From Clavaria fumosa (Eukaryota > Basidiomycota > Agaricomycetes > Agaricales > Clavariaceae), in the NCBI GenBank assembly GCA_951802425.1, contig OX637801.1, positions 2,356,001 through 2,420,000 on the forward strand: DNA of 64,000 nt. Direction: 5' to 3'. Of the stretch, positions 1-64,000 are shown piece after piece. Both the position numbers and the translations under genes were made by a program. The notes under the pieces were generated by a model, which was not told the origin of the DNA, did no database searches, and was given only the letters and a program-made list of their open reading frames with translations. Every line of letters starts with the position of its first letter. Within the stretch, counting starts at the first letter, position 1.

Positions 1-348
1 CCGGCTGCTTTTTGGTATGCATAACATAGGAGCTGCTTGCGATGCCGCTCCTGCTTCCCACCAACCGTTAGTAATATAACGGTTCACTTTCTCAAGGAAT
101 TGTTCCTTAAATGCCTCAGCACACCGAGGCAGGTAATAATTATAGACTTGCTTTTCGTCTATTAAGGGTATGCAGTGGTTCACCGCCCGAAACGGCGGCA
201 GTCTGGGTGGAACTCCCCCAAAGAGCTCAGCGTACTGGTTAAACCAGTACTCACGCCTGCCTTCGAGGTAGGCGTCGTCTATCTTTACAGAGGCGTTAGC
301 CTCTCCCCCCTTCCAGGGCTCACCCGCATCCCGGGGGCCCGAGTGTAG
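1..348 (-). CDS. Start of pol of C' (partial)
   Basis: Downstream of the UGA at 351-349 the same reading frame stays open to the window edge. It encodes the linker and the first part of the reverse transcriptase (NGWWEAGAASQAAPM, CIPKSS), as in the full copy at 32035-32380. No ATG lies at the start, so expression would need readthrough of the UGA or a separate mechanism. Confidence 0.7.
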
Positions 349-3003
349 TCAGCTCTTTCGAGCTCCCTTCCTCAGCGCGTTCTTAGCTGATATACGGACA
401 TGTAATGCTTCCGTCTCCTCACTGGGCGACATCGCCTGAAGGGTTTTTCCCTTCCCTTCGCCAATCCGGATTGCACGTCGGTGCACATCCAGTATCACAC
501 GGCGGTCATACATGAACGCCGTTCCGACTATGATATCATAGCAGTCGATGTTCGCTATATCAAAATACTGGTCCTCCACCAGTATTTCTCCCAAATCCAC
601 CGCTACGCGGCATCCGCGTGTGATCGTCGATCGGCTGCCGATACAGCCGAGTTGGATAGGAACTGGATTATCCAGTTGGAAGGTTGGTACCTTCGTCACC
701 CGGGCAAAGTCCGGGCTCATCAGGTCTGGGGTACTTCCAGAATCGAGAAGCGTATACGCTTTTACACCGTTCACGGTGATGTAGGCCGCAAGGCATTGCC
801 TAGCCTCCTTTGTTACTACCGGGCGTGATCCCGTCCGCTCCTTCCGGATGTGCGCCCGAAATGGCCTGTCGTCGACATGGCCGACGCGTACTTCTGTCGT
901 GTAGAGGACTTCGTCCTCTTCTAATTCCCGGATTCCAGCGACCTGGTCGCTTTCCGCCTCCTCCTCGAGCTCGTCCGAATCGTACTGGTCCCCGTGACCA
1001 GCGTAGTCGTCTTCCGCAACTTCCTCTGGTAGGGCTTCACCCTCCGGCTCCTCGCTTTCAACCGCCGGTGTTTCCGGTGGTTCCTCGGGCTCCAACTCGC
1101 CCGGCTCCTCTTGTAAGGCGTAGTTCCTTACATTTCCCCTCAAAGCCTCTGGCTTTCGCTGTGACTGAGGGCACACATTCGCGTAGTGCCCTGCTTTCCC
1201 GCACATATAGCATGTTAGAGGAGCTTTCCGCTCCTCTCTGCCTCGTACCCCTATCTTGGGCACCGCCTTAGGCGGTTCTAGCCGGGGTTTGCTTCCTCCG
1301 GTTTGCACGCGCTCGTCTCACGCGCAGTCGATCCGCAGGGGAACAGGTTCCCCTGGCCTATGGTCTGTGTGCAGCCGATACGGCCGCAGTCTCACAAACC
1401 TCTGCCCCACAGGCACTCTGCCTGTAGGCGGGTTTCCTTTGGGACCTGCCTGGTTCCCTACCGAAGGCACCGCCCTCCGCTGCTGGAGGTAGTGGAGGGT
1501 CGCTTCCACTTGGCGACTAGCATCGATAATATCCTCAACCGAGGATAACTCGACGCTAATCGTGGGAGTTTTGAAGATGGCCTCCACCATCTCGTTAGGC
1601 AGTCCGTTAAGGAACTGCCTTTTCATCGTACCGGCATCAGGCGGGGTGAGCATTCTCTCCGCTGCCTGGGCCAATTCGTTCCAGAAGCCCAAGGTGCCCT
1701 TCGCCTTTGTAAACTTCACCTGATAGAAGGCATCCACTGCCTTCTGTGCCGTTACCTTGGTCAGGAACCGCTTAAACATAGCGGTTATCAATTCCTCGAA
1801 GGTCCACCTTCGAGGAGCACAGGATAGACCCATTACTTCTTGGGTATACCAAGTAGCGGCTATTCCGCTTAAATGTGACCCCGCTAGCATAACGCGTTGG
1901 TGCTCCAACTGCGGGCCGACTACTCTATAGAAGTAGAAGTAATTAAGGAGGCCATCGAGCCACCTTTCCCAGACGACGAGGTCGTCTCGTCCGTCATAAA
2001 GCTCAGGGGGGTCAATCTTAATCCCCCTAATCTCAGCTATTGCCTCAGGCAATAGCGAGGTTTTATCTCGTATCATCACGAGGTAGCGATGTAATACATC
2101 GCTCTGGTAGTTTGTAGAACTCGGGGACACCTCCCGAGTAATCTCCTGCTCCTTCTGGGGCGGTTCCATCCATCCGAACGGACCCATCCGGCCCGTTGGC
2201 TCTCGCTGACCCAGCTGTGGGTAGCGCGACATAAGCCGCGGCTCCGGCCCCGCTATTTCTCGAGGGCTACCGCCCTCCATTCCTGGTTCGCCAGGGGTTC
2301 GAAAACCATCCGCGCGGTTCTCCCTTCGCCACCCTTCCTCGCGGTCGGCTGGCGCCTGACTCGGCGGGGCAGGCCCCGCTTCGGGTTCCACCGAATCACG
2401 GCGTTGCCGCCATAAGGGAGCCGCTAGCGCGGTTCCCTGCTCATCTAGCGAGTCCAGCACCCGCCTAACACGGGTAGCCTCCTCGCTTAGCCATTGCCGA
2501 ATAGTGGCTTGGCGATTTTTCATCGCCCTTACAAGAGCCTCAAACTCTTCATCCTGGCGGGAAAGTTCAGCCTGAATGTCCGAGAGTCTCTCGGCTACAG
2601 CGTTAGCTCGCGCTATCGCTGTAGGCTCATCTCCACTATTGGAGGGAGCCCGCGAGCTTGACCGCTCTCGCGGCCACCTCTCGCGGGTTTCTAAGGGCTC
2701 TCTGCCCTTTCCTTTTGAAGGTCCGGCCTTCTCGAGTGATGGCGCTTCGCCAGTGACTTGGCGCGTTGTGGCGCCCTCCTCGTGGCGATTGCCACGTGTC
2801 GACGGCGTTTCGGACCTAACGCCGTCGTCAGGGGCCGGTGACGCCACGTCAGCCCTTAGCGGGGGCTCACCGCTGGGCTCGACAGAGGGTCCTATTCCCT
2901 CTGGCTGCGCGACACCTGTGTCGCGCAGAGGTCCTACCAAGGGAGGAGTTTCTCCTCCCTTCCTGTTGTGCTTCTTCTGCGCGGCTATATGGGTGTAACC
3001 CAT
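349..3003 (-). pseudogene. gag-protease ORF of C' with one nonsense codon
   Basis: The gag-protease protein of family C reads from ATG at 3003 to the UGA at 351-349. It has a charged, Pro/Glu-rich N-terminal half, a Gag core, a CCHC zinc knuckle CYMCGKAGHYANVC and an aspartic protease with active site DSG (TLLDSGSTPDLMS). The frame is broken by TGA at 1320-1318; the other copy has CGA at the same codon, so this is a single C to T change. Relative to the full copy it lacks 18 bp (six residues) in the acidic spacer before the protease. The other copy's private stop is CGA here, so the two copies have independent lesions. Confidence 0.85.
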
Positions 3004-3041
3004 TTCTAGCCACACTCGTTGTGTTGAAGGTTCAAAAAAGT

Positions 3042-3268
3042 TGTAATACTTTCTATCCCTCAAAAGAACCGGACTCAACTGTATATTGAGTATGGTAGTT
3101 CTATGTAGAGGGATCTACCCTCTCTGTACAGTCGCGACGCGATATATATATAGGCGAGTGGCCCTCTAGGGGCCGCTGATGTAAGCATGGCCTAAGCGGC
3201 TATGCTAGTAGACTATTATAGTATGTATATTATGTAATAAAAGAATAGAAAAGGCCTATAGCCTTACA
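3042..3268 (-). repeat. 5' LTR of family C copy C'
   Basis: 227 bp, near-identical to the two LTRs at 29097-29323 and 37720-37946. It begins TGTAAGGC and ends ATTACA on the minus strand and contains a TATATATATA box. Confidence 0.93.
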
Positions 3269-4358
3269 TGGGGCCTCAACAAGATAACCTGAAAGAATTG
3301 CTACCCAATCCCCCGAATCAAGACCCTCATCAACCAATTACGATCAGCCAAAGTCTATTCAAAAATTGACCTTCGTGCTGGGTACAATAACGTGAGGATA
3401 GCTGAAGGAGACGAGTGGAAGACTGCCTTCCGCACCCGCTACAGCATGTTCGAGTATCTTGTCATGCCTTTCGGACTCACGAACGCACCCACGACCTTTC
3501 AGCACCTTATGAACGATATCTTCCATGATTTAGTCAACGTCAACGTAGTCATCTACCTCGACAACATCTTGATCTACTCAGACAATCTCGAACAACACTG
3601 CGACCACGTCCGAGAAGTCCTACGACGACTATGCAAGGCGAATTTACACATGTGACCCGAGAAGTGTGATTTCCACACCACGACGGTCGAATACCTTGGA
3701 GTTATAGTATCCCCTGATGGAATTGCGATGGACCCTTCAAAGATTCAGGCCATCCTCAGCTGGCCCGTACCCACGAAGATTCGCGACCTCCAGAGCTTCC
3801 CAGGTTTCGCTAATTTCTACTGGAGATTCATTGACAACTATTCAGGCATTGTCATTCCACTTACGCGACTCCTCCGCAAGGATACACTGTGGAAATGGAG
3901 ACCGCGATGTCAACAGATCTTCGAAACTCTCAAGCAGGCCTTCACTGAAGCTCCCATCCTCTGGCACTACGACCCTGACCACCCTATTACCCTCAAATAC
4001 GACACTTCCGAATATGCCATTGCGGCCATTCTATCCCAGACCGATCCCACGACCAATGAACTACACCCCATCACTTTTCACGCACGAACAATGATCGCTG
4101 CAGAACTCAATTACAACATATACAACAAAGAACTACTTGTGATACACAAAGTGTTTAAGCAATGGAGAGCGTACCTTGAAGGTGCGAGATACCAAATCCA
4201 AGTTTTCTCTGATCACAATAATTTGCAATATTTTACCACCACGAAGCAACTCAGCTGTCGACAAGCCCGCTGGGCTGAGTATCTTTCTAATTTCGATTAT
4301 GTGATTCATTATTGAGCAGGAAAGCTAGGCACAAAGCCAGACACCCTCACGCGACGAC

Positions 4359-4987
4359 TGTCGCGGCGACATCACGTGATCCTCAGAGGTCGCGGACACG
4401 TGACCTGTCACATGATTAGTAAGTCACGAGAACTCACGTGACCACCACCGACAGTACGGCCCAAATATGTGATGGCACATCAAGCAGGATGCCATCACCC
4501 TGTCAACGGGCTGACACCTGACATCACCCATCAAGCGACTATCCCTAACGCGACCTTGTTCTCTCCTGCCCCCCGCCTTTACCGCTATCCCGTCCCCTTG
4601 GCATCCCCATCCTCTTCCCACGATGACTTCCTGTTCCCCTGGCGCCCTTATACCGCTATCCCGTTCCCCCGCCGACCGATGCTTCCCTTCTTGGGACCAT
4701 AACGACTTCGTGATCGTTGCCCGGATACTTTCATTCCCTCCCTACTGTCGCTCCTGCTGTATGTCTTCTCTTACTACCTTGTACTAATATCGTTCCTATG
4801 GTCGTGGACTCCAGTACAAATACGAGTAGACACTTAGCATGTATTCCTTAGACTTTGATATTCTTCAGAAATCGCCCCTTTCTACCTCTTCGTTGAGCCT
4901 TTAAGTCTGCTATCCATGTGACCTTCGCGACCTTGTCGCGACCTCACCGTGACCTTTAAAGCTCCAGATTTAGGATCAACCGCGACA
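4359..4987. repeat. Solo LTR in family D pol, TSD ACGAC
   Basis: 629 bp without coding content, starting TGTCGCGG and ending CCGCGACA, an 8-bp perfect terminal inverted repeat. It is flanked by ACGAC at 4354-4358 and 4988-4992. Removing it and one ACGAC rejoins the pol frame at TLTRRPDIYLKK. Several CACGTGA motifs lie near its left end, as in the LTR of family B, but no other copy of this LTR was seen in the window. Confidence 0.88.
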
Positions 4988-5563
4988 ACGACCTGACATC
5001 TATCTGAAGAAATCTGACCAACTTGCGACCAATGCGCAAAACAATAAAGTCACAATACTGCCGGAACTCCTCCGAGCAGCCATCATCCTCAATGAAGAAG
5101 CCCTGATTTTGCGAATCCGACACGCTCCTCATGACCTTTACTTCTCCAGAAAGTCTCAAGACACTTCACAAGGTCGCAACAAGGCATTCTCGCTTTCACC
5201 TGACAGTTCACTATTACTTCGAGATGGCAAAATATATGTTCCCGACCACGACACTCTCCGATTCGATATTCTATGCTCCAACCATGACCACAAATTAGGA
5301 GGACATCCAGGTATAAGGAAGACAACCCAGCTAATAAATAGGTTGTTTTTCTGGCCAGGACTCAGAAAGGACGTAACTGCCTACGTCTGTGGTTGTCACA
5401 CCTGCGCAAGGGCAAAACCCATCTGACACAAACCCTACAGACTCCTCAAGCCCTTGCCCATAGGCGAGCAACCTTGGTCTTCGATTTCAATGGACCATAT
5501 CGAAGCCCTCCCCCTCTCCACAACCTTTGACTCGATTCTCGTTATCGTCTGCTGACTTATGAA

Positions 5564-6322
5564 TAGTGTTTTAAAGTCCAGTTAAGTCCAGTCTTTTTAT
5601 GTAATTACACTTAACCGGGACTGAACCAGTTAGCCCTTGCACTTATTTTGAGAACAACCGGACCAAGACCAGTATTAACCAGTCCTATTGGTCTTTTTTT
5701 CGGTCTATTAACCAGTCCAGACCTGTTTTTCCTCTACAAAAAGCACAAACTGTAGCCTACTCCTCAAAACAAGTTTCTAATCTACCAACAGGGGCAACTC
5801 ATCATCAAAACCCATATTGAGCTCAAGCAGGGGCAGCTGGTAAAGGCCAAACAGCTCCAGGTCAATCAGGTCAATCAGTGCAACAATCAGTTGTACTCTG
5901 GGCCAGGGGATACATGGCGTTGAGGCGCCAGACAGACATTAAACAAGGGCTGGTTTGATATTGTCCTCTGGGTACCAGGGAGCACAGGGTCCACTGCTGG
6001 GTACTGGGGTGCCGGCCTGGATGGGGCCGGGAAGCAGCTGTGGCAGCAGTCTGAGGTTTGGAGTGGCGGTGGCAGCCCCATGTTGCCAATAAGACTATTT
6101 AGGGTGGGATTGAGTCAGGGATGCATGTGTGGACTGAAGTCCAGTCCAGAACCGGTTAAAACCGGTTTTGACCAGTTAAAGTAGAATTCTCGAATCAGAT
6201 AAACCTTAACTGACAGTTTCTAAAACTGGCTTTAACTGGACCTGTGGTCCAGTTTTTTTGCAGTTCAGTCCAGTCCAGTTTCAGTCTTTTTTCAGGTTCA
6301 TGGACTGGACTTTTACACACTA
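5564..6322. mobile_element. hAT-type non-autonomous element, 759 bp
   Basis: Terminal inverted repeats start TAGTGTTTTAAAGTCCAGT and TAGTGTGTAAAAGTCCAGT (the right end read on the minus strand). Flanks are CTTATGAA (5556-5563) and CTTACAAA (6323-6330), an 8-bp target duplication with two transitions. Sub-terminal zones hold many AGTCCAGT/ACTGGACT motifs, typical transposase-binding arrays. No transposase domain was recognised inside. It splits the integrase of family D. Confidence 0.85.
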
Positions 6323-7072
6323 CTTACAAAACAAGCAATTTTCATCTCTACCAATACTACCGACACTGCGAAAGAATTAGCCCAGCATTTTGTCACCCAT
6401 GTCTTCTTGAAACATGGGCTACCCGTGGACATAGTGTCGGATAGAGGAAGATTATTTGTTTCTAAGTTTTGGTCTTCATTATGTCAGGCTCTGGATATTA
6501 CTTCCAATCTCTCCACAGCCTACCATCCTGAGACCGATGGACAAACCGAATGGGTCAATCAAATACTCGAGCAATACATCCGAATCTATACGAACTACCA
6601 GCAGGACGATTGGACCTACCAACTCCCACTTGCTGAATTCATATACAATAATACCCCCCATAGCACTACCGGTGTCTCCCTGTTCTTCACGAACAAGGGA
6701 TACCACCCAAGACTCACGATTTCCCTCAAAGGGATACCTGCACACAAGGCCCACATGGTCGCAACTGATCTCAAGATGCTCCATCAGCACCTACAAGATC
6801 AACTTAAGGTTGCGAACAAGGCCTACTTGCGCTTCACCAATAAGAAAAGAGAAATTACACTGGATTGGAAGGAAGGAAGGAAGGTGTGGTTAGACCTGCA
6901 AAATGTAAAAACGAAGAGGCCGATGAAGAAACTGGATTCGAAACAAGCCAGACCTTTCTCTATACTCATGAAAGTTTTGAGTACAGCAAACCCAATTCTA
7001 TGGAAATCTCCGGAAGCTACAGAAGGCAATGCGATATCGTATACAAGGTCATATAGGGGTCTTAATTCATGA

Positions 7073-7458
7073 AAGAGTCATGCGGTTCAAAGGGATGAAA
7101 TGTCCAATGACCAACACATGTCCGGACTGCTTGTAAAATGAAGGAAAGTGTGGCTGGTACAGCAAAGGGGTACTAGGAACAATGGGCAAAGCACTGCAAA
7201 GGGTTTGAAACATTTAAATGATCGGATGGTTGAAAGGGATCACAATATGAAATTTACAGCATGGTATATGAAATAAAGGAAGGGGAATGGAATAGTGAGT
7301 ATGTCGAGCACTGACCATGCTGGAGTGATGAAATAGAGAGGTGTAGGTGGTGTGTATGACCTGCAGGCTGTGATCATCACAGGGGATCGGAGACCGGAGA
7401 GTCCAATGTCGGATAAGTATCGGACGTTTTTCGGATGTTATCGGACGGTGTCAGATTG
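7073..7458. repeat. Diverged LTR-like repeat, left side of family A
   Basis: No gene. Scattered blocks match 22150-22650 in the same orientation (for example ATATGAAATTTACAGCA and AGGAACAATGGGCA), with clear divergence between them. Its position, next to the 3' end of a minus-strand pol, suggests the 3' LTR of family A; LTR ends and a target duplication were not found. Confidence 0.45.
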
Positions 7459-10007
7459 TTATCGGATCGTATCAGACATAATTGCCTTGGATCCCAAAAT
7501 ATCCAGATAGTCGATATCTGTCGTGTTTCCTTGTCTAAACCACATATCATCCTTACACCAGTGGCTATTGATAAATTGTTTGACGGATTGCTTTCGGGCC
7601 GCAAGAACTTTATCAGCAATCATCGCGAGGTCTTCCTCTCGTTTTTGGAGTTGCTGGGCACAAAGGGTAATTAGTTCGGGCGTTGTCATTGGAGCGTCAG
7701 CTGTTGGGATGAGATAGGTTGCTTCGGCTATGTCAAAAGGGAAAAGCAGTTCAACGCCATGTGCAATGTAAAATGGAGAGTGACTGGTGGATCGTTGTAT
7801 CGTGGTCCGTTCAGCCCACATGACTGAGGGTGTGACATCGGGCCACTTTGATTCGTCACCATTCGCAGCTTTGATGAGCGATTCGTGAACCGAGTGGTGG
7901 GCACGTTCAATTACCCTGTTGGTGCAAGAATTGTATCCCAAAATGCAGATGTGATGAATCCTGTAATGTTTTCCAAGGAAATCGAGCGCTTTAATAAAGG
8001 GTGCTCCGTTGTCCATGATGAACTCTTCTACCGCTCCCCATCGGCAGAGGATGTCCTTGAAAATGAAGGTGCTGATTAATTTAGTGGTTTTGTTCCGCAG
8101 CAGCCATCCTTTGGGATATGCTGATAGCGAGCAGCGGGCATGTACGAAGAGCCAGTAACCGTGAGCTCTGGGGAGGAACATAGTGTTGATGTGAGCGTGG
8201 TGGAAAAGACCTGCCGGTGTTGCGACCATTGGTGGGATAAATATTTTTCGGATCTGTCGCATCTGACACTGATGACATGTCCGAACAAACCATTTCACAT
8301 CTTGATCAAGCATTGGCCACCAAAATCGGCTGAGAATCCGGGTCCGGATGACGAAGACTCCTTTGTGTCCAAGAGAGTTGTGTGCTTCAGTAATGATCCC
8401 AAGTTGTTTGTGATCCGGTGGTACGAGTTGATGACATCCATTGGGGCGATGGCGCCAGAGTTTGCTGTCTAAGATGTAAAAATCAGATGCTGATCAGATC
8501 AGATGACGGAGTTGAGCAGAATCCAGATCCGGTTTTTGCATTGGGTTCTGGAGGAAGGATTCGATGTTACGTATGTGTTGCTCTCTCTTGTTCGCAGCAT
8601 CAGATCGTGGGATTATGGTAGCGGAAGGTTGAGCCGGGGGTTGCATGTTATTGATTTCATCGTTGGTGTATAGGGCATTTCGAGGATGACCGGATTTCTG
8701 CGGTCCGTTGAGGGAAATAAGCCAATGCCAGCATGCTCTCGATCAGGCTCAAATCGGATCTCATCGTTCGTCTTATGCAACTGATGGTTCCTATTCTCGT
8801 GGACGTCTATGCTGCTAATGTGGCAATCCTTGTCTGGATGAAATGCTTGACAGCCCTGCTGAAGGTCATCAGCCTCCTTGACTGGAGAGAAAGAATCCGG
8901 TTTTCTATTTATTATCTCCATGGTGAATGCATAGCTCCGATCAATCCATTCTTCGTGATCATCACTGTCAGTATCCTCTTCATCGTTTGCAGCACATCGG
9001 CGGGATAATCCATCAGCTCCAGTGTGTTTATCAGCGGGAATATGAACCAGCTCAAAGTCAAAGAGGAGTATACCGGCAATCCACCAGTTCATGGTGGCGT
9101 TCGGTTGAATATCGGGATTGTTTAGCATACCCTTTATAAACTTAGCATCCATCTCTACTGTAAATTTGGGGAGACCGATTAAATAAATGCGGTAGGAGCA
9201 GAGGGTGCGGAACAGTCCGTATAACTCGATTTTGGCTTGAGAGTATCGGGACTTGCGTTGATTCCATGTGATGGAGCTGAATCTGGAGGGATACCGGATT
9301 CCATCTTCGCCAATCTGGAAGAGCGCAAATCCGACAGCGATGTTGGACAAGTCCACTGCCATTATTACCGGACGTCCGGAGCAATAATCAATGGGACATA
9401 TCGCAGAGGAATTGATGATTTCATGTTTTAATCAGTCCATGGAGTTTTGTTCCTGTTCCTCAAACTTGAACAGAACATCTTTCCAGGTGAGATTCACGAG
9501 TGGTCGGGCAAGTACTGCATAGTTCCTGATAAAATGCCGGAGCAGTCCGCAAACGCCTAGGAACGATTGGACATCAGTCAGCAACTCGCAGGGTGGCCAA
9601 TCTCGGATGCACTGTATGTTAGTCAAGTCGGGCACTCGACCCTCGTACATGCAGGTGTGTCCTGTAACCACTGTTTCAGGTGAGCAGATCGTCGTCTTCT
9701 TGCCGTTGAATGTTCCGCCTACTTTCTTGATTCGTTGGAGCACCCGATTTACATTATTCAAATGTTCCCAAATGAATCGCTGTATTTGCAGATTCTCCGG
9801 GATTGTCTCGTAAGTGCCATCTGGGAGCTCGTATCGAGTTTGTGGACCCTTGATCGCAACGTCATCCACAAAGGGGATTGTGACATGTGGAATCTCGTCC
9901 TGCAGAATGTGCATTACGTCACCATGCATGATTTGCGTCGCATTCGTGTAGCCCATCGGGATGCAAGTGAGCCATTTGGCTCTGAGAGGGGTTTGAAATG
10001 TTGTTAG
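7459..10007 (-). pseudogene. Family A pol, distal part (RT end, RNase H, integrase)
   Basis: Read on the minus strand: RT with FVDD active site (TIPFVDDVAIKGP) and the typical MGYTNA motif near 9956; RNase H (AVDLSNIAVGFALFQ, HTGADGLSRR) at 9362-8990; an integrase zinc finger whose CHQC is seen at 8280; integrase core (FIMDNGAPF, VIERAHHSVHESL) ending near 7459. The pieces lie in more than one frame and have stops between RNase H and integrase, so this is a pseudogene. The start of this segment joins the RT piece at 10626-10844 across the MITE. Confidence 0.8.
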
Positions 10008-10015
10008 GTCCCGGC

Positions 10016-10617
10016 TAGTGTTGCCACAGCTATGACTAGTAGCTGACTAATAGCCATAGCCTTAGCTGATTGTAGCTGTAGCCTAGCTGGCAATCAGCTA
10101 TGGCTACAAAGCAGCTATGACTATGGCTATTGATATTTCCATAGCTGATAGCTGCAGCTAAGCTATGGCTAGGTTTGATGTAAAGTTTCAAGTGAAATAA
10201 GTTGAGAATAGCACTTTATCTTTCAAATATTTCACTGTTAAATGCTCTATTATCTTGTTAGCCATGTTGTAACTCACCTTTTTATCCCTGCTGTGCTGAC
10301 TTTATCATTCTTAGACTTGTTGCATATGAACCAGCTTATAAACTGACAGTGACAGTGGTTGTAACTGGTGATAGTAGTGGCATTGCATTATTAGTCAAAG
10401 TGGCAGTACCACAGTGTCATGACCACCAGGGCATTACAGCAGTGAGAATGAACACATAATTATAATATAAGAGTTGGCAGCTAAGCCATGACTATAGTCA
10501 GCTAAACTCACCAGCTGCAGCTATGACTACAGCTAAGACAAATTGAGACCAGCTAGAGTAGTCACGAGCTGCAGCTGGTCTAGCTGGCTCGTGACTAGTC
10601 TAGCTGCGGCAACACTA
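10016..10617. mobile_element. hAT-type MITE with AGCT arrays, 602 bp
   Basis: Ends are TAGTGTTGCCACAGCT and, on the minus strand, TAGTGTTGCCGCAGCT. A perfect 8-bp target duplication GTCCCGGC lies at 10008-10015 and 10618-10625. Both sub-terminal zones are arrays of AGCT-centred motifs (TAGCTGCAGCTATGAC-like); the middle, about 10170-10480, is unrelated and non-coding. A shorter relative is at 27831-28087. Confidence 0.92.
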
Positions 10618-10625
10618 GTCCCGGC

Positions 10626-10844
10626 TTCATTTGTCAAGAGACCACTGATCAGAGGAAACAAAAAGATCAAGGGACCCGTAGCATCCGCATCTGGCAAACG
10701 ATTCCGCAAAAACCTCCATAATTGGCGGAACCACAGAATCTCTGATTGTCACTTTATTTAGCGGCTGTAGGTTATGGACTAGCCGGAGGGACTTTCCGTC
10801 TTTCTTTAGAACGCAAAACCATTGTGACCGATACGAGGAGTTAG
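10626..10844 (-). pseudogene. Family A RT middle segment
   Basis: On the minus strand this short piece between the family B target site and the MITE reads as RT: SSYRSQWFCVLKKDGKSLR, VHNLQPLNKVTIRDS, YGSLDLFV. It connects the RT start at 18727 with the RT end at 10007, which shows that family B and the MITE both landed within one RT gene. Confidence 0.8.
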
Positions 10845-10849
10845 ATTCC

Positions 10850-11154
10850 TGTCAGGATTGCTTACATAAGCAGGTTGGAAAGGCCAAGAAAGGATCGCAA
10901 AAGAGTTGCAGGAAGTTTGCGGACGAGTCACGTGACCCGAATGGGTGGTGGATTACATAATGGGGAAATCACGTGACCCGGGCCTGGACGCATCACGTGA
11001 CGTACGGGGTCCGAGCGTGGGAACGCCGGCAACTCCCAAACCGCTCGCTATATATACCACGTCGTTTTCTTACTTGTACCCTTTTCCCCTTATGTTAGTA
11101 TCGTCATCATCGACCTTACGTTAAGTTGTGTGAACTGTGAGACTAAGTCTGACA
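10850..11154 (+). repeat. 5' LTR of family B
   Basis: 305 bp, TG...CA. It contains three TCACGTGA palindromes (10928, 10969, 10993), a TATATATA box at 11049-11056, and a pyrimidine-rich stretch after it, which together look like a pol II promoter. Confidence 0.93.
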
Positions 11155-11807
11155 CAATACTAACATCAACCCCTGTCCGCCCTAGCCCTGTGTTCTAACC
11201 CGGCTAGCCTGGACCCCTATCTCAAACTGTCACACTCTGTGACAGCTTATCCCCCTCATCCTCTTTCTCTTTACCCTGCCCACGGTGTGCAACAGAACCG
11301 TGTGAAATTTTTACTGTGTGTAGATACACGTGACCAGACCCGGAGGAAGTCTACTGTGACCCTCCCCAAGAGACACCGAGTGCCAAAGGCCCGGAACTTT
11401 GCTTTACAGCTACGTACCAGTGAATCGTGTAGTGTACAGGGCACAGAAAGGCCCTATACATAGTTTTTCTGTAGTTTCCTGGTCCAGTGGACAGGGCCCT
11501 TGCTCTGTGACCATTGTCAGAAGGGCACATGGGCAACTCACTAGGAGTTGTGGAGTGACCACCTGGGACACCATTCGGGCCCCACGCTAGCAACAAGTTT
11601 TATAGAATAAGAGTTCTATAAGTACCTAGATACATAGAGAGCAGCCTGAGAGGACAGGACTGCTAAGAGATCGAAGAAATCCTGAGTGCCCAAGGCCCGG
11701 AATTCTATTTACAGCGTCTGCGTCCGAGACCGGGTCGAGCCCAGCTCCCCCCCGATTCCCCTGTTACCAACGTCCCCGAAACCCCATCACCACCACCAGG
11801 GTCTGTG
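11155..11807 (+). other. 5' leader of family B
   Basis: About 650 bp between LTR and gag ATG without a convincing gene. No TGG-type tRNA primer site follows the LTR directly. A segment of about 32 bp ending in TTACAGC occurs twice, near 11378-11410 and 11684-11715, with a few differences. Confidence 0.5.
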
Positions 11808-12809
11808 ATGGCTGACCACGTCGCCCCGCCTGAAGTCCATGCCACGAGGCTGGATTTAGTCGTCGCCCCATTCGATGGGCAAAAAAGAAATTTCCGTACA
11901 TTCCTCCGGTCACTCTGCCTCCTGTTTATGGCAAATCTGATAATCTATGCCACAGACCTGGCAAAGGTCCTCTACACCCTCAGCAAAATTACTGGCGAGG
12001 GGTTTGCCGCAGAGTGGGCAAATGTGAAGGGAGAGGAAATCCTGGGTAACAACGAGGTTGGAACCTGGGCAGAATTTGTGGAAGAGATGAAGCGAGCGTT
12101 CGATGACCCGAACGACTGTGCGACTGCCCTCGCAGATATTGCAAGGTTGAAACAGGGTGTCATGATGGCACCTGAGTTCTTCGCAAAGTTCGAAACAATG
12201 TTCCGAAGAGCGGGGATGACAGAAGTGGCCGATTCGGACATCCTGGTCCATTGGCTGGAGTCGAATCTGAGCAGGAGGCTAGTGGGAAAGGTCTATGGTG
12301 TTTCGCCAATGCCAGAGACCTACGTGCAGTGGAAGGCACTTGCTGAAAAGCTAGACGCTCAGCAGTGTTGCCTCGATGGAGTCATTGCACAACAGAACTC
12401 TGTGCGTCCTGCTCTGCCCGCAACCAGCTGCCCCCTCCCTCAACAAACCCGCTTCGCCCCAGCCCCCCGTCCCTTCCTGGCCCAGCCTCTGGCCCGCACC
12501 CCTGCCCCTCCCACCATGCCGCGTCCCACCAATGCTGGTGATGCCATGGTGGTGGATCGTGCCCATGCCCCTGGAGTGTTGCGCACCTGCTTCCGATGTG
12601 GCCAAGCTGGTCACATGGTGAGAGATTGCCAGCTCCAGGACACACGTCCGCAGATCCCGAGGCCGCAGGTCCGTGCCATGGAAAGCCAGGCACATAGTGC
12701 AGAGGACTATGAGAACAAGATCGCACTGCTCCGAGACTGCCTGGATTTGCTCGAGAGAGAGAAGAGGGCTCCAGTTGAGGAGCCGGATTTTGGAGACGAG
12801 GCCCAGTGA
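11808..12809 (+). CDS. Family B Gag
   Basis: 333 residues from ATG 11808 (a GTG codon lies directly upstream in frame). The N-terminal half is a retrotransposon Gag core (FDGQKRNFRTFLRSL, WANVKGEEILGN, EFFAKFETMFRRAGM). A proline-rich linker follows, then one CCHC zinc knuckle CFRCGQAGHMVRDC near residue 263, and a charged tail (CLDLLEREKRAP). It forms the capsid and binds the element's RNA. The frame is intact, unlike the pol. The product ends 2 kb before the pol ORF. Confidence 0.88.
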   Translation: MADHVAPPEVHATRLDLVVAPFDGQKRNFRTFLRSLCLLFMANLIIYATDLAKVLYTLSKITGEGFAAEWANVKGEEILGNNEVGTWAEFVEEMKRAFDDPNDCATALADIARLKQGVMMAPEFFAKFETMFRRAGMTEVADSDILVHWLESNLSRRLVGKVYGVSPMPETYVQWKALAEKLDAQQCCLDGVIAQQNSVRPALPATSCPLPQQTRFAPAPRPFLAQPLARTPAPPTMPRPTNAGDAMVVDRAHAPGVLRTCFRCGQAGHMVRDCQLQDTRPQIPRPQVRAMESQAHSAEDYENKIALLRDCLDLLEREKRAPVEEPDFGDEAQ

Positions 12810-14791
12810 GTCCGAACTGGAGTCTCAGGAGTAGATATCCCAGCCCCCCTCCTGTCCCTGTACCCGCAGCTAGTATCTGTTAGGATAATGCATGCCTGTT
12901 GTACCTTACCATATGTAGTGCTGTCCTATGTTTGAAATTATGCTGGTATGCGTCTCATTAGTCTACAGACTTACTGCTCTACTCTACATGTGCCTTCTGT
13001 ACCAATATCCATGAAAACCATTTGTTTTTGGTTTGCTGTCTAAAGTAAAAGTACAGGAAATTTATCCTCAAAAGAAGATCAGGCTCTAGAGCAAGAACCA
13101 AGAACCGCACAAAGACGCGGTTAATACCGTTGAATTCCCATTCTTTGATAACCCTCAATTCCAAATTTACGAAAGGAAACAACGGTTATTCATTCTTTAA
13201 ATTAGATAATACTATTCTAGTTGCCTCTTCTAAGTAAAGGATAAATAGCGACAGGATGGCAGGAAAATGGAGGGATCTGAAGAGACAGAAGTGTAGGGAG
13301 GGTATGTAGGGTCATACCTGTAAATTTACGAGAGGGGCGAAGCATTTGCGAGTTCGCTACAAGGTCGCGAACTCGCCAGCAAGGGCTGGCAGCACTTTGG
13401 TGTTGTGGGGCAGCCCGATCGTGATTGGATCTCGATCGGGCGATCGAGAACAGGGTCGGCTGGATTCCCACGAAGGCAGGGGCAGTGATCGGCGCTGATG
13501 GCCGACACTGCCGCATTGCCAGATATGGAGTACTCCTCCTTGTGAGCAGGCTGCATGCTCGCGACCTTTGTGCGCAGTCCCTCGGCCCTTCCCTCATCTC
13601 CCATTGTACTAGGGTGGTACTAGTATATATTTGGCATGGAATAGGGTTGAAGCATATACTAAATAGGGCTAATACACTTAATTAGGATTAGTCTGGGGGA
13701 GATAAGAGGAAGCAAAGGGAATAAAGATGAAGGGATGACGCGATCGAGACGGGAAACACTGCGGGGCATCGCAGGAGCAATCGGGGACGGCTGTGGGGTT
13801 CTCCCCTACAATCCCCGACGATCACAAACAGAGAAATGACTCATGATGAGTCATTATGATTATTTTTAGAATAATCTGAAACTTCGAAATGAAATATCTC
13901 AATAGGAAAATGAGATAAAATTATGATCTAACCTAATATGTAAACCCACTGAATTTTCCTTATTTTAGAATACTTAAACGGTAGTTTTGGTATACTATTT
14001 AAGGAGCTATGCTGTATACTTCCAAATGTAGTAGATAGACGAAATTGAGTATAAATAGCCGCCGGAACTTCGCGTTCCAGGCACCATTAAGTACCCACAT
14101 ATTGTCTGAACCATCCCTGAAAGGGACTAAGCCCAAGTCTAGCCCAGTAAGGAGCTAAGGACATATTTAGTTAAACTAAGGATTTAATCTAGTTAAACTA
14201 AATACAGTAATTACTGACTAAGGACCCTGTCTGGTCAGATGATTTTAATATTCAGAGGTAGTCATGCTTCGGGACTGCCGCCCTGTGCCGGCTCCCCTCG
14301 GCGCAGTAAGTATTGAGCGACTTATGAATATTTTAGTTTGGTGTGCAAGGTGTTATACTGTACATAGTGCTACTGTATTCATGAGAGTAAGTAAGGGAAT
14401 ATCTAGAGAACCACTGAGAGTTAAGCAAAGGTTTGCAGAGGTGAAATGGTCTAGACGATCAGGGGGGTCTCTGAGACCCTTTGACGTGTTTCTCCTTTGC
14501 CTGGTTAATTAGCTATTCACTATTCTTTTTATGACCTATTTACACTAACTTGGCTTAAGTGGGTGATATCTATGGACTGGTCAGCTATTGAGCCATGGTA
14601 CCAACCTGTGGACTACCACTAGGTTGGGGTGGACTCATGGGGGTCAGTAGCTAAGGCCATAGGTTATCAACACTTAGGTTACTGAAATGATAATATCAGC
14701 CCAAGGCAGTACCTTGCTGAATTGACTAGTTATAGTGCATTTGGCAGGAAGGTGTGGAACTGAGTAACCTACTAGTCCTGTAGGTTAGACT
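12810..14791. other. Non-coding spacer between gag and pol of family B
   Basis: About 2 kb with no credible gene. The part at about 13.83-14.3 kb is AT-richer and holds TATA-like TATAAATAGCC at about 14052, so it may contain an unrecognised solo LTR or other insertion; ends and target duplication were not found. Confidence 0.45.
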
Positions 14792-17182
14792 ATGAATAGA
14801 TTGGGGAGGGGTTTGAGTCAGTCTGACTCCTGGCTGCTCAATTCTATTTATAGACAGTACCGGATTCATAACAGTATCCCAAAATACACTATCTTGCAGT
14901 GGAGACACACCCAGATTGGGGCTGAGGTGAAGGACAAAGCGGAAACGGAAACCGCTAAAAGTGAAATACCGAAAAGAGAAAAGGGGACTAGCAGCCAAGT
15001 GGAGCCAACAAAGCACCTTGCAGAGGTGCTGAAGGACATCCTATTGTGTATGCCCCGAGAGCTCTCCATCCAGGTGCACCTGGAGGCTCTCAGCACTGGC
15101 AAAGGGGCAACTACGAAAGCCCTTGTCGACTCAGGCTGCACCAACTGCTTTATGGACTTGGAGTGGGCAAAAAAAGTGGGATTGGAACCATCTCCCTTGC
15201 TGAATCCAATCACCATGTATAATGTGGATGGAACACAGAACAGAGATGGTAAGATCCGGTATGGGATGGAGCTGCTTGTGATGGTTGGCGACCACCAGGA
15301 GCGGATCCACTTCCTGCTAGGGAAGACTCAGTCCCACACGGCGATCCTTGGGCATGATTGGCTAAAGCGTCATAATCCAGAGATTGACTGGGTGAAAGCT
15401 GAAGTAAGGCTCACCCGCTGCCCCAACTCCTGTGCCTCCTCCCCACACAGCCACCGGTCCCCTGTTCGACCCTCAGGTCCACCAAAAGCGAGTACCCTGG
15501 CCTCGGCCAGTATCCCGGACACCCGTTTTCCCAACACTGGCCCTACCCCTGATTGGCCCAGCCGCTACCCTTTGGTTTTTAGTGAAGCAAAGTGGGATGA
15601 GCTCCCCCGCTCCCGCCCTGACTTTGATATCAAAATCGAGTTTAAAACAGACCCTGGACACCTCTCCTCTAAGCTATACTCTCTGATGCAAGAAGAGATG
15701 GTGGAAATGAATCGCTGGGTGGATGAGCAGCTAGCTTCTGGACGAATCCGACCTTCGAAGTCCCCGTATGCGAGCCCCTTCTTCTTCAAATGTGAGAAGG
15801 ACAAGCTGCGGCTGATTATCGATTACTCTAGGCTGAACTCGTATCTAATCAAAGACAAGTACCCCCTCCCCCTCATACGAGACACTGTGGATGTGTTAAA
15901 GGGGGCGACCATCTATTCCAAGATTGATGCGAAGGGAGGTTTCCCATCGATGCAGGTCTGGCCAGAACATCAGCACCGCTGTGCTTTCCTAATGCCTTGT
16001 GGACTCTTCGAACCGGCAGTTATGTGGTTTGGGCTGCAGAATGCGCCTGCAACCTTCCAGCGCTTCATGAACCATGTGTTGAGAGAAGAGATTGCAGGGG
16101 GGCATGTCCGAGCCTATGTCGATGATGTTATAGTGTTTGCAGAGGATTTGGCTACACATCGGTATTGGATGGATCGGGTCTTGAAGAAGTTTGGGGAGAA
16201 TGGCCTGTGTCTCAGACTCAGCAAGTGCGAGTTTGAGAAGAGTGAGGTTTTCTTCCTGGGGATGAAGATCTCCCACAACCGTCTAGAGCATGACCCAGCT
16301 AAAGGCACGGCGATCCGTAACTGGCCCAGACCGAAAAATGTGAAAAAGGTACAAAGATTCAACGGGATGCTGAACTACCTCCGCCGGCACATCCCGAATC
16401 TCTCTGCCCGGGCAAAACCACTCTTCCGGCTGACAGGGAAAGTCCCGTGGAGATGGGAGGAGGAGGAGGAAGCAGCCTTCCAAGATCTCTGCCTGGCACT
16501 AGTATCAGCCCCGGTCTTGGCTCTACCACAAGACAAAGGGAGATGGAAGGTAGAAACGGATGCGAGCAACTTGGCGACTGGAGGAGTTCTCTCACAGCAG
16601 CAGGTGGATGGGACTTGGAGAGTTGTAGACTACATCTCCAAAGCCCTCACTGTAGCTGAGAAGAATTACGATGTGTACGACAAGGAGTTCCTGGCTGTAA
16701 TCCGGGCACTACGCGAGTGGCAGGCTTACCTGATTGGGGTGGAAGAGACTATCGAAATCTGGACGGATCATGCTAACCTCCAGTACTTCCGGAAGCCCCA
16801 GAAGTTGAAACTGAGGCAGGTCCGTTGGGTTGGAGAGCTCCAGTGCTTTGACTTCGAGATCAAGTACCATACTGGGAAGTCAAACACGAAAGCGGATGCA
16901 CTCTCACGGAGGCCAGATTATGGAGAGATGGTGGAGGAGGATGCACCAGTACAGGTCTTCCCAGAGGCTGAGACCCGCACATTGTTCACATCGGAGATGG
17001 AGACGCTACTCCAGAAAAACAGCGCGGTATATGTGCAGAAGCCGGAGGAGCTTGATGATGAGTGGACGAGAGATCAGATGGGACTCTGGCGCAAGGCAGA
17101 AATCACTTGGGTGCCCCCAGAAGCACGTGAGGCAGTGCTCACCTTTGAGCATGACCTCCCCATCGCAGGGCAGCTCTGCTGA
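14792..17182 (+). pseudogene. Family B protease-RT-RNase H
   Basis: 796 codons: aspartic protease (ALVDSGCTNCFMD, about residue 111), RT from about residue 300 (LRLIIDYSRLNSYLI, WFGLQNAPATFQRF, catalytic YVDD in RAYVDDVIVFAED), RNase H (VETDASNLATGGVLSQ, TDHANLQYF, TKADALSRRPD), then the start of the integrase zinc finger HDLPIAG. There the frame is lost. The second histidine and about ten residues of the HHCC finger are missing and translation shifts into TGA at 17180. The RT itself looks intact. Confidence 0.88.
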
Positions 17183-18405
17183 GGTCCTACTGGTGGGTGG
17201 GCATGGTGAAGGATTCCAATTGGTATGCAGGTGGATGCGAGACATGCCAACGAATCAAGCCTGATCGTACCAGGCACGCCGCTCTGCTCCATCCGCACCC
17301 TGTCCCTGAGAGCCCCTGGGCAGTCATCTCTTGGGACATTGTTGGGCCCTTCCCCCTCTCACGTGGTCACAATGCGATCCTTGTCATTGTCGACAAGTTT
17401 ACAAAACGAACTCTCATCGAAGCTATTGGCCTTGACCTCACGGGACTTGGTGCTGCTCGGATCCTTCGAGACCGGGTCTTCCGCAACCATGGAGTCCCGC
17501 AGAAAGTTGTGAGTGACCAGGGAACCCAATTTGTGTCCAGATTCATGAGGGAGTTTTATGGGATGATTGGAGTTAAGGTGAACCTGAGCACTGCCTTCCA
17601 CCCACAAACAGATGGACAGACAGAGCGGGTCAATCAGGAGGTTGAAGTGTATCTCCAGGCCTATGTTGACCATCTGCAGGATGATTGGGCAGAGTGGCTA
17701 TCCACAGCCGAATTCGTGCTCAATAACCGTGAGCACTCAGCCACTGGATTCACACCTTTCTATCTGGAGTATGGCCGGCACCCTTGGAATGGTGGTATCC
17801 GGCCACCCTCTGAAGTGAACCCTGCAGCAGACGAGTGGATGGCCAAGCTCACGGAATCCCGAAGAGCAGCCAGAGATGCAATGGGGAAGGCAGCAGATGC
17901 GATGAAGGCTAGCTATGATAAAGGAAAGCGCCCGAGTCGTGAATACTCAAAGGGGGACTTAGTCTGGCTGGATACCCGGAACCTGAAAATGGATTGACCA
18001 TCCAAGAAGCTTGACAACAAGCGGGCTGGACCCTTCACTATCGAAGAGAAGGTTGGACCAGCAGCATACCGACCCAAGCCCCCCCGAGCATGGCGCATTC
18101 ACCGGGTTTTCAATGAGTTGCTACTCACCCCGTATATTGCTCCCTCTTTCCCTTCCCAGAACTTGCCTCCACCCCCACCCCCCACGATTGACGATGACCA
18201 CTTGGAGTATGAGGTGGAGGAAATTCTTGATGTCAAGAAGGTTGGACGGGGAGTGAAGTATTTGGTGAAGTGGTTAGGATACCCTGCAGAGGAGAACACC
18301 TGGGAACCTCGTCGCAACCTCACTAACGTTGCACTGTTGCTCTGGGACTTCTTCCAGCAATACCCTGACAAGGCGAAGTTGGCAGGTCAAGACGCCCAGC
18401 CTTAA
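17183..18405 (+). pseudogene. Family B integrase and chromodomain
   Basis: The continuation, in another frame, begins at LLRSYWWVGMVKDSNW just upstream of 17197. It holds the CETC pair of the zinc finger, the DDE core (SWDIVGPFPLSRG, VSDQGTQF, HPQTDGQTERVNQEVE) and the C-terminal GPFTIEEKVG region. A TGA at 17995-17997 (expected DRPSKKLD, so CGA to TGA) separates it from the chromodomain at about 18205-18370 (YEVEEILDVKKVG, YLVKWLGYPAEENTWEP). The chromodomain would guide integration to marked chromatin. Two lesions make it non-functional. Confidence 0.87.
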
Positions 18406-18416
18406 GAGGGGGGTGA

Positions 18417-18721
18417 TGTCAGGATCGCTTACATAAGCAGGTTGGAAAGGCCAAGAAAGGATGGCAAAAGAGTTGCAGGAAGTTTGCGGACGAGTCACGT
18501 GACCCGAACGGGTGGTGGATTACATAATGGGAAAATCACGTGACCCGGGCCTGGACGCATCACGTGACGCACGGGGTCCGAGCGTGGGAACGCCGGCAAC
18601 TCCCGAACCGCTCGCTATATATACCATGTCATTTTCTTACTTGTACCCTTTTCCCCTTATGTTAGTATCGTCATCATTGACCTTACGTTAAGTTGTGTGA
18701 ACCGTGAGACTAAGTCTGACA
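18417..18721 (+). repeat. 3' LTR of family B
   Basis: 305 bp, near-identical to the 5' LTR, with TCACGTGA at 18495, 18536 and 18560. A purine tract lies directly upstream. The few differences from the 5' LTR indicate a fairly recent insertion. Confidence 0.93.
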
Positions 18722-18726
18722 ATTCC

Positions 18727-20159
18727 TCATAAACGCCGGCAGCGATCTTTTCTCAGATGACTTTGAGAACCTCGTCATAGATACCCGGTGGGATGGGGAT
18801 ATTTTTGAAAGTCCAGGGCATGTGTTCAATTGTCGGGATTATTATCGGATCGAAGTACTTTGCATCAAAACGCCCTTTCTCGGTCTCCTTCCACACGAAG
18901 GCATCTTCCTGTGCTTTGATTAAGTGGTGTACCAGCTTCTCCTCTTCTGGCCATAAAAAGTCAGCAGGGTTCGCATTGTGTGCATCTTTGCGATCTTGCG
19001 TATATCGAAGGCCGGGTGTAAAATCGGGTGGGTGCGTCGGAAGTGTGGGAATGTCGGATAAGGGATCTGGGTGTTGTCGTCGGACAATCCGAAATTCCTC
19101 GGGTAGAATTGCCTTGATCGGGCTGACACGGTTTGCGACCTTCTTATACTTCTTCCCAAGATAAACTGGCATAATGGCGTCTGTAGTCAGTGTATTCATT
19201 TTGGAATTATTGGCGTACATGGCGCATGTGGTATTCTGGTGCTCCGGTTTGTGTCTGGCACCGACCAGAGCTTTATAAAAAATGCTCGAAATATCAGCAA
19301 AAGGGAGGGAATCGACAGGAACTAAATTTTTAACAGAGGGAGGTGAGAGGTTTTGAATGGAAGTGGATACAATGGCTGGAGAATTGTGTTTGGGTATATG
19401 TTCCATGTCCACTTTGGTCGGAGATGGCTCCGGAATGTTGTGGAAATTTGAGGCTCCAGCCATCAAAATCCGGATGCGATTTCATATTTTTGGAAACTTT
19501 CCGGATCGGAATACGCTCTTTCGTCGGCACAATAATTTTCTCGCTGGTATTGGGGTCATTAAGAATCAGATCTTGTGCTCCATGTGGATGGTCAATGGTC
19601 TGGGAGCTGGTGAGCATAAAAAATGGGTGTCCAACTAGTACCTCGCATGGCAGTGTATCGGCTACCTGCATTTGAACATGAAATGTGCAGGGACCGATCT
19701 GCAAAGGGAAATTTTTGATAAGTCCGAGCGTCGGGGCGATGGTGCCATGAGAGGATTCCATGTGAATGATGCGCTTGGAGTGGATTGGGTTGCCGAGTTT
19801 TTCCCAGACATCCCTTCTCATTGCCACAATCAAACTTCCCTGGTCGAGGAGGCACTCTGCGGCGATCTGACTGTCCAGAATACCTTCAACGATTCAGAGC
19901 GGAGCAGCGTCGACTGCGACAACGAGACTGGATGTGTCTGGGGTCGTGATGTTTGTGTACAAGGTGTCCTGAACTCCGGCGGTGGTGACCAGTACACAGC
20001 GGGCGGTTACCATGTCCTTCATTTTTTTGCGGACATCTCCGGAAATGGCAAGCAATTCATGGGGGTGATGCAGACAGGGATGTCGAGTGCGCGATCGAAA
20101 ATCTGCTGAACAGTGATGGGATTCTCAATTGGAGCCTGGTAATGATACTGCACATCGGG
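18727..20159 (-). pseudogene. Family A protease and RT start
   Basis: Minus strand, 5' to 3': ELLAISGDVRKKMKDM, then the protease with active site LLDQGS (AAECLLDQGSLIVAM), the flap region EVLVGHPFFML, and the RT N-terminal linker (RVSPIKAILPEEF, PWTFKNIPIPPG) running into the family B target site at 18726. A TGA at 19896-19894 stands where PLRIVEG is expected, again a CGA to TGA reading. A frame change near 19.4 kb separates protease from RT. The D-x-G centre has Q rather than S or T. Confidence 0.75.
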
Positions 20160-21866
20160 TCATTCGGTTTTTTTTGGCTTTAACAGATGAGTGATCGAGG
20201 GAGATGTGATAATGACCGCGGGCAGAGGGGGCAACGAGGACATAGATTGATTTGTGTTGCGAGGGGGGCCGAATTTCATCTTTCCTTTGTCCATTTTCCA
20301 GGCTACCTCTGTCGCCAAGGTCTTGACCATGTATTCCAGCATGTGTTTGTCGTCTTGTTTGTCGTCTGTTTCGTGCTCCGTATCCGGGTTGTCCTCTACC
20401 GGTAGGATTGATTGTGCTTCGAAGATTGCAGTGGTTGTCGGTTGCGTATTCTGGGACTGATAAGTGGCATAGTACTTGTCAAACCAATCAGAGAGATTGT
20501 TGCCGGCAATGGTACTGGGCAGGTAGTGTCCGGAAGGTAGACAAATCCTTCCTTCAGCGTTCTGGATACATTTGCCAGATTTGATGTACTCGAGGGCCTT
20601 TGGACAGGCATTGACAAAATGTCCAGTTTCCAAGCAAAAATTGCAAGTCCTGTTCATAGGTGTATTGGCATATGCGGCGGGGGTCATTTCGCGGGTTCCT
20701 GAATTTGCGCTGTTAAAATTGTTTTGAGGCGGGCCATTGAGGACACAAAGGTGGCTAGTGCAGCCGACATGTCAAATTCCTCTTTCTTAATCGTGGGTTT
20801 GGATTCTTTCCCGGGGGCTGGTGATGCGAAGCGGATCGGTTCGGGATATTGATCAGTCAATGTGGAGAGTGGAGAGGTTGATGAGAGGAGAAATTCAGCC
20901 ACAGCATGTACCTCATTCATGGGGTAGGGGTCTTCCAGATGGTGATCAGGTAGTTTGATCGCAAGCCGGTTTTCGATCCGGCATCTCGTGTGATCTCCAA
21001 ATCCTAGGATGTATAATTGGTTCCTATCGTTGGTGGTCATGCAATTAGATGTAATGAGATGGGAAGTGATCCGAAGAAAATCTCGATAATACTCTCCGTG
21101 TTCTGCACGTGTGTAAACCCCTTTCTGGGCTGAATCCGATATGAAACGGTCCAAATCAGCGACTGAAAACAAACGGCCACCATTGGAGCCTGGGTAAAAG
21201 GCGTTGGACAGCCGCTTTGAAGCCATCCCAGGTCCATTCCGGATCCGGGTCAGGTGTGAGAGTCTCCCAGAGGAGACATGTATCTGTGTCTAAATAATGT
21301 TTCGCATATCGAATGATCTCTGCTTCCGGAATATTCAGATTGACACTGGTAAGTACGATATCAATCTCCTCAAAGTACCGGTTTAGGTGCGTCGGCACTC
21401 CGTCAAAGGCGGGGGCTCCGTGTGCACCATGGAGGGGATACCTCGGTTGGTTGGCCATTGGTATTGCTGCATGGGGCGGTGTTTGTACAGCATCGAGTGG
21501 ATTCTGTAGTTCATCCGTTGGAAATTGTAAGGTGTCTGGTTCAAGGGGTAGTGGTGTGAGTGGTGAGTGTGGTAATGAGACAACAGGGGTGGCGAAGCTC
21601 GTGTGGGAGTAAACATTAGATGAAATACTGGGGATGTCCAATGGAAGGAAGTGAGAAGTTTCAATTACTTCTCCGGCAGGTTCGGATTGCGGTGGTTCTG
21701 TGATCAGATTCGGGTTTCGAATTCTCAGGTGTTCGGAACGTCGAGGCTGGGAAGCGGAAGAGCCTCTGGGAATCCTCGAAGGTGGTAGTGAAGACGTCTT
21801 TGTGAACCCCTCGTGGTGGGCTCCAGAATTGTAATAGGTAGTATGGGTCTTGCTGCAACTGCTCAC
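20160..21866 (-). pseudogene. Family A Gag, in three frames
   Basis: Three overlapping minus-strand open stretches make up one Gag: 21866-21156 (proline-rich N-terminus, APAFDGVPTHLNRYFEEID), 21226-20684 (core, FYPGSNGGRLFSVADLD, RAEHGEYYRDFLRITSHL) and 20687-20160 (zinc knuckle CNFCLETGHFVNAC and an acidic tail). The breaks at about 21190 and 20685 are frame changes. Whether the second is a lesion or a programmed shift cannot be decided from one copy. Confidence 0.75.
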
Positions 21867-22061
21867 TTACAGTCAAGTTCTTCAGGGGTTCTGGTAAGGC
21901 GTTCTGCGTACATGTAACACCTTTGAGGATGCAATGAAAGAAGTTAAAATGAGTAGAACGTAGAGATGCACGATGTCCGGAATATCCGGCATTGGGTCCG
22001 ATGAGACCTGATAAAGTTCCAATGGGACAAAGGGCTGGCGACAACGAAGACCAGCGGACCA

Positions 22062-22653
22062 AAGAGTACGACGAAGGGGTAAACCTAGAGAAGTTTCATT
22101 ATGAGACTACGGAGTTTTTGAAGCTGTCCTATTGTAGAGTCCTGTCTATGCTTAAATACATTTTGTATGTACAGCATGACCGGGTCTACAGAAATGTCTG
22201 AAATATTAAATCAGGTAAGGTAACATCATCTGGGAAGTCATACGTAAGAGTTATACCATAAGGAAAGTTAGTAGAACGGGGGGAGAAAATATCCAATAAA
22301 AGGGGTCTATCCAGACCGCTCGTAAGAATGATATGGGACATAGTGGTACAGTATAGGGGGTGGCAGGAACAATGGGCATAATGCCACAAAGGGCCTGGAA
22401 TGCATGGATGGTCATGATTTAGGAGAGAGACATAATATGAAATTTACAGCAAGTGCATATGAAATAGAGAAATAATATGAAATACTGACAGAAATGAGCG
22501 CTGACCGTGCTGTGCTTTATGAAATACAGGTGCTTGGGCAGTGTATAACACTGGCAAATCATAGCTACCACAAGATGCCCGTCTCCAGGCGGTCCGATGT
22601 TCGCATTTATCGGCTGGCATCAGATATTATTGGATGACGGCCAGTGGCATTGG
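22062..22653. repeat. Diverged LTR-like repeat, right side of family A
   Basis: No gene. It shares several blocks, in the same orientation, with 7073-7458 and precedes the family A gag on its own strand, so it is a candidate 5' LTR or leader. Divergence from the left repeat is too high for a recent insertion. Confidence 0.4.
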
Positions 22654-22661
22654 GGGTTTAT

Positions 22662-23477
22662 TAGTGATGTAAAAGTTCAGTCCTGAACCAGGGTTCGAAC
22701 TGAACTTTTGGTGAACTGGACCAAAGTCCAGTTCTGGGTTCAGGCTTTGGCCTGAACTGAACCCATAGTTCGGTTTTCAGTTCTCAGGCATGGAGTATTA
22801 GTAGAACAGGTTCAGAACCAGTTCGAACACTGAACCGATTGTACTGGGGGTTAGTTTACCTTTTTAGCTTTGACAGCCATCTTCTTGGCTCCCGCCCTGT
22901 TGTCTTATGCTCTGACAGTGTGGATCCCTTTTGTGGATTTCATTACTTTATGCCTCGTCTCATAGGCTACCCAGCATCATTCACAGCAGTACCCTACTCT
23001 CATGAAGATAGCGAGAGATTACCTTGCCATTCAAGGGTCATCAACACCTTCTGAGCGTGCCTTTTCGAGTGGCGGTTTGACAGGCACGAATCATCGCAAC
23101 CGACTGAATGTGAGTTTGTTTGAAGCACTGCAGCTGCTCAAGGGTGCATATAAGAACAGCGGCACAACACCCCCAATTTCTGACTTTGCTCTCGCCAGTG
23201 ATGATGATGCTGATGCTGCTAATCTGTAATCACTATGTATAGGTTGTGATAGAAGAATTGTCCATGTTGGCATTCTGATGCCTGTACATAGAATGCATCA
23301 TCACAATATAGTTGTGTTTGGGTTCAGAACAGGTTCAGAACTGAACTGGACCTCAAAAGAACTGGACCTGTGGTCCTGTTCGCAGTTCTGCCATTTTCAG
23401 GAACCGGACCCAGGGTTCAGTTTTGGGTTCACAAGATTTAGCCAAAAACCGGACCAAACCGGACCGTTACATCACTA
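22662..23477 (+). mobile_element. Internally deleted hAT transposon, 816 bp
   Basis: Both ends read TAGTGATGTAA inwards. The 8-bp target duplication GGGTTTAT is perfect (22654-22661 and 23478-23485). Sub-terminal zones are full of GGTTCAGAAC / GTTCAGTTC-type motifs. Between them lies the C-terminal dimerisation domain of a hAT transposase, so this is a deletion derivative of an autonomous element. Confidence 0.92.
23002..23229 (+). pseudogene. hAT transposase C-terminal dimerisation domain
   Basis: About 75 codons (DYLAIQGSSTPSERAFSSGG, HRNRLN, EALQLLKGAY) ending in an acidic tail. This is the conserved hAT dimerisation module including the SERAFSSGG signature. The catalytic and zinc-finger parts are gone, so it has no transposase activity of its own. 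Confidence 0.85.
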
Positions 23478-23485
23478 GGGTTTAT

Positions 23486-25240
23486 CGGTCGTGAAGTTGA
23501 CATCTTCTAAGAGATTCAGATAGCTGGAATAATGTGTGTTTCCACATGTGAGCCATATATTTTCCTTACAACACCCTGGACTTGTAGTATATATACCTAC
23601 CCACTTCGTAGAGTATTCTGCAGTCTGGATACTGCCCTCGTATACCCACGTACACCCTTCCTGTATACCCCCGAACTCCCCCGCACTTCCGTCCCTCCAT
23701 ACTTCCCCACTTCCGTACCCGGAATCCCGTCCGACCCCATTTCCCGTCCCCCCGTCTATTCCTGCACTTCCGTCCTTTCCACCCGCCACCTTGTAACATG
23801 TATAATGTCTAATCCGACCCTTGCCCCTGTCTCCTATGCCAGTAGTGCTAAGTCCTGACTGACTCCCGACCAACTCCCAACCAACTCCCAGCCGAGTTCC
23901 ATCCAACACCCGGAATCTGTCCCGACCTCCGGAAACCATCTCCGAACTCCGGAACTCCATATCCCTCTCTCCACCCGGCCTCCGTCTCCTCTACTTAGTC
24001 ACTTGTTAAACCTGAACTCTGCCTGAACTCCGTCTTCACCCTCCGGTCCATCCCTCATCTCGAAAATGGTCAAGTCCAAACCAGACTTCTTGCCCGAGCA
24101 CTGGACCCGAGATCCCGAATTCCATAACTCCGAAATATGGGACACCCAGGACCCAGGAAGGGCGTCGTTTCAATATGTTTGCCAAAGTCCCATCCGAACC
24201 CCAAAGTCCACTCCCGGACCCAAACTCCAAACTCCAACTGGACTTCACCCCGACCCTCCAAGCACGCACATAACACTATTCTAACTTGTCCTCCGTGCTC
24301 ATATAAACTCGCGCACTTAAGTATTCTCTCCTATTCATCTTGATACTGATTCCTTTGAACCCCACAGGTTCTCTTGTCAGTTGGCAAAGTCATTGCCTTC
24401 ACCGACACACCTCTCAACATCATTGCGACTATCGCGACTCTCTCAATATCATCTATTTCTCCCTCCTCGTCTATTTCTTCCTTCACGCTTCGTCAGTCGA
24501 CTTCGTGACCTTCTCAGCATTACCTATTTCTTTCAACTTGTCCTTTTCCCTCTCTATACTTCATCTACCAACTTTGCGACCTTCTCAGCGACGTCTCCCT
24601 CCTCTCTACTTGTCTCTCCTCATTTTCACATTTTCTCAGATGTCCTTGCAACCTTCTGGGACCGAGCATTATCGACTGTGCTCAACAGTTGATTGGTCTT
24701 AGCGAGTTTCCAGGACCAGTCACCAACAAGTCAACCTTCGGTATTACTTACGAGACGGGACAGGCCCTAACAGTAGTTTAACCATTGTGTCAGGTGAATA
24801 CAATATCAGTTCAGACTACCAACTGAGCATTTAACTGTTGTGTCAGGGCATATCAATTCTTTACCATGTAAGCTCTGTGATGCCTATCTCATCAAAGGAT
24901 GTTGTTAACAACAGATGGCAAAGGCATTGGGTTTGATAGGAGATTTATAGCATCCTCAATTGATGTGTCTGAAAGATGCTCAGCAAGATAGAAATCCTCT
25001 GTTTTGTATTGAATTTTTGGCTCCAGCCTTTTGAATTCTAGGAATGCGGAAACTGAGAGTGTCTGGCTGGGTAGGCCAAGCTGCAGGATCTTGTCAGGAA
25101 TTTTGAAGGCCATGGCAGTGAGGTTGTGCAGCGGTCAATTTTTGCTGATGTCACATGTCACAGCCATTTTCAGTCAATCTGCCAACCGGTCAATCGTGTC
25201 ACATGTCACACCCACTGGTCAATTGACTTAAATGGTACAG
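23486..25240. other. Old non-coding repeat-like sequence
   Basis: Pyrimidine- and CCC-rich at 23.6-24.7 kb, with a TATA-like CATATAAACTC at about 24299. No protein domain was recognised. ACAGGCCCTAACA ends a block at about 24770 and recurs at about 27190, which may mark element ends. A minus-strand stretch at 25113-24892 is open for 73 codons but matches nothing I know. Confidence 0.4.
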
Positions 25241-25470
25241 TATGTGCAAGCTTATGCCAATTTGTGCAAGCTTATGCTAATATATATGTGCATGCTTATG
25301 CCAATTTGTGCAGGATTATGTGCAAGTTTATGTCAATTTGTGCAGGATTATGCATATATATTTGTGCAAGTTTATGTCAAATTGTGCAGAATTATGCTAA
25401 TATATGTGCAAGTTTGTGCAGCATTATGCTTATATGTGTGCAGGTCTATGTCAATTTGTGCAGAATTGGT
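25241..25470. repeat. Minisatellite, about 20-22 bp unit
   Basis: Tandem units of the type GTGCAAGCTTATGCCAATTT, with variants ending in AATATAT. The same unit occurs in reverse orientation at 28950-29096 and 37947-38330. It reads through in several frames as QAYANLC-like repeats; these are by-products. Confidence 0.85.
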
Positions 25471-27830
25471 ACATCTAGGTCATGGAGGTCAGGCATAGTC
25501 AAGTCCAGTTGGTTGCAAGGTTCAGGCAGTGGTGACTAAATCTGGTCAAGTCCAGTAAGCACTCCCTAAAGTTCATTAGTCATCTCAATGATAAGTTCTG
25601 GACTGGAGATGGTTCCTTGGTCACCCAAAGCAACCAGGAACTAGTGCAGGGTGCAGACATCAGTTAGTGCCTGCAAGTCATATTCCTAAGGTCTGCTTTC
25701 CAAGTCACATGTGAAGTCTGGGCACCAGAAGTAAATTATGGGTGTCAGACATCAGTATGCTGCACTAGAGGTCACCAGAGATTGCTCACAGAAGCATGGG
25801 TGTGACAGTATCTCCCTATCAGGGCCAAGCCTTTGAGGCCCTTGGTCTGAAATCCCACAGCCCTGTTTTGGACAACTGAGATGATTGGACCCAGGTCATG
25901 ATCTGATGGGATCAGACAATTCTGTTCCACCATGGAAATTCTAGATGGATGTCAGTGGGGTTTGAATTTCTTGCCCCGGGTATATTATCTGGAGCCTCAG
26001 CCCAAAACCTAGTTTGATACTATATGCAGAATAGTTGAATAGGAACTTGGCATGCTATAACAGTTCAGAATTATCCTGTCAATGGGACTTGTCAGAGATT
26101 ACCTAGAACCACAGAATCACTCTGGTGACATAAGAGTGATCCTATAGGCAATACAGAGGAGTGTGGTAAGTGATATGCTTTGCCACTGAGACACTATTGC
26201 TAGTGCTCCTCTTAGAGTACTAATAGAACTGTGCTCCTAGAGGTCCTCATGACTACTAGCCACAATGATGAATGATTGTAGGCTATGCATTACTACATAC
26301 TCTGCACTCCAACTGTGGGATTACTCCCATCCCTAACAGGTGTCTGCAGTGGAGCATACAACATACTGTCAAGAGTAGGTCAATTCCACCTAAATACAAG
26401 TATAGACAACAGCAAGGAGGGGCATAGTGGCGATTCTGTTGGTGAGTGGGAATTCTGCATGCAGGCTGCATCAATGGGGAGGAGTGCAGACGTGGCAGGA
26501 GGGGACAAGAGATAGTGGGACAACACAAGGGGAGGATTTGACCCAGAGACCACATGAGAGGGTGGCCACTATGCAATGCCCAGTCAAGTACCTAAGGTGG
26601 CTCTCAACTGCAATCCTTGCATGTAAGCAGGTAATTGAGTTTATGTCATATGCTGTAGTATCTACTACAGCTTCAAGGATTATATAGTAAGTAAGTGTCT
26701 AAAATGGGATGGTATCGAAGAAAGTCTGCAAAGAAGAAGTTATAAAACAAATACTAAGAAATTGCCTGGAACCATGTGTCAGCCACCATATCCAAACCCC
26801 AAAGTCTAATATCATTGAGGGACCTTCACTAGCTCACCTAGAGGCCACCCTGCAAGTCCTAAACCAATTCCACTCATTTCCCAAGGCTCCCCAACATTGG
26901 CCAAATGACAGCAAAGCATGCAGCATTTGTCAGAATTATGACCTGCATGTGGAATTGCCAATTGTTGGTTCAGGGCAACTGTTGGGTGGCAGAATTGAGT
27001 TGGGAGCAGTTGTTGAGTATGAGGATGTGTCAGGCGGCCCATAACTGGGTGTGTTGGGTTGTGACACATACTCACTTCAGGACCAAGTATTCTTTGTTAT
27101 ACTTAACAGTTGAGGTGATCCTTGTGAGGATAGCTTTCAGTGTCACTCATAACTGACTATTGTTATTACCCCAACAGGACAGGCCCTAACACACTGCACA
27201 AGTCACCTCTGACAGAGATGACTCAGTGTCAAAAGCAATTGAGCAGCCTATGGAGTACAGCATGACTCTCTGGCTGCTCCAACTCTGATTGTGCTAAAAC
27301 TATACCTGATACCCTTTCTTTTCATCAGAGTCCAAGATCAGAGAAGCAGAGAAAAGTAGAAACAAATGGGACCACAGCCTCAACATATGTGTTGTGCCAC
27401 CACATATATACATGTCCCTATTTGTCAGACAGAAATGACACCTAAGGCAAGGTCAAAAGTTAGAGTAAAAACTCCAAAGTCTGTCAGAGCCCATCAGAGT
27501 CCATTGGAGTTGCTTGGAGTTGATCAGAGGATGTCAAGGATGTCAAGGACAATGAGGATGAAAGCTCAGAAATGTTTAGGGACAAGAGATGATAATATTT
27601 GAACTGAGGAACAGGGAAATACATGTGGGATCATATATACTGCAAGGATAGAAGTATAGGAGCACTCTGAAACATAGTATATATCAAATTTCAAGGAGGG
27701 TTTCACCACAAGTGCCTGCACAATTTTCAAGGAACAAAGAAGCAACAATAACAACAACTCCCATGGGTCATGGGCATCCTCCCATTGGTTACCAGAACAG
27801 GGGGATAGTGGGAAAAGGTTCTAGAACAAT
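25471..27830. other. CpG-poor sequence without genes
   Basis: About 2.4 kb with very few CG dinucleotides and an excess of TG/CA. No protein family could be read in any frame. It is most likely a very old, methylation-decayed transposon remnant. Confidence 0.45.
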
Positions 27831-28087
27831 TAGTGTTGCCACAGCTTAGGCTAGAAGCCAGCTTGAAGCTGTAGCCAAGCTGCAGCTACAGGCGGAGTCA
27901 GCTTGGCTACAGCTTCAGCTTGGACAAAATGGCATCAGCTTCAGCTTAAGCTGGCAGCTAGCTGCAGCTTGATCCAGCTCAAGCTGTAGCCAAGCTGCAG
28001 CTCAGGCTTGGCTACAGCTTCAGCTTGACCAAAAAGAGCATCAGCTTCTCAAGCTGGCTAACAGCTAGCCAAGCTGTGGCAACACTA
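27831..28087. mobile_element. Short hAT-type MITE with AGCT arrays, 257 bp
   Basis: Ends TAGTGTTGCCACAGCTT on both sides (right end on the minus strand), with a perfect 8-bp target duplication AGAACAAT (27823-27830, 28088-28095). The interior is only AGCT-centred repeats (AAGCTGTAGCCAAGCTGCAG and similar). Same family as 10016-10617, without its unique middle. Confidence 0.93.
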
Positions 28088-28359
28088 AGAACAATGTCTG
28101 AAATGTTTGAAGGATGGCAGAACAGAGTCCAAGGGAGGCATGGAGCAGAGTACACAGAGTTATGACAGAGCAGATCAGAGTTGGTGTGGAGTCTGGAGTC
28201 CAGAGCAAGGATCATGCCCATGCAACCAGATGGGGTCATAATACTTACTACAAGTTTGATGTAAGCACACAGTTCACACTCAGAGAACAAGTAGCTTCTC
28301 TCAAGCTTTGAGATGCCACTGATGCTGAGAGGTACTTTGGGGAGTCCAACACTGCAATC

Positions 28360-28930
28360 TATGATCCATGCCCATGGGCATACATGTTCATGGAGAAAGC
28401 CATGCTTAATCTCTCAATGGTGCATGTGTCAGACTTAGTCTCACGGTTCACACAACTTAACGTAAGGTCGATGATGACGATACTAACATAAGGGGAAAAG
28501 GGTACAAGTAAGAAAACAACGTGGTATATATAGCGAGCGGTTCGGGAGTTGCCGGCGTTCCCACGCTCGGACCCCGTGCGTCACGTGATGCGTCCAGGCC
28601 CGGGTCACGTGATTTTCCCATTATGTAATCCACCACCTGTTCGGGTCACGTGACTCGTCCGCAAACTTCCCGCAACTCTTTTGCGATCCTTTCTTGGCCT
28701 TTCCAACCTGCTTATGTAAGCGATCCTGACAGCATGACACAATCATGAAGAGCTGTGTCAACCAGACATTGTACACTAATCAGCATAGATGGGAAGAATG
28801 CCCATTCAGAGAGGGAGAACTAGTCTACCTTTCAACAGAGAATCTAAATCTCCCTACAGGGTAAGCTAGGAAGCTCATGCCTAAGTTCATTAGGCTATAC
28901 CCAATCCTGTCAAGTACACCAGAGTCATCT
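28360..28930 (+). mobile_element. Ancient family C integrase fragment
   Basis: Outside the solo LTR at 28427-28731, the flanks align with 34550-34790 of the full family C element (GAGAAAGCC...CAATGGTGCA on the left, GAGAGGGAGAA and AATCTCCCTA on the right). Most differences are transitions, many at CpG. It is a third, much older member of the family. Confidence 0.7.
28427..28731 (-). repeat. Solo LTR of family B, TSD GCATG
   Basis: 305 bp, minus strand, near-identical to the LTRs of the element at 10850-18721, with perfect flanking GCATG (28422-28426, 28732-28736). It is the product of LTR-LTR recombination. It lies in the old family C fragment. Confidence 0.95.
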
Positions 28931-28949
28931 GTAGATCTTCACATATATT

Positions 28950-29096
28950 AGCAAAAGGATGCTCAAATTGGCATAAGCTTGCACATATATTAGCATAAGC
29001 TTGCACAAATTGGCATAAGCCTGTGCATCTAATAGCATAATTCTGCACAAATTGACTTAAGCTTGCACATATAATAGCATAATTCTGCACAAATTG
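28950..29096. repeat. Minisatellite, left part of a split array
   Basis: Units like GGCATAAGCTTGCACAAATT and variants with ATATATTAG. The array continues at 37947 after the family C insertion; AATTG at 29092-29096 is the duplicated target. Confidence 0.88.
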
Positions 29097-29323
29097 TGTA
29101 AGGCTATAGGCTTTTTCTATTCTTTTATTACATAATATACATACTATAATAGTCTACTAGCATAGCCGCTTAGGCCATGCTTACATCAGCAGCCCCTAGA
29201 GGGCCGCTCGCCTATATATATATCGCGTCGCGACTGTACAGAGAGGGTAGATCCCTCTACATAGAACTACCATACTCAATATACAGTTGAGTCCGGTTCT
29301 TTTGAGGGATAGAAAGTATTACA
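29097..29323 (+). repeat. 5' LTR of family C
   Basis: 227 bp with CCTATATATATATCGCG as TATA region. Inverted repeats such as GAGGG/CCCTC occur here too. The gag frame is open back into the LTR, but its first ATG is at 29362. Confidence 0.93.
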
Positions 29324-29361
29324 ACTTTTTTGAACCTTCAACACAACGAGTGTGGCTAGAA

Positions 29362-32034
29362 ATGGGTTACACCCGTATAGCCGCGCAGAAGAAGCACAAC
29401 AGGAAGGGAGGAGAAACTCCTCCCTTGGTAGGACCTCTGCGCGACACAGGCGTCGCGCAGCCAGAGGGAATAGGACCCTCTGTCGAGCCCAGCGGTGAGC
29501 CCCCGCTAAGGGCTGACGTGGCGTCACCGGCCCCTGACGACGGCATTAGGTCCGAAACACCGTCGACACATGGCAATTGCCACGAGGAGGGCGCCACAAT
29601 GCGCCAAGTCACTGGCGAAGCACCATCACTCGAGAAGGCCGGACCTTCAAAAGGAAAGGGCAGAGAGCCCTTAGAAACCCGCGAGAGGTGGCTGCGAGAG
29701 CGGTCAAGCTCGCGGGCTCCCTCCAATAGTGGAGATGAGCCTACAGCGATAGCGCGAGCTAACGCTGTAGCCGAGAGACTCTCGGACATTCAGGCGGAAC
29801 TTTCCTGCCAGGACGAAGAGTTTGAGGCTCTTGTAAGGGCGATGAAAAATCGCCAAGCCACTATTCGGCAACGGCTAAGTGAGGAGGCTACCCGCGTTAG
29901 GCGGGTGCTGGACTCGCTAGATGAGCAGGGAACCGCGCTAGCGGCTCCCTTACGGCAGCAACGCCGTGATTCGGTGGAACCCGAAGCGGGGCCTGCCCCG
30001 CCGAGTCAGGCGCCAGCCGACCACGAGGAAGGGTGGCGAAGGGAGAACTGCGCGGACGGTTCTCGAACCCCTGGCGAACCAGGAATGGAGGGCAGTAGCC
30101 CTCGAGAAATAGCGGGGCCGGAGCCGCAGCTTATGTCGCGCTACCCACAGCTGGGTCAGCGAGAGCCAACGGGCCGGATGGGTCCGTTCGGATGGATGGA
30201 ACTGCCCCAGAAGGAGCGGGAGATTACTTGGGAGGTGTCCCCGAGTTCTACAAACTACCAGAGCGATGTATTACATCGCTACCTCGTGATGATACGAGAT
30301 AAAACCTCGCTATTGCCTGAGGCAATAGCTGAGATTAGGGGGATTAAGATTGACCCCCCTGAGCTTTATGACGGACGAGACGACCTCGTCGTCTGGGAAA
30401 GGTGGCTCGATGGCCTCCTTAATTACTTCTACTTCTATAGAGTAGTCGGCCTGCAGTTGGAGCACCAACGCGTTATGCTAGCGGGGTCACGTTTAAGCGG
30501 AATAGCCGCTACTTGGTATACCCAAGAAGTAACGGGTCTATCCCGTGCTCCTCGAAGGTGGACCTTCAAGGAATTGATAACCGCTATGTTTAAGCGGTTC
30601 CTGACCGAGGTAACGGCACAGAAGGCAGTGGATGCCTTCTATCAGGTGAAGTTTACAAAGGCGAAGGGCACCTTGGGCTTCTGGAACGAATTGGCCCAGG
30701 CGGCGGAGAGAATGCTCACCCCGCCTGACGCCGGTACGATGAAAAGGCAGTTCCTTAACGGACTGCCTAACGAGATGGTGGAGGCCATCTTCGAAACTCG
30801 CGCGATTAGCGTCGAGTTATCCTCAGTTGAGGATATTATCGACGCTAGTCGCCAAGTGGAAGCGACCCTCCACTACCTCCAGCAGCGGAGGGCGGTGCCT
30901 TCGGTAGGGAACCAGGCAGGTCCCAAAGGAAACCCACCTACAGGCAGAGTGCCTGTGGGGCAGAGGTTTGTGAGACTGCGGCCGTATCGGCCGCACACAG
31001 ACCGTAGGCCAGGGGAACCTGTTCCCCTGCGGATCGACCGCGCGCGAGACGAGTGCGTGCAAACCGGAGGAAGCAAACCCCGGCTAGAACCGCCTAAGGC
31101 GGTGCCCAAGATAGGGGTACGAGGCGGAGAGGAGCGGAAAGCTCCTCTAACATGCTATATGTGCGGGAAAGCAGGGCACTACGCGAATGTGTGCCCTCAG
31201 TCACAGCGAAAGCCAGAGGCTTTGAGGGGAAATGTAAGGAACTACGCCTTACAAGAGGAGCCGGGCGAGTTGGAGCCCGAGGAACCGCCGGAAACACCGG
31301 CGGTTGAAAGCGAGGAGCCGGAGGGTGAAACCCTACCGGAGGAAGTCGCGGAAGACGACTACGCTGGTCGCAGGGACCAGTACGATTCGGACGAGCTCTT
31401 CGTCCTTGAAGAGCTCGAGGAGGAGGCGGAAAGTGACCAGGTCGCTGGAATCTGGGAATTAGAAGAGGACGAAGTCCTCTACACGACAGAAGTACGCGTC
31501 GGCCATGTCGACGACAGGCCATTTCGGGCGCACGTCCGGAAGGAGCGGACGGGATCACGCCCAGTAGTAACAAAGGAGGCTAGGCAATGCCTCGCGGCCT
31601 ACATCACCGTGAACGGTGTAAAAGCGTATACGCTTCTCGATTCTGGAAGTACCCCAGACCTGATGAGCCCGGACTTTGCCCGGGTGACGAAGGTACCAAC
31701 CTTCCAACTGGATAATCCAGTTCCTATCCAACTCGGCTGTATCGGCAGCCGATCGACGATCACACGCGGATGCCGCGTAGCGGTGGATTTGGGAGAAATA
31801 CTGGTGGAGGACCAGTATTTTGATATAGCGAACATCGACCGCTATGATATCATAGTCGGAACGGCGTTCATGTATGACCGCCATGTGATACTGGATGTGC
31901 ACTGACGTGCAATCCGGATTGGCGAAGGGAAGGGAAAAACCCTTCAGGCGATGTCGCCCAGTGAGGAGACGGAAGCATTACGCGTCTGTATATCGGCTAA
32001 GAACGCGCCGAGGAAGGGAGCTCGAAAGAGCTGA
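29362..32034 (+). pseudogene. Family C gag-protease with one nonsense codon
   Basis: From ATG 29362: an N-terminal region rich in Pro, Glu and Arg, a coiled-coil-like stretch (AVAERLSDIQAELS, LVRAMKNRQATIRQ), the Gag core (DDLVVWERWLDGLLNYFYF, ATWYTQEV), a CCHC knuckle CYMCGKAGHYANVC at 31153-31194, an acidic spacer and the aspartic protease (TLLDSGSTPDLMS). TGA at 31903-31905 is CGA in C', so it is a private nonsense change. The family frame ends at UGA 32032-32034, followed by CUA, and pol continues in the same frame. Confidence 0.87.
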
Positions 32035-33285
32035 CTACACTCGGGCCCCCGGGATGCGGGTGAGCCCTGGAAGGGGGGGGAGGCTAATGCCTCTGTAAAG
32101 ATAGACGACACCTACCTCGAAGGCAGGCGTGAGTACTGGTTTAACCAGTACGCTGAGCTCTTTGGGGGAGTTCCACCCAGACCGCCGCCGTTTCGGGCAG
32201 TGAACCACCGCATACCCTTAATAGACGAAAAGCAAGTCTATAATTATTACCTGCCTCGGTGTGCTGAGGCATTTAAGGAACAATTCCTTGAGAAAGTGAA
32301 CCGTTATATTACTAACGGTTGGTGGGAAGCAGGAGCGGCATCGCAAGCAGCTCCTATGTTATGCATACCAAAAAGCAGCCGGAACCCGCTGCTACGGACA
32401 GTCGTGGACTGTCGGAAACGGAATGCGAACACAGTACGGGATATTACCCCATTGCCTGATCAGGACCAGATTAGGCAGGACGTGGCTAGAGCCGCATATA
32501 GGTCAAAGATTGACCTATCGGATGCGTACGAGCAAGTACGCGTAGAGCCTGAGGACGTGTGGAAGACGGTGTTCGCGACTGTCTTGGGCACCATGTTCTC
32601 ACAGGTGATGCAGATAGGGGATTGTAATGCCCCTGCTACCTTCCAGCGCCTGATGACGCATATATTTCGTCATCAATTGGGAAAGTACGTGCACGTGTAC
32701 TTAGACGATGTATTCGTCTTCTCCAAGACACTGGAGGACCATGAGCGTCACTTAAAGACGGTCTTTGAGACCCTCAAAGGCGCGAGCCTTTTCTTGAGCA
32801 AGAAGAAGTGCTCGTTATACGCGAAGAGCGTAGATTGCTTAGGGCATATTATAGATGCCCGAGGAATCCACGTCACAGTGGATAAAATGGATAAAATCCA
32901 TAACTGGAAAATGCCGACAAGCGTTAACGAGGTGCAGAGGTTCCTCGGATTAGTACAGTACATCGGACAGTTCATGCCTGATCTGTCCGCTTACACTGGC
33001 CCTTTGGCTAGTCTGTGTAGTGAAACGCGAACGTTTCACTGGAGACCACTCCATGACAAGTGCATGGAGATGATTAAGGCATTGGCGTGTAAAACGCCAA
33101 TATTACGCCCGGTAGACGCGGCAGTACAGGAGCCAATCTGGCTCGTGTGCGACGCGTCAGTGTCGGGCGTAGGGGCCATGTATGGCCAGGGAAAGACATG
33201 GGAAACCTGCTGTCCGGCGGGGTTTATGTCTAAAAGGTTTAGCCCAGCCCAGTTTAGTTACAAACCTGGGACCGGGAGGCCTTAG
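32035..33285 (+). pseudogene. Family C reverse transcriptase and RNase H start
   Basis: Same frame as gag. RT motifs: CIPKSSRNPLLRTVVDC, YRSKIDLSDAYEQVRV, GDCNAPATFQRLM, the catalytic YLDD in VHVYLDDVFVFSK, and the thumb (GLVQYIGQFMPDL). RNase H begins at WLVCDASVSGVGAMYGQG. A 1-bp loss near 33272 (expected KPWEREAL) shifts the frame into TAG at 33283. RT proper looks complete; RNase H is broken in the middle. Confidence 0.87.
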
Positions 33286-35176
33286 CGATTGTAGAATCGC
33301 TACAGAAATGGGAGGATAAACTCCTCGGTAGACGAATCAACGTGGTCACCGACCACGAAGCGCTGGGGTTCTTTAAGAACCAAACACGCTTGTCTGGCTG
33401 GCAGGCCAGGTGGATGGAATATATGGAGAGGTTTAACTACTCCATCACTTACATTAAAGGCGAGAGCAACAAAGTTGCGGATGGCCTTTCGCGTTACCAT
33501 ATGAGTGACGCGACGGATGAGATTCATCTGGATCACGAGTACGTAAAGGCGGACGTTCGCCTTGACCCGGAAGGGGACGAGTTGCCCCGCGGACGCCTGG
33601 AGGAGGTGCGCGCACTACGAGTACGCGCACCTGCCATGGACCAGGAGACCGAGCAGGAGCAACCGCCGCCTATGCCCCAAGCGGACGGGGATGTGAGGGA
33701 CGAGACGCTCGTGCCCTTAAGGCCCCGCGTGGAAGGGGGGGATAGCAGGATGCTGCAAAGCATCCGGGACGGCTATGAACAGGATCGCCTGTTCAAAATA
33801 ATTTTGGAGAAACCGGGAAACTACACTGGTTTTAAGATCAGGGATGACCTGATCTTAGCTGAGAATAAAAAAGGAGACGAGGTGCTCTGTGTGCCTCGTA
33901 CCCCTCATGAAGGGAAAAGCATCCCTGGGAGAATAATCCAGGAAGCCCATGCGGTCCTAGGACACATGGGGGCGCGGATAACGATGGATTACGTCCGCCG
34001 TTACTACTGGTGGCCATCGGTGTCTAAAGACATCGATAAGTTTTGCTCATCGTGCGGCGTGTGCCAAACGAGCAAGACTTCCCCTCAGAAGCCACAGGGG
34101 CTTCTACACACCCTTCCAATCCCCAGGCGGCCCTGGGAATCAATAGGAATGGACTTCGTAGGTCCATTTCCTATGTCGAAAGAGGCGGACTACCTCTGGG
34201 TGGTGATCTGCCACCTCACTTCACTGGTACACCTAGTACCAGTTACCGTTTCGGTAACGGCAGCAGAGCTAGCCTGGCTCTTCCTAACCCAGGTAGTGAG
34301 ACTGCATGGGTTGCCAGGATCGATTGTGTCCGATTGTGATCCGAGATTTACGTCTGCCTTTTGGCAGGAAACACACCGATTACTCGGTGTCAAGCTGCGG
34401 ACCAGAGAGACTGGGCGGAGCGAATCCCAATGGTCGAATTCGCCATTAACGCATCAATAAGCGCGTCGACGGGGTTTGCCCCGTTTGAGCTCACCTATGG
34501 GTACATGCCCCAGATGATGGCAGAGTTGCCAGACGACCTCCGGGCGGTGCCCAGAGGGGTACGGATGTTCGCGGAGAAAGCCGCGCTCAACCTTGCAATG
34601 GTGCACAACGCAATTATAGAAAGTCGCGTCCACCAAATGTTTTATGCTAACCAGCGTAGACGGGCAGAGCACCCGTTTAGAGAGGGAGAATTAGTCTACC
34701 TCTCAACGGAGAACTTGAATCTCCCTAAAAAACGAGCTAGAAAGCTCATGCCGAAGTTTATTGGGCCATACCCAATACGGTCATGTAGACCGGAATCGTC
34801 TACGTACGAGCTGGAGCTCCCCGACTCGCTAAAGTCGAGGAGAATCCACCCGACGTTCCATGTCAGCCGGTTGCGGCGACATGAACCAAACGACGACGCG
34901 TTGTTTCCGCGTCGTGAAGTGAAAGTCTTTTATGACTTTGGTGTGGATCCAAAGGAGGAATGGCTAGTAGACGCCATTATTGGCCATAGGTGGGAAGGCC
35001 GCCACCTGGAATGCGAGGTTCGATGGAACCTTGGGGATACGACCTGGGAGCCATACATGGGGGTCAAAGAGCTGGCTGCTCTAGACCATTACCTTGAACT
35101 ACAAGGTGTAGACTCGTGGAGGGTGCTACCTAGGCGCCCTCGAGCAGAGCGCGGACGGAATGCCCACGTGGAGTAG
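33286..35176 (+). pseudogene. Family C RNase H end, integrase and chromodomain
   Basis: In the shifted frame: VTDHEALGFFKNQTRLSG (RNase H), integrase zinc finger (HAVLGHMGAR to CSSCGVC), core with D in GMDFVGPFP and in VSDCDPRF. At about 34400 roughly 90 bp are missing, including the HPQTDG/TE block with the third catalytic residue, and the frame shifts. It resumes at DQRDWAERIPMVEF, runs through the C-terminal domain (LMPKFIGPYPI, RRIHPTFHVSRLR) and ends in a chromodomain (EEWLVDAIIGHR, DTTWEPYMGV). The integrase cannot be active. Confidence 0.86.
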
Positions 35177-35279
35177 TAAACGTGATCGAGCCAGACCGCT
35201 GGGTTGTTAGCCACAGTGACTAAGTCATGTGGTGGCTCCACCGTAAGGTACAAAACCTTAAGAGGGCCTGCCCTCTTTT

Positions 35280-35298
35280 TCTCTTTTTTCCTCATCAG
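35280..35298 (+). promoter_or_regulatory. Strong 3' splice site before ORF3
   Basis: A pyrimidine tract of about 25 bases ends in CCTCATCAG at 35298, only 12 bases before the ORF3 ATG at 35311. This is the best-looking acceptor in the element and suggests that ORF3 is translated from a spliced mRNA. The donor was not identified. Confidence 0.6.
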
Positions 35299-35310
35299 CC
35301 ATTTGTTACA

Positions 35311-37422
35311 ATGGATGATCCGATGGGGGAAACCCCATCTCCTCGCGCTACCCGCGCCGCCGTCCCTGGCCTTGCGCCAGGGAACTCGCTGCCGACGAGC
35401 ATCGTCGGAACGGCTGGGTTGTCCCAGCCGTCGTTGTCGCAAGGGGAGGAAACTCTCCCCTGGGTCCAGGATCGCATGATCCATGCGATCACCCACGGAT
35501 CCCGGTGCACTCAGTGTATCGGATTCCGTCGTCACATCTTCAAGTCGCTGCTGCACTCGGACGAGGCGTTTCAACAAACGCTTAAGGAAGCGCAGGAAAG
35601 CGCTAAGCGTGAGCTCGAGCCGGAGCTCGGAATGATACAACGCAAGTTGGATGACTTGCATGAAGAGTATGAGAAGGGCAATGCCCTTTGCGCCGGGCAT
35701 CGGCAAAAGCTTGAAAAAGCTTACAATAGCCTGGATAAGGTCGAGGCCGACCTTAGAAAGGCGAAGGAGAAGGTTCTCTCCTTGACAGAAAAGTTGGCAA
35801 GCGCCAACGAGGAGCTCGCCACGGTGCGAACGGCGGCGAAAGGGAAGGGACCTGACAGGGATCCCTTGGAGCGGGACCCTAAAAGGGCCCGCACTGCTGT
35901 CTCATACGCGGACATAGCGCCGCCTATGGGGGACGTGGACGTCCCCATGAACATTGAGGAGGGGTATCCCCCTCTTCCACCTGCTGGTGTTAGCCAGCAG
36001 AACCCCGATGCCTCACTGAGGCATAAACGAACGTTTGCGGAGACGGTGCTTGCGCCTCCGACAAGGGGTTATCCCTTTAATGCCCCCCACCCGGACAGGG
36101 CTCCGGATGGCTATCCCTGGCCATCGGGGATGTCCGTCAAGCCCGGGGCGTGGGCTGTCGAGTTGAAGACGGTTGAAGAGGTGATAGCCCTCAACCAGCA
36201 GGCGCACCATGGAGCGCCTGACGGCAGTTATGATATGACTGCCGTAATGAAGATGCGATGGGCCGTTAAGGAGGCCCAGAAGAACGCGGCAGCGGGAAAG
36301 CTGCCTACGCCAGTTGAGGACTGGCTGTTGAGGAACTGGAGAGTTCCTGCCGGCATCGAGAAATCGGCAGACCGGGTGGCACGCCATCTGCAGGGGCAGA
36401 TGTTGCGAGAGAGCGGAGGGATGGGCAACCCATCCCTGAGGGCAGGACCCTTGGAAGTCGCAGGAGGGGGAGCACCCTCCTATCCGTCGTACCAGACATT
36501 GCCGCTGACAGTGGCAAGAGTGGTTGCGCCTCCCATTAGGGAGTTTGTAGAGACTGGGGAGCCGTTGCTCCCCCAAGAGCTGTGGCTCTCCTTTGTAGGG
36601 GAGAAGGGAGAAATTCCCCCTATGAACCCGAAAGGCGACAGAGGCGCAGTGTCAGACCTGCACTGCTGGGCCGCCGACATAAGGATGGGCAGAGCGGCCG
36701 TCCTTGGTATTGATAAGGACGGGGATTCACCCCTGTCTTTTGCACGTAAGGTGGCCATCTGGCGTACCATAATGGCGTGCGCACCGTCCCGGGCCCGAAT
36801 GCGGCGCCCGTTCCTAGCAATGGCTGTAGCCCTCTTTGTGTCAAAGGGGGCATACGCGCAGGCCATTAAAGGGAGAGTCCTCCCTGCACGACGTTCCAGG
36901 CACTGGAACACAAAGATAACGCCAACCGTCGCGCAGACGATTGAGGCGTTTGTAGATGCCGGAGTCTCCGTTGGGGAAACGGAGTTCTGGGACGAGTTTG
37001 TACTTGTGTGGGCACGCGAGTACGTGCGAAAGGGGAATGCCCCCTTGGACGATGATATCCAGCTAGCGCTGGGTGAACGGGAGAAGCCTCCCATACCGCC
37101 CCGGACATATGCACTGCTAGAGTGCATAGGGCACGGGGCGCGTCCGTGCCGTCTTCGGTTAAGCGAGAAGGTGGGAGACGAACGGAGGGGCGATGTGCCC
37201 CTGGAAGACGGTGGAAGCACGTCCACCGTTAGAAACCCCCTAGGGCTACCTATTGGGGGTTTAACAATATCCCAGACAGAGGGTGCGGGGCCCTCTCAAA
37301 AACAGAAGAAAGCGGCTAAATCATCAGCCGCTAAGGCCGCGAAGGGGCCTGTTGTGTCGTCGCCCGACTGGAGCGACGACGAGGGCGAGCTGCCATGTGA
37401 CTACGAGCAGGGCTCGGACTAA
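35311..37422 (+). CDS. ORF3 of family C, unknown function
   Basis: 703 codons from ATG 35311, intact, on the element's coding strand between chromodomain and 3' LTR (the frame is open from 35227, upstream of the acceptor). Visible parts: a Pro/Ser-rich N-terminus; CTQCIGFRRHIFK; a long coiled coil at about residues 85-165 (EAQESAKREL, LEKAYNSLDKVEADLRKAKE); a basic patch DPKRART; a middle part with PVEDWLLRNWRVPAGI; a conserved-looking C-terminal globule (DLHCWAADIRMGRAAVLG, WRTIMACAPSRARMRRPF, DDDIQLALGEREKPP); a Lys/Ala stretch and acidic end SPDWSDDEGELP. No signal peptide or membrane segment, so it is not a typical envelope gene. I do not recognise it. Confidence 0.75.
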   Translation: MDDPMGETPSPRATRAAVPGLAPGNSLPTSIVGTAGLSQPSLSQGEETLPWVQDRMIHAITHGSRCTQCIGFRRHIFKSLLHSDEAFQQTLKEAQESAKRELEPELGMIQRKLDDLHEEYEKGNALCAGHRQKLEKAYNSLDKVEADLRKAKEKVLSLTEKLASANEELATVRTAAKGKGPDRDPLERDPKRARTAVSYADIAPPMGDVDVPMNIEEGYPPLPPAGVSQQNPDASLRHKRTFAETVLAPPTRGYPFNAPHPDRAPDGYPWPSGMSVKPGAWAVELKTVEEVIALNQQAHHGAPDGSYDMTAVMKMRWAVKEAQKNAAAGKLPTPVEDWLLRNWRVPAGIEKSADRVARHLQGQMLRESGGMGNPSLRAGPLEVAGGGAPSYPSYQTLPLTVARVVAPPIREFVETGEPLLPQELWLSFVGEKGEIPPMNPKGDRGAVSDLHCWAADIRMGRAAVLGIDKDGDSPLSFARKVAIWRTIMACAPSRARMRRPFLAMAVALFVSKGAYAQAIKGRVLPARRSRHWNTKITPTVAQTIEAFVDAGVSVGETEFWDEFVLVWAREYVRKGNAPLDDDIQLALGEREKPPIPPRTYALLECIGHGARPCRLRLSEKVGDERRGDVPLEDGGSTSTVRNPLGLPIGGLTISQTEGAGPSQKQKKAAKSSAAKAAKGPVVSSPDWSDDEGELPCDYEQGSD

Positions 37423-37719
37423 GCGTCCGAGCCCTTTAAAAACATATGCCTACCCCGCAGGACGAGACAGCGGCACTTGGGGCACCCCCCACCAGGGCGT
37501 GCCGCTCGTGACACGCTGTCCAACTGGGGGCAGGTCGCGCAGACCACTGGGTAGGACCCGTCAGCACCAGGCGAAGGCCCCAGGAGGGGATCGCGCCCGG
37601 TGACATGGTGGTAACCCTGCCCAAGGGGATGCGCCCCTTGTAACGCTATTCTACTTCTGCTCGTCGTCCCGCGCCGCCCGCGCGTTGCCTCTGGTTGGGG
37701 CCTCTCCGGAGGGGGAGGG
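37423..37719 (+). other. 3' untranslated end of family C
   Basis: No gene. Ends with the polypurine tract GGAGGGGGAGGG (37708-37719) used to prime plus-strand DNA. Confidence 0.75.
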
Positions 37720-37946
37720 TGTAAGGCTATAGGCCTTTTCTATTCTTTTATTACATAATATACATACTATAATAGTCTACTAGCATAGCCGCTTAGGCCA
37801 TGCTTACATCAGCGGCCCCTAGAGGGCCGCTTGCCTATATATATATCGCGTCGCGACTGTACAGAGAGGGTAGATCCCTCTACATAGAACTACCATACTC
37901 AATATACAGTTGAGTCTGGTTCTTTTGAGGGATAGAAAGTATTACA
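37720..37946 (+). repeat. 3' LTR of family C
   Basis: 227 bp, differing from the 5' LTR at only a few positions. Followed by target duplicate AATTG. Confidence 0.93.
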
Positions 37947-38330
37947 AATTGACATAAGCTTGCACATATAATAGCATAATTCTGCACAAATTGGCATAAG
38001 CTTGCACAAATATTAGCATAAGCTTGCACAAATTGGCATAAGCTTGCATATATAATAGCATAATTCTGCACAAATTGGCATAGGCTTGCACATACATTAG
38101 CATAAGCTTGCACAAATTGGCATAAGCTTGCACAAATTGGCATAAGCTTGCACATATATTAGCATAAGCTTGCACAAATTGGCATAGGCTTGCATATATA
38201 ATAGCATAATTCTGCACAAATTGGCATAAGTTTGCACATATATTAGCATAATTCTGCACAAATTGGCATAGGCTTGCACTTATTTCTGCACAAATTGGCA
38301 TAGGCTTGCACATATATTAGCACACATTTG
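37947..38330. repeat. Minisatellite, right part of the split array
   Basis: About 18 imperfect units of GGCATAAGCTTGCACAAATT type, alternating with ATATATTAGCATAATTCTGC variants. Continuous with 28950-29096 if family C is removed. Confidence 0.9.
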
Positions 38331-38490
38331 CACACACAGGGCCAATATTGACACATGTGCCCATGCATGGACACATATGCACATTCATTGCCCATGCATG
38401 TGAATGAATGGGCACACATGTACACAGATGCACATGTGTGTACATACATGTGCATGCATGTCCATACATGCACACAGGTGTACATGTCTG
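38331..38490. repeat. CA/TG-rich alternating purine-pyrimidine tract
   Basis: About 160 bp built of CATG, ACAC, TGTG and GCATGCATG steps, a sequence type able to form Z-DNA or cruciforms. It marks the border between the transposon zone and the gene-rich part. Confidence 0.7.
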
Positions 38491-38753
38491 GAAGCATAAA
38501 TAACCCAAGATTTGAATTTTGTCCAGTTTGGTCCTTCATAATGTACGTTTGTTGCGGGCAGTGTACTGGCAGCGTGCTGGCAGCGTGAACGGTGTGCCCC
38601 CTCCCCCTGGGCCTACAGTACTGGAACCCTGGTTGCCGCCGTGGGGGACGCTTTCTGCTTGGTTCAGCACAGTACAAACATGTCAGCCGTAGTTACGGTC
38701 AGCCTCTCGGTATACATCAAGTCCACAAGCAATCGAACCATTGCACTGAGCTC

Positions 38754-40903
38754 ATGCCTGCAAATCGACCTACGTCTACGGAGAGCTTTTCCTCCCTAGC
38801 TTCACTCGGCATAGACAACATCTTAGCTTCTGCCGGCGAGCATGGTCCCGACTTGCTCCGAGTGCCGTTGTCCTTGTCATTAGTACCAGATCTTTCCTCT
38901 GATAGCGTTCCGCCATTCCCACCCCAAAGCAGGCCACCCATGACAGCCGTTCTGGGTCTCGGTATACACCTGCCTCTCTTTCCCAATGGCTTGAAACGTA
39001 TAGACAGATTCTGCGATGACGCTAAGTGCGCCACCACGACGATAACGGGGCCTACGTCACCACGATTACGTCTCATGCTCAAGGAGACCTTGTGCATCAT
39101 GAAATGGGCTGTAAGTGAGAGTCCTGCAGAATGCTTTGTAAACTCTGAACGGCATTGCCTCCTTCAAAGGAGAGTATCCCCCCCTTAGATGCTCCCGGCC
39201 ATATTCCATGGGCTGGAACGGGCGAGGCTGGCCCTCTGACATGGACACCTGAAGGCTCGCTTTTCCCTCCAGAGGAGTTTCAGAGCTTTTTGTCCAATAC
39301 CAGGCGGTCCTCTCATCGCATGTCAGGGATGCGAGACACTCAGTCTCCGTTTACCAATGAAGGTGACTACACTCTAACTCCGTCTACTGACGTTCGTCGC
39401 CGCTCCTCTCTCTTCCCGACTTCGCCTTCCTTCCGCGAGGCCCACGTCTTCGAGAGTCAGGTCACTCTGGGCCCCCCGGGCGAGAGAAAACGCTGGTCGC
39501 TGCAGGCCCCAGCAGCAAGAATGAATTCCGAAATGGTTGACATGGTGCTCGAGTTGCAGGACTTGGCCTCACTCTTCGAGAATGGCTTCGATGATGCCGC
39601 ACGACCGGCTGAATCACTTGGCGATTGGCGACACGACCCGCCGGTTCTGGTTGTCTCTGATTCAACTTCTGCAATTCCCTTATCCTTTTCACCCTCCACA
39701 ACTTTGGAGTTGGAAGGTGGGCCAACCGCTTGTCAAGGAAGGGCTGACCTGGCTTCTCGGAACGTCAAGATGGGCACAAAATGCGATCCGTATCTCGAGA
39801 TTCCTTCTGCGTTCCTCAGAGCCTCAGAATGTTCAACAAAGAAAGATGGTTGTGTTGCTACTATTTCGTCACTAGGCCTCGAAGAAATGGTTGCAAATTT
39901 GCGCTCAAAATGCGCTTCGATGTGTGACTTCTCAGCTGCTGTAATAGAAGGTGCCGAGCAAGGAGCAAATACCCGAACAGCCGCGATATCATCTACAGCA
40001 GACGACGAAGATGAATGGGCTTTCGCTGATGGACTTCTGTCGGATCTTCGTGTCACAGACGTCAAAGGTGATACGTTGGTCCACACGCCAGCTCTTTTGC
40101 AAGCTGACCCATACCGCCAATCTGACCACGCCCGCCCGAGGCCCAAGCCTGATACAGAGAGTGCAACTCTGCCAAGTGTTCGTCGGCGTTACTCGGATGC
40201 AGGAAGGGGAATGGCGTATTCGCCCCTATCTTCGCTCCCCCCGACGATGCCTCCATCTTCACCGCTGCCACGCCCGCCTCCAAACAGCCGCTTGGCACCC
40301 ATCCCGGTCCGCGGCATCCTCAAAAGCGCCAAGAACGTCCGCTTCGCCTCTCTGCCCAGCAGAAGCGACACCGCGCTGTCGCCCGTGAAGTCTCGTGTCT
40401 TCTCGGAGCAGCAGCGCCCCACCTTCGACACCGCCGCCCCGAGACCCCCTCCCCGCGCGCCTCGGGCCAAGCTGGCGTGGCACGCGCCGGTCCGTCCGGG
40501 GGACGCCGCCTCGCCGAGTCCGCCCGCCAAGAGGGGCGCGAGGGTGACGACGCCGTCTTCGATTCGTTCTGCGGCGGCTGTTGTGTCGAGGACATGGTCG
40601 AATGCCTCCCCTTCGCCCGTCGCGCAGGCACTTCGCCCCCGAAATGAATGTTTCTCGAACACAGGGATCGCGAAGGAAATCCTACGGCCGGCCCTCTTAA
40701 CGAACGGTCGTCATTCCCTCGGGAGTGCAACGGCCTCGAAGGAAAACCGGGCGAGGGCGTTCTCCTCTCCGCTCGTCTCGTCTCGTTGGTCGTCAGCTGT
40801 GGTGAACGAGGACCGTGGTAGACGTGCCGGCGCCAGGGAATCTGCGACGCAGAAGAGTCGAATGCCTGTACCTCTACGCAACATCCTTACGAGATTCAAG
40901 TGA
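38754..40903 (+). CDS. Unknown Ser/Pro-rich protein with PP1-docking motifs
   Basis: Two exons, 38754-39110 and 39170-40903, joined by a 59-nt intron (GTAAGT, CTGAAC branch-like site, CAAAG) that keeps the frame; about 696 residues. Mostly low-complexity and basic, probably disordered and nuclear. Near residues 501-511 it has GILK followed two residues later by KNVRF: these match the SILK-type ([GS]IL[RK]) and RVxF docking motifs for protein phosphatase 1. The C-terminus ends MPVPLRNILTRFK. An in-frame ATG at 38592 exists; 38754 is chosen because the upstream part looks non-coding. The rest is unrecognised. Confidence 0.7.
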
Positions 40904-41912
40904 GGACAATGAAAGAAGAGGCAGTGGCCGCATATATAATACAGAAAGTTCATATACAATGTACAGAAGGTCGAATAATCCTGATGTAGCCTGCAATACA
41001 GATATTCCAAAGGGACACAGACCTGGACATTTGGAACCACAATGTGCATCGGCCCAATGGGTTGCGAGCAGCAAGCCTTTCGTGAGGATAAACCAGCGTC
41101 GACAGGAGCATCTGAGCCTCGTGGTCTGATCTCATACGAAAGAACCAGGACAAGCCGCCGGCGTGGACTTCCTGGCGGGCACCCTATTTCGTTTCCCATC
41201 CATCTCCAATGATAGCGTGAACACCGGTCCAACCATCGCCTTATGCTACTCAACGGGAGAAGGTACCACGCCGTACCCGAGATGATTCATAAATCGAGCT
41301 CCAGACATTCCGGGTCGAAGGACGCCTATAATAAGGACGTCTCACTTGCGGTCGTTGGCGGCAAGTACGCAGACCGTCGCATCACTTGCTGCACACGCTG
41401 GATGCCTTGCCCGTACACCCGAGTCTCATCCCCTGACCAAACAAGGGGGGGACCGCCCTTCCTCGCCAGTGTTGCTTTCTCGCTGATCCTCACTCGAGTT
41501 CAACCCTGACAGTCGGCCGCATCTTTTTACGACGTAGCATTGTACAAGCAGGCGGGGATCCTCATACACAAAACTTGAGTAACGACATAACGACCGTCCA
41601 AATCTTGTCGCTGCTCACGGACGGACGCACGAGCATTGGCAATCATTGGCGGATTTGACAAGCGAGGGACAAGTCAGAGTCTGATGCGAGAGACAGCGTA
41701 AAGGGTCCAATCGATCATTGACAAAACATTTGTACAACGAGTCTTGCCTCAGCTTGGGATGCAGGGGGGCTTGGGATGCAGGGGGGTTGGGCGCAGAGTA
41801 TAATCAAATGAAGCTCGTGTCGCCCGTTCCAACGATGAGAGTCCCATAGCGTCTGAGGAATTATTCTGAGAGCGGCGAGTCGAACAAAGGCACTGATATC
41901 TCATCCACCCAG
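40904..41912. other. Intergenic, convergent genes
   Basis: About 1 kb between two converging genes. No further gene, RNA or repeat was recognised apart from a duplicated GGGATGCAGGGGG near 41757-41788. Confidence 0.5.
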
Positions 41913-44170
41913 CTATCCACTTCTGCGCATGCCTCTGCCAGCAAAGCCAATTCGAAAAGCCGGCGTCCCTCTCCCAGCAGGGAAGATAGGCAATTCGCCT
42001 GGGCCGGAGGGCGTGAAAGGGGTGGCCTGAGGAGGGGCGGTAGATTGTCCAGACATGCTTCCAGACGAGCCGCCGTGCGGTTCTTCCAGCGGGTCCGCCT
42101 CCGCCTCAGACTCAACGTCCGGCTGCTCGAGAGAAAGAAAAACCGCGAGAGTGCTATCAGATAAGCAACCCAAAAAAAAATACTGCAAAGGGGGGGGGAG
42201 GGGGGTCCTGTACGGGCCGTACCTCGAGATCGATAACCAGAGCGCCCATGTGCCATCCCGCGGCCGTCACCGCAAAGCAGAACCTGTCCTTGCTTCGTGC
42301 GAGCCCGTGGTCGAAGGCGACTTCGGTAGGCACCGTCACAGGAGGCGGGGTGGACCGTCTGTACGCCCATGCCGACGCCTGTCGGGTCCTCTCGTCCGCG
42401 TAACCGCCCGGTTGACCGACCTCAATCTGGTCCGGATCGCCGAGGCCAAGCGCCCCCCTCGAGTAGGCACCCCAAGTTAAAAGCTTGCCGGTGGATGTGA
42501 GCGCGCCGTAATGGTAATCCCCGATGACGACGGAGATCACCCCTTTATTCTGCAAGGATGGAATGATGGAAGGCTCCGACGTCGGGGTGGTGCCCACGTC
42601 CCCCATGAGCACAATGGAGCTGGCGCCAGTTGAATAAGCAACAAAACGCTGGAAGTGAGCGGTCACCTGCAATCAGACGGGACGTCAGACATCGATCAAA
42701 GATGCGCCCGGATAGGCTCACATGCGTTATCTTCATTTGATCAGGCGATTCCGGAGGGATATAATCACCTTCGAGAACAAACGTCGGATGCTCTTTGACT
42801 CTATCGAGCTCGCTAAACATTGGAAGCTGCCTAAATTGGTAAGTAGGGACCGGAATCACAAAAAGGGCCAGAACACTCGCATATTCCCAGTATCCTTGTT
42901 GCATCGTGGCTTCCGCCCCTAGATGTCCGAATTTCAGAACATGGCCTCTGTTAGTGAGCCCCACTAGGCAGTTGTCCAGACCAGCAATCTGGATCAGTCG
43001 AACCGGTTCACTCGATGCCTCACTTTCGCCGGTACCAGGGAGACGGGGAAGCTCTGGGAGAGGACGTAGCCTCGCAGGATCCAGGGTGAGCACCCAAGTG
43101 ACACAAGGAATCACAAGCTCAGGTGTCGCCTGAGCTGTCTTGTCTCTCGCCTCGTCCATCTCATTGTTTACCTCATTGATCGCCCGCAATATGGGATCCA
43201 TGAACGGCCAAACCACGAACACGTCGCCGGCCTTCGTCAGGATAGCCGTAAACGTCCAGCCACACTCAATCTGAAGCGGTGTCGAGTCGGGGCCGCTGCA
43301 GTCGAGCAGTTGAGAACCCAGGCGAAACGGGCGTCCCCACGAAAGGAACATCCAGCACTGCCCTCGCTCGTCGAGAGAAGACGAGTGGAACCTTCCGCAG
43401 CTGAATCATGATCCCGATCAGCCAGATGGCCGGAAGGATATGATCCAGACTCGTTACCTGATACTGCGCGTTGGATTCGGCATGTCGAGCCTGTGTGGGA
43501 GACGGGCTTGCTTGGAGGATTCGGAAAACCCGTCCTGCCAGAACGCCATGCTCTCTCCATCCAACGTGCCTTGTAGAATGCATTAGAGTCTCAGATGCCG
43601 GATTATGAGAAATTTCAACAGTTACCCCATACCCAAATATTGCCTTTGGAATCCAGAGCATGGAATGACCTTCGAGAACGACGTTCAGTCAACAGAGGGA
43701 ATACACAACGGGTCAGGGGAAGACGGGCACTCACCACCCTCCGGCAACCAGATTGACGATGCGCACAGATGGAAAGGGTAGTTCCAGAGGGTACGACACG
43801 TCTGATGTACCGGCGTCTGCTTCCGGCAAACCCAATCTCCCGTGGCTCTTGTGGCTGGATAACGCGAGGACACGACACAGGCTGAACAGGTAAGGATCCA
43901 TATCACGGAGGGGTGGACTCACCCCCAGACAAAAACCTTCGGATCCCTCAAGCCTTTGTAGATTAGCTTCCACCCGCTAGTGCGCGCCGTGCCAGCTCCC
44001 GAAAAGCCGTAGTCGTCCAGGAGCCTCCGCTTCCACAGGACGCTATCGTCTGCTAGAGTAGTAAAGAAACGGGATGTGGCTGCCAAATGGTGCAAGTCCG
44101 AGACCGTGAGCAGCGGAAACAGGCCATCCAAGTAGACTTCAATGGGCAGGTCAGCGAGCGAGAGTGGCAT
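41913..44170 (-). CDS. F-box protein with RCC1-type repeats
   Basis: Multi-exon gene. Exon 1 (44170-43923) encodes an F-box (LADLPIEVYLDGLFPLLTV, LWKRRLLDDYGF) and the first RCC1-type VFVWG. Further exons: 43854-43735, 43669-43626, 43569-43458, 43391 to about 42885, then at least three more. RCC1-like blades recur (ALDSKGNIWVWG, QCWMFLSWGRPF, GLTNRGHVLKFGH, KLLTWGAYSRGALG). The end (FRIGFAGRGMRRSG) stops at 41913. The architecture is that of yeast Saf1: an F-box for the SCF ubiquitin ligase plus a propeller that binds substrate. The junction near 42885 seems to use a GC donor. The last exon boundaries are less sure. Confidence 0.8.
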
Positions 44171-46926
44171 GGCTCATCGAATAACAAGGTCAGAGATATG
44201 AGTGACGTAATCATGGGACCTATCGCCACGTGACTCTACGACACAGCAATATCCAACCATCCCTGAGCGACCTGAGGATCGACCTCGGAGATACTGAACT
44301 GGAACTGGAAGACTTGCCAATCTCTGCGGAAACAGCTGTTTGGCCAACGAGGCAGCGCGTGACGCCGCGATGGATCTGCACCGCAATCGACCCGCAGAGC
44401 GCATCCTCTCCAGCAGTGCCATTGCAGTCGCGCCTTTCCAACAAGTCGCGCCTTTGCGCGAAGAAAGATACACAAGATCCTGGCGTTACGATCTGGCTGA
44501 CCCTTGCGCCGCCATCACAAGGTCCGATGTCATGACAATGCAGTCCGCTGCCCCTCAGACCCCATCACCCCCGATATGTATAATTTTTTTCATTCAGAAG
44601 GATCTTGAGAAGAAGCTCCGCATGGAGCAAGCTTTCTGATAGGGTCCCTGAGTGACTGACTCCCTGGGCCTCGACATTCTGTCATTTCAAAACTCTGCTT
44701 ATCGCCATTTGGGCTGACACCCATTTCCCATTGGATGTGGGCGCGCATGTCTTCGATTTGGGGTTATCGGGTGTCCCTGATCCCCCTTCAGTCCTTTGGC
44801 TGGCGCCCGACATATCATCACTGACCCATCACGCGGCCGCTCGTGCCTCAATCACGCCCCCACCCGGATCCACCTTGACACGCTTCTTCGAACACAGACG
44901 CGCTTCCCTGTATCCCCATTCATAAAATCCGGGGATGCGGCACCCATATACAGCTTCCGCATTCCGCAACTCAATCTGGGGCGTCGCCCGATATGTCTCC
45001 ATAGGACGTACCCCGTGATTAGAAGCTCCCCACGGATAAGTCACTAGGTTAGCCACCTTAAACGAGCCTACCCCCTCTGTCGGTGGCAGTGCGGGACCAT
45101 CAAAAACATGCCGTACAGTGTCGTTTTATTCCCTCCTTACCGCGCCTGGGCGTGTCCTGCAGTACGCGACATCAAAAAGGTCTTGTTGCCCCATGTGATC
45201 GTGTTTGATCGTACACACTCCGGGGTTGGGATAGTCCTCCACGTCCACGTTTCTTTTTGACCGCCTTTGTAAGTTTTTCTTTTTTTTTCACTTGTCATAT
45301 CTTCTTCTTGTACCGCCAGGGGTTCAACAGGGGAATTCCTTCCTTCCTTTTTTTTTCCGCCTCTTTTTCCATTGTAGATGCCAAATGCGAAAAGATACGC
45401 CCAATTGTAAATTTTTGATGAGCCAAGAAATTGAAATTGAGAAGGAGAAAGAAGAAGAAAGTCATGTTTTTCTTGTCACCACCCGGCGCCGTGCTTGTGG
45501 GTCACACGCAGGGGAAAAAAAGAAGACCGGAGTCTGCCGCGGTACCGACAAGCTTCCTCCCCACCACTAACACATCGACTACCAACTCCCAAATGGGCTC
45601 AATACAGTCGTGTTTCGTCGCACTTCCCACGGTGTGCCCCCCCCCACACACACCCCACGCGATGAGAAAAAGCGCAAACTGGTCCAATGATTGAGCATAT
45701 GCGCGGAGGTGGGTAACAGGCACAAAGGGCTTGGCCCCCGCCTTTACGCACTACGTCGCATTCGTACTAGCACCGGGGGGGTGGGGGTTCTGGTGGGGGT
45801 ATTGCGCGCTCTTTTTTCAAAATCAAATTGGTGCTGTCTGTTTCATACTTGTGGGTGTGGCCACACGATGCCATGCGCAATCTCCCAACGAAAAATTATT
45901 ATTATAGGGACATTGCCCCGGTGGGGAGGCGCGGTGGCGTCCTGCCACCACGGCGCCATGATGGCCATCCGCACATTGAAAAAAGCTTCGCGCGAACGTA
46001 TGCATCCGTGGGGCGAGTTCGAGCAACAAAACGGGTCGCTCACATGTGTGGAATTTGCGCCGTCTAGACGACCGACCACCCCGCTGACTGCTCGAGCGTG
46101 ACCCATACATGCATATGCATGCTCCGGGTGAGGTCAACACTCGCCGGTCCAAGGCAACAGCGCTATAGGATGCGCTCCTTACGACGAACCCGATTCTTTT
46201 TTTTTCTTTTTTTTTTTGTTACTGTATATGTGAGAGAGAGCCATTTCTGCGGGACATGTTGTTTCAGAAGGGCACAGATCTGAGAGCTCTTCTTGCTCAT
46301 TCGGCTTTTCCCATTCGGCAATGGCCATGGGAAAGTTTACGTAAAATGTCATGTCTAAAAGAGAAACCCTTTTGCATTGGCTGATAGGAGTCACTTGTAA
46401 TCATCATCATCATCATCATCATCCTGAAATTTACCGTCCGTGTGGTTTGTGCACACGGCCACGAAAGTTGCATTTGTGATATTCCCCACATTACAGTGTG
46501 TGCCCCATACGCCGCCGGAGGAAGGCCAAAGAGAAAATATTACTGTAACACAATAAAATAAGGTCAAAGAAAAAAACCAAAATGGAAAAAATAAGACGGG
46601 AGGTTTGTTGAAAGAAAAAAAAACTACAATTCATCGTGTGTAACAGTAGCGTTGTTATAACGAAGAGCAATATTGTGGTCTTAGTCTACACAATGAACAA
46701 GCAAAAAAATTATATGCGAACGAAGAAGAAAATTACGGTGCCATTGAGTGTGCGCCGAGAATAAGTGCATCATGTACAGTGGAAGAAAGGGTGAAGTGTT
46801 GTCAGTGATAGATAATACAGCAGAGGAATACCTTAAGATGTAAAAAGGCTTAGTAGAACAACAAAGACGAAAAACAAAAAAAAAGGTCCGCTGAGAGAAG
46901 AGGTTGTAGGGTGTTTTGGTTGACTC
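44171..46926. other. Intergenic region, 2.8 kb
   Basis: Between the divergent start of the F-box gene and the 3' end of the CON7-like gene. A 99-codon plus-strand frame at 44340-44639 is possible but has no recognisable feature. The rest holds T-runs, a CAT microsatellite at about 46400 and A-rich sequence. No tRNA or transposon was seen. Confidence 0.5.
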
Positions 46927-47371
46927 TCAACGCCCGCCCAGGCCGGCGTGCTCGGCGACAGCCCGCCCATCACGACCATACGCGGCCCGCTCATAGGCCT
47001 GCTGCTGCTGTTGTTGTTGGTGATGGTGCGGGTAGCCGTCATACCCGTCCATAGATACATCCCCCTGGAGCGGGGGCAAGAGCGACGGCGGCTCGTAGCC
47101 AGGCAATGGCGTCAACAACGTGCTGTCCGGCGGGAGCCGGCCCAGATGCACCCCCCCCGCAGAAGGAGAAAGCTGCGTCGTGGTCGTCGTGGTCGTCGTG
47201 GCCGACGATGACGATGACGGGGGCGGCGACATAGCCGCCGCATCGAGCATGTGCATAGGCAGCGCCGCACCGCCCCCGCCGCCGTAGTTCGACGTTGGAC
47301 GGTACATCGACACCGTGGGCGGCCATGACGACGGCGTGCAACCCTGCTGGTGCTGGTGCTGGTGCTGCTGG

Positions 47372-47403
<32 letters not shown>

Positions 47404-49112
47404 ATAGGCGACGCGCCCCTGCCGCTGTTGCAGGGTGAGGTCGTCCATGCTCGCGTAGCGCGAGTCGCACAACGAGAGCCCGTACGACGAAGGATACCGC
47501 GTCGCGAGCGACGGTAGCGACGGCATGGAGAGCGACGGGTGCAGCCCGATCGGCCCGTGGTGCAAGCGCTGGAAGTGCTGCTCGTCCCCGTGGTACCCGC
47601 TGTCGCACTCCCGATTCGGTGTCAAACGTCGCACCCCCGCACGCGCATCCTGCATCTCCTTCTTCGACTTGCGCCACTGCTTGCGCAGCTCCTTAAATTC
47701 TGTAGGAGACGAAATACATTTTACCCCGGTCAGTGTCCTGGCGTTGGAGGGGGGGAAGGCAATGCTGCCAACGCACCATCGGGACTCCTTTTGAGCCCAT
47801 GTTTTTGCATAGTGACATGGGCATTCAGATGGTTCAGCGTCCCGTACGCCTTGGTGCAGTCAGGCCACGAACACTGGTAGAGCCGCTCGATCTCGTCGTA
47901 CCGGCGGCGCGGCCGCTTCTTCACCGCGTTGCCCGGCAGGGACACGAACGAGTACGTCTTCCCGTTGCTGTCAGCGTGCGGTCCGCGCGCCGGCGCCGCG
48001 CTGCCGCGCGGGGTGGCAGAGCTTGTGGCAGACGTGCCCTGGTGCGCGTCCCCGACGCTCTGGCCCGTTGACGAGCCCGACGTGCCCGGCGGCGAGGAGC
48101 TGTACGGGTCCTCCGCGAGCGGGGGGAAGTGCAAGACGGGGAGCTCCAGCGTCGATGCGAGGTGGCCACCGGAGAGGTCGTCCAGTGCGCGACCCTCGCT
48201 CAGGGACTGCAGCGAGTCTGGCTCCTGCTTGAAGTGTTGCTGCCCCGTGTACACCGTCTGGCGGTGCTGTTCGTGGGCGTCCCGCATCGCGACGCTGCCC
48301 CTCGGCATGGGGTAGTGGCCGTAGGAGAAGGACGACCGCGCCGAATGGGGTGGGGCACTGTAGGGGGGCGGGAAGTGCACCTGGCGGGAGCCGGGACTCT
48401 CGTTGAAGGAGGGATACGAAGAGTTGCCCCACGTGTTGGGCTCGGAGAGGCGTCTGTGGTCCATCATCGATGGGGTTGAGTAAGAGTCCCTCTCGAGGAC
48501 GGGGTTTTGGTGAGATTGGGAGCGCATGAGGCGGTCAGACGCGGCAGATATGATGGTGGGGAAGCGATCGGCATCGCTATACGACTGACCGCCCGCGGAG
48601 TCTTGCGAGTGGGCAGGGGAAGGAGAGTCAGGTGGGTAGGCGCCAGGATTGTCAGTGTCCCGTCGAGATGTTACGGCACGGCCATCGGATGCGCCGGGGG
48701 AGAGAGCCCTGTGCAGACCGACAGTATTGTGGAAGCTGTCCTGAGGCGGTGTGGTGGGGGTGTATCCAGTCAAAGGACTTGGGTAAGAATTGGTTTGGGG
48801 GCTGCTTTCGTACATGTTGTTATTGTCGCTGGGATTGGGTGTATTCGGAGCCTCGGATGATGCAACGGAACCGCGGTGAGCATAGTTAGTCTTGACGCCG
48901 GGAGGGGTGGTCGGCGGGGAGACACCGTGGTGGTCGACGGAGCCTGGGGGAGGATGTATTCTGGGATCTGATCTGGAGACTAGACGAGGGAGACTGTCGT
49001 AGCTAGATGACGACTCTAATCTTGGACGGGAGTCAGTGATGTCGGCGTAGCCCTGAAAGAATTTGGGAATGTGTAGATGATGGGCGACTTCAGAAGGCAG
49101 TTGGGCGAGCAT
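46927..49112 (-). CDS. con7: CON7-like C2H2 transcription factor
   Basis: Two clear exons: about 49112-47777 and 47699-46927, intron 77 nt (GTGCGT...CTACAG). A long Ser/Pro-rich N-terminus is followed by KKRPRRRYDEIERLYQCSWP and one C2H2 finger of spacing C-x4-C-x12-H-x5-H with the family hallmark GTLNHLNAHVTMQKHG, then DEFKELRKQWRKSKKEMQ across the intron. This module is that of CON7, a regulator of spore and cell-wall morphogenesis in ascomycetes; the target genes here are unknown. The tail has long glutamine/histidine runs. A good 3' splice site (TTCTTTCAG) near 49050 allows that the true start lies in an upstream exon. Confidence 0.82.
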
Positions 49113-52100
49113 CAACAAAAAGGCTAGTAAGCAGGCTATGCTTTAGGCAAGCGGTGCCGTAAGTTATGTTGTTGTGGCTAAAACCTTGTAAGAAGAAGAG
49201 GGGGGGGGGGGGGTTGGGGGTTAGCGAGGAGGATAGAAAGCTAAAAATGAGCTTTGCACGCACGAAGCTGGATGGGGGTTGTCGGAATTCGAGAAGCCGC
49301 AAGGGTCGCGAAAGAAGCGAGATAACGATAGACGTGGATTTATAGAGGTGTTTTGATAAAAACTGACGTAAAAAAAGGGATGGGGGGGGGAGATGGTTGA
49401 AGCGATGATGGTAGTGGTTGTGGAGAGAGGAGGATGAGGAGGATGAGGATGAGGATGAAGAGGAATAAAAGAGCCCGGTGGTGTGTGTGGGTCGGTGAAC
49501 TGAAAAAGAAAGGAAGAGGATCACTTTGGTTTTCTAATAGTGAGAGTAAGTAATAGTGGTAATTGAGACCCTGTCTGTGTCGTGATTTTTTGGGCGGAGA
49601 TCTGAGATCGGGGGGGGGGTTTGTTTGGTGGTTTGTTTGTTTTGTTATTTTTGGATTTATGGAACTTATCCTATTTAAGCTTTTTATGTTTATGACATAA
49701 TATAATAATATATTATATCTCAGATTCAATCTCCGAAAGAGCGATTCGATCATTGAGAAAGTTCTTTTTAGAAAACAAACCCTGTCAGGTGTTCTCTTCT
49801 TTTCTTAAGTCACGTTATCTTCTCACGGATAACCTTGGAGATGGGACTCTAAGAGAGGGACCCTTGTCGACTTGGCTCTTGAAAGAGAAATGTTGATAGA
49901 AAGATTCGATTCGAATTGCAGTGCTACAACACAAAGGCTATGTGTGTGTATGTTACGTTATCAAAATTCAATGCAGGGACGCCCCTTTCGGCAATTGAGC
50001 ATCAACTCTTCAACGCTTCACCACACCTCAAATCCCATCAAATGGCGCCCTTCTGAGAAAATTTTCATATTATTGCCGTGTTCACACCCACGCGTTCTCT
50101 TACCCCCCCCCTCCCCCCTCCGCGACTCTCGGCACACATAAACCAACACTCACCTCCGTTATTATAAACTCTCGAGGTCATCGATGACCGCTCAATTTCA
50201 CATCGAAACGCTTCGGATATGTCCCTTTGCCGGCTATCTTTTTGGCGGTGGGGGTGTGGGGGTCCCTCACGAGGTCGCGTCAAGAGCCGACTCAAAAAGA
50301 TATCGCGATAGCCGTCTGTCCGTTGCTGTGCCAGTACTGCTCCTCGGTGCTCCTCGGTAGAACCAGCACCGACGACGACGACAAGGGTAATTGAGGGCAT
50401 TCGTCGTTAGTCATCTGAGTAAGGACCCCCGTTAGAGACCGTCTCATAATTTCATATCAAAACAACAACGAAAAAAAAAAGAAAGAAGAAAAAAAAAAAA
50501 AAAAGGTGGACAGCCGGCTGCTTCCCAGCTTATGCTGTGCTCAGACCCGCTCAAAGGCCATCCCAAGCCGCGCCACGAAAACACAGCAATAAAAAAGTCG
50601 TCTTCTCTTCGAGGTCTTGCATATCGATAAAGAAGAAAAAGAAAGAAAGCCGGGAGAAATGCCAAGGAAATTTCAAACCACATGGTCTTGGGTCCTTTGG
50701 AGATTGAGCCCATCTGGCAGCTGGAAGCCACGTTGTTGCGCAATTGTATAATGTTCGTGGTAGGGTTGGGCTCGGCAAGTCCGCACGTCTTGTGATCTCC
50801 TATCACCACCCCCTACGCCCCCCCCCCCCATGATCACAACAACCTCGTTAAAAAAGAGCCTCCTAACTCAAAAACTTTGCCTGTTTGTTGGTTTCCCGTC
50901 CCTGCATCGGGCCCGTGCTCGCGGGGCATATTTTGGGCCGCCGAGGAATTTGACTTAGCCTTGTTCAACCCAGCGACTAAAACAACCCCACCGAGGGAGG
51001 GAAATGGCCCATCTTTGGAAAAAAAGCCCAAAGCAAAGGGAGTCACGGCGCCATAGTTCAAATGGACGCTTACTAAGAGGTTGGGGGGGCCTCATTTACA
51101 GCAAATTTCAGGCAGCGAAGAAGGGGGGCCTGGATACCGCGACCCGTCCCAGACTTGGCCAAGGCCTTCTCCAAAATGCACTCAGGGTTGTCGCCCTGCA
51201 ACTATTCAGTGCCATCATCTTGTCATCAACCGGCTGTGTTATCGACCAAGCGAGCGGTCAGCTTGGTAAGTTGTTGCAGTAGATCATTCAGGAACGCGAG
51301 GGATGGCGAACTGAGGTGATGCTGGACGGACAGCGAGGGGTCCGTGCTAAAAAAGAAGAAAAAAATTCGCGATGCTTCGTAAAAACCGGGGAACATTTTT
51401 TCCAAAACATGACACACATATGAACGGTGGAGTGTGTACCTCGTTATTGCAGAGAGAATAATAAATTGGGCTTACCCCCCCGCAAATCGAGGTCTTCGAC
51501 TAGTGTGTGAGGCAATCTCACGCAAATCACGTCGGGAGAGGATAGGCCGGTAAAAATGTTCATCCCCCTTTGAGTGGGCAATCTTGTTCATCCCTTGTTG
51601 CTCACTCTCCAAAGGAAAAAATTTCCCCGTGAGCGTACGTACAGACGTGCTTGCCGACGCAGAATACGAAATACCTTTTTGACGCTTCTTGCTCCCAGCC
51701 TTGCTTTGCGTTAGACTGGCCCCCTGACTGTCTGCAGAGTGCTACCGACGCTTGAGCCAGCAGAACCAATACCTTCGCATATCACGAGGTTCATATGCGC
51801 CGCCGCATTTTGACGACCCTATGGAATTTCGGGCGCGCCTTGGGTGCGAGAACCTGAGACAGCGGCACGTGAGCGAATGGATACTCGCAAAGCACACGAA
51901 CCTTTGGAGTAGTCGGACCAGGCGACTAACTTTTTCTCCCAGAGCGCGCGAGAGGATATGGTCTGCATCGAAACAAGCATCGAACTTGCCGCCCCCTTAC
52001 GGGGTGTCGGCTACGCGCAAACGCAAGTAACTTATGTGGAGGTGGCGAACCCACCAAACAAACCGTAACAACACTTCCAAGACAAGACTCAGAACTCAGA

Positions 52101-52196
52101 CAAGCGCTCAGCTCAGTGGCGAGCGCTTAGGCGCTCTCAGATTCCCTTTCCTAACCCCAACACCCACATCCCGTCTATCTGGGGCCCTTTGCCACT
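49113..52196. other. Intergenic region, 3.1 kb
   Basis: Upstream region of the CON7-like and RING genes. It contains long G-runs at about 49200-49215, 49382-49390 and 49611-49619, a GAGGAT microsatellite at about 49432-49464 and A-runs near 50470-50505. A plus-strand frame at 51752-52030 is open for 92 codons but unrecognised. No other gene is supported. Confidence 0.5.
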
Positions 52197-53379
52197 ATGC
52201 CACGAATGTCTCGTCGTGTCCGGGAGCGCACCGTGTCGCTGCGGCGGTCATCGCGTCTGAACGGGACGAAAGGTGAACGCCCATTCCTCTCCCGTTTGCC
52301 AGCGAGGGCCGGTCTCACGCCGCTCACAGCGGCGCCAGGCGCTAAGAGCACCGTCGTCGTCGAGATCGACAGACACAAGCCAAGGAGGCGCAGATGCCAT
52401 TCAGAGGAGCCGCCGCACGCCTCGCCCGCCACGCGCAGCTGCCACGGGACCCAGGCGTCGTCGTCGTCGTCGTCGTCGTCCCGCAGCGCCGTGCCGCCCG
52501 ACCCCGTCGCCCTGCCGCGCCCCGCGGGCGTCCCCGCGCAGCAGCGGCCCGCGACCGCGCCGTCGCTGCGCAAGCGCGAGCAGGCGCTCCTCGCGCGCGA
52601 GACGGAGCTCGACAGGCGGGTCGACATGCTGCAGGGCTTGCTGGCCACCGTCGCGAAGAAGGAGGAGGAGATGGCGCTCCAGCTCGCGGAGACGACGCTT
52701 GCGCTGCTGGAGGAGCATTTTACTTGCTCGCTGTGCTATGAGGTCATGTACGTCGCTGGGGCACGTCTGTGGGCCCCGACGCGTCGCTGACCCTTTTAAC
52801 TTTCCTCTTTCGGCAGGGCATGTCCGTACACATTGACTCCCAAACATTGTGGCCACACGTTTTGTGCCCTGTGCATCCTGAAGTGGTTCATGTCCCGCAT
52901 ACACCAAGCCTGCGGGAGTTGGCACGACCCTGTCGACTGCCCCGTATGTCGCTCCTTGCTCATCCTCACGCCTGCCATCGCGCCGGCAATCCCCCGGCCC
53001 GAGTCCACCTTTCCCTTCACGCCGAACCGGGCGCTCGACGTCTTCATTCAAGACTTGGTCGAGAAGCTCTCTAAATACGATAACGCCGACGACAAAATTA
53101 AGCTGGGACGTATCAGCCTGAAAACCGTGAAACGGGAGTCCTTGGAGGCTTCTGCTGGTCTGCCGACGAATGGAGCAGCTGCGTGGAAGGCGGGTGGCAT
53201 TCTGAGAACGGAGTGGATCAACCGCGATAGGTTAGTCCAACGTCTTTGCCATTGAGACCTTACAGGACCGATGTCTCTCCCGCAGGATTGGCCGCATCGA
53301 AATGCAGAGTGTTTCGGCCAACTGGGCCACGTTGCGACCGGTGGACTTCCTCGGCATCAAGATTCGACTTCAAGTGTAA
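52197..53379 (+). CDS. RING-finger protein (probable E3 ubiquitin ligase)
   Basis: Three exons: 52197-52747, 52817-53230, 53286-53379; introns GTACGT...CGGCAG and GTTAGT...CCGCAG keep the frame. Basic, low-complexity N-terminus with a serine run; coiled coil at about residues 125-170 (RKREQALLARETELDRRVD); then a C3HC4 RING: CSLC, 14 residues, CGH, C-x2-C, and CPVC after a long insert, the RING crossing intron 1. Coiled coil plus RING is typical of chromatin-linked E3 ligases in basidiomycetes, but the substrate is unknown. C-terminus ends DFLGIKIRLQV. Confidence 0.82.
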
Positions 53380-53581
53380 CCGGAGGGCGCATATGTCTAT
53401 TTAATCTCATGACACTATTGTCACCCCGAGCAGACTAACCTACTGCTTCAAGTGTGCGAAGACCCATTGTAGTATCCTGGCAGACTTATCAAGATAGTTT
53501 CCCTCATGTTGGCCATAAGTGCCCTGTTTCACGTTGTACGGTAACGATCTTTGTATAGGGCGATAGCCCCGAAGCATCATG

Positions 53582-56338
53582 TCACAAGTAGAAGCATCGC
53601 TCTTTAAGCCCACGCATACCCAAGAGATCCTGTACAACGGAAGAAAAAAAAAATGACGCTTTTTCTTGGAACGTTGGGAATTGGAAGCCATACCCAGTCG
53701 GCTGCGGTGAGCCATAAGTCGGCAACTCCATCCATCTTGCCCAGGACGGCCGCACCCTTCCATACTAACACGCGCGGGTCTACCTCTTTCGGCGGCGGGA
53801 TGATCTGCACCTTCTCCATATTTGGAACGAGGGTTGCGATCACTTGCAGCCTGTGGTCACAAGAAACGTCATCAGCAACGTCCCTGCACAAAACCAAGAT
53901 AATAATAATAATCGTGGGGGCATACCGGCTCTCCAAAGCGTGGGCGATGCCCGGAACCAGTGCCGTGCCGCCAATGACCAAGACCGCCTGCAGGTACTTG
54001 CGCACCTTCTCGTCCCCGCCGGCGGCGCGGGTGCTGTTGAGGATCGCGACGTCCAGGGGCAGCTTGCTTGCCTCGAAGCAGACGTCGATGGAGTCCGCCT
54101 CGTTTGGCGGCGCCGGAGCCGGCTTTGGCTGCGCGTCGGACGCGGCAGCAGTCCCCGCTTTCGGGCCGTCGTTCTCGATGTCGATCAGTTCCGCCGCCGC
54201 TGCCGCTGCCGCGTCGGTGCCGGCGCCTGCTTCGTTAGTGGCGGTTGCGGGAGGAGTGGTGTGCTCCTCGGGAGCAGTAGCTTCCTGCTGTTCGGGTTCG
54301 GCGCCGGCGGTCTCCCCTAGATGAGCACCGTGAAACTAGGCGCGCTAGTGGCAATGAGCTAAGTGGTCATACCGCTTTCAGACGGCACAGGCGCGCTATC
54401 TCCTGGAGACGGCTGGGGAAACAAGTGCTGCGTGGATGTGATCATGACACGTGTCTGCCGGAATTTCAGTACGATACGCCCCCTTTTCGTAACGTACACG
54501 GTAAGTAGCTCACCACATGCTCTGGCGAATGGTCTAGGATCCCGTCGGAAACATCAGGATGAGAAGCAGGCCACATCCCGATGCGTTTGTTCTCGAAATC
54601 GATGACGCGTGGTTCAAATAGACACTGCCGGAAAGTGTCACGTTAAGCATACTCAACTAGGAAATGAGTATGGATACCATAGGTGCGAGGATAACCTCAT
54701 CGTAGGCTCTTAAACCATACTTTTCCGTTGCTTTGTTTGGTTGACGGACGTCAAAATCGTAGAGATTAAGAGCAACGTCTCCCTAAAATCTCGAAATGCT
54801 CCAAGATGCCCACATCACAGGTAAACAAGGACTTACCTCTGTCAACGTACAAATCCTCGTTTTGAGGTCTTCCATGACATTCCAGTCGTATGACCGGGTC
54901 AGGTCAATGGAACGATAAGGAAATTCGATGCGTTTCAATAATACGTAGAGGAATTCAGTAATATCGTCTCCACCAATAGCCAGCGAAATTCTGAACCTCA
55001 GGTGTAAGGAACACGGCATGGTTAACGGCGAGCAGTACTCGCCTCGTGTCAGGAATAACAAGGCCCTCGTCTACACAAGCGATAGAGGTCTTTACCGCAC
55101 CGATATCGACAACGCACGCGTTGGATATGCCGGCGCCATACGTGGCGGCCAAAGACTCCTACGCCAACTTCCGTTGAGCAAGAGATGAGAATGTGGCGAG
55201 TTACTGCGCACCTGCTGTGCACAGACTTGTTTGAAACCCATTGTCATTAGCAAAAGATTGATCCAATCGCGAGCGTATGGGCGCTCGTACAAGTCGGGTA
55301 TGACGAGGACTACAGAAAAATTCTGCAAGAGCAAGCTGAGGACGGAGGTTGACACAAGCTGAACTAAAATACCTTGAACTCCTTTGGATCGATATCAAGC
55401 TGTTCAAGGCCGGAACGAAGTAATGCCTCGATGTCGTTCATAATCATTTGTGGTGAAGTATAGTCTCGCGTGTTGAATTGCCCGCCATATATCGGTCGCC
55501 GGACGACATAACCCTGACGGGCTGGGTCTGCTAATCGCAAAACCTATCCGCCTTGTCCTAAGAATCGAAGTCAATAGGCTAGCGCATAACGCACTTGCTC
55601 GCCGACGAGGACATTTTCGCTATCTCCACGAATCCAATCTATCCGGAATGGGTCGTTTGCCTCGCGAATAGTTTCCGGCATGAATTGTTCGTTAAATGTC
55701 GATGCGATACTAGCTGTATTTTCTGTAACGGGCAGCTTATAGAAACGCATCCTATCACGTAACGAGACAGTGATGTTTTGGACTGCTGTATCGAACTTGG
55801 ACTTTGTAAGAAGGGTTACATGCACGAGTGAGGGCATATAAGTTCTCACTGGGTCGTCTGAGTCGAGCGGCACATCGTGTTCGTCGGCGGTGGGAGAACG
55901 CGCAGGATAAGTATTCCGTTTTGGAGACCGGGGACGCTGAATGCGCTGAATGCTTGAAGGCGCTTCTGCTACTTTGGCCGTTTTCCGTGCAATAATGGCG
56001 GGTATAGACAAAGGGGTCACGTCGCAAGCCTTGCCGATGCGCGTGAAACGCGACCCAGGATGAATGACAAGTACTTGGGAGCCGCGCCTGTGCTACCTCC
56101 AGATTTCGCGACGAGTGACGAAGTCCAATGGGAGGAACCGCACCTTGTCTCTACCTCCTCTGCGTTGCCTTTTCGCGCGGTGTTATTCCGCCACCAAAGT
56201 GTATTCTGCTCAAATTTCAGATAGCTCGCGCCAGTGTTCTTTGGATTGGGTCTGGAATATGATGACCTTAAGTGATGCAAATGCCGGAAACAAAGCAAAG
56301 ACAGACCCCAGAGGCACATGGAATGTAGTGTAGCGCAT
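53582..56338 (-). CDS. arp8: Actin-related protein Arp8 (INO80 complex)
   Basis: Many short exons. Exon 1 (56338-56307) MRYTTFHVP; exon 2 (56251-56144) NTGASYLKFEQNTLWWR; exon 3 from 56087 with VIHPGSRFTRIGKACDVTPL and SIPAIIARK; then LRLADPARQGYVVRRP, VLVIPDLYERPYARDW, the actin-fold signature GAGISNACVVDIGAVKTSIA and CVDEGLVIPDTR, GGDDITEFLYVLL, an acidic/Ala-rich insert, VIGGTALVPGIAHALESR and the end GLKERCFYL (stop 53582). Arp8 binds actin and nucleosomes within INO80. The two long acidic inserts are expected for the family. Exon 2/3 joining uses a GTGCGG donor. Confidence 0.92.
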
Positions 56339-56823
56339 ACCAGTCTCATCTCGTTTGGCGTTTGGAATACCTCGAGGCATCGTGGTTATGGTTCAAGGGG
56401 GCTCAGCCTAACTTACGAGCGTCTGTTCAATCCCAAACATGGAAAGACCTCGATCAAATCCGCTACGACTCCACGAGACTCAGAGACGGTTATTGAATAT
56501 TGAACTCTCGCTCTAGTCTATTCGGCCACGTTTTCAGTGCTCTAGTCAATCTGAAAATGTTTGCAGATCCCGAAGTCCAGAATAATATGTTGGCACTTTC
56601 AGTCAGCTCTCGTCCCTAGCTTCCATGATGTAGTCCAGCAACTTGAAATACTTGACATGTGGGCTATGAATTGTTGCATCTAGCAACTGTCAAAACGCCG
56701 GTTTGAAAACTTGTTGAGAATTTGCACTGTAACCGAAAGCCGATGTTCTTCTTTGGCTGCTGTATCTACTGGATGACTATGACTATGACTGGATGATATC
56801 CCAGTGCCACGTGGTACGGCATT
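56339..56823. other. Intergenic between arp8 and LINE
   Basis: About 480 bp upstream of arp8. No gene or repeat recognised. Confidence 0.5.
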
Positions 56824-56836
56824 TGTCTATCACGTG

Positions 56837-57461
56837 CATTTGGAGAGGCTAACGCTCTCGAACCCCCAACCACCAAACCGGGAACAGTCTTTGTCCAACT
56901 AGAAGACCAGCCCGAAATATTCGGACGACTTACCCAAGTACGCACAATGCACGGCTACAACCTGCCGTACTTCGAGCGAATGAAAATACCTCACGAGCCC
57001 GAATGCTCATGTGGGGACACCATCCCCCTCACCCCACCGACGCGATTTCGAGATCACATCCTCCACAACTGTCGCACGTACGAAGAGCACCGACATATAC
57101 TGACCGCGGTACATCACGACCACTCGCCGCCGGTACTACTCAGCGGCACGAAAGGCCTACTCGCAATTGCGAAATTCCTACACCTCTCCGGCGCCTTCAC
57201 GGCCACCGGCAAACCCTACGAACCACCAGCGCTGCCAGTACTACCTGGCCTCGACCTATCAGACTCTGCCTCCTACCCAACGGAGCCACCAGACCCGCAC
57301 TAGACAAAAGAAAGTCCAACCACCAAACCCCCCCAATACGCCTCCCAACCCCACATAACCCTACCACTTAATCACCTTACGTACATCACGTACAACCGCG
57401 TCTTTGTCTTAGCCACATGTTGCGGGATACAAATGCTGATTCAAAAAAAAAAAAAAAAAAA
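56837..57461 (+). mobile_element. 5'-truncated LINE with poly(A), TSD 13 bp
   Basis: The insertion ends in 19 A residues (57443-57461). The 13-bp sequence TGTCTATCACGTG occurs on both sides (56824-56836, 57462-57474), the mark of target-primed reverse transcription. Only the 3' end of the element is present. Confidence 0.92.
56839..57303 (+). pseudogene. C-terminal part of LINE ORF2
   Basis: The frame is open from the insertion edge to a stop at 57301-57303. It contains the C-terminal zinc-binding region of fungal LINE ORF2 proteins (CSCGD, FRDHILHNCRTYEEHRHIL) and the typical LSGTKGLLAIAKFLHLSGAF. RT and endonuclease are absent. Confidence 0.82.
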
Positions 57462-57728
57462 TGTCTATCACGTGACTGCTGAGGAGTTCGCCGATCGCGT
57501 AATGCGACACAGGGAGAACATTCAGTCATGCAGGCCTACGGGACTTTAAATCTCGACAAAACGCGCGGATATCAAAGGATCTAGCCTGCCACTCCGTGTC
57601 TTCACGAACAGCTTCCGGATGGTACCCCATGATTTCGATGACGCTTATCTTATTACCCGGCTGATACACTTACAGGAGCTGGTTCGCACAGCTATCTCGT
57701 TCTATTCAGCTCACTGACAACCCCCTCT

Positions 57729-60088
57729 ATGAGTCTATTGCGCGACGTACTGACGAGGGCAAATCCGCAGGATATCGATGTCAACTTAAGGCTAAAGGCT
57801 TGGGCCATCGCCAAAAATAGCATTCTCCCCGTCGGTACGCCATGCTTGACACAATGCTTCCAATATTCTCACGACGGCCTAGCATGTAAGAAGGTGCATA
57901 AGCGTCGGCGGCCTGACGTCTCGCGTCTTGGAGCACCTAATTGGAGTGATGGCGACCCCTGGGGGATTCTCCATTTCGTTGGATCGCAATCGGCACTGGA
58001 GTCTAACGAAATACCGACAACGGCTGCATGTGGTCATTCTATGAAACTTAACGACAATTCATGCCTTTCTGTCATTCTTTATCACCACGGCCATGAGGGT
58101 TCGAAGCAGGCTGAATATTTCGAGCGTAGTATGACTTCACTCATTCACCTCTTGAAATACCTGAATAACGTAACACCAGCAACCGTGCGAGGGGAGATCC
58201 GTATGTTTCTGCCGAAATCAGAAAGCCTCAGCTCTGTGGATGTCTGGGTAAATCTGTCAGCAAATCGTGCCGAATTTGAAGCTAAATAGCTCTGCCCAGC
58301 TAGTTTCTTACTCAACGAGTTTCGCGAATGCAGTGTCTGCACACTTCCACCTTCAACACGCAAATCTCTGGGAAAGGTCAAAAGGTATTTGTTGTCTGAC
58401 AAGTTTACAATCGACTTACAAGATCGAAGGCGAACGCTTTTCCCGTGGTGTATATAGTTTTGTGAGGATTCTTGTTCTCTTTCTTGCATTGTCGTCAGAC
58501 CAAGCATTCTTTATTCAGCCCTTCGAGTTCGAACCGTTCCCTGAATATGTGGAGGTTCAATGCCCTACCACACAAGTAAGAGGACCCGTTATACATACAG
58601 CACTTTGATATTTAAAGCCTTGCTAGACCCTCTCCTTGGTCCCTTTCCCTCGTACGTGTTCCGCGATTCACCCCGCTTGTGAAACATTTAAAAGGGATCC
58701 AGCTTCGTATGAGTTCCATGAGGTTGGCGGGTTCTCAGGTAGCATCAAGCATCAAGTCCGTGTGAGAATTCAGCGCGCTTCATTCGGCTCTCAAAATGAC
58801 GAGTACGTTCTTCGCATTGCATTAATGCTAAACCATGTCACTGATGCCGATCAGGTTTAAGATCCCCATCCATTTCTCACCTCGCCGCCGTCCCATTCCC
58901 CGACGCATCAATTCGCCTCCTTCCATTCGTTCCCGGCAATCTTGGCCTTATCAGAGAGGCCTGGTCGGTGGCTGGATGGTCACGCCTTTTGGCGGGAGGG
59001 GCCGCTTTCAGGGCGAGATGACAGAAATCGAGGGCTTGGTGCGCCCCTCGCATCTGTGATGCCTTGTTTTGAGCTCATTCAAACCACCAGCTCTGCGTCC
59101 CGTCTCCCGAGGTTTATTGCTCTGGAGAAACCCTCTCCTTCAGCCTTCAGCTCTGGTCCCCGGATGCTAACGCCCTCGATGCTCTTAGTGATCCGAGCTC
59201 CTTTGATGTCATGTTTGTCCACGCGGACATGTACGGCCCCAGCGTCCTGCATCCGAGTAATGCCTCTCGTCACCACCGTCTGTTGCAGAGGCTGTCTCAA
59301 GGACGCGTGTGGAGAGCGGGCGAGGCTCCCTCAGCTTTAGAAGAACCTTTTCGGCAAATCAAAGGGCAAGAGGTTGTAGAGTTGTATACGAAGTCATCGG
59401 CGGGCGTCAAGCCCCACGCATCACCAAAGGCGCGGTCCAGGAATCTGGCATCTTTCGTGCGCAGAGGCCCTCACCCATCCAGATTTCAGCAAGTCTACAA
59501 TGCTACAACGCACTGTGAGTTACTGCATGCTTGCCGAGACGCAGGCTACAAACAAACATCCAGATGAAGAGTCACAAGAACTATTAAACACCCCCAATCC
59601 TTCGTTCGAGAATCTGGATTCGTCATCACAAGAAGGAAATTCGGTCAAGCTAGAGGGAGAGCTTCGACTGCCATTACACTTGAGCCCGAGTTTTCGGTTT
59701 TCTTACATGGGGTTTGTTATGCCAGATCGATCTTTGTCTGGTCGCTCACGTTCCCTTACAGGCGTGAGGTACGAGCATCGAAGGCTTCTCTGAATCATTC
59801 ACTGATGTCCTCGTGAACCCAAAGTACGCGCTGATCATTATCATCAAGCATCCAGACTACGTGCAAATATCTCCCGCGACCCCAGGCGTCGTCGCTGAAA
59901 CACCGATCTGGGTGGTCTCTGGTGCGACCTGCGAGATTGCCACGAGGATCAGAGATTCCGTGTCGCTACCAATTTCTGGAGAGGTGATCGTGGGTGCTAC
60001 ACCAGACATGATCCGCGCATCGACCGTTCGTGGTGTGAATATCGCAAAAGTAACCCCATCAACTAGTCAGGGCGGACTTGATCTGTAG
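57729..60088 (+). CDS. Arrestin-like domain protein (exon limits uncertain)
   Basis: Several exons on the plus strand. Recognisable in order: GSIKHQVRVRIQRASFG, joined over a 52-nt intron (GTACGT...ATCAG, 58802-58853) to FKIPIHFSPRRRP; RGRFQGEMTEIEGL, joined over a 54-nt intron to CVPSPEVYCSGETLSFSLQL; KLEGELRLPLHLSPSFRFSY; KYALIIIIKHPDYVQI; TPIWVVSG. This pattern fits basidiomycete arrestin-fold proteins, which act as cargo or ubiquitin-ligase adaptors at membranes. The first ATG and the exons before 58500 are not settled; 57729 begins a long open frame that may be part of this gene or separate. Confidence 0.5.
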
Positions 60089-60199
60089 CATACCACTTTA
60101 GCAAACATTACGTATGTGAGTTTCTGTCTGTAGATTTCCGTCTCACCCTGTGTGTTTGTATCCCGCTACACAAAGTTGTCCTCGAATATCTCTCCTGAA

Positions 60200-63175
60200 T
60201 CAAGCATTCGCCCTTATCACCATATCTTCCAGCGAAATGGCCCGATAGCCATCACTGTCTGGTGCCCACACCGCATCGTCCAAGATGTACACCAAGATTC
60301 CACCTTTCCCATCCATAGTGCGCGACACACGGAACAGCGGCATCCTCGACGTCTCGTGCGCCTTGCCAGTGGGGAGGAACAACAAGTCATGCGATGATGC
60401 GAAATCCTCCACAATAGAGCGGAAAGTTATCTCTTGGGTACGCAACGGCCGTGGCTTGATAACGTTGATCTTTTCCGTCACGGGTGATGGCAAGCTGACG
60501 CTTTGTGGACGGGGCAGTTGGGTTGACGCGTCCGGCCCCAGCTCGATCGCTTTGTTCATTAGTTGCAGCCCACGCACAAATCCGTTTGCAATGCCTTCCA
60601 TTTTCTGCACGTTTTCTGGGAAAGTCCCCTTCCAAAACTGGTACCACTGCGCCACTTCCTCAAAGTTGACCGTTGGCTGAATTAACCAGAGGTGAAGGAT
60701 CTCCAACCACTTGGGGAAGAATCCAGAAAGCAAAAGCTGGGAAAAGATGGACGGTCGGATAAAGGTCGCCCAGGCAAGCACCCGCTCAAATGGCTGCATG
60801 TCCTGCTTGCGCGGGTTAATCCGGAAATCATTGCGCAACGTTTCGCCTAGCTTGGGCACGACATGCTTGAGTATTATGGCGTCCCATTCACTTGTATCAT
60901 ATAACTAAAGGATTAAGTTGAGCGAAAAACGATATAAAGGAACTATTTTGGTTCTCACATCTCTCCAGGCCTTGATATCGGTCGGTATAGCGTCGCCAAC
61001 CATCCACGCCCGAAGTAGACTTTTCACTTTCCTTCGTGAGTCCCCGATGAAATCCTCTAGTCTCATCCCGACGTGTGGAAGCCACGGAAAAACGACGGTC
61101 TGCAATGTTACTGTAGCATTACGGACGTTCCACTCGGCAACTGCTTTCTGAACCTTAGGAAGGATGAGCTGATCGAGCATGTTGTCCCGGATGAATTCGG
61201 GCAGCACACTTGACCAAGCCTCATAGAGTTGCACGGCAGGACGAGGATCCTGTGGAGCCCAGTCATTGTTGATACATGAGCGAACCCTCGGGAGCCATAT
61301 GTTCCACAGTAGACTATCAAACGGGGTCATCGGTTTCTCACTGGGGCAACATGTCAGAAGGCAGACTGCACTACATACAAGACACGCACGGATCCACAAC
61401 GGGTATAATCGTTACTTGGGCACCGTAGACATCCAACTGGGTTTTTGGTGTCCGATCGAAGTTCGTTAATCTGATGGCTTCCCTCCATGCTTTGAAAATG
61501 GAAACAAATTCCAAAGGTTGCTCAAGCGGTCGCCATTGGGAAACCAGCCGCCGGAACTGTAAAACAGTCAACAGGCTAAAAAGAACGCATGAATACACAC
61601 TGACTGAAGGAGCTATGGCGGCCACAACAATTTCATCGAGGTGATACGTGTCGAATTCTTTAGGAAACTGGCCAGACATGTTATGGATGAGGTCAGTGAA
61701 TGAGTCCAACGTCATTTCATAGCTGGATGCGATTTCCCTAGATTTATTCGCTAGCTCGTCTGTAACCAAGTGTACTTGTTGCAACCGAGATATCACTACA
61801 GAAGCATGTCAATCTCTGACGCAGGCAATGGCAATGGCAAAGGAGAATGTGCGTACGTTCTGCTTCTTCTTCTAGCTTCTTGCTCAATCTGATTTCTTCA
61901 TTGGCAAGCCATTGCTTCCTTTCCTGCACCGCCTTAGCCTCACGGGCAAGGCCTTCGACGTCGCTTTTGCATGAGTCTAATATGAGACGGATGTTGTATC
62001 GGACTTCGGGAATCCGCATGGGATCTGTGGATGGCGTCCAGGAACCCAAGGAAATTTCAGCCAGGGATGAGACTTCTCGAGGCTAAAAGGAGCGTAATAA
62101 CGTCACCCCAGCTCCATGATATGAATGCGAATGGGATACTTACAGTTGCCCCCGTGGCATCGATAATTTGACCGATATTCGGTAACGCAGTGTCTTGTCC
62201 CGCCTCCGCTAGTATTTGCTCGTACGTCTTGTGCTCCGCCTTTACCTTGACTTTTCTTGGTTTCTTCCAGGCATCAGACCGCTCCGGCTTGACCACACCC
62301 GGTTTTTTGCCCTTTCGTGCGCGACCGTCGTCGTCATCCTCGACAGCCTCGCCCCTCCGTCTCGCCTCCGCTTTTGCCTGCTCAGTTCTCTCTCTGAAGC
62401 CCTTGAACGCGAGACCCATCTTCTGCGGACGCAACTTGTTCTCTACTGGCGCGACTATGCCTTCCCCAGTGGCGCCCAGCCCAGTACCAGCTTCCCATCC
62501 CATCTTGGCGAGCATACGCGCTCCAAACGTTCCAGAGAGTTTGCTGAAATGAAGATTCTCCGCCGCAGAGAGCGGGGTGGCCGGACGGCCGGACGATGAT
62601 GAATTTCGTATGAAAGCGCGTTGAGCATGGGCGCCGCCGAAGGCGGTTGGTAGGCTGTCGGATCCCGCAGGGGCGGGGGAGGGCGATGCAGAGAAACCAG
62701 TTGTCGAAGCAGAGACCTCCTCGGTCGAGGACTGGTGATCTGCGTCAATCGCATCCCCAATGTCCACGCGCTCGCCAGAAACGAAGGCAGTTGGTAGGCT
62801 GTCGGATCCCGCAGGGGCGGGGGAGGGCGATGCAGAGAAACCAGTTGTCGAAGCAGAGACCTCCTCGGTCGAGGACTGGTGATCTGCGTCAATCGCATCC
62901 CCAATGTCCACGCGCTCGCCAGAAACGAACTGAGGCGCCTTTGCCCAATCTCGACTCCTTTTGGGTCGGCTCGAGTTTTGGTCCTCATCTTCGTCTCCGA
63001 ACACACCGTATAAAGCGTCCTCTTTGCCGTTTCGCTTCCTGCGTTTGCGTTGGTATGGGTCATCAAAAAGGGCGCGTTCTTCTCGAGCATCTGGATCGAG
63101 GTCCACATCTTCGACGTCTGAACCTATTGAGGAGTCTGAGTCATCCTCAAGAAGACCCCCTTTTCTGCGTGGCAT
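60200..63175 (-). CDS. SPP382: G-patch splicing factor, Spp382/TFIP11 type
   Basis: Exon 1 (63175-62144): acidic N-terminus LLEDDSDSSIGSDVEDVDLD, a 48-residue tandem duplication, and the G-patch (GARMLAKMGWEAGTGLG). Then introns 62143-62084 (GTAAGT) and 61856-61796 (GTACGC), a coiled coil (LAREAKAVQERKQWL), and the GCFC-type domain (PMTPFDSLLWNIWLPRVRS, VQLYEAWSSVLPEFIRDN, MQPFERVLAWATFIRPS). The C-terminus (FRVSRTMDGKGGILVYILDD, AISLEDMVIRANA) stops at 60200. The family activates the helicase Prp43 to take spliceosomes apart. All domains are present. Confidence 0.9.
62646..62933. repeat. 144-bp exact tandem duplication in SPP382
   Basis: Two copies, 62646-62789 and 62790-62933, identical over about 140 bp. 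They add a second 48-residue block (VSGERVDIGDAIDADHQSS onwards) in frame. Confidence 0.95.
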
Positions 63176-63264
63176 GCGAGTGTTGGTCTGAAGTACTGAA
63201 CTCTGAAGTGCTGAATGTTGAGCACATGACCCAACACTTTGATATAAAAAAAGACAAAAACAAA

Positions 63265-63348
63265 GGGCCTGACCGGGAATTGAACCCGGGACCTCCTCGA
63301 ATTCAGGGTTAACCCTAACAAGGAATCATACTACTAGACCATCAGGCC
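63265..63348 (-). tRNA. tRNA-Pro (AGG) with 12-nt intron
   Basis: 84 nt on the minus strand. Acceptor stem GGCCTGA/TCAGGCC, D-arm GGTCTAGTAGTATGATT, anticodon stem CCTTG/CGAGG (one G-T), T-arm GTCCCGGGTTCAATTCCCGG, discriminator C as usual for eukaryotic proline tRNAs. Between the anticodon stems lie 19 nt: a 7-nt loop with AGG plus a 12-nt intron. CCCT in the intron can pair with AGGG at the anticodon. Confidence 0.9.
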
Positions 63349-63441
63349 GGTTATTTACAGTGCCACCACAGACATCGACAATGAATCAAACGTCTCGCGT
63401 CATAGCTTGCGCGGCGTCAGCAGTGGCGTTCAGCTCAAGAC

Positions 63442-64000
63442 ATGGACGCACCCTCCACATCCTCTGGAACAATGGACGAGCGACGAAGGGCTGCTCTGCA
63501 AAGTTACCGTGACGTGTGTATTCACTGTTTGTGCTCTCTTACTTTCGATTTCATTTTAGTTACGCAGAAAATGGTCCAACACGAGACGATAAGTCAGAGT
63601 CTCAAGAACCGTGAGCACTTCGCTTTCAGAGACCTAGGGCCAGTTTTGATTTTATTTGTTTAGTTCGATTCTCTCTCAAGGATCTGGAGAAGGAGTATGA
63701 AAAGACAGAAGAGCACATAAAGGCCGTTCAATCCGTCGGGCAGATCATTGGCGAGGTCATGAAGCAACTTGACGATGAAAGGTGTACGTGCTTGTCTCAG
63801 AAGTCTGGAAACCTCATTAACCAACCCTTTAGTTATTGTGAAAGCCTCCTCAGGCCCACGTTACGTTGTTTCGTACCGGCCCACTCTTCCGGTTGCGAAA
63901 CTCAAAGCAGGCACACGCGTGTCGCTGGACATGACCACTTTAACCATAATGCGTATTTTACCCCGTGAAGTGGACCCTATGGTGTACAAGATGAGCTTAG
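63442..64000 (+). CDS. rpt4: 26S proteasome ATPase Rpt4 (partial, 5' end)
   Basis: Exons 63442-63513, 63568-63610, 63664-63783 and 63833 to the window end; introns GTGTGT...CGCAG, GTGAGC...TTTAG, GTACGT...TTTAG keep the frame. The N-terminal coiled coil ([32 protein letters not shown]), [32 protein letters not shown] and the OB-fold ([19 protein letters not shown]) are those of Rpt4/PSMC6, a subunit of the ring that unfolds substrates. The AAA module is outside the window. Confidence 0.93.

What the first reader, a model, noticed from the sequence alone, without database searches (positions are those of the whole stretch)
29097..37946. Retrotransposon saturated with short perfect inverted repeats over 8.8 kb
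Seen directly: family C has perfect hairpin-like inverted repeats every few tens of bases through LTR, gag, pol and ORF3. Examples (left arm, centre length): AAGGGAGGAG 29404, 3; AGCGATGTA 30262, 1; GCTATTGCCT 30309, 1; AACTGGAT 31706, 1; AACCGTTA 32299, 6; ATAGGTCAA 32498, 3; AGTGAAACG 33019, 4; ATTGGCGT 33081, 5; TGAACAGG 33776, 4; TAAGATCAGG 33833, 5; ACTGGTAC 34223, 5; GTTACCG 34242, 3; ACGGCTGGG 35410, 4; ACGGCAGT 36221, 9; GGGATGGG 36418, 3; GGGCTCGGA 37410, 7. A hand estimate for random sequence is about one repeat with arms of 8 or more per 8.8 kb; a partial reading found well over ten. Families A, B, D and host genes do not look like this. I know of no such description for a Gypsy element. 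Possible roles: an ordered genomic RNA (packaging, stability, escape from silencing) or a reverse transcriptase that copies its own arms by template switching.
Basis: partly seen in the sequence, partly recalled or inferred. Interest (0 to 1): 0.92.

Follow-up and report, generated by a model that had tools for sequence, protein, structure and literature searches.

The report
Jumping gene packed with perfect hairpins
A retrotransposon (a jumping gene that copies itself through RNA), likely in a mushroom genome, carries about nine short perfect hairpins per thousand bases along its genes, 17 times as many as shuffled sequence, and they are likely kept by selection because they would make its RNA fold tightly on itself.

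Summary
All 16 listed inverted repeats exist as given. The element (29097-37946, exactly LTR to LTR, target duplication AATTG) holds 77 perfect hairpins with arms of 7 or more, against 4.5 in dinucleotide shuffles, and its main ORFs also exceed synonymous-codon shuffles. All 53 aligned genomic copies share the density, as does a second copy at about 1-3268. Host-like sequence and several other Gypsy families do not. The predicted folding excess (mean z about -4 on both strands) equals that of the RNA phages MS2 and Qbeta, with 2-4 times as many perfect hairpins.

Transversions carried by several copies avoid stems (11 of 1028 stem columns, 94 of 3205 outside, p 0.0005), private ones much less. 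I favour selection for a self-folded RNA (0.45); the rival is mutational self-templating (0.28). Three hairpins with arms of 9-12 show loop inversions, one apparently recurrent, but yeast genes show the same. For the rival: 5'-arm purine polarity, extreme perfection, little G-U at stem ends. Against it: one compensatory transversion pair. No DNA of relatives in other species could be reached.

The parts
29097..37946 (+). LTR retrotransposon (family C), hairpin-saturated
   Evidence: Hairpin counts; LTRs and target duplication; Pfam domains
29092..29096 (+). target-site duplication AATTG, left
   Evidence: read directly
37947..37951 (+). target-site duplication AATTG, right
   Evidence: read directly
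29097..29323 (+). 5' LTR (TGTAAGG...TTACA, 227 bp)
   Evidence: (98% identical over 232 bases)
37720..37946 (+). 3' LTR (227 bp)
37708..37719 (+). polypurine tract GGAGGGGGAGGG before the 3' LTR
   Evidence: read directly
29251..31905 (+). gag and protease ORF (stop to stop); 24 hairpins (arms 7+)
   Evidence: RVP_2; zinc-knuckle motif read by eye
32035..33285 (+). reverse transcriptase / start of RNase H; 9 hairpins
   Evidence: RVT_1 E 2.9e-25
33258..34460 (+). RNase H end and integrase; 11 hairpins (10 in the trimmed count)
   Evidence: Integrase_H2C2
34340..35176 (+). integrase C-terminal part with Tf2-1-like SH3; 3 hairpins (2 in the trimmed count)
   Evidence: SH3_Tf2-1
35224..37422 (+). 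ORF3, 732 aa, no Pfam match; 28 hairpins, the densest part
31010..31029 (+). hairpin CAGGGGAAC/GTTCCCCTG, loop 2; its centre differs by several bases in copies L027 and L029
33019..33040 (+). hairpin AGTGAAACG[CGAA]CGTTTCACT; loop is inverted to TTCG in copy L026
37409..37435 (+). longest perfect hairpin found in this copy (11-bp arms, loop 5)
1..3268 (-). second copy of family C (gag/protease part inside the window, the rest beyond it); 28 hairpins in 1-4000 against 1.9
   Evidence: the end at about 3268 is extrapolated from the alignment

Best explanation
This is a Ty3/gypsy-type LTR retrotransposon whose coding sequence is packed with short perfect hairpins, and these are most likely kept by selection for an RNA genome that would fold on itself as a chain of small local hairpins, as in single-stranded RNA phages. 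Shown: the hairpin excess, its presence in all 53 copies aligned, the predicted folding excess on both strands, and the rarity of stem-breaking transversions in lineages that spread. Inferred: that the RNA folds this way in the cell, and that a benefit to the RNA is the cause. Predicted use: hairpins that form as the RNA is made would leave little single strand for antisense copies, small RNAs or other element RNAs to pair with, so the RNA would avoid long duplexes and the silencing they trigger; arms of at most 11-12 bp would stay below what Dicer-type enzymes cut (general knowledge, not tested). Perfect Watson-Crick arms fold equally in sense and antisense strands, which would explain the lack of strand bias. 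Strand switching likely flips the loops of the longest hairpins as a side effect (flips shown, mechanism inferred).
For: Excess over dinucleotide and synonymous shuffles. Mean z -3.96 (sense) and minimum-free-energy excess 24%, against MS2 -4.65/30%, Qbeta -3.96/30%, PP7 -3.47/24%, SP -2.49/19%. Density 5.4-10 hairpins (arms 7+) per kb in 53 of 53 copies. Shared transversion columns in stems 11/1028 against 94/3205 outside, odds ratio 0.36, p 0.0005; private ones 42/1028 against 166/3205, 0.78, p 0.18. By type, of 112 shared transversions 11 break stems where 26.1 are expected (p 0.0002) and 8 make them where 4.8 are expected (p 0.11). Only one compensatory transversion pair, so broken stems seem lost rather than recopied. 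Noncoding parts of the window copy are poorer in hairpins than coding parts (2 for 8.05, p 0.013). RT residues in stems follow the consensus of 120 homologues as well as others do (0.65 and 0.65).
Against: Other ways of counting are weaker: with stems defined over all copies, 27 of 90 shared transversions lie in stems where 32.8 are expected; and private breaks are also depleted (37 of 221 for 51.5, p 0.011; arms 7+ 27 for 31.1, p 0.25). One search classified shared sites by a majority rule but took its expectation from single copies; one search uses one rule for both. If all 8 gains were mis-polarised breaks, the shared depletion would be 19 for about 26 (my arithmetic) and no longer clear. 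G-U is not favoured at stem ends (G:T to A:C 22:33, against 80:44 in four phages, p 0.003; at seed 5 no difference, 21:19 and 23:19). Arms are more perfect than in MS2 and Qbeta. Stems are hardly richer in GC than the element (0.59 and 0.56). 5' arms are purine-rich in 94 of 127 unbalanced hairpins (p 6e-8), which phages do not show (33 of 78). Pairs in which coding leaves no synonymous choice are barely avoided (38% for 41%, arms 7+), less than in phages (33% for 42%). In full copy L031, whose noncoding count includes broken ORF stretches, noncoding is not clearly poorer (14 in 1612 nt, 74 in 7317 coding). No RNA data.
Confidence: 0.45

Rival explanations
1. Self-templating: during synthesis of the sense strand (for example plus-strand DNA made by the element's own RT) the new 5' arm would fold back and be copied into the 3' arm, so chance near-hairpins are ratcheted into perfect ones without any benefit.
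For: Perfect arms of 8 are 44-fold over shuffles, while arms with one mismatch other than G:T or A:C are 3.3-fold (MS2 10.7 and 5.9, Qbeta 22 and 3.9). At arms of 8 or more the 5' arm has near-background purine content (0.585; flanks 0.574) and the 3' arm the complement; codons in 3' arms are atypical (p 0.018) and those in 5' arms typical. Loop inversions at three hairpins, one needing 6 steps among 21 copies where 22 control transversions need 1-4. Correction towards the 5' base is proposed in PMC8794818 (passages). Pairs fixed by coding are barely avoided.
Against: Only 1 compensatory transversion pair (each state in two or more copies) although 105 columns are transversion-polymorphic; copying of 5'-arm changes should give more. 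Noncoding parts of the window copy have fewer hairpins, not more. Flips were seen only with arms of 9-12, much as in yeast genes, so they need no special RT. At arms of 6 and 7 the 5' arm is more purine-rich than background (0.66, 0.62), and it does not follow local composition. RT residues coded by stems are not more deviant; 3' arms deviate more than 5' arms only as a trend (p 0.22-0.34). A window control also has polarity, of the other sign (4-26 kb, 14 purine-rich to 35, p 0.004), so polarity is not proof of this mechanism.
Confidence: 0.28
2. Both: strand switching supplies perfect arms and selection for a folded RNA keeps those that help, as proposed for rRNA stems in PMC8794818.
For: Loop flips together with depletion of shared stem breaks.
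Against: Few arm-correction events in the recent family.
Confidence: 0.17
3. The hairpins are binding sites for Gag or another element protein, spread along the RNA for packaging.
For: Loops are A-rich (0.32 against 0.25 in shuffles) and 5' arms purine-rich.
Against: Arm sequences differ from hairpin to hairpin; four-base loops show no clear shared motif (GNRA 5 and UNCG 0 of 44, where shuffles would give about 2; read from the other strand 3 and 3). Other loop motifs were not searched for.
Confidence: 0.06
4. An artefact of composition, codon usage or a few tandem repeats.
For: None found.
Against: Dinucleotide, codon-order and synonymous shuffles all fail to reproduce it in the four larger ORFs; the arms differ.
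Confidence: 0.01

Closest known systems
Genome-scale ordered RNA structure (GORS) of persistent positive-strand RNA viruses (search listing only: e.g. PMC3695492, PMC3950689)
   Same: Excess predicted folding along coding genomes beyond shuffled controls.
   Different: Those are RNA viruses; here it is an LTR retrotransposon that passes through DNA, and much of the excess lies in short perfect hairpins.
ssRNA phage genomes (MS2, Qbeta, PP7, SP)
   Same: Similar z and folding excess on both strands (SP somewhat lower).
   Different: Phages have 2.0-3.8 perfect hairpins (arms 7+) per kb against 8.7 here, use G-U more at stem ends (first length tested), and show no 5'-purine polarity.
Coding palindromes in Nematomorpha mitochondrial genes (PMC6649704; abstract and Discussion read)
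   Same: Perfect inverted repeats inside conserved coding sequence, with little excess of imperfect ones.
   Different: Those reach 284 bp, here 11-12 is the longest seen; mitochondrial genes, not a mobile element.
Template-switch footprints at inverted repeats in yeast genes (PMC8604942; abstract and one section read) and rRNA genes (PMC8794818; abstract and passages)
   Same: Loop (spacer) inversion at perfect arms above 9 bp, recurrent at an 11-bp, 2-base-loop hairpin.
   Different: Those are scattered events; here whole genes are dense in hairpins.
   Same: RT and RNase H domains.
   Different: Whether relatives share the hairpins is unknown: only their proteins could be seen.

Membership tests
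Ty3/gypsy LTR retrotransposon | two LTRs with TG...CA ends and a short target duplication | tested here: met
   227-bp LTRs, AATTG duplication
Ty3/gypsy LTR retrotransposon | protease, RT, RNase H, integrase in that order | tested here: met
Ty3/gypsy LTR retrotransposon | polypurine tract before the 3' LTR | tested here: met
   GGAGGGGGAGGG
Ty3/gypsy LTR retrotransposon | tRNA or self primer-binding site | tested here: inconclusive
   no complement of 8 or more bases between the primer region and the LTR; tRNAs not compared
GORS | folding energy below shuffled controls along the whole genome | tested here: met
   93% of 43 sense windows z < -2; 24% excess
GORS | structure under selection | tested here: inconclusive
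   stem depletion of shared transversions, weaker by another count, and no covariation beyond one pair
GORS | RNA shown to fold so by probing or imaging | not testable with these tools
   no RNA data
Hairpin template-switch system | loop inversions between fixed arms | tested here: met
   three hairpins, arms 9-12
Hairpin template-switch system | arm homogenisation events | tested here: not met
   1 double change of the transversion type among 53 copies
Nematomorpha-type coding palindromes | long perfect arms, tens to hundreds of bp | tested here: not met
   longest arm 11 in the window copy, 12 at the flipping hairpin of other copies

The most novel reading that the evidence does not exclude
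An LTR retrotransposon has turned its protein-coding genome into an ordered chain of perfect mini-hairpins, as strongly folded as RNA phage genomes, as armour that keeps its sense and antisense RNAs from pairing and so from being silenced.
Probability: 0.35. Interest if true: 0.88.

Novelty: new variant of a known kind. Interest (0 to 1): 0.74.

Why it matters
Genome-wide RNA folding is known from RNA viruses and phages. If a retrotransposon family with more than fifty copies in one genome has it too, its DNA copies give a natural record of which stems broke and which lineages still spread, so whether such folding is selected can be tested by counting. It would also be a handle on how mobile elements escape RNA-based silencing, or, if the rival is right, on a mutation process that writes hairpins into genes.

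Tried and rejected
Two early loop-flip 'events' in L034 were artefacts of a reverse-oriented fragment in its flank and are not counted. A further candidate (AAAAGC with a near-palindromic loop) was dropped as uninformative. In one search, 29 reverse-complement, 22 reverse and 12 complement differences with two or more transversions were found in all; only those flanked by arms of 5 or more count as flips (2 reverse-complement, 0 reverse; 1 complement, which is the same GG/CC site); the third flip (GGT/ACC) has one transversion and is seen only. Nine copies of a control Gypsy family gave 0 flips in 119 loop pairs. In one search the stem counts with support of 10 or 15 copies are circular and not used; those with support of 2 are weak (arms 7+ 17 for 22.9, arms 8+ 9 for 13.4). 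One search compared minus-strand copies unturned; one search corrects it. Variant pair states rest on a noisier alignment and are superseded. One search defined stems from single copies and is replaced. G:T against A:C states among copies carry little information because shared variants are dominated by C>T and G>A decay on both strands (164 and 175 outside stems). Transition 'compensations' (162 of 163) are taken as CpG decay and not counted. 'Only synonymous sites were used' was rejected: forced pairs are 0.38, where about 0.20 would be expected; but phages are at 0.33, so this separates the explanations only weakly. The folding excess does not lie only in hairpins with arms of 5 or more: with them removed z is still -1.1, and -2.0 after random removal of as much. 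Searches for DNA relatives in viral and prokaryote contigs found none.
Full report
What was checked. All 16 repeats in the finding are in the sequence as stated. A full scan finds 79 perfect hairpins with arms of 7 or more and loops of 0-10 in 29097-37946. With loops of 1-10 the count is 77, against 4.5 in 100 dinucleotide shuffles; gag, RT, IN and ORF3 each exceed all 300 synonymous-codon shuffles, the short ORF 34340-35176 does not (3, shuffle maximum 3). The excess rises with arm length: 1.1-fold at exactly 4, 2.5 at 5, 6 at 6, 17 at 7, 21 at 8, 28 at 9. About 30% of the element lies in hairpins with arms of 6 or more. The excess fades beyond loops of about 14-17; mirror repeats, counted without a control, show nothing like it.

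What it is. The given coordinates are exactly one LTR retrotransposon: 227-bp LTRs, AATTG target duplications, a polypurine tract, protease, RT, RNase H, integrase and a Tf2-1-like SH3 domain, and a third ORF with no Pfam match. The window copy has its pol reading frame split over several ORFs, while some other copies keep one of 1077 aa.

Where it occurs. The RT search scored 100 of 1868 candidates, all 73-100% identical, so the copy number is a lower bound. In 53 aligned copies the density is 5.4-10 hairpins (arms 7+) per kb, where about 0.5 is expected. A second copy fills about 1-3268 on the minus strand. Of 17 other Gypsy loci compared (L035-L042, L044-L052), 11 from one family and its nearest relatives show 2.3-4.6-fold excess and 6 show 0-1.7-fold; the element at 14789 shows 2 against 1.3. 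Host-like sequence at 39-64 kb is 0.2- to 1.7-fold, 4-26 kb 0.9- to 2.7-fold, and the two repeat-bearing stretches beside the element 4-5-fold.

How strong the fold is. Over 200-nt windows mean z is -4.3 on the sense and -3.9 on the antisense strand. In the same run as the controls, the element gives -3.96 and a 24% energy excess; MS2 -4.65 and 30%, Qbeta -3.96 and 30%, PP7 -3.47 and 24%, SP -2.49 and 19%; E. coli 16S and 23S -0.81 and 6%. The style differs: 8.7 perfect hairpins (arms 7+) per kb against 2.0-3.8 in phages; G:T to A:C at stem ends 22:33 against 80:44 (p 0.003), though not at the next length (21:19 and 23:19); and purine-rich 5' arms, 94 to 33, against 33 to 45 in phages and 7 to 3 in rRNA. 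Window controls for this polarity are 24 to 24 (39-64 kb) and 14 to 35 (4-26 kb, p 0.004), so other sequence can be skewed too. Interior single mismatches show no G:T preference in C, MS2 or Qbeta.

Is it selected or written by mutation? Most differences between copies are C>T and G>A decay, so I used transversions. Columns with a transversion in two or more copies fall in stems 11 times in 1028 stem columns, against 94 in 3205 others (odds ratio 0.36, p 0.0005); private ones 42 in 1028, against 166 in 3205 (0.78, p 0.18). The direct count of effects gives 11 shared breaks for 26.1 expected and 8 gains for 4.8 expected; private breaks 37 for 51.5 (p 0.011) and gains 13 for 9.4. A count with stems defined over all copies is weaker: 27 of 90 shared transversions in stems, 32.8 expected. 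On balance, lineages that spread seem to have kept their stems. A self-templating process would also restore stems, but by copying changes from one arm to the other; only one compensatory transversion pair was found, although 105 columns are transversion-polymorphic. RT residues in stems are as close to the consensus of 120 homologues as the others. Noncoding parts of the window copy have fewer hairpins than coding parts (2 for 8.05 expected, p 0.013); in L031, whose noncoding count includes broken ORF stretches, they do not clearly (14 in 1612 nt). These points favour selection.

Against selection stand the perfection of the arms, the 5'-purine polarity, the atypical codons of 3' arms (p 0.018) and the weak avoidance of pairs that coding leaves no freedom to adjust. 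These fit a directional copying process. The polarity could also follow from folding during transcription, where a purine-rich 5' arm stays unpaired until its partner emerges; that is my inference, untested.

Loop flips. Three hairpins carry loops that are exact reverse complements between copies in the same context: GG/CC with 11-12-bp arms (15 and 6 of 21 copies), CGAA/TTCG with 9-bp arms (only L026), and GGT/ACC with 9-10-bp arms (L024 and L028). The first needs 6 steps on the tree of the other columns, no fewer than shuffled labels (mean 5.4), while 22 control transversion sites need 1-4; recurrent flipping is the simplest reading, exchange between copies another. The same happens in yeast genes, only at arms above 9 bp and recurrently at an 11-bp, two-base-loop repeat (PMC8604942, section read). 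The flips therefore point to strand switching at the longest hairpins; they do not explain the many arms of 6-8.

Literature. Eight searches listed no description of a retrotransposon saturated in this way; I saw only the titles and abstract beginnings of the rows listed, several lists were cut, and subscription journals are mostly not covered. The closest printed cases are the Nematomorpha coding palindromes (Discussion read) and the template-switch account of RNA stems (passages).

Verdict. The mechanism is open: selection for a self-folded RNA 0.45, self-templating 0.28, both 0.17.

Noticed in passing
28940-29096 and 37944-38279: The element sits inside a 42-bp tandem repeat; its target duplication AATTG is part of the unit.
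   Followed up: partly
35089-35901, 36013-36651, 36480-37295 (minus strand): Antisense stop-free frames of 212-271 codons overlap integrase and ORF3.
   Followed up: no
about 34399: The window copy lacks about 66 bases that full copy L031 has, near the end of the integrase frame.
   Followed up: no
L001-L030: Shared variants between copies are mostly C>T and G>A (164 and 175 outside stems), as if methylated CpG decayed after insertion.
   Followed up: partly
56001-64000: Host-like sequence has fewer perfect hairpins than its shuffles (6 for 16.3 expected, arms 6+).
   Followed up: no
L035-L040, L042, L044-L046, L049: A distant Gypsy family (about 28% identical in the RT part) and its near relatives have 2.3-4.6-fold hairpin excess, about 1.3-2 per kb (arms 7+), near the lower end of the ssRNA phages.
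   Followed up: partly
L034 flank: A reverse-oriented fragment of the same family lies next to this copy.
   Followed up: no
4000-26000: Hairpins here are skewed to pyrimidine-rich 5' arms on the plus strand (35 to 14), the opposite of the element.
   Followed up: partly
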